Shown in pieces: positions 1-41,211 of a stretch of 41,211 nucleotides of DNA. The notes beneath the pieces were generated by a model. The model worked only from the letters and a program-made list of their open reading frames with translations, was not told the DNA's origin and searched no databases. The position numbers and the translations under genes were made by a program. The DNA lies in IMG/VR virus record IMGVR_UViG_3300008220_000016, positions 1 to 41,211 of that record; one strand, 5' to 3'. Each line of letters opens with the position of its first letter. The stretch's first letter is position 1. The DNA comes from a virus.

Positions 1-126
1 AAGGACACTCCAGTAGGGCGAGATTTTTTGGAAGCATGGGGTGCTGATATCGGGAGGCAAGGCGGAACTATCCACGGTTACATTACAGCGATGGAAGATG
101 GCCTGGCTGGAGAGGGGAGGATATAA
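1..126 (+). CDS. C-terminal fragment of an unidentified protein
   Basis: An open frame enters from the left edge and stops with TAA at 124-126, giving about 41 residues of a C-terminus. The tail is rich in Gly and Asp/Glu (for example GADIGRQGG) with no motif I recognise. The next start codon follows at once at 127, so it belongs to the rightward operon that runs to 2314. The gene is cut by the window edge and its function is unknown. Confidence 0.5.
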   Translation, partial: KDTPVGRDFLEAWGADIGRQGGTIHGYITAMEDGLAGEGRI

Positions 127-198
127 ATGTCCACGAATATCGATATGAAGGAATTCTTGAAAGCCGGTGGGGTGCTACGAATGATAGGAACGAGGTAA
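127..198 (+). CDS. very small ORF, 23 aa
   Basis: ATG at 127 starts directly after the TAA of the previous frame and is preceded by a strong GGGGAGG ribosome-binding site about 8 bases upstream. It encodes 23 residues beginning MSTNIDMKEF and ends with TAA at 196-198. The good site and tight spacing suggest it is translated. It could instead be a leader for the gene at 216. No function is recognisable. Confidence 0.35.
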   Translation: MSTNIDMKEFLKAGGVLRMIGTR

Positions 199-215
199 CG
201 AAAGGACGGTATATT

Positions 216-437
216 ATGCAAATCTCTAGGACAGAGCGATGGGAACTAATCGATAACGATGGCAACAAAATGGATTCGAACACGCAAACGTTATTCGCTG
301 ATTTGGTAGACCTACTGACATCAGAATACCTGTTGGGGAGAAGTAGTCGTATCAATAAAAGTGCGGCGATGAGAGTGGCCTTGCTAGTTATGAATAACTA
401 TCACCTTGCAAAGTTGGAGAAGAACCGTCATGCCTGA
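216..437 (+). CDS. small hypothetical protein, 73 aa
   Basis: The 73-residue product is polar in its first half and helical in its second (around MRVALLVMNNYHLAKLEKN), without a clear domain. An AAAGGA box lies about 10 bases before the ATG. Its 3' end overlaps the start of the next gene by 8 bases, typical of coupled phage genes. A small DNA-binding protein is possible, but no motif supports that. Confidence 0.5.
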   Translation: MQISRTERWELIDNDGNKMDSNTQTLFADLVDLLTSEYLLGRSSRINKSAAMRVALLVMNNYHLAKLEKNRHA

Positions 438-702
438 CGCAAATCACCCAGGTTTCGAGGATGGACACTCCCATGCTCCATCGCTTCACTTTGTCAATGA
501 AGCGATGGAAACCGAACAACATGAATTGGATGAGGTTAGCCTTACATTTGGGCGCTACAACAACGAACCAACGGTGGCTTTGTATCATGGGGAGGACTGC
601 CTTATATTCATTCCCAAACACGTTTTGCAAACTGCACTTGAACAAGGGTGGGATATGGAATGCCCACATTGTAGAAATGAGGAACACGATGCACAACTGT
701 GA
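430..702 (+). CDS. small protein with C-terminal CxxC, 90 aa
   Basis: I use the ATG at 430, which has a GGAG box about 10 bases upstream, rather than an in-frame TTG at 406. The N-terminus is His-rich (HPGFEDGHSHAPSLH). The C-terminus carries a CPHC motif that could be half of a zinc site. It overlaps the genes on both sides, as do most genes in this rightward run. The function is unknown. Confidence 0.5.
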   Translation: MPDANHPGFEDGHSHAPSLHFVNEAMETEQHELDEVSLTFGRYNNEPTVALYHGEDCLIFIPKHVLQTALEQGWDMECPHCRNEEHDAQL

Positions 703-853
703 ATGGCTCTCAATTTGCTGTTACTCTGAGCCAGGCGATGACCTAGAAGCTAACGAGGAAGGAATCATTGGGTTGTGCAGTGAGTGCGGTTTAGGGAGTA
801 AGTTTGACTGCGAGGAACACCCACCAGGGGAGGATTATAATGGGATACGCTAA
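689..853 (+). CDS. small cysteine-rich zinc-ribbon-like protein, 54 aa
   Basis: The ATG at 689 sits inside the end of the previous gene with a GAGGAA box just upstream. The 54-residue product has Cys at residues 4, 9 and 10, a CSEC motif near 33-36 and a further Cys. This spacing suits a small zinc ribbon. Such proteins are common next to phage methyltransferase genes, but I cannot name a family. It overlaps the methyltransferase start by 14 bases. Confidence 0.5.
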   Translation: MHNCEWLSICCYSEPGDDLEANEEGIIGLCSECGLGSKFDCEEHPPGEDYNGIR

Positions 854-2069
854 TGATAATTTGATTTTTGACAATGGGCTTGCACGGCTGTACCAGGCTG
901 ACGCTCGTAGCCTACCTCTACCGGACAATAGCGTGGACTGCGTTTGTACTAGTCCGCCTTATTGGGGCCTTAGAGATTATGAGCTAGAGGAAGAGGGCAT
1001 CGGGCTTGAGCCAACCCCAGAAGCGTACTGCGCCAATATGGTAGAGGTATTCCGTGAGGTCTGGCGTGTACTGAAGCCAAGTGGAACGGTCTGGATGAAC
1101 CTTGGTGATAGTTATAATGAGAAAGACCTCGTGGGCATACCGTGGCGTGTGGCCTTTGCACTCCAGGCGGACGGCTGGTATCTCCGGTCTGACATTATCT
1201 GGAGCAAGCCAAACCCAATGCCTGAAAGCGTAACCGACAGGCCCACCAAAGCACACGAATATATATTCCTGCTGACCAAGAGTTCCCAGTATTACTACGA
1301 TGCTGATGCGATAAGGGAGCGACTATTGCCTAGTTCTGTAAGCAGATTACAGCAGGATGTAGCTAATCAAGTAGGAACAACCAGAGGACACGGTGGACAA
1401 AAAACAAACGGAAATCTGAAAGCCGCTGGCAATATTGAGCAAGGGCGTAACAAGCGCTCCGTATGGGAGATTGACTCTAAATACCCTGATGCCACGTATG
1501 ATGGCGGTGGTACTGGCCTCAAAGGGCATAGTGGGCATTACAAGGCAGATGGAAGTCTTATAGACCACCCACTTGGAAAGAATAAGCGCACCGTATGGGA
1601 AGTAACTACTCAGCCATACAAGGAAGCCCACTTTGCTACGTTTCCAGAAAAGTTAGTCGAGCCATGTATCCTTGCAGGTTCTTCAGAGAAGGGCGTGTGC
1701 GCTCAGTGTGGCAAGTCGTGGAAACGTATTGTTGAATTGACAGAAGAATACGCCGCTTTGATTAGTAGCGGTAAAGCATGGAGAACCAACGAAGGCAAGC
1801 CAGACGCATACACTAATCGCCAACCTAAAAAGCATCCTCAGAATGTGCCACCTAAACACAACACCATTGGGTGGGAACCCACCTGCACCTGTAATGCTGA
1901 CGTTGTGCCAGCCACTGTCCTCGACCCATTCGTTGGGTCGGGAACCACCCTGGCTGTGGCTCAGAAGTTTGGAAGAAAGTCCATAGGCACAGACCTCAAC
2001 AGGGAATATCTAAATTTAGCTAAAATGAGGATTGGAAATGTTCCATTGCCTCTTATCGGAGGATTATGA
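840..2069 (+). CDS. site-specific DNA methyltransferase, amino (N4-cytosine or N6-adenine) type
   Basis: It predicts transfer of a methyl group from S-adenosylmethionine to the exocyclic amine of a base in phage or host DNA. The catalytic motif TSPPYW lies at residues 37-42 and the SAM-binding motif FVGSGTT near 364-370, so the motif order is IV then I (beta class). An inserted segment around residues 285-355 carries CxxC and CxC pairs that may bind zinc. I start at ATG 840, 3 bases after a perfect GGGGAGG-containing leader, not at an upstream TTG. Length 409 aa is normal. No restriction endonuclease is visible nearby, so it is probably an orphan methyltransferase. The stop overlaps the next start (ATGA). 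Confidence 0.9.
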   Translation: MGYANDNLIFDNGLARLYQADARSLPLPDNSVDCVCTSPPYWGLRDYELEEEGIGLEPTPEAYCANMVEVFREVWRVLKPSGTVWMNLGDSYNEKDLVGIPWRVAFALQADGWYLRSDIIWSKPNPMPESVTDRPTKAHEYIFLLTKSSQYYYDADAIRERLLPSSVSRLQQDVANQVGTTRGHGGQKTNGNLKAAGNIEQGRNKRSVWEIDSKYPDATYDGGGTGLKGHSGHYKADGSLIDHPLGKNKRTVWEVTTQPYKEAHFATFPEKLVEPCILAGSSEKGVCAQCGKSWKRIVELTEEYAALISSGKAWRTNEGKPDAYTNRQPKKHPQNVPPKHNTIGWEPTCTCNADVVPATVLDPFVGSGTTLAVAQKFGRKSIGTDLNREYLNLAKMRIGNVPLPLIGGL

Positions 2070-2314
2070 TGGGATACGCATTATTTCATAGTAAGTGTTT
2101 CGGATGCGACCGGTTGATGTCGTATAACCCGATGACAGTTCCGTCTATTCGGGCTACCAACGGAATGCCAGACCCAGGGGGAGTCCGTGAACCTATCTGC
2201 CAGGAGTGCGTTGATAAAGCGAACGTGGTGCGTGCAGAAAATGGGTTGCCAGAAATTATTGTCCGCCCAGGTGCTTACGAGGCGATAGAGGAATCATTAC
2301 TGGATTATTCTTAG
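2066..2314 (+). CDS. conserved small phage protein with two CxxC pairs, 82 aa
   Basis: The protein has CFGC near residue 12 and CQEC near residue 48, a typical four-cysteine zinc finger. It is followed by a GLPEI segment and a PGAYEA motif. This layout matches a small family I recall from many phages of Gram-positive and environmental hosts; its role is unknown. It starts within the methyltransferase stop (ATGA). It ends 18 bases inside the convergent tail gene at 2297, so the two operons collide here. Confidence 0.7.
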   Translation: MMGYALFHSKCFGCDRLMSYNPMTVPSIRATNGMPDPGGVREPICQECVDKANVVRAENGLPEIIVRPGAYEAIEESLLDYS

Positions 2315-3400
2315 TTGTGCAGCTGCCAATGCTTTATGCAAACTCAGGTCTGGCACATCTGGAACAATCCTCAACGTATTAGTATTATGGTCGCATTTTG
2401 TTTCTCGGATAAAGAACGTGTTGAGCGCATCTAGCTGAACCTCGCCAGGGTTGACCGTCGCCGGTATCAAATCGTTGATGCGAATCACATCCCCAGCACG
2501 GACTCGGCAAATGCTCCTGGTCGCTCCGTTCGCATCCCGAACGCTTCCAACAAGAATCTCTGGAATCTCCGCATGTATGTCCTTTCGGAACTCCAGTTCC
2601 TTATTCCTCCGATTTTCAGCGGTCGCCTGGTTGCCAACAATATCACGCACGGCATAATCCCTGGTCAGATATTTCGTTATGCTGGTGGTATCGGTTGTAG
2701 TGCTGGTTCTGCTTGAATCATACACCGAGTACACCGAATTTCTCATGCTCCTAAACGGCCCACGTATTCTTGGAACAGCTGTCAAATCCTGTAAGTCCAC
2801 TTGCCAGGTGATTGCCGAAACGTTACGGGCCTTGAAGTAGATTTTCCTATCTTCCCATACCGCTAGAAACCAGGGTTCGCTTGTCGTGCTGGTAAAAGCC
2901 GTCACTCCGTTATTTTGGTTTGTTAGTGCATCCCATAATTGCAAATCGGTGTAGGTTATGGTTAGGTCTACACCTGGGTCGTCAATGTGGGTATCGTCAT
3001 CGGACAATTGTTCCGCAGTGCCGGTGGTGTCACGCATATCAACAATAATCTCTTTGGCCGTTTTGGCGCTATACGTTTTTGACTGCAACATCCTGTCCGT
3101 AAAATTTGCCCAGTACCCATAGCACTTGATGACCGTTCCACCCTCGCCTAATTCGGGGTCTTCATATCGCCCCTCCCAGATAACCTTCCCAGAATCTTCT
3201 GCAAGAACCAGGCGATACAATCTACGGTTCAGATACCACTCCCAAAATTCAGCCAGGGTGGTTCCGACTCGGAACACCATATCGTGAAAGCCACCGTTGA
3301 GCCTGGTGGTGTGGACTAATCCATCAACAAAAGGAAGAATATCCTGTTGGTAAGTAGGCGATGAAAGATTGTCGTCGTAAAGATGAAGTCGTAATGGCAT
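2297..3400 (-). CDS. tail-tip / baseplate hub-like protein, 367 aa
   Basis: This is the last gene of the leftward tail operon. It begins with beta-rich sequence (MPLRLHLYDDNL) and a LNGGFHDMVFRV segment. That pattern resembles siphovirus hub (Tal or Gp37-like) proteins, which start by recording a local coordinate frame on the tail tube. Its place after tape measure, tail fibre and distal-tail-like genes supports a tail-tip role. No peptidoglycan-hydrolase motif is visible. The assignment rests on position and general sequence character, so the exact role is uncertain. Confidence 0.6.
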   Translation of the reverse strand: MPLRLHLYDDNLSSPTYQQDILPFVDGLVHTTRLNGGFHDMVFRVGTTLAEFWEWYLNRRLYRLVLAEDSGKVIWEGRYEDPELGEGGTVIKCYGYWANFTDRMLQSKTYSAKTAKEIIVDMRDTTGTAEQLSDDDTHIDDPGVDLTITYTDLQLWDALTNQNNGVTAFTSTTSEPWFLAVWEDRKIYFKARNVSAITWQVDLQDLTAVPRIRGPFRSMRNSVYSVYDSSRTSTTTDTTSITKYLTRDYAVRDIVGNQATAENRRNKELEFRKDIHAEIPEILVGSVRDANGATRSICRVRAGDVIRINDLIPATVNPGEVQLDALNTFFIRETKCDHNTNTLRIVPDVPDLSLHKALAAAQLRIIQ

Positions 3401-3402
3401 GG

Positions 3403-5463
3403 CTATACGATATTGTATTGCGGATGATAGGTTAGGGTTGAAGTGTAACTGACAGCTGATGGATTTGCGTTGTCATCACGCACGATGTAAACCCTGGTAG
3501 GCTCTGGCCCTATTTGAAATGCTCCACCCACTCGGTCAGGAACATTGCTTACGCTACCAGTGGTCGTCAGGAAATAAACACCTGGTTTCTGGCTTACCGA
3601 GTCGACGAGGATTTGGTCAGCGCTTGTCACGTTGTTGATGATGACGGCCCCTTCTTCGACCGGAGCCAAAAACAAATAATCAACACGCCAGTTGAAAAAA
3701 TCTGGAGTGATTCCACCTGACCTCCTCCAGGTTACAGTCGTACCAAGCCCAAAATAGACTCGGAGTTTGTAATTGTCGTAAATGTCATTATCGCCGAGTT
3801 GCCCTGGTGGAATCTGGAGTTCCCCAATATCAATGAGGTTCATGGTACTCGCTAATGACGTTCCGTAATGGTTGTAATCAGATGCGACTGATGGGCGTGG
3901 CGTAAAGCTCAAATCTCCAACGCTGTATCCAACCCCCAGGCGGAAATTGGTTCCAGCTGCGGTTGTGTTTAGCATTGCTAACTGCAATCCAGATGTAGTT
4001 GACGCTGTACGAATTGTATACTCAGTTCTTGCAAGAACACGGAACAATCCCTTGGGAGCAGTCCCACCCAGGTCAAACTCCCAATAACCATAGTTAGTAC
4101 TGGTCACGGCTTTGTCGTTTACTACTGTCCAATGGATTTGCCCAGCAGAACCATAGCTTGCATTTGTAATCGCTGTCGCTCCTGTTGTCAGGGTATGCAC
4201 TGTGCCACCAAAGGTTGCAGAAGCACCAAAGGCATCAGTAACAATAACCGTGGAAGCCGATTGCCCCTGGTTGAGTAGATTATCGGTCATGCGGTCGCCA
4301 CCACGCATCGTAATGAACACTCTGTGGGTTCCGCTTGCTGCGAGCGACTTCATCGTAAGGCGCATTTTTGCAGGAGCATCACCTGGTACGTCGTAAATGT
4401 CAAAGTGATTGATTCCGGTTCCCAGCAACGTATCAATCTCGTTGTTTGTTACTCGTCCGGTTATGTAAGCGCCAGGAATAGAAGTTCCAGATGCAGCCAT
4501 AAAACCGTCATAGTAAGCCGTGCCTGTTGCCGATGCGGTCGAGGCCCTTACCATACCCCACACTCGCAGTGTTGTTGCCCCAGCTGGAATTCTGACGTTT
4601 GTCCTTGATAGCTGGTGCGCCGTTCCGGTAGTCGTGACATCCAGGTAGTCCTCATCCTCGTAAAGCACATGCGTGCCCAATAACGATTGAACCTTGAGGA
4701 CAGCCTGGGCAGGAACCGCACCCACGCTGCTGAGGGCAACTGCCTCCGTGTAAACGCTGACCGAGTAGATTTGGCTAGCAGTAACTGCTATGTCCTGGTA
4801 TTGGGCTTCATGCGTCAAACCACCGCTCGCACCGGTCATGGTAACTTTCATGCTTGCCGTTCCGTAAACTGCACGAGCGCCATCCCTGGTGGATGTTCCT
4901 GTTGCGGTCGAGTTCTCCGTCCAGCCCACCATCAGCGTTCCATTTTCAAAAGAAGGATTATTGAGATAATTTGATAATTCTTCGCTGGCTCCCACGCCAA
5001 GTGGGTCGACCAGAAGGGATAGATCTGCGAACGCTCTTTTGTTGTTGACTATTGGTTCATCAAAACTGTTTCGTCGTAATGACAGCTGTCCATCAATAAC
5101 TCGGAAATCAACCTCTTCATCTGACGAGGTTCCCAGTTGGGTTTCTAGTTCCAGGGGAGTACCAGAACCGACAACCACAGACCGGTTTCGATTTTGTTGC
5201 AACATTTTGTTGACGTTTTGAATGTTCGCCTGGAGAGTTCCGACGTCATCACCATTGAAAATCAGCGCCACTCGCACCACCCTGGTTCCAAGTCCGTGCT
5301 GAGTCATGATGGCGCCATTGCGGAAAAAAGAATCCCCTGACAGTCCCCTCAGTTGTTGAATGGGGCCAATCTGAAAAGAATTCGGAAGCGCTGCATGCTT
5401 GCTCGTATCCGCCAAATCCAGCGTCGTTGTACCGTCTTTGAGCTTGAGCGTAACTTGTGCCAT
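3403..5463 (-). CDS. distal tail-like protein with inserted carbohydrate-binding-like domain, 686 aa
   Basis: The first roughly 150 residues are beta-rich and resemble siphovirus distal tail (Dit) proteins, which join tube to tip. Residues around 165-335 have the pattern of a CBM/jelly-roll domain: an NPSFENG motif, then a TRDGARA and ASMKV stretch, then an Ile-Tyr-Ser-Val-Ser-Val strand and a late AYYDGF. The C-terminal half is further beta structure rich in Ser, Thr and Gly. A carbohydrate-binding insert in Dit proteins is known in other phages and would help hold host surface glycans. The start ATG is at 5463. Confidence 0.65.
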   Translation of the reverse strand: MAQVTLKLKDGTTTLDLADTSKHAALPNSFQIGPIQQLRGLSGDSFFRNGAIMTQHGLGTRVVRVALIFNGDDVGTLQANIQNVNKMLQQNRNRSVVVGSGTPLELETQLGTSSDEEVDFRVIDGQLSLRRNSFDEPIVNNKRAFADLSLLVDPLGVGASEELSNYLNNPSFENGTLMVGWTENSTATGTSTRDGARAVYGTASMKVTMTGASGGLTHEAQYQDIAVTASQIYSVSVYTEAVALSSVGAVPAQAVLKVQSLLGTHVLYEDEDYLDVTTTGTAHQLSRTNVRIPAGATTLRVWGMVRASTASATGTAYYDGFMAASGTSIPGAYITGRVTNNEIDTLLGTGINHFDIYDVPGDAPAKMRLTMKSLAASGTHRVFITMRGGDRMTDNLLNQGQSASTVIVTDAFGASATFGGTVHTLTTGATAITNASYGSAGQIHWTVVNDKAVTSTNYGYWEFDLGGTAPKGLFRVLARTEYTIRTASTTSGLQLAMLNTTAAGTNFRLGVGYSVGDLSFTPRPSVASDYNHYGTSLASTMNLIDIGELQIPPGQLGDNDIYDNYKLRVYFGLGTTVTWRRSGGITPDFFNWRVDYLFLAPVEEGAVIINNVTSADQILVDSVSQKPGVYFLTTTGSVSNVPDRVGGAFQIGPEPTRVYIVRDDNANPSAVSYTSTLTYHPQYNIV

Positions 5464-5471
5464 GTATTACC

Positions 5472-5705
5472 TCAGATATTGATAACGTAAGCGGAATCAG
5501 CTGTAAGAATAACTGACCCAGAACCCCATACAAAATAAGGGTCTGCATTTTCGACTACCACAGCGCTCACTATTTTTGCCAGAGAAGTGCTGAAGGAAAC
5601 CCTTCCATTCGAGCCGGTGGTCGCCGGAACCTCACTCCCTACCAACACGGTTGCCCCCTGGTAGGCCGTGCCTTGGTAGCGAACTTCGACAATAAAATTA
5701 GCCAT
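5472..5705 (-). CDS. small beta-sandwich-like tail protein, 77 aa
   Basis: The 77-residue product alternates hydrophobic and polar residues with a GxxVLVG...GRVSFST core, like small Ig or carboxypeptidase-regulatory domains. It has a very strong AAGGAGG site 5 bases before its ATG and lies between the fibre-like and Dit-like genes, so it is likely made in quantity. A tail decoration or adaptor role is plausible but not shown. Confidence 0.5.
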   Translation of the reverse strand: MANFIVEVRYQGTAYQGATVLVGSEVPATTGSNGRVSFSTSLAKIVSAVVVENADPYFVWGSGSVILTADSAYVINI

Positions 5706-5714
5706 GAATCCTCC

Positions 5715-7256
5715 TTAGATACTTTTCGTGTTTCTGCTTCTATCCGTAACATCATCAGTATCCAGGCTTGAAAGCTCGCTGATGCTTCCAGCGGCAATAT
5801 TTCCAGTGTGTGAAACGATGTCTATTTCGGTTATCGCTCCTGCATTTTCCCATCGGCCTGTCGCAATGCTAACGGTTCGAGCGCTTCCATTATACCCACC
5901 AAACGACAACCAATGCTTGTGCCTGTCAGTCTGTAACGGCTGGGCAATAAAGAAACTGCCACCACCAAATATATCAGCCTCGCCATCGTCTGGGAATCCT
6001 TCTGGTATAAGGACATCGTCGCCAGCGCTTTGGGCGGCCGTCAGTGTGCTTGTTGTTCCCTTCAAAGATTGCACATTATAGTTGGATGCAGTTGTATCAT
6101 TATTGAAATTCCATTGGATATCCCTGGTTGCTCCGGAATCGTTCTGCCCATAAATGCTACCCTGTAACGATTGGATTCCAGATGAAGGAATATCAACAGA
6201 GTCAAACGTATGCGTTGCCCCCGAACCAGCCACCCTCACCAGGCGTGGCTTCGGAACCTGGTACAAACTCATCATTGAATCTTCCTTGAAGTTCGTTCCA
6301 TTTTGAGGGTTGAACAACATGGTAGTATAAACGGCTGCGGCGTTGAGCCTACTTGACCCCAGGTCTACTCCTGCATTGGCTGTACTCACAGAATGAAAGC
6401 TGGATATGTAAATCGTGTGGGCATCATCATCGCCGTTTTGCGGATGATACGTCGTAAAGCACGTTGCAGAAAATGCTCCAGCCGTACAACTCTGGTCTGG
6501 TATCGCTCCATCCCCACCCATCCTCCTGTCAGCGGCTCCACCAACTCCAGTTGCGGCCGCAGTTCCAGCTATCACTTGCCGGCTGTAATTTCCATTCGTG
6601 GTATTTCCATTTATCGTCAATTGAATTCCGTCTTGCGCACCAGTTCGGTCGCTCCGTAAATAACCCACTCCGCAAATATCACCCTGGAGGGTTGGCAATT
6701 TATCGAACGTGAACGTTCCGTCAGAGGCGAGTATTTCTTCCTCAATAAGATAGCGTTCGTCAACAGCGCAGAGGAGGAACCGGCTTGTGGCCGCAAAGTT
6801 ATTTGACTCCATAAGCAGAGTTACAGATGTGATAGCATCGGTGTCAGCCCATCTACCACCACACGCATCAAGGGCTTCCTCTCCGGAGCCAGACAAAGAA
6901 ACGTAGGATTTATGCCCATCAGTTCCTTTGTAATGCGGTATCAGAATATAGGCTCCACCGTACACGTTGGACGTACTCGTTAGTTCCCCGACTCGGCCTG
7001 ATGTTTGAGCGTTTCTTTGTGCCGCTGATGCAGACGCACCATCGGCCCGAAATACCTCATCGCCATAATTAGAACCTGAGTCGCCATTGAACCGCATAGC
7101 CATCCTGGTTTGGCCGCCGGTGTTGGTTATGCCGTCTACAATAATCACCAGGTGGCGAGCCTTGTAGGTAATCGTGGGTAACGTCAACGTTACGCTTGAA
7201 GCGTTTTCAGATAATTCTGTTGGTGCTTGCATAAGGCGTAATGGTAATTGAAACAT
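5715..7256 (-). CDS. tail protein built of three similar beta domains, candidate receptor-binding protein, 513 aa
   Basis: Reading the protein shows three related units of about 150 residues. Each begins near a Leu/Ile-Pro turn, has an FN or IN-G/N-D/T segment followed by NY, then a strand with a His, and ends in an aliphatic run; units one and three share a GRW motif. The units start near residues 25, 185 and 345. The gene sits directly after the tape measure, where Dit normally lies, and its start overlaps the tape-measure stop. Repeated beta domains at a tail tip suggest receptor or glycan binding. No catalytic motif is seen. Confidence 0.55.
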   Translation of the reverse strand: MFQLPLRLMQAPTELSENASSVTLTLPTITYKARHLVIIVDGITNTGGQTRMAMRFNGDSGSNYGDEVFRADGASASAAQRNAQTSGRVGELTSTSNVYGGAYILIPHYKGTDGHKSYVSLSGSGEEALDACGGRWADTDAITSVTLLMESNNFAATSRFLLCAVDERYLIEEEILASDGTFTFDKLPTLQGDICGVGYLRSDRTGAQDGIQLTINGNTTNGNYSRQVIAGTAAATGVGGAADRRMGGDGAIPDQSCTAGAFSATCFTTYHPQNGDDDAHTIYISSFHSVSTANAGVDLGSSRLNAAAVYTTMLFNPQNGTNFKEDSMMSLYQVPKPRLVRVAGSGATHTFDSVDIPSSGIQSLQGSIYGQNDSGATRDIQWNFNNDTTASNYNVQSLKGTTSTLTAAQSAGDDVLIPEGFPDDGEADIFGGGSFFIAQPLQTDRHKHWLSFGGYNGSARTVSIATGRWENAGAITEIDIVSHTGNIAAGSISELSSLDTDDVTDRSRNTKSI

Positions 7257-9181
7257 TATCTTGTCCTTTGTTCCTCGGCTAATAACAAACCAATTTCCGC
7301 TGCGAGTTCCTCGGCAATCCGCCTCCGTTCTAATGGGTCTGACCCCAGGCTCATAGCATTGATGTTGATGACGTTTCCGCCACCGAACCCAGCGCTTTCA
7401 GCGTTGCTGAACACATTGCTCCCCCTGGGTAACTGGACTAACTCTGGGCCTGCTTCACCAACCAACGCCATCCCACCTCTGAAATTACGAGAGCCATGTT
7501 GCATAGGAGTGATATGCGAGGGAGGCATAAACCCACCCAATAACAGGTCTACGGTTTTTTGAAGGCCCGCAACCATTGATGGGTCGCCTCCAGCGGCAAG
7601 AAAGCGATTGATTCGGTTCTGTAATTCGATACCTTTGTCGAAAGTTGTGCTAAATACTTTGGCAGCGGCGGCGGCGTCGAACATATTGTCAGCGATGTTT
7701 TTGGTAAGTTCCATCCCCTCTTTCAGGCCGTCGTTCATATCGCCGGTTGCTGTACTCATTTCAAATATACCTTCAACCGCAGCTTTGATTTGCTCTTTTA
7801 TGGAAGCGATAATTTCATCGATGCCAGGTATGTCTTTCCCAATAAGTTCCCCCAGGTTTCCAAGGGTTTCATCCAGGACGTTTTTCAAAAGACCTGGGAT
7901 ATCTCCGACTTTATCCACGACGCTATCGGCAAAGCTCTTGGCAGCGACCTCCGCTTTCTCAAAACCAATCTTGGCAACTCCTGCCAAATCTTTGAATATA
8001 TCACCAACCGTTTTATCTATCGTCGGCAACTTCTCAACTCTCGACGCAATCATGTTGTAGACATCAATCCATTTCTGGAATCCTAATATAGAGTTTTCAA
8101 CCCATTGAAACAAAAAGTCTTGAATTTCTTGAAGAATAATTTTAGTAAAATCTCGTATGCCTCCCCAGTTATTTATCCAGGCAACAGCCATCGCTGCTAC
8201 GGCAACAACAATGAGCGTGATGGGGCTAAACAGGGCGAATATCCCGATGGCAACTAACTTGAACATCACCAGGAGGCCGCCAAAAATTGTTATGACTCCG
8301 GCTATACCGGATAGAACAAATGGAAGAATAAGAATCAGCGCACCCAGGGCTGCCCCAATGCCAACAATGGCAATAATCTTTTTCTTGGAAGCGTCGGTCA
8401 AATCGTTGAACGCTTTCATAGCATCGTTCACCCTTACCATCAAACCTTCCAGGTTGGGAATTAGAACCATGCCGATTTGACCTGCTGCGTCTTTTACTTG
8501 GGCCTGAAATCGCTTCATAGAGTTTGCAAACGATTCAGCCGTATTCACGGCATCGCCCTGGATATCTGTCGTTTGTTCAAGGATGGAAGCGAACCTGGCT
8601 TGAACCTTGACGGCCTCGCTCATTTCCTCTTTTCCTGATATGAGGCCCATTTCCAGCGCTTTTGTTTTCAGGGCTGCTTGGCTAAGCAAAATACCGAACC
8701 GGCGTAAAGGTTCAACTTCACCAACCAATCCTGACCGTATAGCCCTCAACGCATCTGCGATTGGGATGTCGTTTACCGAGGCGATGTCAGCTGCCAATTT
8801 CACCATTTGTATCGACATGTCTGCCGATGCTTGTCTGGTCATTCCGCTGGCATTCAAAATAAACCCAAGGACTGATGCGTAATCCAGCGCATCTTGCTCT
8901 GCGATTCCCATAGCGAAAGCCGATTCTTTAGAGAATGCCGTAACAATGTCGATTGAATCACGGAAAGCCAGGCCAGCTTTGTTGATGGATTCAGTGAGAG
9001 AACTTGCAGATTTTATTGACGCTGCCCCAATAGCTGATAACGCTCCAGTTACTAAAAGCGCTGGCCCACGCAGTTTACGCAAGTTATCAGCCATTGAGTT
9101 CAGTCGTTGGTTGACTCCCTTGAAGGCATTGGAAGTTCTGTCGACCCCTTCCAAAATTATTTGGACTCTTGCGTCAGCCAT
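7256..9181 (-). CDS. tail tape measure protein, 641 aa
   Basis: The protein is long and helical, begins with the common tape-measure pattern (ADARVQIILEGVDRTSNAFKG) and has hydrophobic runs around residues 265-335 (ILILPFVLSGIAGVITIFGG and following). It lies directly after the chaperone pair, as in nearly all siphoviruses. It sets tail length and probably enters the membrane during DNA delivery. By the usual scale of about 0.15 nm per residue, 641 residues imply a tail near 95 nm. No lysozyme or peptidase domain is visible. The start overlaps the end of the frameshifted chaperone. Confidence 0.9.
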   Translation of the reverse strand: MADARVQIILEGVDRTSNAFKGVNQRLNSMADNLRKLRGPALLVTGALSAIGAASIKSASSLTESINKAGLAFRDSIDIVTAFSKESAFAMGIAEQDALDYASVLGFILNASGMTRQASADMSIQMVKLAADIASVNDIPIADALRAIRSGLVGEVEPLRRFGILLSQAALKTKALEMGLISGKEEMSEAVKVQARFASILEQTTDIQGDAVNTAESFANSMKRFQAQVKDAAGQIGMVLIPNLEGLMVRVNDAMKAFNDLTDASKKKIIAIVGIGAALGALILILPFVLSGIAGVITIFGGLLVMFKLVAIGIFALFSPITLIVVAVAAMAVAWINNWGGIRDFTKIILQEIQDFLFQWVENSILGFQKWIDVYNMIASRVEKLPTIDKTVGDIFKDLAGVAKIGFEKAEVAAKSFADSVVDKVGDIPGLLKNVLDETLGNLGELIGKDIPGIDEIIASIKEQIKAAVEGIFEMSTATGDMNDGLKEGMELTKNIADNMFDAAAAAKVFSTTFDKGIELQNRINRFLAAGGDPSMVAGLQKTVDLLLGGFMPPSHITPMQHGSRNFRGGMALVGEAGPELVQLPRGSNVFSNAESAGFGGGNVININAMSLGSDPLERRRIAEELAAEIGLLLAEEQRTR

Positions 9182-9769
9182 TACTTCGCTCCGCTTCCTT
9201 TGCTTTCAAGACCTGAGACTGTGCGTCCAGTAAGTGAAACATATCCGCCACCACTCGGTCAGGTGCTGTTACGTAATCTTCATATGACCATTGCGTTTCT
9301 AAAAGAAAAGCCGCCTCAGACATTTCATGCGACAGAGGCAGCCCATCATAATACGCCTGGATGGCCTCGTTTAGTCTTTTTTTTCTTCGTCTTGGTCTAC
9401 CTGGTAGCACTCGTTCATCCTGGCTAATACAGGAGCCGTGAACTTGTCCGGCAAACTGTCGATGTTCGCTACGGTTACTTCCATATCGAACGACCATTTA
9501 GCTGTGCCATGCAGAAGAAAAGCGTCATCCAAAGCGTCCAGTTTCAATTCCGTCGCATGTTTCATCAAGAACTGTTGGCGAGCCTCGTCGTCGCCGAGAA
9601 GATCTTCACTAGCGGCCAACTTCAAAGCGTCTCCGCCTACTTCAATTCCAGCAGTTCTAAAAACCTTTCGCATGCCCCTGGTCGGTTCGCTGATGATTTC
9701 CCACCATTGACCATCAGGTAGTTCAATACGCTCGGTCGTTGGCATGAAGCCAACCTGAGTTGTACTCAT
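9174..9769 (-). CDS. tail assembly chaperone, frameshifted long form (gpGT-like)
   Basis: The upstream frame 9769-9371 and the downstream frame ending at 9174 can be joined by a -1 slip on the A-run at 9384-9377. The fusion reads ...EEKK then RLNEAIQAYY..., adding about 67 residues to give roughly 198 aa. Lambda gpG/gpGT is the model: the long form coats the tape measure and recruits tube subunits. Position between tube and tape-measure genes, and the absence of a good start for the second frame, fit this. The slip efficiency cannot be judged from sequence. Confidence 0.8.
9371..9769 (-). CDS. tail assembly chaperone, short form (gpG-like), 132 aa
   Basis: This is the product made without slipping, ending ...DQDEEKKD at TAA 9373-9371. 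It has an ELPDGQWWEI N-terminus and a helical body. Its acidic and lysine-rich end is encoded by the slippery run. The start ATG is at 9769 with an AAGGT box before it. It is expected to act during tail assembly and be absent from the finished virion. Confidence 0.8.
   Translation of the reverse strand: MSTTQVGFMPTTERIELPDGQWWEIISEPTRGMRKVFRTAGIEVGGDALKLAASEDLLGDDEARQQFLMKHATELKLDALDDAFLLHGTAKWSFDMEVTVANIDSLPDKFTAPVLARMNECYQVDQDEEKKD
9377..9384 (-). other. programmed -1 ribosomal frameshift site
   Basis: On the minus strand the frame reads GAC GAA GAA AAA AAA GAC TAA. The A AAA AAA heptamer allows both tRNAs to slip back one base, after which the frame continues through AGA CTA AAC into the second chaperone frame. 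The zero-frame stop lies only 3 bases past the run. No obvious downstream pseudoknot was worked out. Confidence 0.8.
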
Positions 9770-9800
9770 ACGTACCTTCTTTCAAGGCTTATCGCCTTTA

Positions 9801-10226
9801 TTAGTTTGCCGCTATGGTTACTGCACCATCAACCTTGAAGGTCGTGGTATATGTCGCTAACCCTTTGACTTCTCCGGTTGGCTTGTAGGACGTACAAAGT
9901 GCCTTACCGCTAATCTTTCTCTTGCCTGATGCTGTGCCTTTTGGATGCCACTCAAAGTCAGCAATTACGCCAACCAGGGTTCCAAAGACAGCATCAGGGC
10001 CAGAAGTGGCTGTATCGTCAAATGGGCCTGTAATACTAAACTCCTGGGATATCTCAATTCCAGCTAAAACTCGTTCCGCAGAATCGGCAAAGGTCGTTAC
10101 ATCCAAGGCAGTAATTTCCTTTCCTAAATCGCTGATAGACGTTACATATGCTGACATATTCCTTTGAGTTGAACCGCTATCGTCTATCTTGATTTCCGCT
10201 GTACCGGCTATTGGTGTCATTGCCAT
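9801..10226 (-). CDS. tail-tube-like protein, second copy, 141 aa
   Basis: I start at ATG 10226, which has a GAGGAGG site about 7 bases upstream, not at the longer in-frame start. The core motif ALDVTTFADSAERVLAG matches ALDNTALVDSAERILTG of the protein encoded at 10417-11172, and both continue with a Gly-x-x-Asp-Asp pair. This is the pattern of small siphovirus major tail proteins. It lies immediately upstream of the chaperone genes, the usual tube position. Either this copy or the longer one may be the true tube subunit. Confidence 0.65.
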   Translation of the reverse strand: MAMTPIAGTAEIKIDDSGSTQRNMSAYVTSISDLGKEITALDVTTFADSAERVLAGIEISQEFSITGPFDDTATSGPDAVFGTLVGVIADFEWHPKGTASGKRKISGKALCTSYKPTGEVKGLATYTTTFKVDGAVTIAAN

Positions 10227-10228
10227 GA

Positions 10229-10417
10229 CTAAACCTCCTCTATCGCTTTTTTCTTCAGTAGCCATTCAACATTCAATGGCTTACAACCATTTGGTACTTT
10301 TACTGTATCAGTGTCGATAATACTCCCAATATCCCAGGCTTGCCAATACTCGCTCAAAGCGTTGCCCAGGTTGTCCACAGGACTGTATTCGACAGGGCTG
10401 ATAACCTTATATTGCAT
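10229..10417 (-). CDS. small hypothetical protein between the tube paralogues, 62 aa
   Basis: The 62-residue product has aromatic and acidic residues in its first half (SEYWQAWDIGSIIDTD) and a basic helix near its C-terminus (WLLKKKAIEEV). Its ATG overlaps the stop of the upstream tube gene (TAATG), so it is translationally coupled. It lies inside the tail module, but I recognise no family. Confidence 0.55.
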   Translation of the reverse strand: MQYKVISPVEYSPVDNLGNALSEYWQAWDIGSIIDTDTVKVPNGCKPLNVEWLLKKKAIEEV

Positions 10418-11172
10418 TAGTTGGGCACTCTGTGTAGCGCAACGGCTAAAGACACGCTACCAGACGCCGCTCCGCCGGTTACCAAAACTCTCCCCCTGGT
10501 GTACCTGTCAATATTTGTTCCAGATGCAATAACAAGAATCGCACTGGTACTACTCGTTGACGAGGAGAAAACGGTTCCGCACGTTCCTAATGCTGCGTAA
10601 GTATTATTATCAGCACTATCTTGCAGTTGGTAAACGGCTTGCTCCCCATTTGCCCCCACGGTAAATTTTATGAATTGAGCGAAAGCAGTTGCACCAGCTG
10701 TCGTTGTTCCACCGTGGTCGACAACTCCGAAACTCCCATTGTTTGTATACGTTCCATCCGCCAGTTGGGTTATTGCTTTTGTCAACGCACCGTCAGTCCT
10801 GATAATAGCCGTTTGTTTTGCAAGTTCCCCAACGACTCCGCCTATTTTATTATCAACAGCCATCGCCGTACCACAATACGCTGCGCCACCAGATGCAGAG
10901 CCAAAATGAACACTCACCACCTGGTTTGTGCCAGCTGCTGAACCTAACAGGTTTTTCATCGCATTGTCGAGCGCCTGGGCGTCGTCATCGTACCACCCAG
11001 CCCATTCTATCTGGTCTGTCCGATGTCCTGTAAGAATCCGCTCGGCAGAGTCTACCAGGGCAGTGTTATCCAAAGCGTTTGCCGACAACGTGATGGAAAC
11101 GCTTGTGGTATGCGTACCTGGGTTGTACCCACCAAAATACACTCGTAGCTTGTCGGATGAATATTTAGCCAC
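10417..11172 (-). CDS. major tail (tube) protein candidate, 251 aa
   Basis: The start is GTG at 11172 with AAAGGAGG 8 bases before it, a strong site fitting an abundant protein. The first roughly 140 residues share the tube-like core with the gene at 9801. The last 90 residues (after about 160) are Thr, Ser and Gly rich and look like an added Ig-like decoration domain. Such C-terminal beta domains are common on tube proteins and project from the tail surface. It sits between the connector genes and the chaperones. Confidence 0.65.
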   Translation of the reverse strand: MAKYSSDKLRVYFGGYNPGTHTTSVSITLSANALDNTALVDSAERILTGHRTDQIEWAGWYDDDAQALDNAMKNLLGSAAGTNQVVSVHFGSASGGAAYCGTAMAVDNKIGGVVGELAKQTAIIRTDGALTKAITQLADGTYTNNGSFGVVDHGGTTTAGATAFAQFIKFTVGANGEQAVYQLQDSADNNTYAALGTCGTVFSSSTSSTSAILVIASGTNIDRYTRGRVLVTGGAASGSVSLAVALHRVPN

Positions 11173-11629
11173 TCTTGAACCTCCTTTGGATATCCCTCAC
11201 CGTGTCTTTCAACAAACGCTCGATATCGCCTAATGAATCCTTCAAAGATGTCGTCATTACTTTTTGCGCTTTTGTGCCTCGCCTGGCTATCGCCCTGGCC
11301 ACAAGGAAAGCGCCGGTTCTCCCCCTGGGGAAACCATGCCTTCTTGCCCAAGGTTGCAAAGCTGATAAGGGCGGCCAATGGGGCCTTGTGCCAAATTCTA
11401 TGAAAGGTGCATACACCAGGTTGCTTCCTATAATAGACCGTAGTTCCTGAACTTCTGTTTTGATGCTAGACCGATAACGGCCCGTATCAACTGGCGCACG
11501 TTTTTTCGCACGGCCCTCAACCGTGAATCCAGCTTTCCTTAGAAAGCCATCAATTGGTTGCCGATAGGTAACAGGGTCGGTCAATGCCTTTTTGAGGATT
11601 TTATTTTCTTTGATAGTAAGTTTTAGCAT
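11165..11629 (-). CDS. HK97 gp10-like head-tail joining / tail completion protein, 154 aa
   Basis: The motif VEGRAKKRAPVDTGRYRSSI and the later EFGTRPHWPP are typical of the HK97 gp10-like family, which completes the tail end or head-tail joint. I use ATG 11629, coupled to the previous stop as TAATG; the longer open frame upstream lies inside that gene. The C-terminus is basic and helical. It occupies the expected place between connector and tube genes. Confidence 0.75.
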   Translation of the reverse strand: MLKLTIKENKILKKALTDPVTYRQPIDGFLRKAGFTVEGRAKKRAPVDTGRYRSSIKTEVQELRSIIGSNLVYAPFIEFGTRPHWPPLSALQPWARRHGFPRGRTGAFLVARAIARRGTKAQKVMTTSLKDSLGDIERLLKDTVRDIQRRFKSG

Positions 11630-12051
11630 TACGCCACCGTTTTCCAAACATCGATAACAAAGTCTGCGGCAAAATAGAATCCGCCCCACATTTCACGACG
11701 ATTTACGTTTTCAATGGACATCAGGGTGTGACCGTCGCAAGTGCTATTCAGGGAGTTCGATTGTTCTAGAGCGTACTTCACTCCGGTTGTGGCGGTGGGG
11801 TCAATGATGTCGTATAACAAATCAAATCCGTGCTGGTCATCACCGCTTGCTACCAGGACAACCAGGCGGATTGTGGAGCGGAAACTGTTACCGCCAAAAT
11901 TCATGGCTGGGTCAATATCATCCACTAATACCGCTACGGCTGGAAAAGCGTTGACCGTGTCTGGTGGATGGTCAAACACTTTCTGGACTCCGGACATATT
12001 GGTGCTGAGGGTTGTGACTATCCCATCTGCGATATCGCCAAAATTGCTCAT
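11629..12051 (-). CDS. tail terminator-like / minor connector protein, 140 aa
   Basis: The 140-residue product begins with a helix (MSNFGDIADGIVTTLSTNM), followed by strands including PAVAVLVDD and RLVVLVAS. That alpha/beta pattern, with its position next to gp10-like and connector genes, fits siphovirus tail terminators that cap the tube. It overlaps both neighbours by one to four bases. The name rests mainly on context. Confidence 0.6.
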   Translation of the reverse strand: MSNFGDIADGIVTTLSTNMSGVQKVFDHPPDTVNAFPAVAVLVDDIDPAMNFGGNSFRSTIRLVVLVASGDDQHGFDLLYDIIDPTATTGVKYALEQSNSLNSTCDGHTLMSIENVNRREMWGGFYFAADFVIDVWKTVA

Positions 12052-12905
12052 GCTATCGCCCCATCAACTCTCCGTACTCGGCTCAACATTTGCTTGACGT
12101 CGCTGTCTAATCCACCCCGAAAGGTGACCATTTGGCCTGTCTCCGGAAAGCCAACTTCATTGGCAAACCCACTATCTTTTCTTCTCCAGATCCTAGCAGC
12201 CTGTATAAATGCAGCCTGGCTGACGTCAGATGGGTAATTGACGACGTTTATAGTGCCACCGCTTCCATGCGTTCCAGCTGTACTACCGTTTACGGCCCGA
12301 ATAACCGTGTAGGAAGTGCTGGATGCTTGCGTTACATACATTTGCTCGTTATCTAAAACAACGGTATCGCCTACATAAAAGTCTGAGGTTGAAACGGCTC
12401 CGTTGACAGGTAACGTAGTTACAGCTGCATTTATCGAGGATGAACAAGCCACGTTAGCCAGGGTGACTTTTCGTGCGTAACCGAACGTTCCTGCAAGCTG
12501 GTAATTAGATAACCCAAAAAGAAATTCCTCTTGGGTTCCAACCGTTTTGTCGCTTATAACCAACTGCGTGTAAGGTTTGCCACCCCAATCAGCCGTAGGA
12601 TTAGCGTTCCTGGGATACTCATAGTAATCACTCGTCGCCCAGGTTGTATCGAATGTTCCATCGTTATTACTATCTTCTTTTAGATGGGTAATCTTTACGG
12701 TATCAGGAACTATGATTATTGAATCACCTGGGCCATCTAATTCGAGGGTTTCGGTCGTATGATAAAAATGCCTTCTTGTGTATCCGTCTATTTCCCTTGA
12801 AACAGCTTCAGTTACCAGGCGTAACGGCAAATCGTATGTCGTTCCTGTGCCTAAGTTCAAGGCTCCATCCCTTTTGAGGGTCAAGACACTGATGTAACTG
12901 TTCAT
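12048..12905 (-). CDS. head-tail connector (gp6-like) with inserted beta domain, 285 aa
   Basis: The N-terminal part (EAVSREIDGYTRRHFY) and the C-terminal helices (ASQAAFIQAARIWRR preceded by PSDV) match the HK97 gp6-like connector family that docks under the portal. About residues 150-225 form a Ser, Thr and Gly rich beta insert (YVGDTVVLDNEQMYVTQ) that smaller family members lack. ATG at 12905. Its product should sit in the neck of the virion. Confidence 0.7.
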   Translation of the reverse strand: MNSYISVLTLKRDGALNLGTGTTYDLPLRLVTEAVSREIDGYTRRHFYHTTETLELDGPGDSIIIVPDTVKITHLKEDSNNDGTFDTTWATSDYYEYPRNANPTADWGGKPYTQLVISDKTVGTQEEFLFGLSNYQLAGTFGYARKVTLANVACSSSINAAVTTLPVNGAVSTSDFYVGDTVVLDNEQMYVTQASSTSYTVIRAVNGSTAGTHGSGGTINVVNYPSDVSQAAFIQAARIWRRKDSGFANEVGFPETGQMVTFRGGLDSDVKQMLSRVRRVDGAIA

Positions 12906-12916
12906 TGTTCACCACT

Positions 12917-13102
12917 TTATTTGGTTGGTATGGTAGGTTCATTTACGCCATTCAGGGAATGTTGCGATTGGTTTGAAACACCAGCTATTTTTTCCGCAAG
13001 CCCAAGAACAATCGTCATGGACTCAAGCCCTTGCACGGAAACCTGATTCAACATCTTCCAAATATAGAGCAATTCTTCTTGTGTCAAATCTACTTTTGCC
13101 AC
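12917..13102 (-). CDS. small hypothetical protein, 61 aa
   Basis: The start is GTG at 13102 with a weak AGGA box. The product has a helical N-terminus (LTQEELLYIWKMLNQV) and an unstructured Ser/Asn/Pro tail. It resembles small phage proteins with a TQEE...W helical start found near capsid genes, but I cannot assign a role. It lies in tandem between structural genes. Confidence 0.5.
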   Translation of the reverse strand: MAKVDLTQEELLYIWKMLNQVSVQGLESMTIVLGLAEKIAGVSNQSQHSLNGVNEPTIPTK

Positions 13103-13108
13103 AATTCT

Positions 13109-13330
13109 TTATCCTGTTTTTATTGCAATGGCTTTGCTTATAACTGAGTTCACCGCAGTCTTTTCAGCGTCGCTGGCATTGGTTACTGGTACAAATGCCT
13201 GACCGTGGGAATCAATGGAAGCTGGCGAGGTTGAATCATCTTCCACTAACCATCGGACATCGGCCACTAACGAGCCGTCAGCCTGTACAGCAATCGTTTT
13301 TACAGAATATGTGGTTCTGGATAACGCCAT
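13109..13330 (-). CDS. small hypothetical structural-region protein, 73 aa
   Basis: The start ATG 13330 overlaps the upstream stop (TAATG) and has a strong GGGAGG site. The product has an early strand pattern (TYSVKTIAVQADGSLVADVRWLVED) and a helical C-terminus. It probably belongs to the virion set by position. No family is recognised. Confidence 0.55.
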   Translation of the reverse strand: MALSRTTYSVKTIAVQADGSLVADVRWLVEDDSTSPASIDSHGQAFVPVTNASDAEKTAVNSVISKAIAIKTG

Positions 13331-14229
13331 TATGAACCTCCCTGTTTGAGCAATTTCATTTCTAGGTTAGCAAGTCTATCTTCATAGCTTTTTTGAGCGT
13401 CTCGGAACCGGATTCCAAACTGCACAATCGTTGAGGTCAAGAGCATCGTGAGTTTCGACATATTGACGAAAGCCCTAGAATCGGTGTCCTCGTTGTAGCG
13501 AACCAATCCCATTCCTTCCATCGCCTCTTTGTTGTAGGCCAGGATTTCCGAGAAGTTTTCTTTCACCTGGGATTTAGGGTTGTCCGCCCTGGCTAACGAT
13601 GTCCTCAAGCTATCCAATAATTCTATGTCGTCGTAATCGTCAAAAGCCGTCCATGCCGTTCCGACATCCTGGTGGGAATTACCGTCAGAGTCGAAAATGA
13701 ATCGTACGCTGGTCGTGTTGTTCCCAATGGTCAGAATGTTTTTATCTGCGCCAAATGCCCCTCCGCCAACTCCACTTAACCCATAGGCGTTGAACATAAA
13801 GGGAGCAACGGCAGAACCACTTCTGGTATCATCGGTAGCCGCCCCAACATCAAAGAACATCCCCACTTGACCAGTAGCATCGCAAACTGCGCTAAACCTT
13901 GCGCCTCCTAGAGTCGCACTCTGCTTCTTTACAGAAAGCCATACGTCAGTCGGGTGGATATTTGTGTGACCATGAGCGATATCGCTGCTCTTTATTTGTA
14001 TGGCCGCTGTATCGGTGGCCGCCTGGTCTATAACAATGGTTCCTGTCGTTGGGGTTAGGGTTATACTTCCTGCACTGGTTTTCAAAGCCCCAGCGTCTGT
14101 TAGGGTAATATCTCCTTCAAGAAACAAGTCTTGAAATGCCGCTGTTGCGGAACCTATATCAACAGCATCATCTGAGGAAGGAAGGATATCGGAGCTAAAT
14201 ACACGCCCTTGGCTAAATGTTATTCCCAT
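13330..14229 (-). CDS. virion appendage-like protein with beta stem and C-terminal helices, 299 aa
   Basis: The N-terminal 60 residues show a DILPSSDDAVDIGS segment followed by LEGDITL-type strands, a pattern common in trimeric fibre stems of environmental phages. The middle is Gly and Ala rich. From about residue 200 the protein becomes helical and charged, ending in a probable coiled coil (YEDRLANLEMKLLKQ). It lies among head genes, so it could be a head fibre or neck appendage rather than a tail fibre. Confidence 0.5.
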   Translation of the reverse strand: MGITFSQGRVFSSDILPSSDDAVDIGSATAAFQDLFLEGDITLTDAGALKTSAGSITLTPTTGTIVIDQAATDTAAIQIKSSDIAHGHTNIHPTDVWLSVKKQSATLGGARFSAVCDATGQVGMFFDVGAATDDTRSGSAVAPFMFNAYGLSGVGGGAFGADKNILTIGNNTTSVRFIFDSDGNSHQDVGTAWTAFDDYDDIELLDSLRTSLARADNPKSQVKENFSEILAYNKEAMEGMGLVRYNEDTDSRAFVNMSKLTMLLTSTIVQFGIRFRDAQKSYEDRLANLEMKLLKQGGS

Positions 14230-14231
14230 TA

Positions 14232-14543
14232 TTATCTCACCCCATAGTAGTCAATGCCTTCACCATCCTCAGAAACATCTAAATAAATATCAGATATTGT
14301 GAGGTAAGGTTGGTTATAAGAATCCCATGAAATCGATTGGCCCGCAGTAAACCCTTTACTCGTAGAACTCGATACATCAGAACCACCAATAAAGATGGTT
14401 CCGGTATTGGCGGCTCTGGCGATAATGAGAAGAGAGCGAGCTTTGCCTGCGGTTGCGGAATCGAGTGCGACGGCGGTTCCACCATTAGTGACTGCGGTTC
14501 CTATAAGTAAATTGGGCGTACGGCTAGTTATTGTTCCAGCCAT
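14232..14543 (-). CDS. small putative head decoration protein, 103 aa
   Basis: The product is beta-rich, with IIARAANTGTIFIGGSDVSSS in the middle and an acidic GEGIDYYGVR end. The IFIGGSDVS pattern occurs in many small phage proteins near capsid genes, often taken as head decoration or fibre-tip domains. A strong GGAGG site precedes the ATG. The role is inferred from position and composition. Confidence 0.5.
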   Translation of the reverse strand: MAGTITSRTPNLLIGTAVTNGGTAVALDSATAGKARSLLIIARAANTGTIFIGGSDVSSSTSKGFTAGQSISWDSYNQPYLTISDIYLDVSEDGEGIDYYGVR

Positions 14544-14614
14544 TCTCCACCTCCACGACTAGATTGGGCTATCCACCACACCACCACCGGTTTTCAATTT
14601 TTAGTAAAAGAAAG

Positions 14615-14959
14615 TTATCCGTTCAGTAATCTTTCTCGCCTGGCTGAAGAGCGGTAGGCAGACCGGTTCTTTATTTTTGGTTGATGCCCCCTGGAAACGT
14701 GCGCTGACGTCTGCATGACCCGATTAGAAGGTGGCTCCGCCAGCGCTGTATTTTCATATGTTTGCTGGGCAGATAATTCACAAGAATGTTCACCTGGCTT
14801 CAACTCGGAGCTTACGTCGCATAGTTTACCTGGGTGGCCTTCCACCACAACTCTACCGACTTCTTCGTTGACATCCAGGACGATTCCCACTTGAAATTGG
14901 TATACCGTCCCAGATGCCACATCTTCGTATCTGTGTTGCTTATGTGCGTAAACTAGCAC
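14615..14959 (-). CDS. hypothetical protein of the head region, 114 aa
   Basis: The start is GTG 14959 with GGAGG nine bases upstream. The first half is beta-rich (YQFQVGIVLDVNEEVGRVVVEG), like a small barrel. The C-terminal third is basic (KIKNRSAYRSSARRERLLNG) and could contact DNA or another virion protein. I recognise no family. The 71 bases before the next gene (14544-14614) hold nothing I can call. Confidence 0.5.
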   Translation of the reverse strand: MLVYAHKQHRYEDVASGTVYQFQVGIVLDVNEEVGRVVVEGHPGKLCDVSSELKPGEHSCELSAQQTYENTALAEPPSNRVMQTSAHVSRGHQPKIKNRSAYRSSARRERLLNG

Positions 14960-15002
14960 GATAAGCCTCCATTCTTTCGCAGAATACCTCTGCTAAATTT
15001 TA

Positions 15003-15485
15003 CTAGGTTCCGACTATGTAATAGGCAACCGTCATGGCCCCAATAGCAGTGCTTGTGACTGTATCGGTGTGCTTTCCGACGATGCTGTTATTGGTTCCGG
15101 TTCCACCTGGGCCAAGCAAGAACCACAACTTATCTTCGCCACCCTTTATAGCACTAGCTGCTACGGTTCCAAGAATCTCCTGGACGTAATGAACGCCCTG
15201 GGTTAGAGTTCCGCCGTTTATCAGGCCATCGCTAGAACCAGTACCATCATCGCTGATTCCCAAATCCATTGTTCCGGTTCCGCCAGTTGTAAATGTGATG
15301 TGAACCTGGGCAGCGATTGTGCTGGCTTCTGGATTTATCCAGGAAAACCCAGCGTCCGCCTGGCTGGTTGCGTTCATAGCAACACGAGCTACAGACATGG
15401 CTCGATAATTAGCAGAACCTGACGCTGGAGTCATCGCTTGCACGATTACAGGCGTCGGGTCATTGAGTTTTATATTTACTCGCAT
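15003..15485 (-). CDS. putative capsid decoration protein, 160 aa
   Basis: I start at ATG 15485, preceded by GGAG, rather than at a TTG five codons earlier. The product is beta-rich with many Gly and Thr residues (TFTTGGTGTMDLGISDDGTG) and a YYIVGT end. It lies directly downstream of the major capsid gene, the common place for a decoration protein that caps capsomers. No signature motif proves this. Confidence 0.55.
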   Translation of the reverse strand: MRVNIKLNDPTPVIVQAMTPASGSANYRAMSVARVAMNATSQADAGFSWINPEASTIAAQVHITFTTGGTGTMDLGISDDGTGSSDGLINGGTLTQGVHYVQEILGTVAASAIKGGEDKLWFLLGPGGTGTNNSIVGKHTDTVTSTAIGAMTVAYYIVGT

Positions 15486-15517
15486 TTTCGTTGTCTCCAA
15501 TCAATCAGAATTGTTAC

Positions 15518-16996
15518 CTAGACTCCGGTAATGTTGTACTGCAATGCGGTGTGGGTCGCTGAACTTCGAGTTCCGCTTCTCTCCTGCAAGGCAATCCTAA
15601 AGCTGACATACATTGTTGTCTGGCCCTTACCAGGTTCTCTGTCCGTTTCCATTGTAATCTGTCGCCGGAAACCTGTCCGCCATTGGCTCGTATTGAGCGT
15701 AAGCAATCGTCCTGTATCAGCTGCGTTCCCAGCACTTGTAATTTTGCCATCGGCGTCAGCGATTCTCATTTGTTCGCTGTGGAGGTACGGCTTGCCGTAC
15801 ACGTTTAGAATTTCACCGGTGCTAAGAGTTGCACGAGCGCCAGCGACATCAACGGTTTCAAATTCAGCAATCGACAGGGAGCGAATAGCAGTCCTGACAT
15901 CGCTTATGAAAACCACGTCGCCTCTGCGCCTGGGTGCAGCGTACTTGTCGAGTTTTGCCATGATTTCGTTGAACATGTCAGCCGAAACTCCGGCATTGTG
16001 GTTGTTTGATTGGCTTGTGTTGTCCACCAGGGGAAGATGGATTATGCCATCCCATCCCAGTAGCCATTGCGCCTTGCCAGCCGTTGAGGTGCTGATTGTT
16101 GCGCCATCTGCATTGATGTTGTTGGTCGCAGTTTGGTCAGCGTTCAAAAGAACGTCATCAATAACCTCGGCAGCGTTCCGCACCAGGTTTCGCCGGAGTT
16201 CTGGAACTAAGGCGATAATGGCGTCCTCATTCAACTCGTCGGAGAAAGGCACACCAGTTTTCAGCCCTTGTGCTGTCAACGTTATTTTAGAGGTTGAAGG
16301 GTCAGTTGTGAGCGACTGAACATTTTCGCTGATTGGATACCAGTTCGTGTCGCCGAACTGAGTCGGGATGTCGAATGGGTTGCTTGGCATAGGAACTTGT
16401 TGCAACACTGGGAGAATAACGGTGTCCAGGTTGACGTCCATCCATAGCGTAGCCGCTTCGATTGTCGGCACTAATTCGTCGCCAGAGCCTGATGTTGTAG
16501 AGTCAAGCGCTTTGCCGTGGGCTTCCATCATTCCAGCCCTCCAGCCAGCAGCTGCCGACCGGAAGTTCTGCGCCCCAGCCACGCCAGGGTGCATGATATC
16601 ACGCCGCTTGATAGCATCTTCTTCCCAGGCCATGAGTTTATCCACAGTGACGCTGTCGGATAAATCTTTTTTAGACCCAGCCAACATATCACGCATGCCG
16701 CCACTCATCTGGATTCCCCTAGCTTCTCGGCCCTCCATAATGGTGCTGAGAATTTTCAGGTCTAACGAGTCAAACCCAGCGACCCTTCCTGTGGGTACTC
16801 GGAACTGTCCGCCAGGGTTGGAATGATTCAACCTTTCTCGCCGGAGTTCCTTCATCGCCGTTTCGACATTTTCAAGGATGCCAGCCATCCGGTGTTGCTC
16901 CTCTTTGAGAGGTTCAACCCCATTAGTGACTTTGTCCTCGACGTAGGATTTCATTCCCACGATTTCTTGTAACAAGGCATCAATTTCAGTTGCCAT
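15518..16996 (-). CDS. HK97-fold major capsid protein, 492 aa
   Basis: The N-terminal 60 residues form a charged coiled coil (delta domain) expected to act as an internal scaffold and be cut off by the protease encoded upstream. The rest fits the HK97 fold: LVPTIEAATLW early in the capsid domain, FSDELNEDA at an E-loop-like position, a VFISDVRTAIRSL stretch and a C-terminal LTLNTSQWRTGFRRQ strand. TAAGGAGG lies 6 bases before the ATG, fitting very high expression. It follows the protease gene by 10 bases. Confidence 0.9.
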   Translation of the reverse strand: MATEIDALLQEIVGMKSYVEDKVTNGVEPLKEEQHRMAGILENVETAMKELRRERLNHSNPGGQFRVPTGRVAGFDSLDLKILSTIMEGREARGIQMSGGMRDMLAGSKKDLSDSVTVDKLMAWEEDAIKRRDIMHPGVAGAQNFRSAAAGWRAGMMEAHGKALDSTTSGSGDELVPTIEAATLWMDVNLDTVILPVLQQVPMPSNPFDIPTQFGDTNWYPISENVQSLTTDPSTSKITLTAQGLKTGVPFSDELNEDAIIALVPELRRNLVRNAAEVIDDVLLNADQTATNNINADGATISTSTAGKAQWLLGWDGIIHLPLVDNTSQSNNHNAGVSADMFNEIMAKLDKYAAPRRRGDVVFISDVRTAIRSLSIAEFETVDVAGARATLSTGEILNVYGKPYLHSEQMRIADADGKITSAGNAADTGRLLTLNTSQWRTGFRRQITMETDREPGKGQTTMYVSFRIALQERSGTRSSATHTALQYNITGV

Positions 16997-17006
16997 AATG
17001 GCCTCC

Positions 17007-18065
17007 TTATTTCGAATATATTCCCGTAATAGCTTCTCGCAAGCGCTTCATTTGGTCGTCTGTTATCTTCCCATCAACTTCCAAATCTAATGTCCTGTCC
17101 TCTTTTGCTTCTGCGATTGGTTCGTCAGTAAGCAATGATTCCAAAACTTTTTTGGCTTCCGCTAGCGAACTCATATCCGCCTTAGAAAGCACTCGGACAA
17201 TGGTGTCCGTTTCTAAACCTTTGGACATGGCTTCGGGTGCTACCTCTTCGCCATCGCCATCCTCAGCTTCTTCACCTGGGGTGGCTTCGTCCTCAGATTC
17301 TTCCGCCTCTTCCGCAGCGGTTTCCTCTACGGCAATTTCTTCAACTACTTCTTCGGCCACCGCTTCTTCGGCAAGATCTTCCCTGTGTTCCTTTTCTAGC
17401 AATGGGGTACTCGCTAACATCAAACTATACTCCTCTCCTTTTCTTGCTAAATTTCCTACCGGTATTTCGCCCAGAATGTACACCTGGTTCGGATTACCCA
17501 TTTCATCAAGTGCTTTTCTGAGGGCTGCCGGATGTGCTGGTATTGAAACCGCACTTATTTCCAACAATTCTTGTTCCAGAAATTCAAAACTTCCAGCCAT
17601 GCCTTTGCTATTCCGTTCTTGAACGTTCAAGGCCCGAAACCCAACGGATTCCGCTCGCATAATCCTACGTTCAAATTTGCCATGTATCTCTGCCCCCAGG
17701 GGAGACTCGTCATCCCACTGAACCGTATTCAGCAACTGCCTACCATCAACCCAAACCTTTGGCACAATCCCGATTGGAGGGATGTTGTAATTGTGCTGGA
17801 ACATAAACACTGGATTACGCTTAAATTGTTTTAGGTTCCAGCCACCCACTCGGATAACATCGCCCATTCTATCTTCGGATTCTTCTGAGGCGACAAACAC
17901 CTGGGGAGATTGCATGTCTGTGGATGATTGAGGCGCTTTGGGGAGAGCATATCCTGTTGACTTGTAAATTACTGGAGCGTCCGCTCGTCCTTCTGTGTAG
18001 TCTCGTATTGAGGTCGCTTCATTTTCTCGGAGTCGTTTTTCTAAGTCCATTACATCAATTTTCAT
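17007..18065 (-). CDS. HK97 prohead protease with long acidic C-terminal region, 352 aa
   Basis: The catalytic His is in FMFQHNYN near residue 91 and the Ser in LLEISAVSIPAHP near 171, the pair typical of HK97-type assembly proteases. It would cleave the capsid delta domain after prohead assembly. Residues about 225-285 are almost wholly Glu, Ala and Val, then Asp and Gly, with little hydrophobic content, like a fused scaffold segment. I start at ATG 18065 after a GTAGGTG box; an in-frame GTG lies two codons upstream. This is the first gene of the head-tail operon. Confidence 0.88.
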   Translation of the reverse strand: MKIDVMDLEKRLRENEATSIRDYTEGRADAPVIYKSTGYALPKAPQSSTDMQSPQVFVASEESEDRMGDVIRVGGWNLKQFKRNPVFMFQHNYNIPPIGIVPKVWVDGRQLLNTVQWDDESPLGAEIHGKFERRIMRAESVGFRALNVQERNSKGMAGSFEFLEQELLEISAVSIPAHPAALRKALDEMGNPNQVYILGEIPVGNLARKGEEYSLMLASTPLLEKEHREDLAEEAVAEEVVEEIAVEETAAEEAEESEDEATPGEEAEDGDGEEVAPEAMSKGLETDTIVRVLSKADMSSLAEAKKVLESLLTDEPIAEAKEDRTLDLEVDGKITDDQMKRLREAITGIYSK

Positions 18066-18078
18066 ACGCACCTACTCT

Positions 18079-18124
18079 AAAAAAATACCCAACTAAAACG
18101 AACCTTCACAGTTCTTTAGTCGGG
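18079..18124 (-). terminator. intrinsic terminator or attenuator just upstream of the prohead protease
   Basis: Read on the minus strand, CCCGACTAAA (18124-18115) pairs with TTTAGTTGGG (18097-18088) over ten pairs with one G-U, with an inner GAAC/GTTC extension, then TA and seven Ts (18085-18079). It ends only about 14 bases before the protease ATG, so transcripts from upstream must pass it to express the head operon. Confidence 0.65.
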
Positions 18125-18177
18125 CATTGGCACAAGCCTGGCTGTGCAACCCTGGAGAATTACATTGCGGAAAGTTT

Positions 18178-18201
18178 CTCAAACAATACACAATCTGTCA
18201 A
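18178..18201 (-). promoter_or_regulatory. candidate promoter for the head-tail operon
   Basis: A perfect TTGACA (minus strand, 18201-18196) lies 8 bases past the T-run of the terminator at 18209. At 16-18 bases beyond it the best -10 is only GAAACT-like. An alternative TGTAAT lies further on, nearer 18166-18171, with a poorer -35. Position between the terminator and the head genes supports a promoter here, but the -10 is weak and may need an activator. Confidence 0.35.
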
Positions 18202-18208
18202 GCGTTAC

Positions 18209-18245
18209 AAAAAACTAGCCATCCGGTGGTAAATCGGATGGCTAG
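18209..18245 (-). terminator. intrinsic terminator of the 18-20 kb small-gene operon
   Basis: An 11-base perfect inverted repeat CTAGCCATCCG / CGGATGGCTAG (18215-18225 and 18235-18245) with a 9-base loop is followed on the minus strand by TTTTTT. This is a standard rho-independent terminator and ends the leftward transcript that starts near 20420. Confidence 0.85.
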
Positions 18246-18270
18246 TAGGGCAAGGGGAAAATAGCTAACG

Positions 18271-18348
18271 TTACCGTTTATTCTGATGCCAGGCTAACGC
18301 TATCTTATCACGTAATTCATAGGCTTTACAAAAAATCACGAATCGCAT
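18271..18348 (-). CDS. very small ORF, 25 aa
   Basis: The ATG at 18348 has AAAGGAGG eight bases upstream and begins 2 bases after the stop of the preceding gene. It encodes 25 residues from MRFVIFCKAYELRDK to WHQNKR and stops at TAA 18273-18271, before the terminator. The strong site and operon position suggest real translation. The function is unknown. Confidence 0.45.
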   Translation of the reverse strand: MRFVIFCKAYELRDKIALAWHQNKR

Positions 18349-18349
18349 T

Positions 18350-18739
18350 TTATGCCTCCTTTCCAATTTTTCTGCTTCTTTGTCTTGCTTTTTCCTCGGC
18401 CTGCCTACATCGGGCAGAGCAGTACTGGCGTCGGGTATGACTTGAATTTTTAAGAAACACCTTACTACATTTTGGTCTTTTGCATTGAAAGACCGATAAT
18501 GCGTAGACTTCGCTGGCTCTTATGTCATCTACTTTCCTCGCTAACACTAAAAGAAATTCAGCATGTTCTCTTAGTTCTGCTGGAGTTTCCATCCGACTAC
18601 CATCTTTGTTGGTAGTCATGCTTCCAATCGTGCCATTTGAATATACCGTGGCATGGTATCCGTTGACTTCAACCACTTCTGATAAAACTGGGTACTGCTC
18701 CATTACGCACCTACCATCTTCCAATGTTACTTTAGCCAT
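18350..18739 (-). CDS. zinc-finger protein with CGNR-like C-terminus, 129 aa
   Basis: The C-terminal 40 residues have C-x4-C, then RRQYCSARCRQAEEKARQR, a layout like CGNR zinc fingers that bind nucleic acid. The N-terminal 85 residues are mixed alpha/beta without a named domain. ATG 18739 overlaps the previous stop and has AAAGGAGG. An in-frame ATG at 18703 is preceded by the same TAGGTGC box used by other early genes, so a shorter second product is possible. It probably regulates or binds DNA; this is inference. Confidence 0.6.
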   Translation of the reverse strand: MAKVTLEDGRCVMEQYPVLSEVVEVNGYHATVYSNGTIGSMTTNKDGSRMETPAELREHAEFLLVLARKVDDIRASEVYALSVFQCKRPKCSKVFLKNSSHTRRQYCSARCRQAEEKARQRSRKIGKEA

Positions 18740-19200
18740 TATGAATCCTCCTTTCCCAATACTATCGGTTTACCTGAAACGGTTTTTCGATTGCTTCTCT
18801 TTTCATTTCGTGCGGAGGTCACATAATGCCATTCCCTCAAAGACGCATTGCGTGCCCACCTTTCAACACGACGCTTGGACTCTTTCGCTCTATGCCGTTC
18901 ATAGTCCTCGATGCCATTTTCTTTACTGTGGGCTTTAGCGTTCTTTATCATCTTTTCAGCTCTATAATCATCGTGAGTCCAGTAATAAATCGTATGGTAA
19001 GAAACCTGATACATTTCCATAATTTCAGATATCCATTGGGCTTTGCTATGAACTTCTAAACCTGATTGCCTACGCTTCATTATTTCGCTTTTGGTATGGA
19101 ATGGAAGGGCTTGTTCATAGGCTCTTCGGATATCTGCTATGTCTTGAGCCATCAGTTTTTTTCGTAAGTCTGACGTTTCGTGTAACTTCGGATATTTCAT
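18739..19200 (-). CDS. putative DNA-binding protein with helix-turn-helix, 153 aa
   Basis: I start at ATG 19200 with a TAGGTGC box upstream. Residues about 55-80 (AQWISEIMEMYQVSYHTIYYWT) have helix-turn-helix spacing, with YQVSYHTIYYW as recognition helix. The rest is strongly basic, with many Arg and Lys and a RRVERWARNASL segment. It could control the operon or process DNA like small terminase or HNH partners. No catalytic site is seen. Confidence 0.6.
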   Translation of the reverse strand: MKYPKLHETSDLRKKLMAQDIADIRRAYEQALPFHTKSEIMKRRQSGLEVHSKAQWISEIMEMYQVSYHTIYYWTHDDYRAEKMIKNAKAHSKENGIEDYERHRAKESKRRVERWARNASLREWHYVTSARNEKRSNRKTVSGKPIVLGKEDS

Positions 19201-19226
19201 TTTGCACCTACTTTTTTCATCCGTTA

Positions 19227-19715
19227 CTATTCGCAAAATTCACAAACATAATTAGTGTTTGCCTCAATCCATCGACAATACCCTTCAGGCGTCATCCACT
19301 CAGGGCGATTTGCCAAAGTAAACACTTTGACGCCGTGCCCACATTTTGCCGTTATTACTTTTCCTGTTTGCCGGTTGCCGACGTTGGTATTAGGAACCCT
19401 CCCTTTCCAGGAGTTACTGATGCTTCCGTATGGGTAACGTTGTTTTACCACTCGGATGTCTACTGACACAGCCTGGCTCCGCCTGGCACTCCACACGGTA
19501 ACAAATTGTCTCGGGCGTCCATACCAAGTGCCAATATCTTCACTTTCCCAATCAACGAGAACGGCGTCGCCCTTTATCATCACTAACCCACCCTTGGTGG
19601 AATATTTCCGAGTGGCTACACCCACACTCCACCCATCGCATTTGCCGACGTACTGTGGGTAACGCACGGCGATGTCCTTCAAGGATTTTCGCAAATCATT
19701 TTCTGTAACTAACAT
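19227..19715 (-). CDS. hypothetical protein with C-terminal zinc-like cysteines, 162 aa
   Basis: The 162-residue product begins with an amphipathic helix and has beta segments rich in Trp and aromatic residues (WESEDIGTWYGRP). Cysteines at a CGHG site and a final CEFC could form a zinc knuckle. The start overlaps the previous stop (TAATG) with GGGAGG upstream. I recognise no family. Confidence 0.55.
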   Translation of the reverse strand: MLVTENDLRKSLKDIAVRYPQYVGKCDGWSVGVATRKYSTKGGLVMIKGDAVLVDWESEDIGTWYGRPRQFVTVWSARRSQAVSVDIRVVKQRYPYGSISNSWKGRVPNTNVGNRQTGKVITAKCGHGVKVFTLANRPEWMTPEGYCRWIEANTNYVCEFCE

Positions 19716-19915
19716 TACGCATCCCTCCCATAATCACCGAATCCTTCCACCTCTATAATGTTCCACGTTCCACCCTTGACAGGGATGAATTCGCCATTAT
19801 GGAATAGCGTATGCGGCTGGTAGTACGGTGTAAATACGGTATGGCCGAGCCTTTCCAACCGTCGCTTTTGTGCTATTGCTTGCTCTTGGGTTCTGTACCT
19901 ATATTGCGTTGCCAT
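19715..19915 (-). CDS. small hypothetical protein, 66 aa
   Basis: The 66-residue product has a basic helix (QAIAQKRRLERLGHTVF) followed by beta-prone sequence. It follows the two-hairpin RNA element at 19941-19996 and uses the GAGGTGCA-type ribosome-binding site. It ends in overlap with the next gene. The function is unknown. Confidence 0.5.
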   Translation of the reverse strand: MATQYRYRTQEQAIAQKRRLERLGHTVFTPYYQPHTLFHNGEFIPVKGGTWNIIEVEGFGDYGRDA

Positions 19916-19940
19916 TCTGCACCTCGTTTTAGATTTCCAC

Positions 19941-19996
19941 CGCTGGGCTTGCCACCAGCGAGCGGTTTACGGCCTTGCCTGAGCAAGGCTGGCTCA
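19941..19996 (-). ncRNA. two-hairpin RNA element, copy A
   Basis: On the minus strand, directly after the stop of the gene at 19998, lies TGAGCCA, then hairpin 1 (GCCTTGC / GCAAGGC, loop 4), then CGTAAA, then hairpin 2 (CGCTGG / CCAGCG) around the 8-base loop TGGCAAGC. A second copy at 32777-32830 keeps the loop and linkers while stem bases change together. No T-run follows, so it is not a normal terminator. It may be a riboswitch, processing site or translation control for the next gene. Confidence 0.6.
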
Positions 19997-19997
19997 C

Positions 19998-20396
19998 CTA
20001 GGCTATCCACTCCAATTCCTTGAATCCCAAATCCTCTACCATGTAGTAGACTTCATCGAGTCTTACAATGTCGCCAACTGACATGGAACCGTAGCGATTT
20101 CCGCCTGTCATGTCCGTAACTGCTGGATTATTCTCAGGACATCGGCCAATATCGACTCTCTGCATTGCCATAAATGCGAACTCTAAAGACGCTTCAATAT
20201 CATCCCCTGTTGTGGAAATATCTGCTACGTGGTGGAAGAATCTGGAAAAATCGTCATTCCCAGATACCCATTTTTCGGAACCGAAACAGACGAGATTTCG
20301 ATGAAGCTCCATGACAGGAGAGGGAAGTCCATTGTTGAGTTTGTCTATATCTTCTTGCGATATCTTGATTTGGAAAAGACTCATTTGTTTGTTCAT
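19998..20396 (-). CDS. hypothetical early protein, 132 aa
   Basis: The frame is open further upstream, but the ATG at 20396 (MNKQMSLFQIKIS) has an ideal GGAGGTGCAAA leader, so I use it. The product is acidic with a central DIEASLEFAFMAMQ helix. It is the first gene behind the operator-bearing promoter at 20424-20452, a slot often used by early takeover or regulatory proteins. I recognise no domain. Confidence 0.6.
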   Translation of the reverse strand: MNKQMSLFQIKISQEDIDKLNNGLPSPVMELHRNLVCFGSEKWVSGNDDFSRFFHHVADISTTGDDIEASLEFAFMAMQRVDIGRCPENNPAVTDMTGGNRYGSMSVGDIVRLDEVYYMVEDLGFKELEWIA

Positions 20397-20423
20397 TTTG
20401 CACCTCCTACCTTTCTCAATTTC

Positions 20424-20452
20424 ATGATACCACTTTGTTATAACAAAGTCAA
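20424..20452 (-). promoter_or_regulatory. sigma70-type promoter with 18-base palindromic operator
   Basis: On the minus strand TTGACT (20452-20447) and TATCAT (20429-20424) are spaced by 17 bases. The spacer holds most of a perfect 18-base palindrome, ACTTTGTTATAACAAAGT (20432-20449), which also overlaps the -35. A protein bound there would block polymerase. The element recurs, with a shorter palindrome, at 33097-33125, and it separates the divergent gmhB gene from this operon. Confidence 0.8.
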
Positions 20453-20490
20453 GGATTTCGTTCCTGGTTTTAGCAAGATTCGGGAAATTC

Positions 20491-21024
20491 ATGGTAAACT
20501 TGGGGATGGAAAAAAAGCCCACCAGGGCAGTCTTTTTAGACAGGGATGGAGTTATCCTTCCGGATAAAGGCCATTTACTGACCGTGGATGCGATGACAGT
20601 AACCAGGAGAGTAGCGACTTGTTTGAAGGAGTTACGAGAAGCCGGCTATTTGCTCATTGTTGTCACAAATCAATCCGCTATCGGGTATGGGTGGCTGACA
20701 TTCGGAACCTTGAACGCCATCCACGCCAAAATGCAAAAAGAACTCCAGCGAGGTGGCGCTTACATCGATGCGATATACACATGCCCCCACACGGCCCAGG
20801 ATGGATGCCTCTGCCGGAAACCTAAGCCTGGTTTGTTCAAACAAGCTATCGTCGAATATAATATTGATGCCTCTCGTTCCTGGATGATTGGCGACAGGCA
20901 CAGCGATATTGCAGCTGGTCATAACATTGGCGCCTGGAGTCTACTTGTTCAATCCCCAGACGATTTAGAAAAAGCTGTGAAATCCATACTTGCTATCTCA
21001 GACATTTTGGCAGCCAAAATATGA
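20491..21024 (+). CDS. gmhB: D-glycero-D-manno-heptose 1,7-bisphosphate 7-phosphatase (HAD family), 177 aa
   Basis: The enzyme removes the 7-phosphate from heptose 1,7-bisphosphate in nucleotide-heptose synthesis. FLDRDG at residues 15-20 carries the two HAD catalytic aspartates, VVTNQSAIGYG is the second motif, and GDRHSD (134-139) binds magnesium. The zinc site CPH...CLC (98-108) and RKPKPG are specific to the GmhB group. ATG 20491 has a GGGA box; ATG 20506 is an alternative. It is the only rightward gene in the cassette. It overlaps the convergent gmhA end by 76 bases. Confidence 0.88.
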   Translation: MVNLGMEKKPTRAVFLDRDGVILPDKGHLLTVDAMTVTRRVATCLKELREAGYLLIVVTNQSAIGYGWLTFGTLNAIHAKMQKELQRGGAYIDAIYTCPHTAQDGCLCRKPKPGLFKQAIVEYNIDASRSWMIGDRHSDIAAGHNIGAWSLLVQSPDDLEKAVKSILAISDILAAKI

Positions 21025-21512
21025 ACGCATACTGAATGGGCATCCTCTATGGCCCCATAATCATTAGAATTCAAAACAACAGCGGCATTACACCTCACAG
21101 CTGACTTTCCTCCGCCAAACCCAAGCAAACCGAATGTAATCATTTCCGACGATTGAGCCGTGTCAACAGCGTCCAGCACATTGTCGCTATTTCCGCTTCC
21201 GCTGATGACAAACAAAATGTCCCCAGGTCGTGCCACCTGGTTCAAGATGGCTGACGCCGCTGTACCATAAGACATATCGTTCGCCCTGGCGGAATATAAG
21301 GATGATTCAGCCATCAAGTCGTGGGCAGCTACCTTGTTGTCCACCAGGTGAAGCACCAGGTGGCTCGCATTTGCGTGGCTTCCGCCATTGCCCAAAACCC
21401 ACACATGGCCCTTGAATCTCATAAGGTGGAAAGCAACAGCGTCAAGAACCAGTTCGTCAATGTCAGTTAGGGCTTCATTTACTTTTTTGAGATACTTTGA
21501 CACCATTGTCAT
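20949..21512 (-). CDS. gmhA: phosphoheptose (sedoheptulose 7-phosphate) isomerase, SIS domain, 187 aa
   Basis: The predicted reaction is sedoheptulose 7-phosphate to D-glycero-D-manno-heptose 7-phosphate, the committed step to heptose sugars. GNGGSHANAS (41-50) and ISGSGNS (103-109) are the SIS phosphate-binding loops. A C-terminal AIEDAHSVCVHIL segment matches the region of the catalytic His in GmhA. Length is normal (about 190). I use ATG 21512, inside the end of the aminotransferase gene; an upstream TTG is less likely. It is the last gene of the leftward cassette. Confidence 0.85.
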   Translation of the reverse strand: MTMVSKYLKKVNEALTDIDELVLDAVAFHLMRFKGHVWVLGNGGSHANASHLVLHLVDNKVAAHDLMAESSLYSARANDMSYGTAASAILNQVARPGDILFVISGSGNSDNVLDAVDTAQSSEMITFGLLGFGGGKSAVRCNAAVVLNSNDYGAIEDAHSVCVHILAAKMSEIASMDFTAFSKSSGD

Positions 21513-22617
21513 AGAAGTACCGTATCCTTTCCGCCACGTACTCAATTTGTTCTCGTTTCAAATACTGATGTATTGGCAAACTGATGATACGTTTAGACTG
21601 CCATTCCACATTCGGCAAGTCATCCCATCTTCCGCCCAGGTATGCGTACCCTGGCTGCAAGTGGATAGGAATAGGATAGTGAACCTTTGTTTCAATCCCC
21701 TGTTGCGCCAGCCAGGTAACTAACTCATCCCTCCGCCCAACGGTTATGACGTAAGTGTGGTACACCTGTTTGATATCTTCGTTCCGTGGTGGAATGATGA
21801 CACCGGTGGCTCCGTCCAGAAGCTGGTCGTATAGTGCTGCGTGTTCTCGACGTTTTTCGGTCAGCCAATCCAGTTCTTTCAGCACGTGGGTTCCGACAAG
21901 CGCCTGGATAGCGTGAAGCCGTTCATTCCGACCTGGGCGAACAACGGTATCACGGTCTTTCAGTCCATGATTCCGCAGCAAACGTATTTCGTTAGCAAAC
22001 GATTCATCGTTGGTCGTAACGACTCCGCCATCACCCCAAACGTTGATATTCTTCAAAGGGTGCAAACTAAAACAAGCCGCCAAGCCCAAAGCGGCCACGC
22101 TCACTCCCTTATATTCCGCTCCAATCGCTTGTGCAGCATCAAACACCGAACCGTCGTAGTAATCCCTGGGCAAGTTTGTGACGACGTTTCCGGTCAAATG
22201 AACTGGGAGCAAGTGCATCGTGCTATCCCACTCTTTCCGGTTGGGGTTTCGTTTATCGATTATTGCATCCCAGGAGAACAAGTAATCTTCATTCACATCC
22301 ACCAGGTACGGCTCTGCGCCAATGGCTACAACCGCCCCAGCCGTGGCAATGAAAGAATTGGCTGGTACTGCGACTCGTTCCCCAGGGCGGACTCCGCTCG
22401 CTATCAAAGCCAGTTCCAGCGCTGCGGTTCCACTATTTACCCCTACGGCATACTGAACCCTGAGTTTCTCTGCAAACGCTTCCTCAAACCTATCCACCCA
22501 GGGGCCGAGAGTCCAGAACCCACGAGCCGATTCGTTCTGGATATCATGTAGAATCGATTTGGAAATGTCTGTTTCTAAAGCAAATTGTTCCGGTAGGTAG
22601 CCATAGCTTACATTCAT
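21475..22617 (-). CDS. DegT/DnrJ/EryC1-type sugar aminotransferase, 380 aa
   Basis: This pyridoxal-phosphate enzyme family adds an amino group to keto nucleotide sugars. NSGTAALELAL (61-71) is the cofactor phosphate loop, Asp160 lies in FDAAQAIGA, and Lys189 in SLHPLKN is the Schiff-base lysine, followed by WGDGGVV. All key residues are present. With the SDR upstream it predicts an amino sugar. Some DegT homologues are dehydratases, but the lysine favours aminotransfer. The start overlaps the preceding stop by one base. Confidence 0.88.
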   Translation of the reverse strand: MNVSYGYLPEQFALETDISKSILHDIQNESARGFWTLGPWVDRFEEAFAEKLRVQYAVGVNSGTAALELALIASGVRPGERVAVPANSFIATAGAVVAIGAEPYLVDVNEDYLFSWDAIIDKRNPNRKEWDSTMHLLPVHLTGNVVTNLPRDYYDGSVFDAAQAIGAEYKGVSVAALGLAACFSLHPLKNINVWGDGGVVTTNDESFANEIRLLRNHGLKDRDTVVRPGRNERLHAIQALVGTHVLKELDWLTEKRREHAALYDQLLDGATGVIIPPRNEDIKQVYHTYVITVGRRDELVTWLAQQGIETKVHYPIPIHLQPGYAYLGGRWDDLPNVEWQSKRIISLPIHQYLKREQIEYVAERIRYFYDNGVKVSQKSK

Positions 22618-22937
22618 TACTGTGGCCTGACTTCCATCTTCATGCCGGCATCAATCCTGGTGCTTCGCATTTTTTCTGCCATCGTCATCAACTCTGAACC
22701 GGCTATTAGCAGTTGAGATTCCGTAATAAGCGGCTCTTGGGTTTCCTTGTTGACCGTCATATTCATGATGAACCTGGTATCGTTTGGTTCAAAAGTTACA
22801 GACACGGATGGCTTCGGATTGGCCTTCTCTTTCAAGTCAGCTAACTCACGTTCCTTAGTTTCGAGTTCTCGCCGTAATTCTTCTTGACTTGGTGGGGTGC
22901 TTGTACTGGTTTGCATTGTGCTAATTTGTTCAACCAT
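22617..22937 (-). CDS. hypothetical coiled-coil protein within the sugar operon, 106 aa
   Basis: The ATG at 22937 overlaps the SDR stop by 8 bases and has GGAG upstream. After a Ser/Thr-rich start there is a coiled coil (EELRRELETKERELADLKEKA), then a beta-rich part (SVSVTFEPNDTRFIMNMTV). No enzyme motif is seen. Tight coupling to the epimerase and aminotransferase suggests a job linked to the cassette, perhaps complex formation. Confidence 0.5.
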   Translation of the reverse strand: MVEQISTMQTSTSTPPSQEELRRELETKERELADLKEKANPKPSVSVTFEPNDTRFIMNMTVNKETQEPLITESQLLIAGSELMTMAEKMRSTRIDAGMKMEVRPQ

Positions 22938-23934
22938 TGACGATTTTCTCCATTCTTTTTGTATTGTAGTAAATAGGATTGTTCGGGTCATCAATGTGAC
23001 CCTGTTGAAACCACCTGAAGTTGGCGTTTATCGCTTCAGTAACGCTCCGCTTCGGTTGCCAGGCCAACGTATCCTTCGCCCTGGCGACGGACATCTGGTA
23101 CTGGCGAGTATCCTTTATGTTTGTGTTCACCTCCGTTTCTACTTTCCTACCCCATTCTTTGGCTGCTTCCTCGACTAATGTCGCTATCTCTAAAGCCGTA
23201 TGATTTCCGGACGTAGCGTTGAAGGCCCGTCCGTAAATGTCCTTGGATTCGGCTTGCATCAAAGCGCCGTAGAATTCGACCGCATCCGTAACGTGCAAAT
23301 TGCTACGGATTTGCGTGCCATCATGAACTGTAATAAGTCCGTCAAACCAGGCTTGCTTGCTAAACACGTTTACGATAGTGTCCAGGCGCATACGAGGCGC
23401 AGGGCCACACAACGTTGCAGAACGCATAGCCACCGTATCAAACCCTACATCGCTCGCATCCAACACCAATTTTTCCGCATCCAGTTTCGATTGGGCGTAC
23501 GCCGTTTCCGGAGCGCAAACGTATCCCTCCGTCGCAGGTTCAAGAGTTGAGCCGTACACTGACGACGAGGACGCATAAATAAACCGCTTCACCTGGTTCT
23601 TCCGAGCAAGGGCGACCAGGGCTTCGGTTGCCTGGACGTTGACATCTTGTGCTAGTGCCTGGTTCATGTCGACCAGCTGGTCAGTCACAATTCCAGCCAA
23701 ATGGATAACGACGTCCTGGTTTTCCAAGGCAGTCTCCACCAGGTCTGCATCCCGAATATCGCCGTTTATAAACTCCGTGTTCTCGGTATCGACAATCGAG
23801 TTGCCAAAGTGCATCGAACAAAAAACACGGACGTAATTGTTTTTCGCCAGGTAAGGCACTAAAGCGCTTCCAACGTAACCGGTTCCGCCGGTAACAAGTA
23901 TTCGTTGCCCTGTAAAGGTTTGTTCTTCTGTCAT
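22930..23934 (-). CDS. NAD(P)-dependent sugar epimerase/dehydratase (extended SDR), 334 aa
   Basis: GGTGYVGS (16-23) is the Rossmann nucleotide loop. Ser residues of ASSSSVYG (121-128) and Tyr146/Lys150 of YAQSK are the catalytic set. The family oxidises nucleotide sugars to keto forms for epimerisation, dehydration or reduction; which of these applies here cannot be told. The ATG at 23934 overlaps the previous stop (ATGA) and has GGAG upstream, so I prefer it to ATG 23955. It should supply the keto sugar used by the aminotransferase or the thiamine enzyme. Confidence 0.85.
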   Translation of the reverse strand: MTEEQTFTGQRILVTGGTGYVGSALVPYLAKNNYVRVFCSMHFGNSIVDTENTEFINGDIRDADLVETALENQDVVIHLAGIVTDQLVDMNQALAQDVNVQATEALVALARKNQVKRFIYASSSSVYGSTLEPATEGYVCAPETAYAQSKLDAEKLVLDASDVGFDTVAMRSATLCGPAPRMRLDTIVNVFSKQAWFDGLITVHDGTQIRSNLHVTDAVEFYGALMQAESKDIYGRAFNATSGNHTALEIATLVEEAAKEWGRKVETEVNTNIKDTRQYQMSVARAKDTLAWQPKRSVTEAINANFRWFQQGHIDDPNNPIYYNTKRMEKIVNG

Positions 23935-25337
23935 AATATTAGATGCTCCATCCATTTCATGATTTCTTGTTTCGTAATTGGACGACTGTTTCCGACGATT
24001 CCCACCTGTATTGCCCCTGCAATATTCCCAATAAGGCCAACGACAGACCCAGGTGCTTTGACGGCAGCCAGGGGTGCAGACCAGGACAAAAATGCGTCGC
24101 CGGCTCCCATCCTGTCCACGGCATGGTTGCTGGCAACTGGAACAATAACCGGTACAAAATCCACTGCCGACATTAGCGTCACTCCTTTGTGCCCCTGGGT
24201 GACTGCAATCATGCTCAAACCCATTCGGATTATTTCCTGTTCCATCAGGAGATAGAGCGACTTACTGGCTTCCCTCCAGGCGAGCCGTAGCTCCTGTTCG
24301 TCCACGACAACATAATCAGCGCTACTCCATTTATGCAAGCTGTTGAAGCCCTGGTTCATCGCATTATTCTGAACCGTCAGCGCTAAGAATTTCGCTTGCC
24401 TGGAAATAGCGTTAGCCTGGCTTGCATCGAAAGCACCGTGCCCGAAATCCGCTACGATGACGTTTTTACCCTTGAAGGATTGTGGCGGAATGATTTCATG
24501 GTGTTCCCCATCCCAGGTGGTTGACTCAAAAACCTTATGAATGAACGTTTTATCAACGAACCTCGTTTTGGTAATATCCTTCAGCCCACCCAGGTGCGTC
24601 GCCTGGTGCGTTCCGGCTGCTTTCATATGGCTGGAAAGCGCATGAATACCGCCGTCATATCGTTCCCTTCCTAATTCTTTCCACGCCACTATCGCTTCTT
24701 TTGCAGATCTTCCCATCGGTTCCACCCAAACGTATTCGTCAGTAATCGCTTCCCCAGCCAAAACAAACTGTTGCGTGAGCGCTTTGAGTAAATAATTTGT
24801 GGTATCTGCTACTTCTTTCCGGACGTTGGCCTGGCTGAACCATTCCAGAAAGTCCTGTGGATATTCCTTATTGATGAATTGCGCCAACCTGGTGCTACTG
24901 TCCAGCATGGACGTGTAGACTACGTTTCCGCCCCACCGGTAAAGTTCCGCAAATTCCAACGCAAAAGCACCGGTCTGGCCACGGTATTCTTCGCCCTTGA
25001 GATAATACCTGGGACGCAGTGTTTCTATAACTTTACAGGCGTTCGCTGTATCGTTCAGGACTACACCGTCCACATCCGCTTGCTGCGCAACCAGGGCTGC
25101 ACGTTTTGCCTGGCCGTTTATCGGCCTGGTTGGGCCTTTTCCTACATGAATATCCGGAGTGATAGACACGACAACATATGGAGCTAATTCTTTCGCCCTG
25201 GCGAACTGTGCCAGGTGGCCTTCATGTAAAATGTCGAATACACCGTGGCAGAGAGCGATTCCGTGGTCGATGAAATTGCTTTTTTCATTGACCCATTTAG
25301 CCAGGTGAATCGGATTATTCCATATCACGCTTTGCAT
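23931..25337 (-). CDS. nucleotidyltransferase-PfkB kinase fusion, HldE-like with reversed domain order, 468 aa
   Basis: Residues 31-41 (HGVFDILHEGH) form the nucleotidyltransferase signature, followed by KGEEYRG near 118. The C-terminal 250 residues are a ribokinase/PfkB-type domain with GAGDAF near 411-416. E. coli HldE, which phosphorylates heptose 7-phosphate at C1 and later makes ADP-heptose, has kinase first and nucleotidyltransferase second; here the order is the opposite. A middle linker (about 180-230) is extra. With GmhA and GmhB it can complete an NDP-heptose route. ATG 25337 has AGGGGA before it. Confidence 0.8.
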   Translation of the reverse strand: MQSVIWNNPIHLAKWVNEKSNFIDHGIALCHGVFDILHEGHLAQFARAKELAPYVVVSITPDIHVGKGPTRPINGQAKRAALVAQQADVDGVVLNDTANACKVIETLRPRYYLKGEEYRGQTGAFALEFAELYRWGGNVVYTSMLDSSTRLAQFINKEYPQDFLEWFSQANVRKEVADTTNYLLKALTQQFVLAGEAITDEYVWVEPMGRSAKEAIVAWKELGRERYDGGIHALSSHMKAAGTHQATHLGGLKDITKTRFVDKTFIHKVFESTTWDGEHHEIIPPQSFKGKNVIVADFGHGAFDASQANAISRQAKFLALTVQNNAMNQGFNSLHKWSSADYVVVDEQELRLAWREASKSLYLLMEQEIIRMGLSMIAVTQGHKGVTLMSAVDFVPVIVPVASNHAVDRMGAGDAFLSWSAPLAAVKAPGSVVGLIGNIAGAIQVGIVGNSRPITKQEIMKWMEHLIL

Positions 25338-25344
25338 AATTCCC

Positions 25345-26493
25345 CTAGACAAAATTGATGTGCATTGGCTGTTTCCCAGCTGGTGCGCCGATGCGCCTAT
25401 CGTGATTCATGTGCCCATCCAATGCTTCATTGACTTTGTGCTGCAAGCACAAACTTCCGCACATTGTTTGAGCGTTGAAATCATCTGAGCCTAAATAACT
25501 CATAACTTCCCAGTACCGCTCGGACTGCCATATGTCATACCAGGATTGCTCCACGATATTTCCGATATGAAATTTGGCATACTTGTCGTTGAATAACATT
25601 CCGCAAGGAGCAACCAGGCCCGAACCGCTAATCTGTATCATGAACGGCGGGCCATAACAGCGCTTGTACGACCTAGTTCCGGCGTCGCCTATTTTAGACC
25701 ACTTGATGACGACATCGTAATCGTCAGTCGATATCTTCTCGGCTTCTGCCAACAGTGGGTACAAGGCGGAATACGCCTGGTAGTCCACGCCCAGGTTCCC
25801 ATCTTCATCGTCGCTACAATGCTTTATGATGGTGTAATCGACACCCAGGGTCTTACCGTGATGCGCCAGGGGTAGCACCTGGTCAATATCCTGGGGCATG
25901 AGAACCATTTGCAGCCCAATCGTTACGCCCAGGTTATCTCGTCTCTTGATTTTTGCTGCGGTTGCTGCGTTGTTGGAAACACGGTAAAAATCTTCTTCTT
26001 TGACGCCCATTATTTCGGCATAGCGCTTTGGTTCCCCACCGCTAAAGTTGAAACGCAAATATGTGAGGTGTGGAAGGATTTGTTCTAGGACTTCCTCGCC
26101 CAGCAGCCAGCCGTTTGTTCCGACAGCCATGCTAATTCCAGCTGCATCGCCCCATTGAATTGTTTTGATAAATGCTTTACTTAAGGTCGATTCGCCATCG
26201 CTAACCAGGCTGATGGCCCTGACGCCCATTCTTTCGCAGTCATCAATGAACCGGCGCATTGTATCCTCGGTAATCACGGAACGGTCATTTTCCTGTAACA
26301 TTGCATAACAAAATCCACAAGCGTAATTACACGCCCTGGTAAGAGCCATGTCGATGGTTATTGGGGCGATACGTTCCCCACGTTCCCAGGCTTCTACTCG
26401 GTCTGGATGCCAGGCTATTTTTGTGCCGTCCAGAACCATTTGAGTGTGGTCGTCAGCCGTAGACAAATCTTGGTGTTGGTTGTGCCTAGCCAT
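25345..26493 (-). CDS. radical SAM enzyme with SPASM-like C-terminus, 382 aa
   Basis: CNYACGFC (Cys 55, 59, 62) is the CX3CX2C site for the SAM-cleaving 4Fe-4S cluster. Later cysteines in RCYGPPF, VAPCGML and the MCGSLC region (about 280-350), with an IGNI...WYDIW segment between, match the SPASM auxiliary-cluster pattern. Enzymes of this kind carry out radical steps on peptides, sugars or alcohols. In a sugar operon a dehydration, epimerisation or deoxygenation is most likely, but the substrate is unknown. It overlaps the small gene upstream by 8 bases. Confidence 0.85.
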   Translation of the reverse strand: MARHNQHQDLSTADDHTQMVLDGTKIAWHPDRVEAWERGERIAPITIDMALTRACNYACGFCYAMLQENDRSVITEDTMRRFIDDCERMGVRAISLVSDGESTLSKAFIKTIQWGDAAGISMAVGTNGWLLGEEVLEQILPHLTYLRFNFSGGEPKRYAEIMGVKEEDFYRVSNNAATAAKIKRRDNLGVTIGLQMVLMPQDIDQVLPLAHHGKTLGVDYTIIKHCSDDEDGNLGVDYQAYSALYPLLAEAEKISTDDYDVVIKWSKIGDAGTRSYKRCYGPPFMIQISGSGLVAPCGMLFNDKYAKFHIGNIVEQSWYDIWQSERYWEVMSYLGSDDFNAQTMCGSLCLQHKVNEALDGHMNHDRRIGAPAGKQPMHINFV

Positions 26494-26710
26494 TCGTTTT
26501 TACTCCTCGCAAACGGTTGCGTAAAGCGTTGATATCACCTTTGGGTTCAAGGAACACTTCGGCCTTTAGCCAACCTGCTTTTCTTAGCATTTTTTCCAGG
26601 TTGAGCAATAAGTGACCTCTTTCAGCTGTTGGCATCGGGTCGGTTTTCACAAACACCTGGTCGCCAACCGTTTTTACAAAATAGATTCCATCCGGCATCA
26701 AGGGTATCAT
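26486..26710 (-). CDS. small protein coupled to the radical SAM gene, 74 aa
   Basis: The ATG at 26710 overlaps the upstream stop (TGATG), and the 3' end overlaps the radical SAM start. The product has a beta-hairpin-like start (GIYFVKTVGDQVFVKTD), a helix (LLLNLEKMLRKAGW) and a basic end. It could be an accessory for the radical SAM enzyme or the thiamine enzyme. It does not look like a cysteine-rich or glycine-rich peptide precursor. No family is recognised. Confidence 0.55.
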   Translation of the reverse strand: MIPLMPDGIYFVKTVGDQVFVKTDPMPTAERGHLLLNLEKMLRKAGWLKAEVFLEPKGDINALRNRLRGVKTNG

Positions 26711-27699
26711 CAAAACGGCCCGTCCTTTGGATGAGCTACACCTGGGGTGGACGGTTCCTCTCCCTGGGCTTGTTCCAACCCAAGCAACTTGCAAGCCGCC
26801 TGTATGACGTCATAATGAGACGGATACCAAATCGGTTCCAGCGCTTGCGACGTGGGTAGTGGCCAGGGTGGAGGAGAAACGATAGTTGTCATAATTTCAC
26901 CTGGTAATTTTTGCAGAAACGCATGGCTTATGTCTATCGCAATACCATTATTCTCTACGTCGACTAAAACGATTTTGTCCGATTCTACATCCAGTCCTTT
27001 CATAATAAACTCAAGGCCCCATAAACTGACCCTGGCTGGTAGGCCCATCTTGTTGAGCAACTTTCCAGCTGCGATTGTTTCTATCGCTGCCCCAGAGATA
27101 CCTACCAAGTCCACAACAGGGTTTTCCGGTTGCTCATAAATGAAATCCTCGTCCTCTTTGTCAAATAGGCTTCTATGCTCCAGGATGACGCTAACTCCTT
27201 CCATTCTGAGCGCCAGGGCTAAACTATCTTTAGCGTCACCTGGGGTAATAGGAGCAAAGGCGTGTACGCCTGGAATCCTGGCTAACATTCCTAAAAATGC
27301 CTGGCTGTGCTGAGGCCCTTGACCCCAGCCCTTTCCAATAATCGCCCGAATAATGATTGTTGGTGTTTCCACCAAACTTGTATGATGTGTTATTTTCCAT
27401 TTCGCTGCGGTGTTGACTAAATGTTCCATCGTCAGCATCAGGAAATCAGCCCTGGCGTGAACTAAGATGGGTTTGTACCCATTCAACGCCATTCCCCAAA
27501 TCGCTCCTGTTAGCATGTTCTCTGACAACGGAGTTTCCCATACCCGACCAGGGAACAAATCGTGCGCTAACTTGGTTGTGCCAAATATTCCTTTTTCGTC
27601 GCAAACGCCCACTCCTAGAACAACGATGTTCGGGTCGTTTTCCATTTCCTGGGCGATAGATTCTGCTATTGCATCTTTGTATTTCATGGTACTGGCCAT
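26710..27699 (-). CDS. thiamine-diphosphate enzyme, E1 beta-type subunit, 329 aa
   Basis: It matches the beta subunit of 2-oxoacid dehydrogenase E1 (pyrimidine-binding plus transketolase C-terminal domains). TPLSE carries the conserved Glu near residue 60 that activates thiamine, and GKGWGQGPQHSQ (122-133) is the E1 beta signature. It pairs with the alpha subunit upstream, overlapping its end by 16 bases. ATG 27699 has a weak GGA box; ATG 27687 (ATGA overlap) is possible. No E2 or E3 gene is present, so a normal dehydrogenase complex is unlikely; carboligation onto a sugar is a reasonable guess. Confidence 0.85.
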   Translation of the reverse strand: MASTMKYKDAIAESIAQEMENDPNIVVLGVGVCDEKGIFGTTKLAHDLFPGRVWETPLSENMLTGAIWGMALNGYKPILVHARADFLMLTMEHLVNTAAKWKITHHTSLVETPTIIIRAIIGKGWGQGPQHSQAFLGMLARIPGVHAFAPITPGDAKDSLALALRMEGVSVILEHRSLFDKEDEDFIYEQPENPVVDLVGISGAAIETIAAGKLLNKMGLPARVSLWGLEFIMKGLDVESDKIVLVDVENNGIAIDISHAFLQKLPGEIMTTIVSPPPWPLPTSQALEPIWYPSHYDVIQAACKLLGLEQAQGEEPSTPGVAHPKDGPF

Positions 27700-28592
27700 T
27701 CTGCTTTTTCCGCCAGGAGAAAAGCGTATTCGATGTCAAGGAAGTTCCGGCTAACAAGATCTTGCCGGTCATCAACCATCCCAAGCGCATTTTCGACCTC
27801 ATCACGTTGCTGGTAGCGCTCCAGGTAGTCATCGCTCCTGTGCCTGGTCAGGCCCAACTCCTCATCCAGTTCTGGCCCGACGTGCGTATACCACCGGTCT
27901 GTTTGGACTCGAATAAATGCTGGTAGATTGTGCAGGGCCGTTTCAGTTGTTTCAAACACTTCAGTTACGGAGTGCGTGATATCATACGCTCGTAATCCGA
28001 GTAACGTAGCCAGGGCTGCCCAATTTCCTGGTTCCCTTTGCCTGTCTGCGATAGGCGTCTGTGTCGCCAGACCATTGTCCTCCATCACGAACAAAATTGG
28101 CAAACCCCACAACCCTGCTATATGCAAGGATTCGTACACTTGGCCGGTTTCCATTGCTGCGTCGCCCATAAATACACAGCTGACATTCGGGCTTCCAGAA
28201 TGCTTCATCGCCATCGCTGCGCCAACCGCAACAGGCACGGCTGAGCCAACAATCGCAGAGGTTCCCATAAACCTCACCCTTTCATCCACCAGGTGCATAG
28301 ACCCACCCCAGCCACCTGCGCATCCTGTGGCTTTGCCGTACAACTCAGCGATAAGCCCATCCAGGCTTCCTCCTTTCGCCAGGTAGTGAGCGTGGCATCG
28401 ATGGTTGGAATACACCTGGGCGTCCTGTGGTAATGCCATTGATACGCCAACTGCTACGGATTCCTGGCCGATGGACAAGTGCGTGGGAGTCCGCATTTTA
28501 CCGTCTTTGTAATGGCTTGCTATCGCTTCTTCCGTAGCCCGAATCAGGTGCATTTGTTGGGCTGCCGTTTCCCAATCGAACTCAGGCATCAT
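27684..28592 (-). CDS. thiamine-diphosphate enzyme, E1 alpha-type subunit, 302 aa
   Basis: The sequence follows the E1 alpha family: THLSIGQESVAVG (37-49), SNHRCHAHYLAKGG (62-75), GGWGGSMHL (93-101) and the thiamine-binding stretch from GDAAMETG (143-150) to EDN (171-173). The usual GDG is GDA here, as in some sugar-cluster homologues. In heterotetrameric E1 enzymes alpha and beta share the active site. The length of 302 is shorter than mitochondrial E1 alpha, with no targeting or regulatory loop. Its start overlaps the stop of the 78-residue gene upstream. Confidence 0.85.
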   Translation of the reverse strand: MMPEFDWETAAQQMHLIRATEEAIASHYKDGKMRTPTHLSIGQESVAVGVSMALPQDAQVYSNHRCHAHYLAKGGSLDGLIAELYGKATGCAGGWGGSMHLVDERVRFMGTSAIVGSAVPVAVGAAMAMKHSGSPNVSCVFMGDAAMETGQVYESLHIAGLWGLPILFVMEDNGLATQTPIADRQREPGNWAALATLLGLRAYDITHSVTEVFETTETALHNLPAFIRVQTDRWYTHVGPELDEELGLTRHRSDDYLERYQQRDEVENALGMVDDRQDLVSRNFLDIEYAFLLAEKAEWPVP

Positions 28593-28825
28593 AGGATAAC
28601 GACCGTTTTGCAGTATTCCAGGACTGCACTACTATCCAGGGTTCCAGCCAGGCGCTGTAACACCTCCCCTGGTGGAACAATAGCCATGTGACGTATTCGG
28701 TTGCGCCGGTCATGTATGACAAGCCCTTCTGCCGGTCGTATCTCGCCGAGCTTTTCGCTCTGGTGTAACTGACCGTCTAAACTGCAACCGCAATAAATAC
28801 TGGTTCCTGTACCTGGGTTGTCCAT
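28589..28825 (-). CDS. small hypothetical protein ahead of the E1 genes, 78 aa
   Basis: ATG 28825 has a very strong AAGGAGG site. The 78-residue product has a YCGCS motif early and a mixed alpha/beta remainder (GEIRPAEGLVIHDRRNR). It is coupled to E1 alpha by TGATG overlap. A structural or regulatory partner for the enzymes downstream is possible; no family is recognised. Confidence 0.5.
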   Translation of the reverse strand: MDNPGTGTSIYCGCSLDGQLHQSEKLGEIRPAEGLVIHDRRNRIRHMAIVPPGEVLQRLAGTLDSSAVLEYCKTVVIL

Positions 28826-28826
28826 T

Positions 28827-29777
28827 TTATCCTCCTTGGTTAGTCCACCGTAATTGACCGTCGGTGATTTGGACAGCTGATTTTGGCTTTACACCCCAAA
28901 CCGCTGCCCTGGCTGCATCCGTGAATGGCAAGTATTCACCATCTAGAACATTCCTTTCGTCGTAGGGAGGAACAGGTTTTCTATCTGGTGGCTTGTTTCG
29001 GTTTTTGTTGATATTATCCCAATGCTCCATCCGGTCTTTTATCGACATTCGGTTAGATGCCAGGGGATAATGTGGCTGGCTGCTTACTTGCAGCTGGATG
29101 TTCGTGTCAACATAGGGCCGATGTCCGTACCGCCAAAGAGTTTGAAAATGATATCCTTCATCGGCCCCAATAGCATCACCCCAGAACCTTGGGCCAACGC
29201 AGTTGAAAACATTTGTCATAAATAACAGCATTGACAAAACCGTCCACCTGGCTGGTTTCAGCCCTGTGTTTTCTTTCAAATCGGTCGGCCCATAGAGCGG
29301 TTTGCCGGTTCCTGGTTCTCTTACCATTGGAGCGACGATTGGCATTCCCCAGGACAAAAGCCGCACCAGGCAATCCTTTTCCGGTAAAACATCGTTGTCC
29401 AAATACAGAAGGTTTTCGTACCCTTCGTTCTGAGCCATGATAATTGCTTCGTTTCGCATCGTGCCCAGGGCGTCATACGGTTCGAAACACCGGTCTTGGA
29501 TTTCGGACAAAGCACAATACACCCCAACCTTGTTGGTGTATTCCAGCATGTCGCAAACCTTCTGCCAACTACCTGGCCCCCAGTGGTAACCCATACCAAC
29601 AACGAGAACCGAGTTTGGGCGGATATGGGGCCAGCGTTTATCGCCAAATCTCATAATAAAGTCTCGCTCTTGGTCTGTGGCATAGGTGCGAGTCTGAATG
29701 TAGCGGTGGGAATCTGTAACAGGTTCCATCGGACGAATCCAAAGACTCGTGCCGTCGTTTTTGTACTTATCGGCCAT
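28827..29777 (-). CDS. GT-A type glycosyltransferase, 316 aa
   Basis: LLYLDNDVLPE (123-133) is a DxD-type metal and nucleotide-sugar site, preceded by a MRNEAIIMAQNEGYENLL helix-strand typical of GT-A folds. Later residues (NVFNCVGPRFWGDAIGADEGYHF) include an acidic segment where the catalytic base often lies. No membrane segment is seen, so it acts in the cytosol or at the inner membrane face. It lies next to the cassette making a heptose-type donor, so it probably transfers that sugar. The acceptor is unknown. Confidence 0.75.
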   Translation of the reverse strand: MADKYKNDGTSLWIRPMEPVTDSHRYIQTRTYATDQERDFIMRFGDKRWPHIRPNSVLVVGMGYHWGPGSWQKVCDMLEYTNKVGVYCALSEIQDRCFEPYDALGTMRNEAIIMAQNEGYENLLYLDNDVLPEKDCLVRLLSWGMPIVAPMVREPGTGKPLYGPTDLKENTGLKPARWTVLSMLLFMTNVFNCVGPRFWGDAIGADEGYHFQTLWRYGHRPYVDTNIQLQVSSQPHYPLASNRMSIKDRMEHWDNINKNRNKPPDRKPVPPYDERNVLDGEYLPFTDAARAAVWGVKPKSAVQITDGQLRWTNQGG

Positions 29778-29815
29778 ATGACCTCACTTTCGGCAGTTAC
29801 TCCGCCTGGTTTACG

Positions 29816-29974
29816 TTATCTTCTTCGTTTAGCTATTCTATATCCTGATTTACGAGCTTTGGAAATAGAAATCGCTCGTTCCTGGCGCACGGCTGATGCT
29901 TTGCTCCTATGCTTACCCAGGGTTTGCCCTGATTTGGAAATAAGCCGATATCCGCTTTTCGATTTCCTAATCAT
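29816..29974 (-). CDS. small basic protein, 52 aa
   Basis: ATG 29974 has AGGAG five bases upstream; the longer frame is open by chance. The product (MIRKSKSGYRLISKSGQTLG start) contains the GYRLxSKxGxxLG...SKxxAxxRE pattern of a tiny protein found in many phages. Its role is unknown, and nucleic-acid or ribosome contact is a guess from its charge. It lies between the membrane genes and the glycosyltransferase. Confidence 0.65.
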   Translation of the reverse strand: MIRKSKSGYRLISKSGQTLGKHRSKASAVRQERAISISKARKSGYRIAKRRR

Positions 29975-29981
29975 TATACTC

Positions 29982-31274
29982 CTAGCTTGTTGCTGGCTCA
30001 GATATGGAAACTTCCACATTATCTTCGATTGTGATGTTAGCTCCTGTGACGTTAGTCGCAACGGTAAATTCTTTCGTGGAGAAACCGTCTCCCATGCCCA
30101 CCTCATTTAATAAAATTTCAAGCGTTCCGATTGTCATTTTTGAAAGCACACAGGGGCCACCTTTCGTCCAAAGATTGCTCAAGGTCAGCTTATCCACCTT
30201 ACCATTTACGCCAGAGGACGGAGCTTGAATCCAAATCCTATCATAAGTGCCGCCTGCGGTTTCGAGTTTTTCTGCTTGGTGATGACCACCGGAAATCGCC
30301 AGCATCCTTGACGTGCCAGGACTAGGCGCAATGCTAATTCCATCGGCCGCATTTCCACGGATTATAATCGTATGAGCCTGAATATCTGATAGTTCTAATT
30401 TCTTGCAACGACTCTTTTCAAAGATTAGATGCCCCACCTCTAGCCGTGTCGCAGTAAACCCACTCGATGCCCCGACCCCACCTATCTCAACAGCGTTCTG
30501 AACGCCGGAAGGCAACGCTGAACCGGTAAAAGCCGTCCCGATACTTACATCCTTGATGGTAATTTCTCGGACAGGAGTCGACCCCAGGTCAATTCTTAAG
30601 GTGTTATATTCTTCCGACCATTCAATAGGGGTATCCAAAATTGGTGCTGCGGCAGAGTAGACCCCTGAGTCGCCCCGACTAAAGGACTTCCCTTCCATCA
30701 CCTCGTTTACAACTACACCTCCACCAACAGCGGAGCCGGCAAATAATATCGTCATGGCCATCTGGGGAGAGAACCCCATCGCACGGAGTAACGAAAAAGG
30801 AGACTTGATAATCTGAAAGGTGGTTTTCCACTTTTGACTTTCCGATTGTAGGTACTCGACTTTCGCCAGGAACCAATCACGAAACCGAATAATACCTTTG
30901 TAGAATGCAACAGGGGAGCGAAACATTTGTTTCGGGGATTTGCGGTATAACCAACGGATTCCTCGCCCTGGGTATCGCAGGGGAATAAGCAACAACCGTC
31001 GCATCAATAACAAGCCGAGTACGATGCCACCGATTGAGACAATAAGCCCATTCATTCCAGTGCTTGAAACAGGATAAACTATATCCTCAACCAAAGGCCC
31101 GCCCAAATTAGCCATCTGGAATAACATCATGCCATAGGTCGTGGCTGCCAGGGCTAGAAGCCCGATTGGCATCAAAAGCAAACCAACGGTAAATTCCAAA
31201 ACCTTGAGAACATTCAGAAGTCTTGACCTGGTGAATAAACCTCTCACATTGAACAATGCTCTCATTCGTTTCAT
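29982..31274 (-). CDS. membrane protein with beta-helix-like C-terminal half, 430 aa
   Basis: Residues about 25-50 and 73-97 are strong membrane segments, and a third hydrophobic stretch lies near 175-192. The linker between is highly basic and aromatic (RGIRWLYRKSPKQMFRSP). From about 220 on the protein is beta-rich with regular short strands (LEVGHLIFEK, LELSDIQAHTIII, KLTLSNLW) like a parallel beta-helix. No known family is recognised. A surface anchor, superinfection-exclusion or lysis-related role is possible. It is directly preceded by two smaller membrane genes. Confidence 0.55.
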   Translation of the reverse strand: MKRMRALFNVRGLFTRSRLLNVLKVLEFTVGLLLMPIGLLALAATTYGMMLFQMANLGGPLVEDIVYPVSSTGMNGLIVSIGGIVLGLLLMRRLLLIPLRYPGRGIRWLYRKSPKQMFRSPVAFYKGIIRFRDWFLAKVEYLQSESQKWKTTFQIIKSPFSLLRAMGFSPQMAMTILFAGSAVGGGVVVNEVMEGKSFSRGDSGVYSAAAPILDTPIEWSEEYNTLRIDLGSTPVREITIKDVSIGTAFTGSALPSGVQNAVEIGGVGASSGFTATRLEVGHLIFEKSRCKKLELSDIQAHTIIIRGNAADGISIAPSPGTSRMLAISGGHHQAEKLETAGGTYDRIWIQAPSSGVNGKVDKLTLSNLWTKGGPCVLSKMTIGTLEILLNEVGMGDGFSTKEFTVATNVTGANITIEDNVEVSISEPATS

Positions 31275-31580
31275 CTAATTACCGTAACCTCCATATTCCC
31301 GACGTTCTCCAGACGGTAATAATCCTGATGCGTTCAAGTCTCTCAACACATCCGCAAACCCACCGTGGTCGCTCATAATTGTACGCATTTCGTTTTCCAT
31401 AACTGCCTGGTTTTCCTGTAACTCTTTTATCTCATCCTGCATTTCCCCAATATATTCCACGCTGGCTTCTAACTGCCCTACCGTAGAATCCAACTGAGCT
31501 ACGTACCAGATAATGCCAAAGGCTTGCGCTATAATCAACGCTACTGCTGCTATCGGTAATTTTATATTTGATAAATCCAT
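31275..31580 (-). CDS. single-span membrane protein with periplasmic-type coiled coil, 101 aa
   Basis: I use ATG 31580, overlapping the upstream stop (TAATG). Residues 8-28 (LPIAAVALIIAQAFGIIWYVA) form one membrane span. Residues about 30-70 form a coiled coil (EASVEYIGEMQDEIKELQENQ), and the tail is Gly-rich. This build resembles i-spanins or holin-associated proteins, but no endolysin is present in the window to confirm a lysis cassette. Confidence 0.6.
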   Translation of the reverse strand: MDLSNIKLPIAAVALIIAQAFGIIWYVAQLDSTVGQLEASVEYIGEMQDEIKELQENQAVMENEMRTIMSDHGGFADVLRDLNASGLLPSGERREYGGYGN

Positions 31581-31732
31581 TATTCGGCTTCCAAGACCTT
31601 CATTCCCAATGCAATAATTCCCCCGACGCAACCCGAGGCAATTTCGTTGAAGCCAGCCCAAATTCCAACGCATGACAATACGCCGAGAACTACAATGGCT
31701 AGGAAGATTTGAGGTCTTAGCTTACCAATCAT
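31580..31732 (-). CDS. two-span small membrane protein, holin-like, 50 aa
   Basis: The ATG at 31732 follows GGAGG by 4 bases and reads 50 residues to TAA 31582-31580. Residues 9-27 (IFLAIVVLGVLSCVGIWAG) and 30-46 are hydrophobic, a hairpin of two short spans with charged ends. Size and topology fit a small holin, and it is the first gene after a strong promoter. Without an adjacent endolysin this stays a candidate. Confidence 0.55.
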   Translation of the reverse strand: MIGKLRPQIFLAIVVLGVLSCVGIWAGFNEIASGCVGGIIALGMKVLEAE

Positions 31733-31755
31733 AACACCTCCGATAAAACAGAAAG

Positions 31756-31785
31756 ATTATGCCTCACGGAAGTCATAGCTGTCAA
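31756..31785 (-). promoter_or_regulatory. strong sigma70-type promoter for the membrane and sugar operon
   Basis: On the minus strand a perfect TTGACA (31785-31780) and CATAAT (31761-31756) are spaced by 18 bases, 24 bases ahead of the ATG at 31732. It lies just past the terminator at 31814-31859, so it begins a new transcript. Downstream genes are tightly packed to 20949, so it may drive the whole cassette. Confidence 0.75.
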
Positions 31786-31813
31786 TCGAGCGCTAGCCAG
31801 GGGGGAGCAAGCG

Positions 31814-31859
31814 CAAAAAAAGAACCACGGTGAGAGGATAGGTTCCGCACCGTGGCTCT
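31814..31859 (-). terminator. intrinsic terminator of the 32-33 kb small-gene operon
   Basis: Arms at 31821-31832 and 31848-31859 pair over 12 bases with one mismatch (core CCACGGTG / CACCGTGG), and the minus strand continues into a run of seven Ts. It separates the early-type genes on its right from the promoter on its left. Confidence 0.85.
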
Positions 31860-31866
31860 GTTGCGT

Positions 31867-31906
31867 ACACCTGGGCAGTGAGGTGCAAATCCATCTGCCC
31901 AGGTGT
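31867..31906. repeat. perfect 12-base inverted repeat in the intergenic region
   Basis: ACACCTGGGCAG (31867-31878) and CTGCCCAGGTGT (31895-31906) are exact reverse complements with a 16-base loop. No T-run follows on either strand. Each arm contains a CCWGG site. The surrounding gap 31733-32000 has no gene; beyond the promoter, terminator and this repeat, only a weak AAGGG/CCCTT hairpin near 31970 is visible. Confidence 0.7.
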
Positions 31907-32000
31907 ATTTATCACGAGCAGTTTTGCGTCTACGGCAATTTATGCCTACTCAGGACGTGCCTCAGTACAGCAAGGGTGAAAGGAGCCCTTACCGTATTGT

Positions 32001-32111
32001 CTATTTTACTCTACCCTTCAAGAGGGCATGAATGAGCCTGGCTTCTTTCTTCTTGATGCGTTTGTCTTTTGCGATTGCTTTATCGACTGCTTCCTGATTG
32101 TAAGCGACCAT
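32001..32111 (-). CDS. conserved very small phage protein, 36 aa
   Basis: The ATG at 32111 overlaps the glycosylase stop (TAATG), and GGAGG lies upstream. The 36 residues include AVDKAIAKDK and end EARLIHALLKGRVK. I recall this pattern (AI...KEA..IHALLKGR) from many phages, usually near replication or repair genes; the role is unknown. It ends with TAG at 32003-32001. Confidence 0.65.
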   Translation of the reverse strand: MVAYNQEAVDKAIAKDKRIKKKEARLIHALLKGRVK

Positions 32112-32515
32112 TATGTCCTCCAAACGTAAGGTAAATTATCCGGTACTTCCCAATTGTATAGCCCATAAAACTCAGGTGCTTTTCGTAACAGGTTTGATTT
32201 ATGGGAATCATGAAACGCATCATTACCTATGAACGGTGGCATTTCTACCGGAAACGTTATTGGCAAAGTCTGCATAGTATTTCGATACATCCGAGTATTC
32301 CATTCCATCTGCATCGCAAAATAATACAGGGATAATGCGTTGGCATACCCACGCCACATCTTTACAGCAGGATGATTTACCCATCCACCAGTTGTGCGCT
32401 TGCCAGAAACTATCTGATATATTTGCCATGCTTCAATGCGCTGTTTCCCTAACCGCTTACTATCTAAACACTTTGCAGTTTCGCTGAAGCTTGCATAAGG
32501 TAAAAACGTTTGCAT
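32111..32515 (-). CDS. pyrimidine-dimer DNA glycosylase-like protein (MSMEG_6728 type), 134 aa
   Basis: The start MQTFLPYASFSETAKCLDSK and the following RLGKQRIEAWQI, then NHPAVKMWRGY, match the small MSMEG_6728-type family related to T4 endonuclease V. Such enzymes excise UV-induced pyrimidine dimers, and a phage copy would protect DNA in sunlit environments. It begins after AAGGAG and a short spacer. Activity on dimers is inferred from the family name. Confidence 0.75.
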   Translation of the reverse strand: MQTFLPYASFSETAKCLDSKRLGKQRIEAWQIYQIVSGKRTTGGWVNHPAVKMWRGYANALSLYYFAMQMEWNTRMYRNTMQTLPITFPVEMPPFIGNDAFHDSHKSNLLRKAPEFYGLYNWEVPDNLPYVWRT

Positions 32516-32549
32516 CCAACTCCTTCTTTCAGCTTTGGAATTGGTGTGT

Positions 32550-32750
32550 TTATAGGTGGAGCGTTCCCAACTGCCTGGAATAATACGTTTCAGAATTGTG
32601 CAATTTTTCCAATCGCAATTCTAACTCTTGCACCTCATCGAGGTCGGTAGCGTTCGCAAGTTGTTCACGCACGTCAGTTATTGACTCATTGACTTGCTGG
32701 AGTTTCTGGGCAACCTTTTCCCATTTGAGAGTAATCTTTACCACTTTCAT
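32550..32750 (-). CDS. small coiled-coil protein, 66 aa
   Basis: Nearly the whole 66-residue product is amphipathic helix (VAQKLQQVNESITDVREQL and following), so it probably dimerises as a coiled coil. The ATG at 32750 uses the GAGGTGCA-type site and follows RNA element copy B, just as 19715-19915 follows copy A. The function is unknown. Confidence 0.55.
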   Translation of the reverse strand: MKVVKITLKWEKVAQKLQQVNESITDVREQLANATDLDEVQELELRLEKLHNSETYYSRQLGTLHL

Positions 32751-32776
32751 TATGCACCTCTGTTTTTATTTCGCTT

Positions 32777-32830
32777 GTTGGGCTTGCCACCAACTTTGCG
32801 TTTTACGCCCCACTCATGTGGGGTGGCTCA
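32777..32830 (-). ncRNA. two-hairpin RNA element, copy B
   Basis: On the minus strand TGAGCCA leads to hairpin 1 (CCCCAC / GTGGGG, loop 4), then CGTAAA, then hairpin 2 (GTTGG / CCAAC) around the loop TGGCAAGC. Compared with copy A at 19941-19996 the loop and linkers are the same, while hairpin 2 changes a C-G pair to T-A and hairpin 1 is wholly different yet still pairs. It again lies between the first and second gene behind the duplicated promoter. Confidence 0.6.
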
Positions 32831-32835
32831 ACTTT

Positions 32836-33069
32836 TTAGTGGGCTGACCCACAACGGCACGTTGAGCTATAAGTTCCTGTCCGCCGAGTGCTATGCACAA
32901 CCACGTTTTTGGCTTCTTCAAATGTTTCCCACCAAGTCATCATGTGCATCCCTCTTTTGCACCAAAATTCAGCTGCAAACCCCATTTGGCCTTCATTTCT
33001 CATCATTCTAACTCTGCCGTGCTTGGCCGAGTAAACCACCGGAGTTTCTTCCATCGTTGTCTTTGTCAT
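32836..33069 (-). CDS. hypothetical early protein, 77 aa
   Basis: This is the first gene behind the promoter at 33097-33125, with the GGAGGTGCAAA leader before ATG 33069. The product has a beta-like centre (MGFAAEFWCKRGMHMMTWWETFEEAKN) of the sort seen in small proteins that read a sheet then a helix, and a Cys-rich end (CRCGSAH). The equivalent slot at 20396 holds an unrelated protein. The function is unknown. Confidence 0.55.
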   Translation of the reverse strand: MTKTTMEETPVVYSAKHGRVRMMRNEGQMGFAAEFWCKRGMHMMTWWETFEEAKNVVVHSTRRTGTYSSTCRCGSAH

Positions 33070-33096
33070 TTTGCACCTCCTACCTTTCTCAACTTC

Positions 33097-33125
33097 ATTA
33101 TAGCATATTGTTATAACGAAATCAA
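33097..33125 (-). promoter_or_regulatory. sigma70-type promoter with GTTATAAC operator-like palindrome
   Basis: On the minus strand TTGATT (33125-33120) and a perfect TATAAT (33102-33097) are 17 bases apart, with TGC giving an extended -10. The spacer holds the palindrome GTTATAAC (33110-33117). From -35 to the start codon the sequence closely repeats the promoter at 20424-20452, including the leader GAGAAAGGTAGGAGGTGC. Confidence 0.85.
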
Positions 33126-33162
33126 GGAATTTGTACCTAAAATAAAAAGATTGATTCGGCTA

Positions 33163-33348
33163 TCAATTCACGAAAAGCAGCCCCCAGTTGTTACCCTGGC
33201 GCAACACCTGGTAATACATTCCGCTGTCCAGATGTTCAGCTGAGTGCAGAGTTTTATCGGGGTTCCAGGTAAGGGAGTAGTGGTGGGGATACTTGGCTAT
33301 GCTGGCTTCCAACTTTAGCAATGTTTCCGATTTCCTAATTGTTTCCAT
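33163..33348 (-). CDS. small hypothetical protein, 61 aa
   Basis: ATG 33348 follows AGGAGG. The product starts with a helix (METIRKSETLLKLEASIAK) and ends in strands (YYQVLRQGNNWGLLFVN). It lies between the portal terminator and the promoter at 33097. No clear promoter for it was found in the 156 bases upstream. No family is recognised. Confidence 0.5.
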   Translation of the reverse strand: METIRKSETLLKLEASIAKYPHHYSLTWNPDKTLHSAEHLDSGMYYQVLRQGNNWGLLFVN

Positions 33349-33433
33349 GACGGGCCTCCTATGCTATATTGGCTTATCGGGTAGTTTGTCTCTCCTGCTT
33401 GACATTATTCCCGATATGAGGTTCCCTCTCATG

Positions 33434-33479
33434 AAAATGAGCCTTAGTTCGGAGTGATGCCCCAAACAAGGCTCATTTT
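33434..33479. terminator. bidirectional-type hairpin after the portal gene
   Basis: AAAATGAGCCTT (33434-33445) and AAGGCTCATTTT (33468-33479) form a perfect 12-base stem with a 22-base loop. The A and T ends give short U-tracts on both strands. It lies 25 bases past the portal stop and should end the terminase-portal transcript. Confidence 0.75.
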
Positions 33480-33504
33480 CTTATTATCAAGGACACCTGG
33501 TAAA

Positions 33505-35604
33505 TTACACGATTGGAAGAAGGGCCTTCTCCGTAATGACCGGAACCATCGTACATCGACAGTTTATGACATTAGCAGGACTTCCGCCGATTGCCCCTGG
33601 GTGCGACAGTTGTTGCCCTCCCACTAGGAACGTAGATTCCAGCGGAACTACTTGCCTATGCGCCTCGGCATGAAACTCCCGAACACGACCGTCCATTGTG
33701 GCTATCCACATTTTTCTTTCCACGACGTTTGACTGTTCGTAGGCTTCCTGAGCGCCCTGGTTGATTGCCGACAAAGTTTCCGTTCTCGCTATCCGTTCAC
33801 TCCGCACTCCTTTTGAGAAGTCAAAAACCTTCATTAGCCTACCTTCTATTTGCGGAATGGATTGCCCCAACGCTACTCCTTCTTCTATTTCCTGGGTAAC
33901 TAACCGGCCTGTTTCCTCATTTACTAAATCAGCCCATAAAGCAACTCGGTCGGCCAGCCATTGTTGCGTCACCAGGGTGGTAATATCGAAACTAATACCA
34001 AGGCCAAACTGACTTATTTGTGAATTAGCTGATTGAAGTAACAGCTGTCGGTAAATTGGTGTGCCAATCTTTTGGAATGCTTGCCTCCAAACACCTGGGC
34101 TAAACGGCACACTTCCCTCATCTGGCGGTTGCTTGGTGTAGCTTTTCTTCGTGCGGAAATTCCGAATTGTTTCTTTCATTTGACGATTGAATAAATCGTC
34201 CATAACTTCCTTGAACTTTTCAGTTCCGGCGTCCATCTGTTTCACAATTATATTGCCAAACGTATCCAGGTATTCATCAGACGCTTCATGTGCGTGCCAG
34301 CGCTTGTATCCATTCTGAACAACATCCGAAACCATCGGAGCCGTGGCGTTTCTTCTGACAGATCTGGGCATTCCAGCTTCCACCGGCTCGGCCCCATATC
34401 CAGACGTCGGTGTTGGCTCATCCCCCCAGGGCACTGGGTCTAGCCCCCTGGCTTCCCTTACTTCATTTACGGTCATGATTCCTTGTGCGACATCCTGGCG
34501 TTGAGAAGATTCAATCTCCCGAACGTTCGGCTGCAAAGATTCAATGTCGCCCAGGTCAAAGTCAATAAAAATGTTAGGCCCAAACATCGGAGACAGCATT
34601 TCGTTTACTTCTTCGGAAAGAAACATCAGCAACGGCACGATGGAATTTCGCCAAAAGATACGCTCCGCTGCATCAATGTTGCTGTAAGTTGCTCGTTCTA
34701 GGTCGCCTAAAAGAATCTTTGGCACATTGAACACACGGCATACGTCCTCCAAATCCCAGCGCAGCCCAGCCATAAAGTCCATGTCTTTTTGGGTCATACC
34801 AAAGTTCTTCATATCAACGTCGCCACTGGCAACGATTGGCCGGTGGCTATTTTCTGAACCAGCATATCGCTGTTCAAGCGCTCGCTGGAATAACCGGAGT
34901 TCCTCCTGGTCTACTTCACCTGGGAACTTTACAAACAAATGACTTCCGAGAACTCCTCGTTTGAATATATCCCTGTTGTGTTTCGATGCGTCGATAGCGC
35001 TGTCAGCGGACAACCTGGCTGCCGCCATAGGAGCGAACCCAGCCAGTTCAGCGAGTGGGTTGTAATGCCGAAACCAGACCATGTCCTCCGGCAAGACCGC
35101 TACTTTGTCACCAGTTTCATCAGCAACCATGAAGCCACGGATGTATTCACGTTTACTTGCCATGATGGTGACTCGGTCTGGCCGAATAGGCCACAAAGCT
35201 ATTGGAAGATTGCCAGGGCCTCGCTCGATATTCCAGAACATCGAACCCCATAAATCGAGGTTGATGCTCGTGGCTCTCCACAAATCGCTCCGAGTCCAGA
35301 ATGGGTTCACCCTGGCCATCAGCTGGACGTAAGGATGATTAGTGTCCAGTTCAACTGCGTCGTCAGGAGTTTTACCCTGCATAACTCGTAACCTGGGGCG
35401 AACGACTGCTTCAGCCCTGGTGCGCACCGCAGAATAGACGAGTGACGACCTGGCGTAATAGTTTCCGTATGCCTCTGGAGTCCAATCTTGGCCCACTCCC
35501 ATAGTTTCATCGAGAGTAGTAATCAGCTGGGATGCAGCTGGTGTAGGGTTTTGCTTCCAGAGGAGATTAGCTAGCCGCTTTCTTGCAACTTCAAATCGAG
35601 CCAT
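33505..35604 (-). CDS. portal protein fused to MuF-like minor head protein, 699 aa
   Basis: Residues 1 to about 400 follow HK97/SPP1-type portals (YYARSSLVYSAVRTRAEAV, then DLWGSMFWNIERG, then a FNVPKILLG loop). Residues about 560-690 form a Mu F-like head morphogenesis domain, with RIARTETLSAINQGAQEAY, then WIATMDGRVREFH, and a final NVINCRCTMVPV. The portal makes the DNA channel; MuF proteins sit at the vertex and are often ejected. Fusions of the two are known. AGGAGG precedes the ATG at 35604. Confidence 0.9.
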   Translation of the reverse strand: MARFEVARKRLANLLWKQNPTPAASQLITTLDETMGVGQDWTPEAYGNYYARSSLVYSAVRTRAEAVVRPRLRVMQGKTPDDAVELDTNHPYVQLMARVNPFWTRSDLWRATSINLDLWGSMFWNIERGPGNLPIALWPIRPDRVTIMASKREYIRGFMVADETGDKVAVLPEDMVWFRHYNPLAELAGFAPMAAARLSADSAIDASKHNRDIFKRGVLGSHLFVKFPGEVDQEELRLFQRALEQRYAGSENSHRPIVASGDVDMKNFGMTQKDMDFMAGLRWDLEDVCRVFNVPKILLGDLERATYSNIDAAERIFWRNSIVPLLMFLSEEVNEMLSPMFGPNIFIDFDLGDIESLQPNVREIESSQRQDVAQGIMTVNEVREARGLDPVPWGDEPTPTSGYGAEPVEAGMPRSVRRNATAPMVSDVVQNGYKRWHAHEASDEYLDTFGNIIVKQMDAGTEKFKEVMDDLFNRQMKETIRNFRTKKSYTKQPPDEGSVPFSPGVWRQAFQKIGTPIYRQLLLQSANSQISQFGLGISFDITTLVTQQWLADRVALWADLVNEETGRLVTQEIEEGVALGQSIPQIEGRLMKVFDFSKGVRSERIARTETLSAINQGAQEAYEQSNVVERKMWIATMDGRVREFHAEAHRQVVPLESTFLVGGQQLSHPGAIGGSPANVINCRCTMVPVITEKALLPIV

Positions 35605-35626
35605 TGCTTACCTCCTAAAGTAGCCA

Positions 35627-36853
35627 CTATACCAGAATATGTGCCTCTTTTACATCTACCATCAGTTCCGTAAACAGCCAGACCAGGGCATCTAGCCTAT
35701 CAGGGCTGAAAGGCGAATCTGGAGTCCATTGCGTCAACTGGTCTTCCAATCTTGGAAAATGTCCCGAGTGAAATATTCTCCCTTGTTCGTATAATGCTGC
35801 AACTGGTTGCGCCCTGGTGAATTTGCCCCTGGTGGCAGTGACTTTTTTGATTGGCACGTTTTTCCTTACAGTTCGCAAGGTGTGTTCGACCATCTGCCCA
35901 CCGTAGTTCATTTCGGCGACGATGTAATCCGCCTGGTGCATATCGTAAGCTGATATGGCCCGCTGCGCCCATTCACCTGGTGTAAACTTTCCGGACAAGT
36001 CCTGAATCACGTAGCCGTAGCCATCGGCCCCTACACCACCCACGATGATGCCGGTTTCGTCGTTTTCTGGGTCATTGCCTCCGGCTGGGTCAATCGCTAT
36101 TCCTATTTTCTTCAATGGTGGTGGGTCTGGCCTGGTTTGGAATGAATCCAATCCCCACAACGCACCAGGGACATCTTCGAGCCATTCGGCGAGTATTTCT
36201 TGGCGGCCGAGCCTGGTGTTGCCATATTGTTTATATAAACGCTCTTTCACAGAGTCGGACAAATTAGGATTCTCATACGTCGTTACCCTCACGGTTGTAG
36301 TCGTGGTCATTTCCGACAGTTCTCGTACGAACGGTCTATTCTTTGGAGTCGTCGTGGCAATGACCTGGGGATGCTCGCCCAGGCGGAGTCCGAATTGGGC
36401 CTGATGCCAGCTGGCTTCTTTCCACAACGCCAACTCATCGGCCCATAAAAGCGACCATTGCGGGCCGTTCCACCTGGCTGGTTCTTCCGAGCCCAGGAAT
36501 TTCACATAACCACCATTCTGATGATAGGCTTCTCCGATAGACCGGTTGTAAGTAAATTCCGAGCCAGCCAATGTCATCAAGCCTGTAACACCTTCAGCGC
36601 AAACATCCCTCGCTGCTGCAATAGTTGGTGCGCCAATACCTACCCTGGCCTTCCTCCCATTTTTTCTCAAATGGTCAAGAACAAATTGCGCTCCAGCCAT
36701 CGTCTTACCGGAACCACGGCCTCCCAGGATAAGCCAGACATCCCATTCGCCCTGGGGAGGAACCTGGTGCGGTAATGGCTTCCATTGTGAATCTATTTCA
36801 TCCCACCAATCTCTGGCTGACAACAAAGCCATTGGGTTTGGACGCACTGTCAT
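35627..36853 (-). CDS. terminase large subunit, 408 aa
   Basis: The ATPase domain has Walker A GGRGSGKT (44-51) and Walker B LLWADE (135-140). The nuclease domain has AIDPAGGND, VAEMNYGG and DRLDALVW, giving the acidic residues of the RNase H-like fold. It packages DNA into the prohead through the portal encoded just downstream. The length of 408 is at the short end of the family. A GGTGG site precedes the ATG. It is the last gene before the stretch to the right that lacks CCWGG sites. Confidence 0.93.
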   Translation of the reverse strand: MTVRPNPMALLSARDWWDEIDSQWKPLPHQVPPQGEWDVWLILGGRGSGKTMAGAQFVLDHLRKNGRKARVGIGAPTIAAARDVCAEGVTGLMTLAGSEFTYNRSIGEAYHQNGGYVKFLGSEEPARWNGPQWSLLWADELALWKEASWHQAQFGLRLGEHPQVIATTTPKNRPFVRELSEMTTTTTVRVTTYENPNLSDSVKERLYKQYGNTRLGRQEILAEWLEDVPGALWGLDSFQTRPDPPPLKKIGIAIDPAGGNDPENDETGIIVGGVGADGYGYVIQDLSGKFTPGEWAQRAISAYDMHQADYIVAEMNYGGQMVEHTLRTVRKNVPIKKVTATRGKFTRAQPVAALYEQGRIFHSGHFPRLEDQLTQWTPDSPFSPDRLDALVWLFTELMVDVKEAHILV

Positions 36854-36889
36854 TTCTTATCCACCATTATCAGTAATACACCTTTTGTA

Positions 36890-37975
36890 CTATCTATTAT
36901 CTAAAATACCTATTATGTGTTCTCCGATAGCCTGTGCCATCAATGGAGGGACACTATTGCCAATATACTTATATTGCTGGATGCGGAACCAAGGAGGGAA
37001 ACTCTGGAGAACCTTTGCTTCTTCGATAGTGATAGAGCGAGTAGCCGTCCCATTTACTAATGTCGGTGGGCGAATCGCTGCAAGTGTTTGGCTAGGTTTG
37101 TTGATGTTTTGTCCATTAGCGATGGCATTTTTCGGGAAGCTGTAAGAACCAGCTATGGCTATTCTCGGTTTTTGGCCGCCTCGCAAAGTATGTGCGACAG
37201 GACTCCAGTCCCGTGGTTTATTATAGTTATTAATATCTATGGTTATTCCCATAACGGGCCTTTGGCTGCTCATCAATGTTGGTGCTGGTCGGTCACTCGA
37301 TTGCCATTTATTCACGAAGTCATCATTTTTCATAGCTACATCCGAAATTAGATTCAAGGCTTGACGCACTGATACAGGTCGACGGAGCATTGGTTGAGGG
37401 TGTGATGGCTCCCCTTCTATATCATTCCTGATACCCACCCATATCAGCCGCTCTCTCGATTGTGGAACGCCGTACCACCAAGCGTTCAATTGCCGACAAG
37501 CAACTTTATAACCGCTATCTTGTAATGCTCTGGTCATCTCTGAGAATAGGATTTTCATCTTGCCCATAGCAAGCCCTGCTACATTCTCCATGACAAATAC
37601 CTTGGGCATCATTCCCCGTAAGAACCGTACATATTCATGGAATAATTCGTTTCTTATATCCGCGAATTGCCGCTTCCCTGCTCCACTAAATCCTTGGCAT
37701 GGCGGTGAACCATCCAGCACATCAAGCTCCCCTTGCCTCAATTCCATTAGGCGTAAGGCTTCACCTACATCCATTTTGTTGATGTCGCCTTCGTGCATGG
37801 TTGTCTCAGGGAAATTATCCCGATAAATAAACGTAGCCCCTTTATCCCATTCGACAGCCAACCTGATATCATAGCCGATTGCTTTATAACCTAACGATGA
37901 CCCACCACAGCCCGCAAACAGGCTGACCAAGGTTTTGCCATTTGGTGGGTTATTTTTTAGGGCGATGGTGTTCAT
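36890..37975 (-). CDS. C5-cytosine DNA methyltransferase, 361 aa
   Basis: All core motifs are present: I (SLFAGCGGSSLGY), IV (SPPCQGFSGAGK with catalytic Cys near 93), VI (VMENVAG), VIII (SRERLIWVGIR) and X (YIGNSVPPLMAQAIG). It should put 5-methylcytosine into a short site. The recognition region between VIII and X does not reveal the site. I use ATG 37975; GTG 37987 is possible. No nuclease partner is visible. The gene lacks CCWGG sites, unlike most of the genome, which suggests recent gain. Confidence 0.92.
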   Translation of the reverse strand: MNTIALKNNPPNGKTLVSLFAGCGGSSLGYKAIGYDIRLAVEWDKGATFIYRDNFPETTMHEGDINKMDVGEALRLMELRQGELDVLDGSPPCQGFSGAGKRQFADIRNELFHEYVRFLRGMMPKVFVMENVAGLAMGKMKILFSEMTRALQDSGYKVACRQLNAWWYGVPQSRERLIWVGIRNDIEGEPSHPQPMLRRPVSVRQALNLISDVAMKNDDFVNKWQSSDRPAPTLMSSQRPVMGITIDINNYNKPRDWSPVAHTLRGGQKPRIAIAGSYSFPKNAIANGQNINKPSQTLAAIRPPTLVNGTATRSITIEEAKVLQSFPPWFRIQQYKYIGNSVPPLMAQAIGEHIIGILDNR

Positions 37976-38480
37976 GTCCGCACTCACATATACAAAGTTC
38001 TATATTATCTCCCAAGTCGTCACCTAAAATATCGGGCAAAACTGGCACATCAGAATTAGTGAAATCTGGCATTGGATTTACTTCATTGTTTGTGATAGCT
38101 TCCAATAGCCCTTTGAGCGCATTACTTTCCGTTTCAACATCCACAATAAGACTGAGAAATGCGTCTAGGTCTGTTTGTGCCATTGCCGCTAATGGGTCGA
38201 GAGTTGCTAAGAGTTTATTCGCTTCTGTTTCGTTCAAGTCGACAACAAGAACTGGCACTTCCATATCAGGAGTGGTTTCAGCCCTGAGATGGCCGTCGAT
38301 TAGCTGTAAGCCATCATCAGTCTCATAAGCGATAAGCGCATCAGCGTAGCCTATTTCAGTCAATGCACCATGAAGCGCACTCTGTTGTGTGAATGGGTGC
38401 TTACGCCAGTTGTGGGGATTCCGTATTAAATCCTTGGCTGGCACTCTCCGTAGCTCCTTGACTCTATCCCTGATTTCCAT
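37950..38480 (-). CDS. stand-alone ParB-like nuclease-domain protein, 176 aa
   Basis: Residues 1-130 match the ParB N-terminal domain: RNPHNWRKHP, then GYADALIAYE, then LIDGHLRAET with the GHLR box. They are about three quarters identical to the start of the neighbouring ParB-methyltransferase fusion. The last 40 residues differ and end in CICECGHEHH, a possible zinc site. It may compete with or regulate the fusion. It overlaps the fusion's end by 17 bases and the methyltransferase start by 26. Confidence 0.8.
   Translation of the reverse strand: MEIRDRVKELRRVPAKDLIRNPHNWRKHPFTQQSALHGALTEIGYADALIAYETDDGLQLIDGHLRAETTPDMEVPVLVVDLNETEANKLLATLDPLAAMAQTDLDAFLSLIVDVETESNALKGLLEAITNNEVNPMPDFTNSDVPVLPDILGDDLGDNIELCICECGHEHHRPKK
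38098..38480 (-). repeat. ParB-domain direct repeat, copy 1
   Basis: This stretch repeats 39305-39687 in the same orientation. Identity is high along its length; for example the block around 38155-38225 and its partner around 39362-39432 differ at only a few bases. It covers the first 128 codons of the stand-alone ParB gene. Together the copies mark an unequal tandem duplication. Confidence 0.85.
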
Positions 38481-39687
38481 CGCTCTCCAATTCTTTGATA
38501 GAATTATTCAAATGAACCGCTTTCTGACCGGTGTAATTCTGCCAACGCTCAATCGCTATCTGTGCATACTTCGGCTCTATCTCCATCGCATAACAGATGC
38601 GGTCTAGCTTCTCGCAAGCGATAAGAGTTGTGCCAGAACCAAGGAAGGGGTCGTATACGTTGCCTTCGTGGTTGCGGATTGGACGCTCCATACATTCAAC
38701 AGGTTTTTGCGTAGGATGATATTCATTTCTGTGTGGTTGTACGATTTCCCAAACCGTTCGTTCATTTGTCGGCCCAACCCAATGCGATTTTCCCTTCACG
38801 CAATACAATAAAGGCTCGTGCGCTTGCATGTAATGGGCTGTAAAGGCTCCAAAATGTGGGTTAAGTTTCACCCATATAATCTGCGCCCGAATTTCATATT
38901 TGCAGTCAGCAACCGCCTTATATACTCCTTCAGCCTTCGTGTCACTATGCCAAAGATACGCAACATCCGCAGGGGACAACGAAAGTGCCGCCCCATAGAG
39001 GTCGGTCGAATCATCTCCGATAATAGAATCTCTTTTTGCTTCGTTATTAGCACCGCCTTCATAATTCACCCCATAAGGGGGGTCTGTCACCATAATGGTC
39101 GGTCTAATTCCATCACCTAAAACAACCCCAACATCATCTCTGACGGTTGCATCGCCACATAACAACCGATGCTCCCCCAACTGGAACAGGTCGCCTACTT
39201 GCACCCACGGCTCCTCTGGTTCTGGTGGCACTTCGTCTGGGTCAGTCAATCCGACCTTGGGCTTCTGCATAGCTTCCAAAGCCTTGAGGTTCCCTCCGGC
39301 GATAGCTTCCACTACCCCTTTGAGCGCATCGTTGTCCGTTTCAACATTTGCAATAAGACTGAGAAATGCGTCTAGGTCTGTTTGTGCCATTGCGGCTAGT
39401 GGGTCGAGGGTTGCTAAGAGTTTGTTCGCTTCTAATTCATCAAGGTCTGTTATCAGTACAGGCACTTCCATGTCAGGAGTGGTTTCAGCACGCAAATGCC
39501 CATCAATCAGCATTAACCCTTCTTCTGTCTCGTAGGCAATCAATGCGTCAGCATAGCCTATTTCGGCCAATGCACCTTGGAGTGCTTTTGTTTGTGATAC
39601 AGGATGCCTTCTCCAATTGCGAGGATTACGAGATAGTTCGGAAGCCTTGACCTGGCGTAATTCCTTGATTCTGTTTCTGATTTCCAT
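38464..39687 (-). CDS. ParB domain-DNA methyltransferase fusion (N6-adenine or N4-cytosine), 407 aa
   Basis: Residues 1-130 are a ParB/Srx-like domain (RNPRNWRRHP, LIDGHLRAET). The rest is a beta-class methyltransferase with TDPPYGVNYEG as motif IV, then AQIIWVKLNPHFGAF, and DPFLGSGTT as motif I near residue 350. This architecture is common in phages and is thought to guide methylation of phage DNA. ATG 39687 has an AAAGGT box. No nuclease partner is visible. Confidence 0.9.
   Translation of the reverse strand: MEIRNRIKELRQVKASELSRNPRNWRRHPVSQTKALQGALAEIGYADALIAYETEEGLMLIDGHLRAETTPDMEVPVLITDLDELEANKLLATLDPLAAMAQTDLDAFLSLIANVETDNDALKGVVEAIAGGNLKALEAMQKPKVGLTDPDEVPPEPEEPWVQVGDLFQLGEHRLLCGDATVRDDVGVVLGDGIRPTIMVTDPPYGVNYEGGANNEAKRDSIIGDDSTDLYGAALSLSPADVAYLWHSDTKAEGVYKAVADCKYEIRAQIIWVKLNPHFGAFTAHYMQAHEPLLYCVKGKSHWVGPTNERTVWEIVQPHRNEYHPTQKPVECMERPIRNHEGNVYDPFLGSGTTLIACEKLDRICYAMEIEPKYAQIAIERWQNYTGQKAVHLNNSIKELESDGNQG
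39305..39687 (-). repeat. ParB-domain direct repeat, copy 2
   Basis: This is the partner of 38098-38480 and covers the ParB part of the methyltransferase fusion. The repeat ends where the fusion departs into its linker and methyltransferase domain. This copy has probably kept the ancestral full-length gene. Confidence 0.85.
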
Positions 39688-39708
39688 AACGACCTTTTTT
39701 CATTCGGT

Positions 39709-40221
39709 TTATGTCATTGCTCCGGCGAACTTTTCTTGGCCTAGTAAGTCTAGCCTGGCGAGCACCTGGGGAGCTTCGGGTGCTTGACCGTGGTATTCTT
39801 TGTATATTTCTAGGAAATCTTTCAGCGCTTCATTCCATGACATAACGTCCAATCTTACCCTGGCGTCGATTTGTTTTGGCGCATCCAGGCCTAATAATGA
39901 AGCTCTTCTTTCTTGAATCCGTAAGGCAGTTGCGACAGACTGCGTATCGCCGTTTATCACTCCTTGCCAAATCGGAAATTGCATCTGGTCGAGGCGCTTC
40001 AACTCTAATTCCCTGACGGCTTCGTTGCTTTCCCTCTGGTAGCGAGCCGTCATTTCCAGTTCTCTAATGATTGCTTTGTAAGCGCTGGAATCGCTGGCAT
40101 AACCCAACTGTTCGGCTATCTGGCTTATCGTTGCCCCTGCAACACGTAACCGGATTGCCTGTTGGCCTTTCAGCCTGGCAGCTATTGCCCTGGGTTTTGA
40201 TTCTCTGGTTTTCTTAGCCAT
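39709..40221 (-). CDS. terminase small-subunit-like protein, 170 aa
   Basis: Residues about 22-50 (AIRLRVAGATISQIAEQLGY) form a helix-turn-helix like those of small terminases. A helical middle is followed by RRASLLGLDAPKQIDA, a segment I associate with this family. It would recognise the packaging site and load the large subunit. The large subunit is 2.9 kb away, beyond the methyltransferase block, whereas the two usually adjoin. ATG 40221 has a GGGGA box. Confidence 0.7.
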   Translation of the reverse strand: MAKKTRESKPRAIAARLKGQQAIRLRVAGATISQIAEQLGYASDSSAYKAIIRELEMTARYQRESNEAVRELELKRLDQMQFPIWQGVINGDTQSVATALRIQERRASLLGLDAPKQIDARVRLDVMSWNEALKDFLEIYKEYHGQAPEAPQVLARLDLLGQEKFAGAMT

Positions 40222-40259
40222 TATGTTTCCCCAAATGCAAATATATCACGATATGTCAA

Positions 40260-40556
40260 TCAGATATTGAATCCCAGGTCGCTCGTCTCTAAGACATTGG
40301 TAAAGGTTTTGGGCAGACCGCATAGCTTGCAGACTGCTTGGGATGTACTACCTTTTGGGGTTTCAATGACGTAGTGGTGAGTGCAGTTCTTAGTGGCTTT
40401 GTTGCGGATTTTGCTGTAACAAGGGAAGCAAAGACCTTTGCTACTGTTATGGCGCTGATTGTTACAGAGGATACAGAGAAAGCCCTTCGAATAATTGTTT
40501 TTTGGTTTTCTCTTGTATCTTCTGGATGTCGTCTGAGTCAAACGTTCTTCCGTCAT
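40260..40556 (-). CDS. small zinc-finger protein, 98 aa
   Basis: The product has CILC, CFPC, a CTHH site and CKLC, suggesting two zinc knuckles, with a basic N-terminus (SRRYKRKPKNN). I use ATG 40556 in place of a TTG one codon earlier. Its first 95 bases overlap the end of the gene at 40462 in another frame, so the true start might lie later, but no other good start is seen. A nucleic-acid-binding role is likely. Confidence 0.5.
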   Translation of the reverse strand: MTEERLTQTTSRRYKRKPKNNYSKGFLCILCNNQRHNSSKGLCFPCYSKIRNKATKNCTHHYVIETPKGSTSQAVCKLCGLPKTFTNVLETSDLGFNI

Positions 40557-40731
40557 CAAAGACGATTTTCCTCAATGCGCTGAATGCTTCCGGAAACTCC
40601 GGATAGTCAACGTCGTTTTCGAACTTCCGCAAAACATCAGCGACATCGATTGCCTCGGTAATGATGTACACCCAGTTCCACGGATTATCGTCCGTGAAAT
40701 AGAGTGTACACCAAAACCTTCTGGAAAACAT
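40462..40731 (-). CDS. hypothetical protein, 89 aa
   Basis: The ATG at 40731 overlaps the DUF2958 stop (TAATG), with GGGAGAAG upstream. The product is acidic and aromatic (MFSRRFWCTLYFTDDNPWNW) with a helical C-terminus (SDDIQKIQEKTKKQL). No family is recognised. Coupling to the DUF2958 gene supports it as real. Confidence 0.5.
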   Translation of the reverse strand: MFSRRFWCTLYFTDDNPWNWVYIITEAIDVADVLRKFENDVDYPEFPEAFSALRKIVFDDGRTFDSDDIQKIQEKTKKQLFEGLSLYPL

Positions 40732-41039
40732 TACAGGCAATGCTTCTCCCAACAATCAGCAAGCGGTTGAGGTTTGAAGTATAAGTCTCGTTCCACCTTC
40801 AGCCCAGCGAATGATACTGACCCTATTTCCTCTAGGCTGAAAGTGCCGAGTTCTTTTTCCATTGGGCTTACAACCAAACCAAACATTCTTTCCGTCTCTG
40901 GCTCGTACTCCGTGGCGTACCAAGTCCAGTTTGACCACGGAGTGAAATACTTGACCTTTGCCACAGCCGAATACCCTTGCCCATCAGTCGTACCAATTTC
41001 GGGTAAACTTTTAGCGATTGCTTTCGTCATCAGTTTCAT
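40731..41039 (-). CDS. DUF2958 family protein, 102 aa
   Basis: The sequence pattern MKLMTKAIAKSLPEIGTTDG, then VKYFTPWSNWTWYATEYEPE, then GLVVSPMEKELGTFSLEE and VERDLYFKPQPL is characteristic of DUF2958. The family occurs on plasmids, integrative elements and phages, often near DNA-modification or antirestriction genes; its function is unknown. GGAGGGGGG lies before ATG 41039. Length is normal for the family. Confidence 0.85.
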   Translation of the reverse strand: MKLMTKAIAKSLPEIGTTDGQGYSAVAKVKYFTPWSNWTWYATEYEPETERMFGLVVSPMEKELGTFSLEEIGSVSFAGLKVERDLYFKPQPLADCWEKHCL

Positions 41040-41211
41040 GGGTTCCCCCCTCCGTTGATTTATTCATCGTAAACGTGTCGATTATTTCGTCTTGCCTTTG
41101 CATAAACTTGTATATCAAATCCCTATCAGCCTGGCTTGCAAACCGAATGTTCAGGACGTACTTTTCGTCTCGACAACCTGGGCATTCTATCGAATGTTCT
41201 TCCCCCCTGGC
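41011..41211 (-). CDS. C-terminal part of a protein with a CxxC motif
   Basis: A frame runs in from the right edge and stops at TAA 41013-41011, giving 66 residues. It has ECPGC and a helical part (QADRDLIYKFMQRQDEIIDTF). It overlaps the start of the DUF2958 gene by 29 bases. The rest lies outside the window, so it cannot be identified. Confidence 0.5.
   Translation of the reverse strand, partial: ARGEEHSIECPGCRDEKYVLNIRFASQADRDLIYKFMQRQDEIIDTFTMNKSTEGGTHETDDESNR

Follow-up and report, generated by a model that had tools for sequence, protein, structure and literature searches.

The isomerase, kinase, 7-phosphatase and nucleotidyltransferase functions of the ADP/GDP-heptose pathway (GmhA, HldE, GmhB, HldD) are all represented in the phage locus treated here. 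To our knowledge, the Campylobacter pathway for capsular heptose includes neither a radical SAM enzyme nor a ThDP branching enzyme. The sugars of yersiniose (YerE) and of the avilamycin and paulomycin octoses (AviB1/B2, Pau11/12) are deoxyhexose- or pentose-based and need a 4,6-dehydratase-type or decarboxylase supply of keto-sugar; these systems have no radical SAM enzyme and are not viral. We know of no virion-glycosylating phage with a complete nucleotide-sugar pathway of its own. In LPS and in antibiotics, keto-sugars are known to be C-branched by enzymes of the YerE-like and E1-type classes (PMC12247030, PMC4753412, PMC4802897), and capsid-glycosylating glycosyltransferases have been proposed in mycobacteriophages (PMC11256854). 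In the records of cyanophages S-SSM7 and S-CAM1 and Caulobacter phage Cr30, the matches were confined to single HldE-NT-like or GmhA-like genes, with neither a ThDP enzyme nor a close radical SAM relative matching there.

Here we analyze 41,211 nucleotides of viral DNA (IMGVR_UViG_3300008220_000016, positions 1 to 41,211; hereafter the window), in which an operon near certainly encodes an activated-sugar pathway. Our main reading, at a probability of roughly one half (about 0.52), is that the operon constitutes a complete pathway for a C-branched, probably aminated heptose, which a glycosyltransferase of the phage attaches to a virion protein. Enzyme families and intact motifs support the original prediction of a phage-borne, probably heptose-derived nucleotide-sugar pathway.

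Operon layout

The module is bordered upstream by a portal-MuF fusion (33505–35604, minus strand; phrog_2662, 4.2e-100) and downstream by a prohead protease (17007–18071) and the major capsid protein (15518–16996), both on the minus strand (together 15518–18071; phrog_617/80, PF04586, phrog_10), the order of the latter two being the same in related phages. All enzymes previously named were found at approximately the predicted positions, but one gene had been overlooked, i.e. that of a 74-aa protein, HypC (26486–26710, minus strand), located between E1β and the radical SAM enzyme. The predicted overlap of genes was seen for most of those on the minus strand, where stop and start overlap. The gmhB-like gene lies on the opposite (plus) strand and converges with the isomerase gene; it is hence not on the operon's transcript.

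Sugar activation

The GmhA-like SIS-domain sugar-phosphate isomerase (20949–21545, minus strand; PF13580 and TIGR00441) has an altered active site. It scores 76 bits against TIGR00441 (cut-off 209), and with Glu65 replaced by His and Gln172 by Glu, while His61, Asp94 and His180 are retained, it falls outside GmhA as defined by Glu65/His180 with His61/Gln172. In all 55 viral members aligned, as in the bacterial cassette members, position 65 holds Asp or His and position 172 holds Glu, with His61 and His180 retained, and the PDB alignments concur (E. coli numbering).

Next in the activation set is a nucleotidyltransferase-PfkB kinase fusion of 473 aa (23931–25352, minus strand; PF01467 and PF00294), whose HxGH and GAGD motifs are retained across 58 homologues. 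Its N-terminus corresponds to positions 341–460 of the HldE model and its C-terminus to the kinase domain, i.e. the HldE and rfaE domain matches occur in swapped order. The expected HldE-like fusion was thus borne out as to its two domains and their intact motifs, but not as to their order, which together with a score of 80 bits (cut-off 521) keeps it out of HldE; it probably works like HldE all the same.

The HAD-IIIA GmhB-like bisphosphate phosphatase (20491–21024, plus strand) scores 154 bits against NF006506 (cut-off 178) and 113 bits against TIGR00213 (cut-off 149.6), and the DRDG motif and the Cys/His residues of the zinc loop are visible in its sequence. Of 80 bacterial loci compared, 7 have GmhB; apart from the present one, none of the viral loci compared (89 viral loci) does.

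Jointly, the SIS, kinase, nucleotidyltransferase and GmhB-like activities fit the formation of an NDP-heptose, and the sugar is probably a heptose. Two observations count against this: the departure of the SIS active site from GmhA, which makes another sugar possible, and, against our main reading as a whole, the near absence of GmhB from related cassettes. These two features, along with the domain swap in the fusion, speak against the plain GmhA-HldE-GmhB route originally proposed. Plain ADP-heptose synthesis was ruled out by the SIS active site, the domain order, an SDR that is not HldD (TIGR02197, 73.6 against a cut-off of 274.6) and the extra enzymes.

Sugar modification

This SDR is extended and of the nucleotide-sugar 4-dehydrogenase/epimerase type (22930–23955, minus strand; PF01370, 6.9e-40), with SSSxVYG and YxxxK motifs in 42 homologues. 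The best PDB sequence match of both the phage protein (over its full length) and the Azospirillum protein is 6VO6, which we take to be the Campylobacter GDP-heptose 4-dehydrogenase Cj1427. The Thr-Asp-Glu triad of dTDP/CDP-sugar 4,6-dehydratases is absent, with an SSSxVYG-type motif throughout the 42 homologues, and this rules out supply of the keto-sugar by a 4,6-dehydratase (LegB/PseB-like). The DegT/DnrJ enzyme (21475–22617, minus strand; PF01041, 2.9e-84) has the fold and the PLP lysine of sugar aminotransferases, K189 being invariant in 83 homologues, and its best PDB matches are the nucleotide-sugar aminotransferases 3UWC, 2OGA and QdtB. Between the SDR and DegT genes, and overlapping both, is a small open frame (22617–22994, minus strand; about 107 aa from the likely ATG start), for which domain searches gave no family match. 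Both SDR and DegT are missing from many viral cassettes, and the final product must therefore vary.

The radical SAM enzyme (382 aa, 25345–26493, minus strand; PF04055 and PF13186) has seven cysteines that are invariant in 29 homologues, namely C55, C59 and C62 of the CxxxCxxC motif and C279, C297, C345 and C349 of SPASM/twitch-type auxiliary clusters. Its AF2 model (pLDDT 87) has DesII as best PDB fold match, with BlsE, BtrN and SuiB also matching, and it is 60–66% identical to bacterial homologues. DesII is a TDP-sugar enzyme. HypC, the putative partner of the radical SAM enzyme, matches the C-terminus of a bacterial protein of ~360 aa (hmmsearch; hhalign probability 98.1) whose gene immediately precedes that of the same radical SAM enzyme. 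It is conserved in related phages and was found in 63 of the 89 viral loci.

Glycosyltransferase and acceptor

The glycosyltransferase (316 aa, 28827–29777, minus strand) had no match in Pfam, NCBIfam or PHROG, and its assignment to the GT-A fold, with a DND motif, is based on the predicted structure. The AF2 model is weak (mean pLDDT 61, core 70–90); it matches the GT-A enzymes ColGalT1, LH3, GalNAc-T2, STIV A197 and the PBCV-1 capsid glycosyltransferase, suggesting a resemblance in fold to protein glycosyltransferases. The stretch RNEA...LDNDV is conserved in six homologues. In related phages this gene adjoins the portal gene, and additional copies are found in L010 and L121.

Placement among head genes recurs. 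In lineage A (the window, L010 and L157) the cassette has the portal gene on one side and the capsid genes on the other, it is found between the head-tail adaptor and the major capsid protein (MCP) in lineage C (L210), and lineage B, to which 27 contigs were assigned, has the order portal-scaffold-GT-cassette-GT-MCP in all nine contigs showing both portal and MCP. Counting against our main reading, cassette genes in L156 and L159 are not flanked by the adaptor and MCP but lie upstream of both, and some contigs of lineage D have the cassette after the capsid gene. Protein glycosyltransferases of GT41/OGT type accompany the cassette in nine loci. Phage glycosyltransferases of GT-A or GT41 type are thus linked to head genes, as would be expected for virion glycosylation, and we infer that a virion protein is the sugar's target.

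The same activated sugar might instead be used on the host surface, in late remodeling of LPS or exopolysaccharide via the host's export machinery, the proposed purpose being to prevent superinfection or attachment to debris. We consider this unlikely, though it deserves serious attention: the bacterial version is found in polysaccharide loci with GT4-type transferases, this exopolysaccharide-locus setting suits host-surface use equally well, and phages with heptose-type genes exist (the cyanophages and Cr30 mentioned above). Against it, no polymerase, flippase or membrane glycosyltransferase was recognized in the window among the families searched, and the head-gene and GT41 linkage points to a protein acceptor. 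Out of the roles originally proposed, virion decoration is favored over host-surface use or shielding because OGT-type transferases are linked to the cassette and because several unrelated lineages have it at their head genes; the suggested decoration of DNA found no support.

ThDP enzymes and C-branching

The ThDP-dependent E1α (27684–28592, minus strand; PF00676, 7.5e-37) is of the alpha-keto-acid dehydrogenase E1 type and scores 200 bits against TIGR03182, which is under the cut-off of that model. Its ThDP motif, GD...E.G...N, is conserved in 48 homologues, and the catalytic Glu60 of E1β (transketolase pyrimidine-binding domain; 26710–27699, minus strand; PF02779, 3.5e-23) is invariant in 49. 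The pair accordingly has the ThDP motif and catalytic Glu of the sugar-branching enzymes termed alpha-KADH2 and, on genomic evidence, shares with them both a nucleotide-sugar cluster and exchangeability with YerE-like enzymes. Near the radical SAM gene, viral loci had E1 in 53 cases, an AHAS-like (acetolactate-synthase/YerE-like) protein in 18, both in none and neither in 16, many of the latter being truncated contigs; the bacterial counts were 47, 7, 1 and 25, respectively. Mutual exclusion gave Fisher p values of ~1e-9 (viral) and 0.006 (bacterial), with independence overstated as the sequences are related. Among PDB entries, the AHAS-like protein is closest to 8RPH, i.e. JanthE, a YerE-like ketone carboligase (PMC12188165). 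Judged by these co-occurrence patterns, E1α/β and AHAS/YerE-like enzymes appear interchangeable in the cassettes, and the product is probably C-branched by a C2 unit.

An improbable alternative is that the ThDP enzyme acts like a transketolase and supplies the ketose phosphate of the isomerase, leaving an unbranched modified heptose as product. Sedoheptulose 7-phosphate (S7P) is a transketolase product, and the split-chain transketolase 6YAK is a weak relative of E1α, but the best E1 matches are 2-oxo-acid dehydrogenase E1 proteins. The alternative is further weakened because E1 is replaced by AHAS/YerE-like enzymes, alpha-keto-acid decarboxylating carboligases that fit such a role poorly.

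Distribution and authenticity

The radical SAM gene was found on more than 80 viral contigs, most of them also with the NT-kinase, the isomerase, HypC and one ThDP enzyme. Comparison of gene neighborhoods over viral contigs, proposed as a check on the original prediction, yielded relatives of the cassette in several unrelated phage lineages. The combination had also been unfamiliar from described phages, and indeed 50,697 GenBank phage records yielded no comparably complete relative; a literature search for the cassette gave no publication. When the fusion and E1α served as single-sequence queries, scans of viral data gave one weak and one good match; alignments had to be used as queries instead. 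Pfam scans for portal and terminase in 33–40 viral records gave few matches. PHROG matches and capsid homology established the viral nature of lineages B and C and of part of lineage D, while for ~44 other contigs viral status is the call of IMG/VR alone. Indications of the host diverge: a relative falls in the bin of a Dehalococcoidia MAG, while the radical SAM phylogeny suggests SAR11 and other marine Alphaproteobacteria.

In bacteria the cassette is widespread in polysaccharide loci, and the phage form is a streamlined version; this wide carriage by bacteria rules out a phage-specific invention.

Phages that glycosylate their DNA exist, but decoration of DNA bases is very improbable here, since the cassette is linked to protein-type glycosyltransferases in related phages and the window encodes three DNA methyltransferases and no recognized base-hypermodification gene; we set it aside for want of recognized supporting genes in the window. 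Mis-assembly of bacterial polysaccharide genes onto a phage contig, or decaying cargo, is scarcely credible despite the resemblance of the cassette proteins to bacterial ones, and contamination or assembly error was ruled out, given the shared arrangement and site of the cassette in three to four related phages, fragments of 99.95–99.98% identity from three other metagenomes that overlap and together span the region from the end of DegT to the capsid genes, a virus-only clade in the radical SAM tree (SH-aLRT 100) and the intactness of all catalytic motifs. The operon is real; chance and artefact are excluded because catalytic motifs are conserved in the operon enzymes (42–83 homologues compared), the arrangement is the same in related phages and near-identical copies occur in other metagenomes.

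Proposed pathway and implications

According to our main reading, whose steps, substrate, order, branch position and acceptor are drawn from enzyme family and genomic context, the SIS isomerase would convert a ketose phosphate, most likely sedoheptulose 7-phosphate, to an aldose phosphate. The kinase domain would phosphorylate C1, a GmhB-type phosphatase, either the phage's or the host's, would remove the distal phosphate, and the nucleotidyltransferase domain would make the NDP-heptose. Oxidation or remodeling by the SDR and by the radical SAM enzyme together with HypC may then yield a keto-sugar, after which E1α/β would decarboxylate pyruvate and attach the two-carbon unit at the ketone to form a branched tertiary alcohol. 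DegT would aminate a ketone that remains, and the GT-A enzyme would transfer the finished sugar, with a head protein as the likeliest acceptor. A product going beyond ADP-heptose, as a keto, amino or branched derivative, was anticipated, and the sequence evidence favors all three.

A broader reading, which we hold tentatively and at less than even odds, is that several unrelated phage lineages independently took up a bacterial cassette for a C-branched (C7+C2) heptose for glycosylation of head proteins, each with the radical SAM enzyme and its small partner, either of two unrelated ThDP enzymes, and its own GT-A or OGT-type transferase. If true, phages go beyond borrowing the sugars of their hosts: they construct a rare one of their own, by C–C bond formation and by radical chemistry that is sensitive to oxygen, and decorate their particles with it, a new means to alter capsid surface, adsorption or recognition by protists. 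Many phages may then coat their particles with a sugar so far undescribed, and an uncharacterized branched sugar would be expected in bacteria common in the sea and in soil (SAR11, Azospirillum, Myxococcota and others). It would also define a radical SAM family with a paired small protein and extend the ThDP sugar-branching enzymes to viruses.

Comparison with known systems

On a plasmid of Azospirillum oryzae (NZ_CP054615, L023), a cassette shares with the phage an SDR, NT-PfkB, SIS, E1α, E1β, DegT, a HypC domain and the radical SAM enzyme, the latter being 66% identical to that of the phage. This cassette and its bacterial relatives differ in having a second SDR, a second DegT and different glycosyltransferases, and the phage HypC equals the C-terminus of their 360-aa protein; no publication on the product of such a cassette was found. 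Compared to the ADP/GDP-heptose pathway, the phage has an SIS protein without Glu65 and Gln172, a swapped fusion and an SDR other than HldD, while E1, DegT and the radical SAM enzyme are added. The closest solved relative of the phage SDR belongs to capsular heptose modification in Campylobacter (6VO6/6VO8), and the two ThDP alternatives of the cassettes are the same as those in yersiniose, avilamycin and paulomycin biosynthesis. Lastly, phage glycosyltransferase genes, with a virion protein as the likely acceptor, are common to the window and to the proposed virion glycosylation of mycobacteriophages.

Gene content of the cassette

Genes for a terminase, a portal-MuF fusion, a prohead protease, an HK97-type capsid protein and a tape measure protein were found in the window, an IMG/VR virus record of 41,211 bases, and the portal-to-protease interval contains the sugar cassette (20491-29777). 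Its minus strand encodes a GT-A protein, the two subunits of a ThDP enzyme (E1α and E1β), a 74-aa protein, a radical SAM/SPASM enzyme, a nucleotidyltransferase–PfkB fusion (NT-kinase), an SDR, a small ORF, a DegT protein and a GmhA-like SIS protein. The operon of the original prediction stands insofar as all the named enzyme genes are there, mostly overlapping (stop/start overlaps occur in most neighboring pairs), but the GmhB-like phosphatase gene lies on the plus strand, convergent with the minus-strand block. The 74-aa gene (26710-26486), situated between E1β and the radical SAM gene, had been overlooked. Catalytic residues typical of the enzyme families are preserved in alignments of 42-83 homologs, the SIS protein being the sole exception.

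Family searches gave no match for the small ORF between SDR and DegT (22617-22994), nor for a protein of 430 residues encoded between portal and glycosyltransferase (29982-31274), in which membrane segments at the N-terminus are followed by a beta-rich, repetitive C-terminus. The window also encodes three DNA methyltransferases (two N4/N6 and one C5, at 804-2069, 36890-37987 and 38464-39687), one with a fused ParB-like domain, and a pyrimidine-dimer DNA glycosylase (32111-32515; PF03013, 2e-19).

Predicted pathway and product

An isomerase, a C1 kinase, a distal phosphatase and a nucleotidyltransferase together fit NDP-heptose synthesis. The SDR lacks the dehydratase triad and, like its Azospirillum counterpart, has as best PDB match 6VO6, which we take to be Campylobacter Cj1427, a GDP-heptose 4-dehydrogenase (the structure search itself returned a generic name), while DegT is nearest to nucleotide-sugar aminotransferases. 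We propose a putative NDP C-branched amino-heptose as the product. The heptose-derived keto, amino or branched sugar originally envisaged is thereby retained as regards enzyme families, which fit NDP-heptose, amination and C2 branching, but the SIS protein is not GmhA. Glu65 of the E. coli enzyme is replaced by His in the window and related phages and by Asp in most other members, and Gln172 by Glu; His61, Asp94 and His180 are retained. This altered pattern extends over 55 of 55 viral and nearly all bacterial members, with PDB alignments in agreement; the protein belongs to a subfamily distinct from GmhA.

Where E1α/β is missing from a contig, the usual finding is a ~590-aa enzyme resembling acetolactate synthase (AHAS-like) near the radical SAM gene. 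E1, AHAS-like, both or neither were found in 53, 18, 0 and 16 viral and in 47, 7, 1 and 25 bacterial cases, respectively, an exclusion whose Fisher p-values (~1e-9 and 0.006) are overstated by kinship of the sequences. Among solved structures, 8RPH comes closest to the AHAS-like protein; it is JanthE, a YerE-like enzyme coupling alpha-keto acids with ketones (PMC12188165). YerE-like decarboxylases, E1-type enzymes and transketolases are the sugar-branching ThDP classes in a review that also recommends viruses as a place to look for them (PMC12247030); YerE makes yersiniose, and AviB1/B2 and Pau11/12 or Plm8/9 are of the E1 type (PMC4753412, PMC4802897). The interchange of E1-type and YerE-like classes within one operon disfavors a transketolase or central-metabolism role, and no other evidence argues as strongly that the ThDP step would be C2 branching of a keto-sugar.

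Seven cysteines of the radical SAM enzyme are invariant among aligned homologs, and its predicted model (pLDDT 87) best matches the fold of DesII, a TDP-sugar enzyme, with weaker matches to BlsE and BtrN. Where the SDR is missing, we infer that the radical SAM enzyme is the only obvious candidate for making the ketone. A profile of a bacterial ~360-aa protein, also a radical SAM neighbor, detects the 74-aa protein and the corresponding proteins of other phages (E 1e-10 to 1e-3), and profile-to-profile comparison (98% probability) equates the phage proteins with the final ~60 residues of that bacterial protein. The small protein (HypC), found in 63 of 89 viral loci, is probably the radical SAM enzyme's dedicated partner. 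One viral radical SAM homolog (L022:7850-8992) has apparently lost the conserved auxiliary-cluster cysteines (VAPAGQFF), and possibly has an altered function.

Distribution among viruses and bacteria

The cassette occupies the equivalent site in a 57 kb phage (G001, IMG 2681813498) and in the viral loci L010 and L121/L157, with 51-63% capsid protein identity to the window, and is missing from more distant capsid relatives. Three other metagenomes yielded overlapping, almost identical pieces of the window virus. In the radical SAM tree, window-type phages form one clade (SH-aLRT 100) neighboring marine alphaproteobacteria, SAR11 among them (88; wider group 96), and a second virus clade (L015, L019, L020) stands apart. 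The cassette is a genuine phage module. Viruses carry it commonly: of 88 viral relatives found with an alignment query, 80 were kept. Among 89 viral loci, NT-kinase was found in 65, E1α and E1β in 56 each and SIS in 54, and the complete order NT-kinase–SIS–E1α–E1β–HypC–radical SAM in 23; because SDR (10) and DegT (9) are scarce, the window cassette is a fuller variant of this viral core.

In two unrelated phage lineages the cassette has as neighbors RNA-binding proteins of the TROVE/Ro60 type that contain a vWA domain (L002:5801-7264, in G001, and L213:14617-15921). G001 also has an apparent intein (CRCVPGETFV...THNCTV) within the MuF part of its portal-MuF gene (L002:10-3228), and a putative nicotinamide phosphoribosyltransferase-type gene, judged by sequence alone (L009:15887-17308).

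Nor is the cassette phage-specific, as radical SAM homologs with 60-66% identity occur in bacteria of many phyla. Within 10 kb, the best 80 of 258 passing bacterial radical SAM loci contained the 360-aa protein (66), NT-kinase (57), SDR (56), DegT (55), E1α/β (48), SIS (34) and GmhB (7), and the Azospirillum oryzae cluster runs into a polysaccharide glycosyltransferase region. What the phages carry is a cut-down form of the bacterial cassette.

Genomic context and likely acceptor

The module is flanked by portal and capsid genes in lineage A (window, L010, L157). The order in lineage B is portal–scaffold–GT–cassette–methyltransferase–GT–capsid, with the cassette between the two ends in 9 of 9 contigs showing both (27 assigned); its capsid protein is ~90% identical within the group and 38% identical to that of Pelagibacter phage HTVC023P, and GenBank relatives have no cassette at that site. 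Lineage C (L210) has terminase–adaptor–cassette–GT41–capsid; the lineage D cassette adjoins a PF05065 capsid, with GT41. In L156 and L159 the cassette genes precede adaptor and capsid instead of lying between them. GT41 is the O-GlcNAc-transferase family, targeting protein Ser/Thr, and TPR-GT41 proteins were found near or among head genes in nine viral loci (e.g. L210:12827-14704, L194:5147-6823 and L220:11398-13233). The nearest folds to the window glycosyltransferase, in a weak model, include protein glycosyltransferases and viral capsid glycosyltransferases. Of the three roles proposed at the outset, virion decoration is thereby the best supported, with a virion protein as the probable acceptor; the host surface is a possible one, and DNA found no support in the window or related cassettes.

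Relation to described phages

As originally suggested, the combination is not known among described phages: in 50,697 GenBank phage records, the best radical SAM identity was 28%, E1α had matches in only two contigs, both Acinetobacter-labelled (31%), and for the NT-kinase the match was limited to the NT domain. No description of the cassette was found in open-licence papers. To our knowledge, the combination in this cassette is new, as are the partner protein and the exchange of ThDP enzymes in viruses; sugar genes in phages, glycosylation of virions and branched sugars have each been described before.
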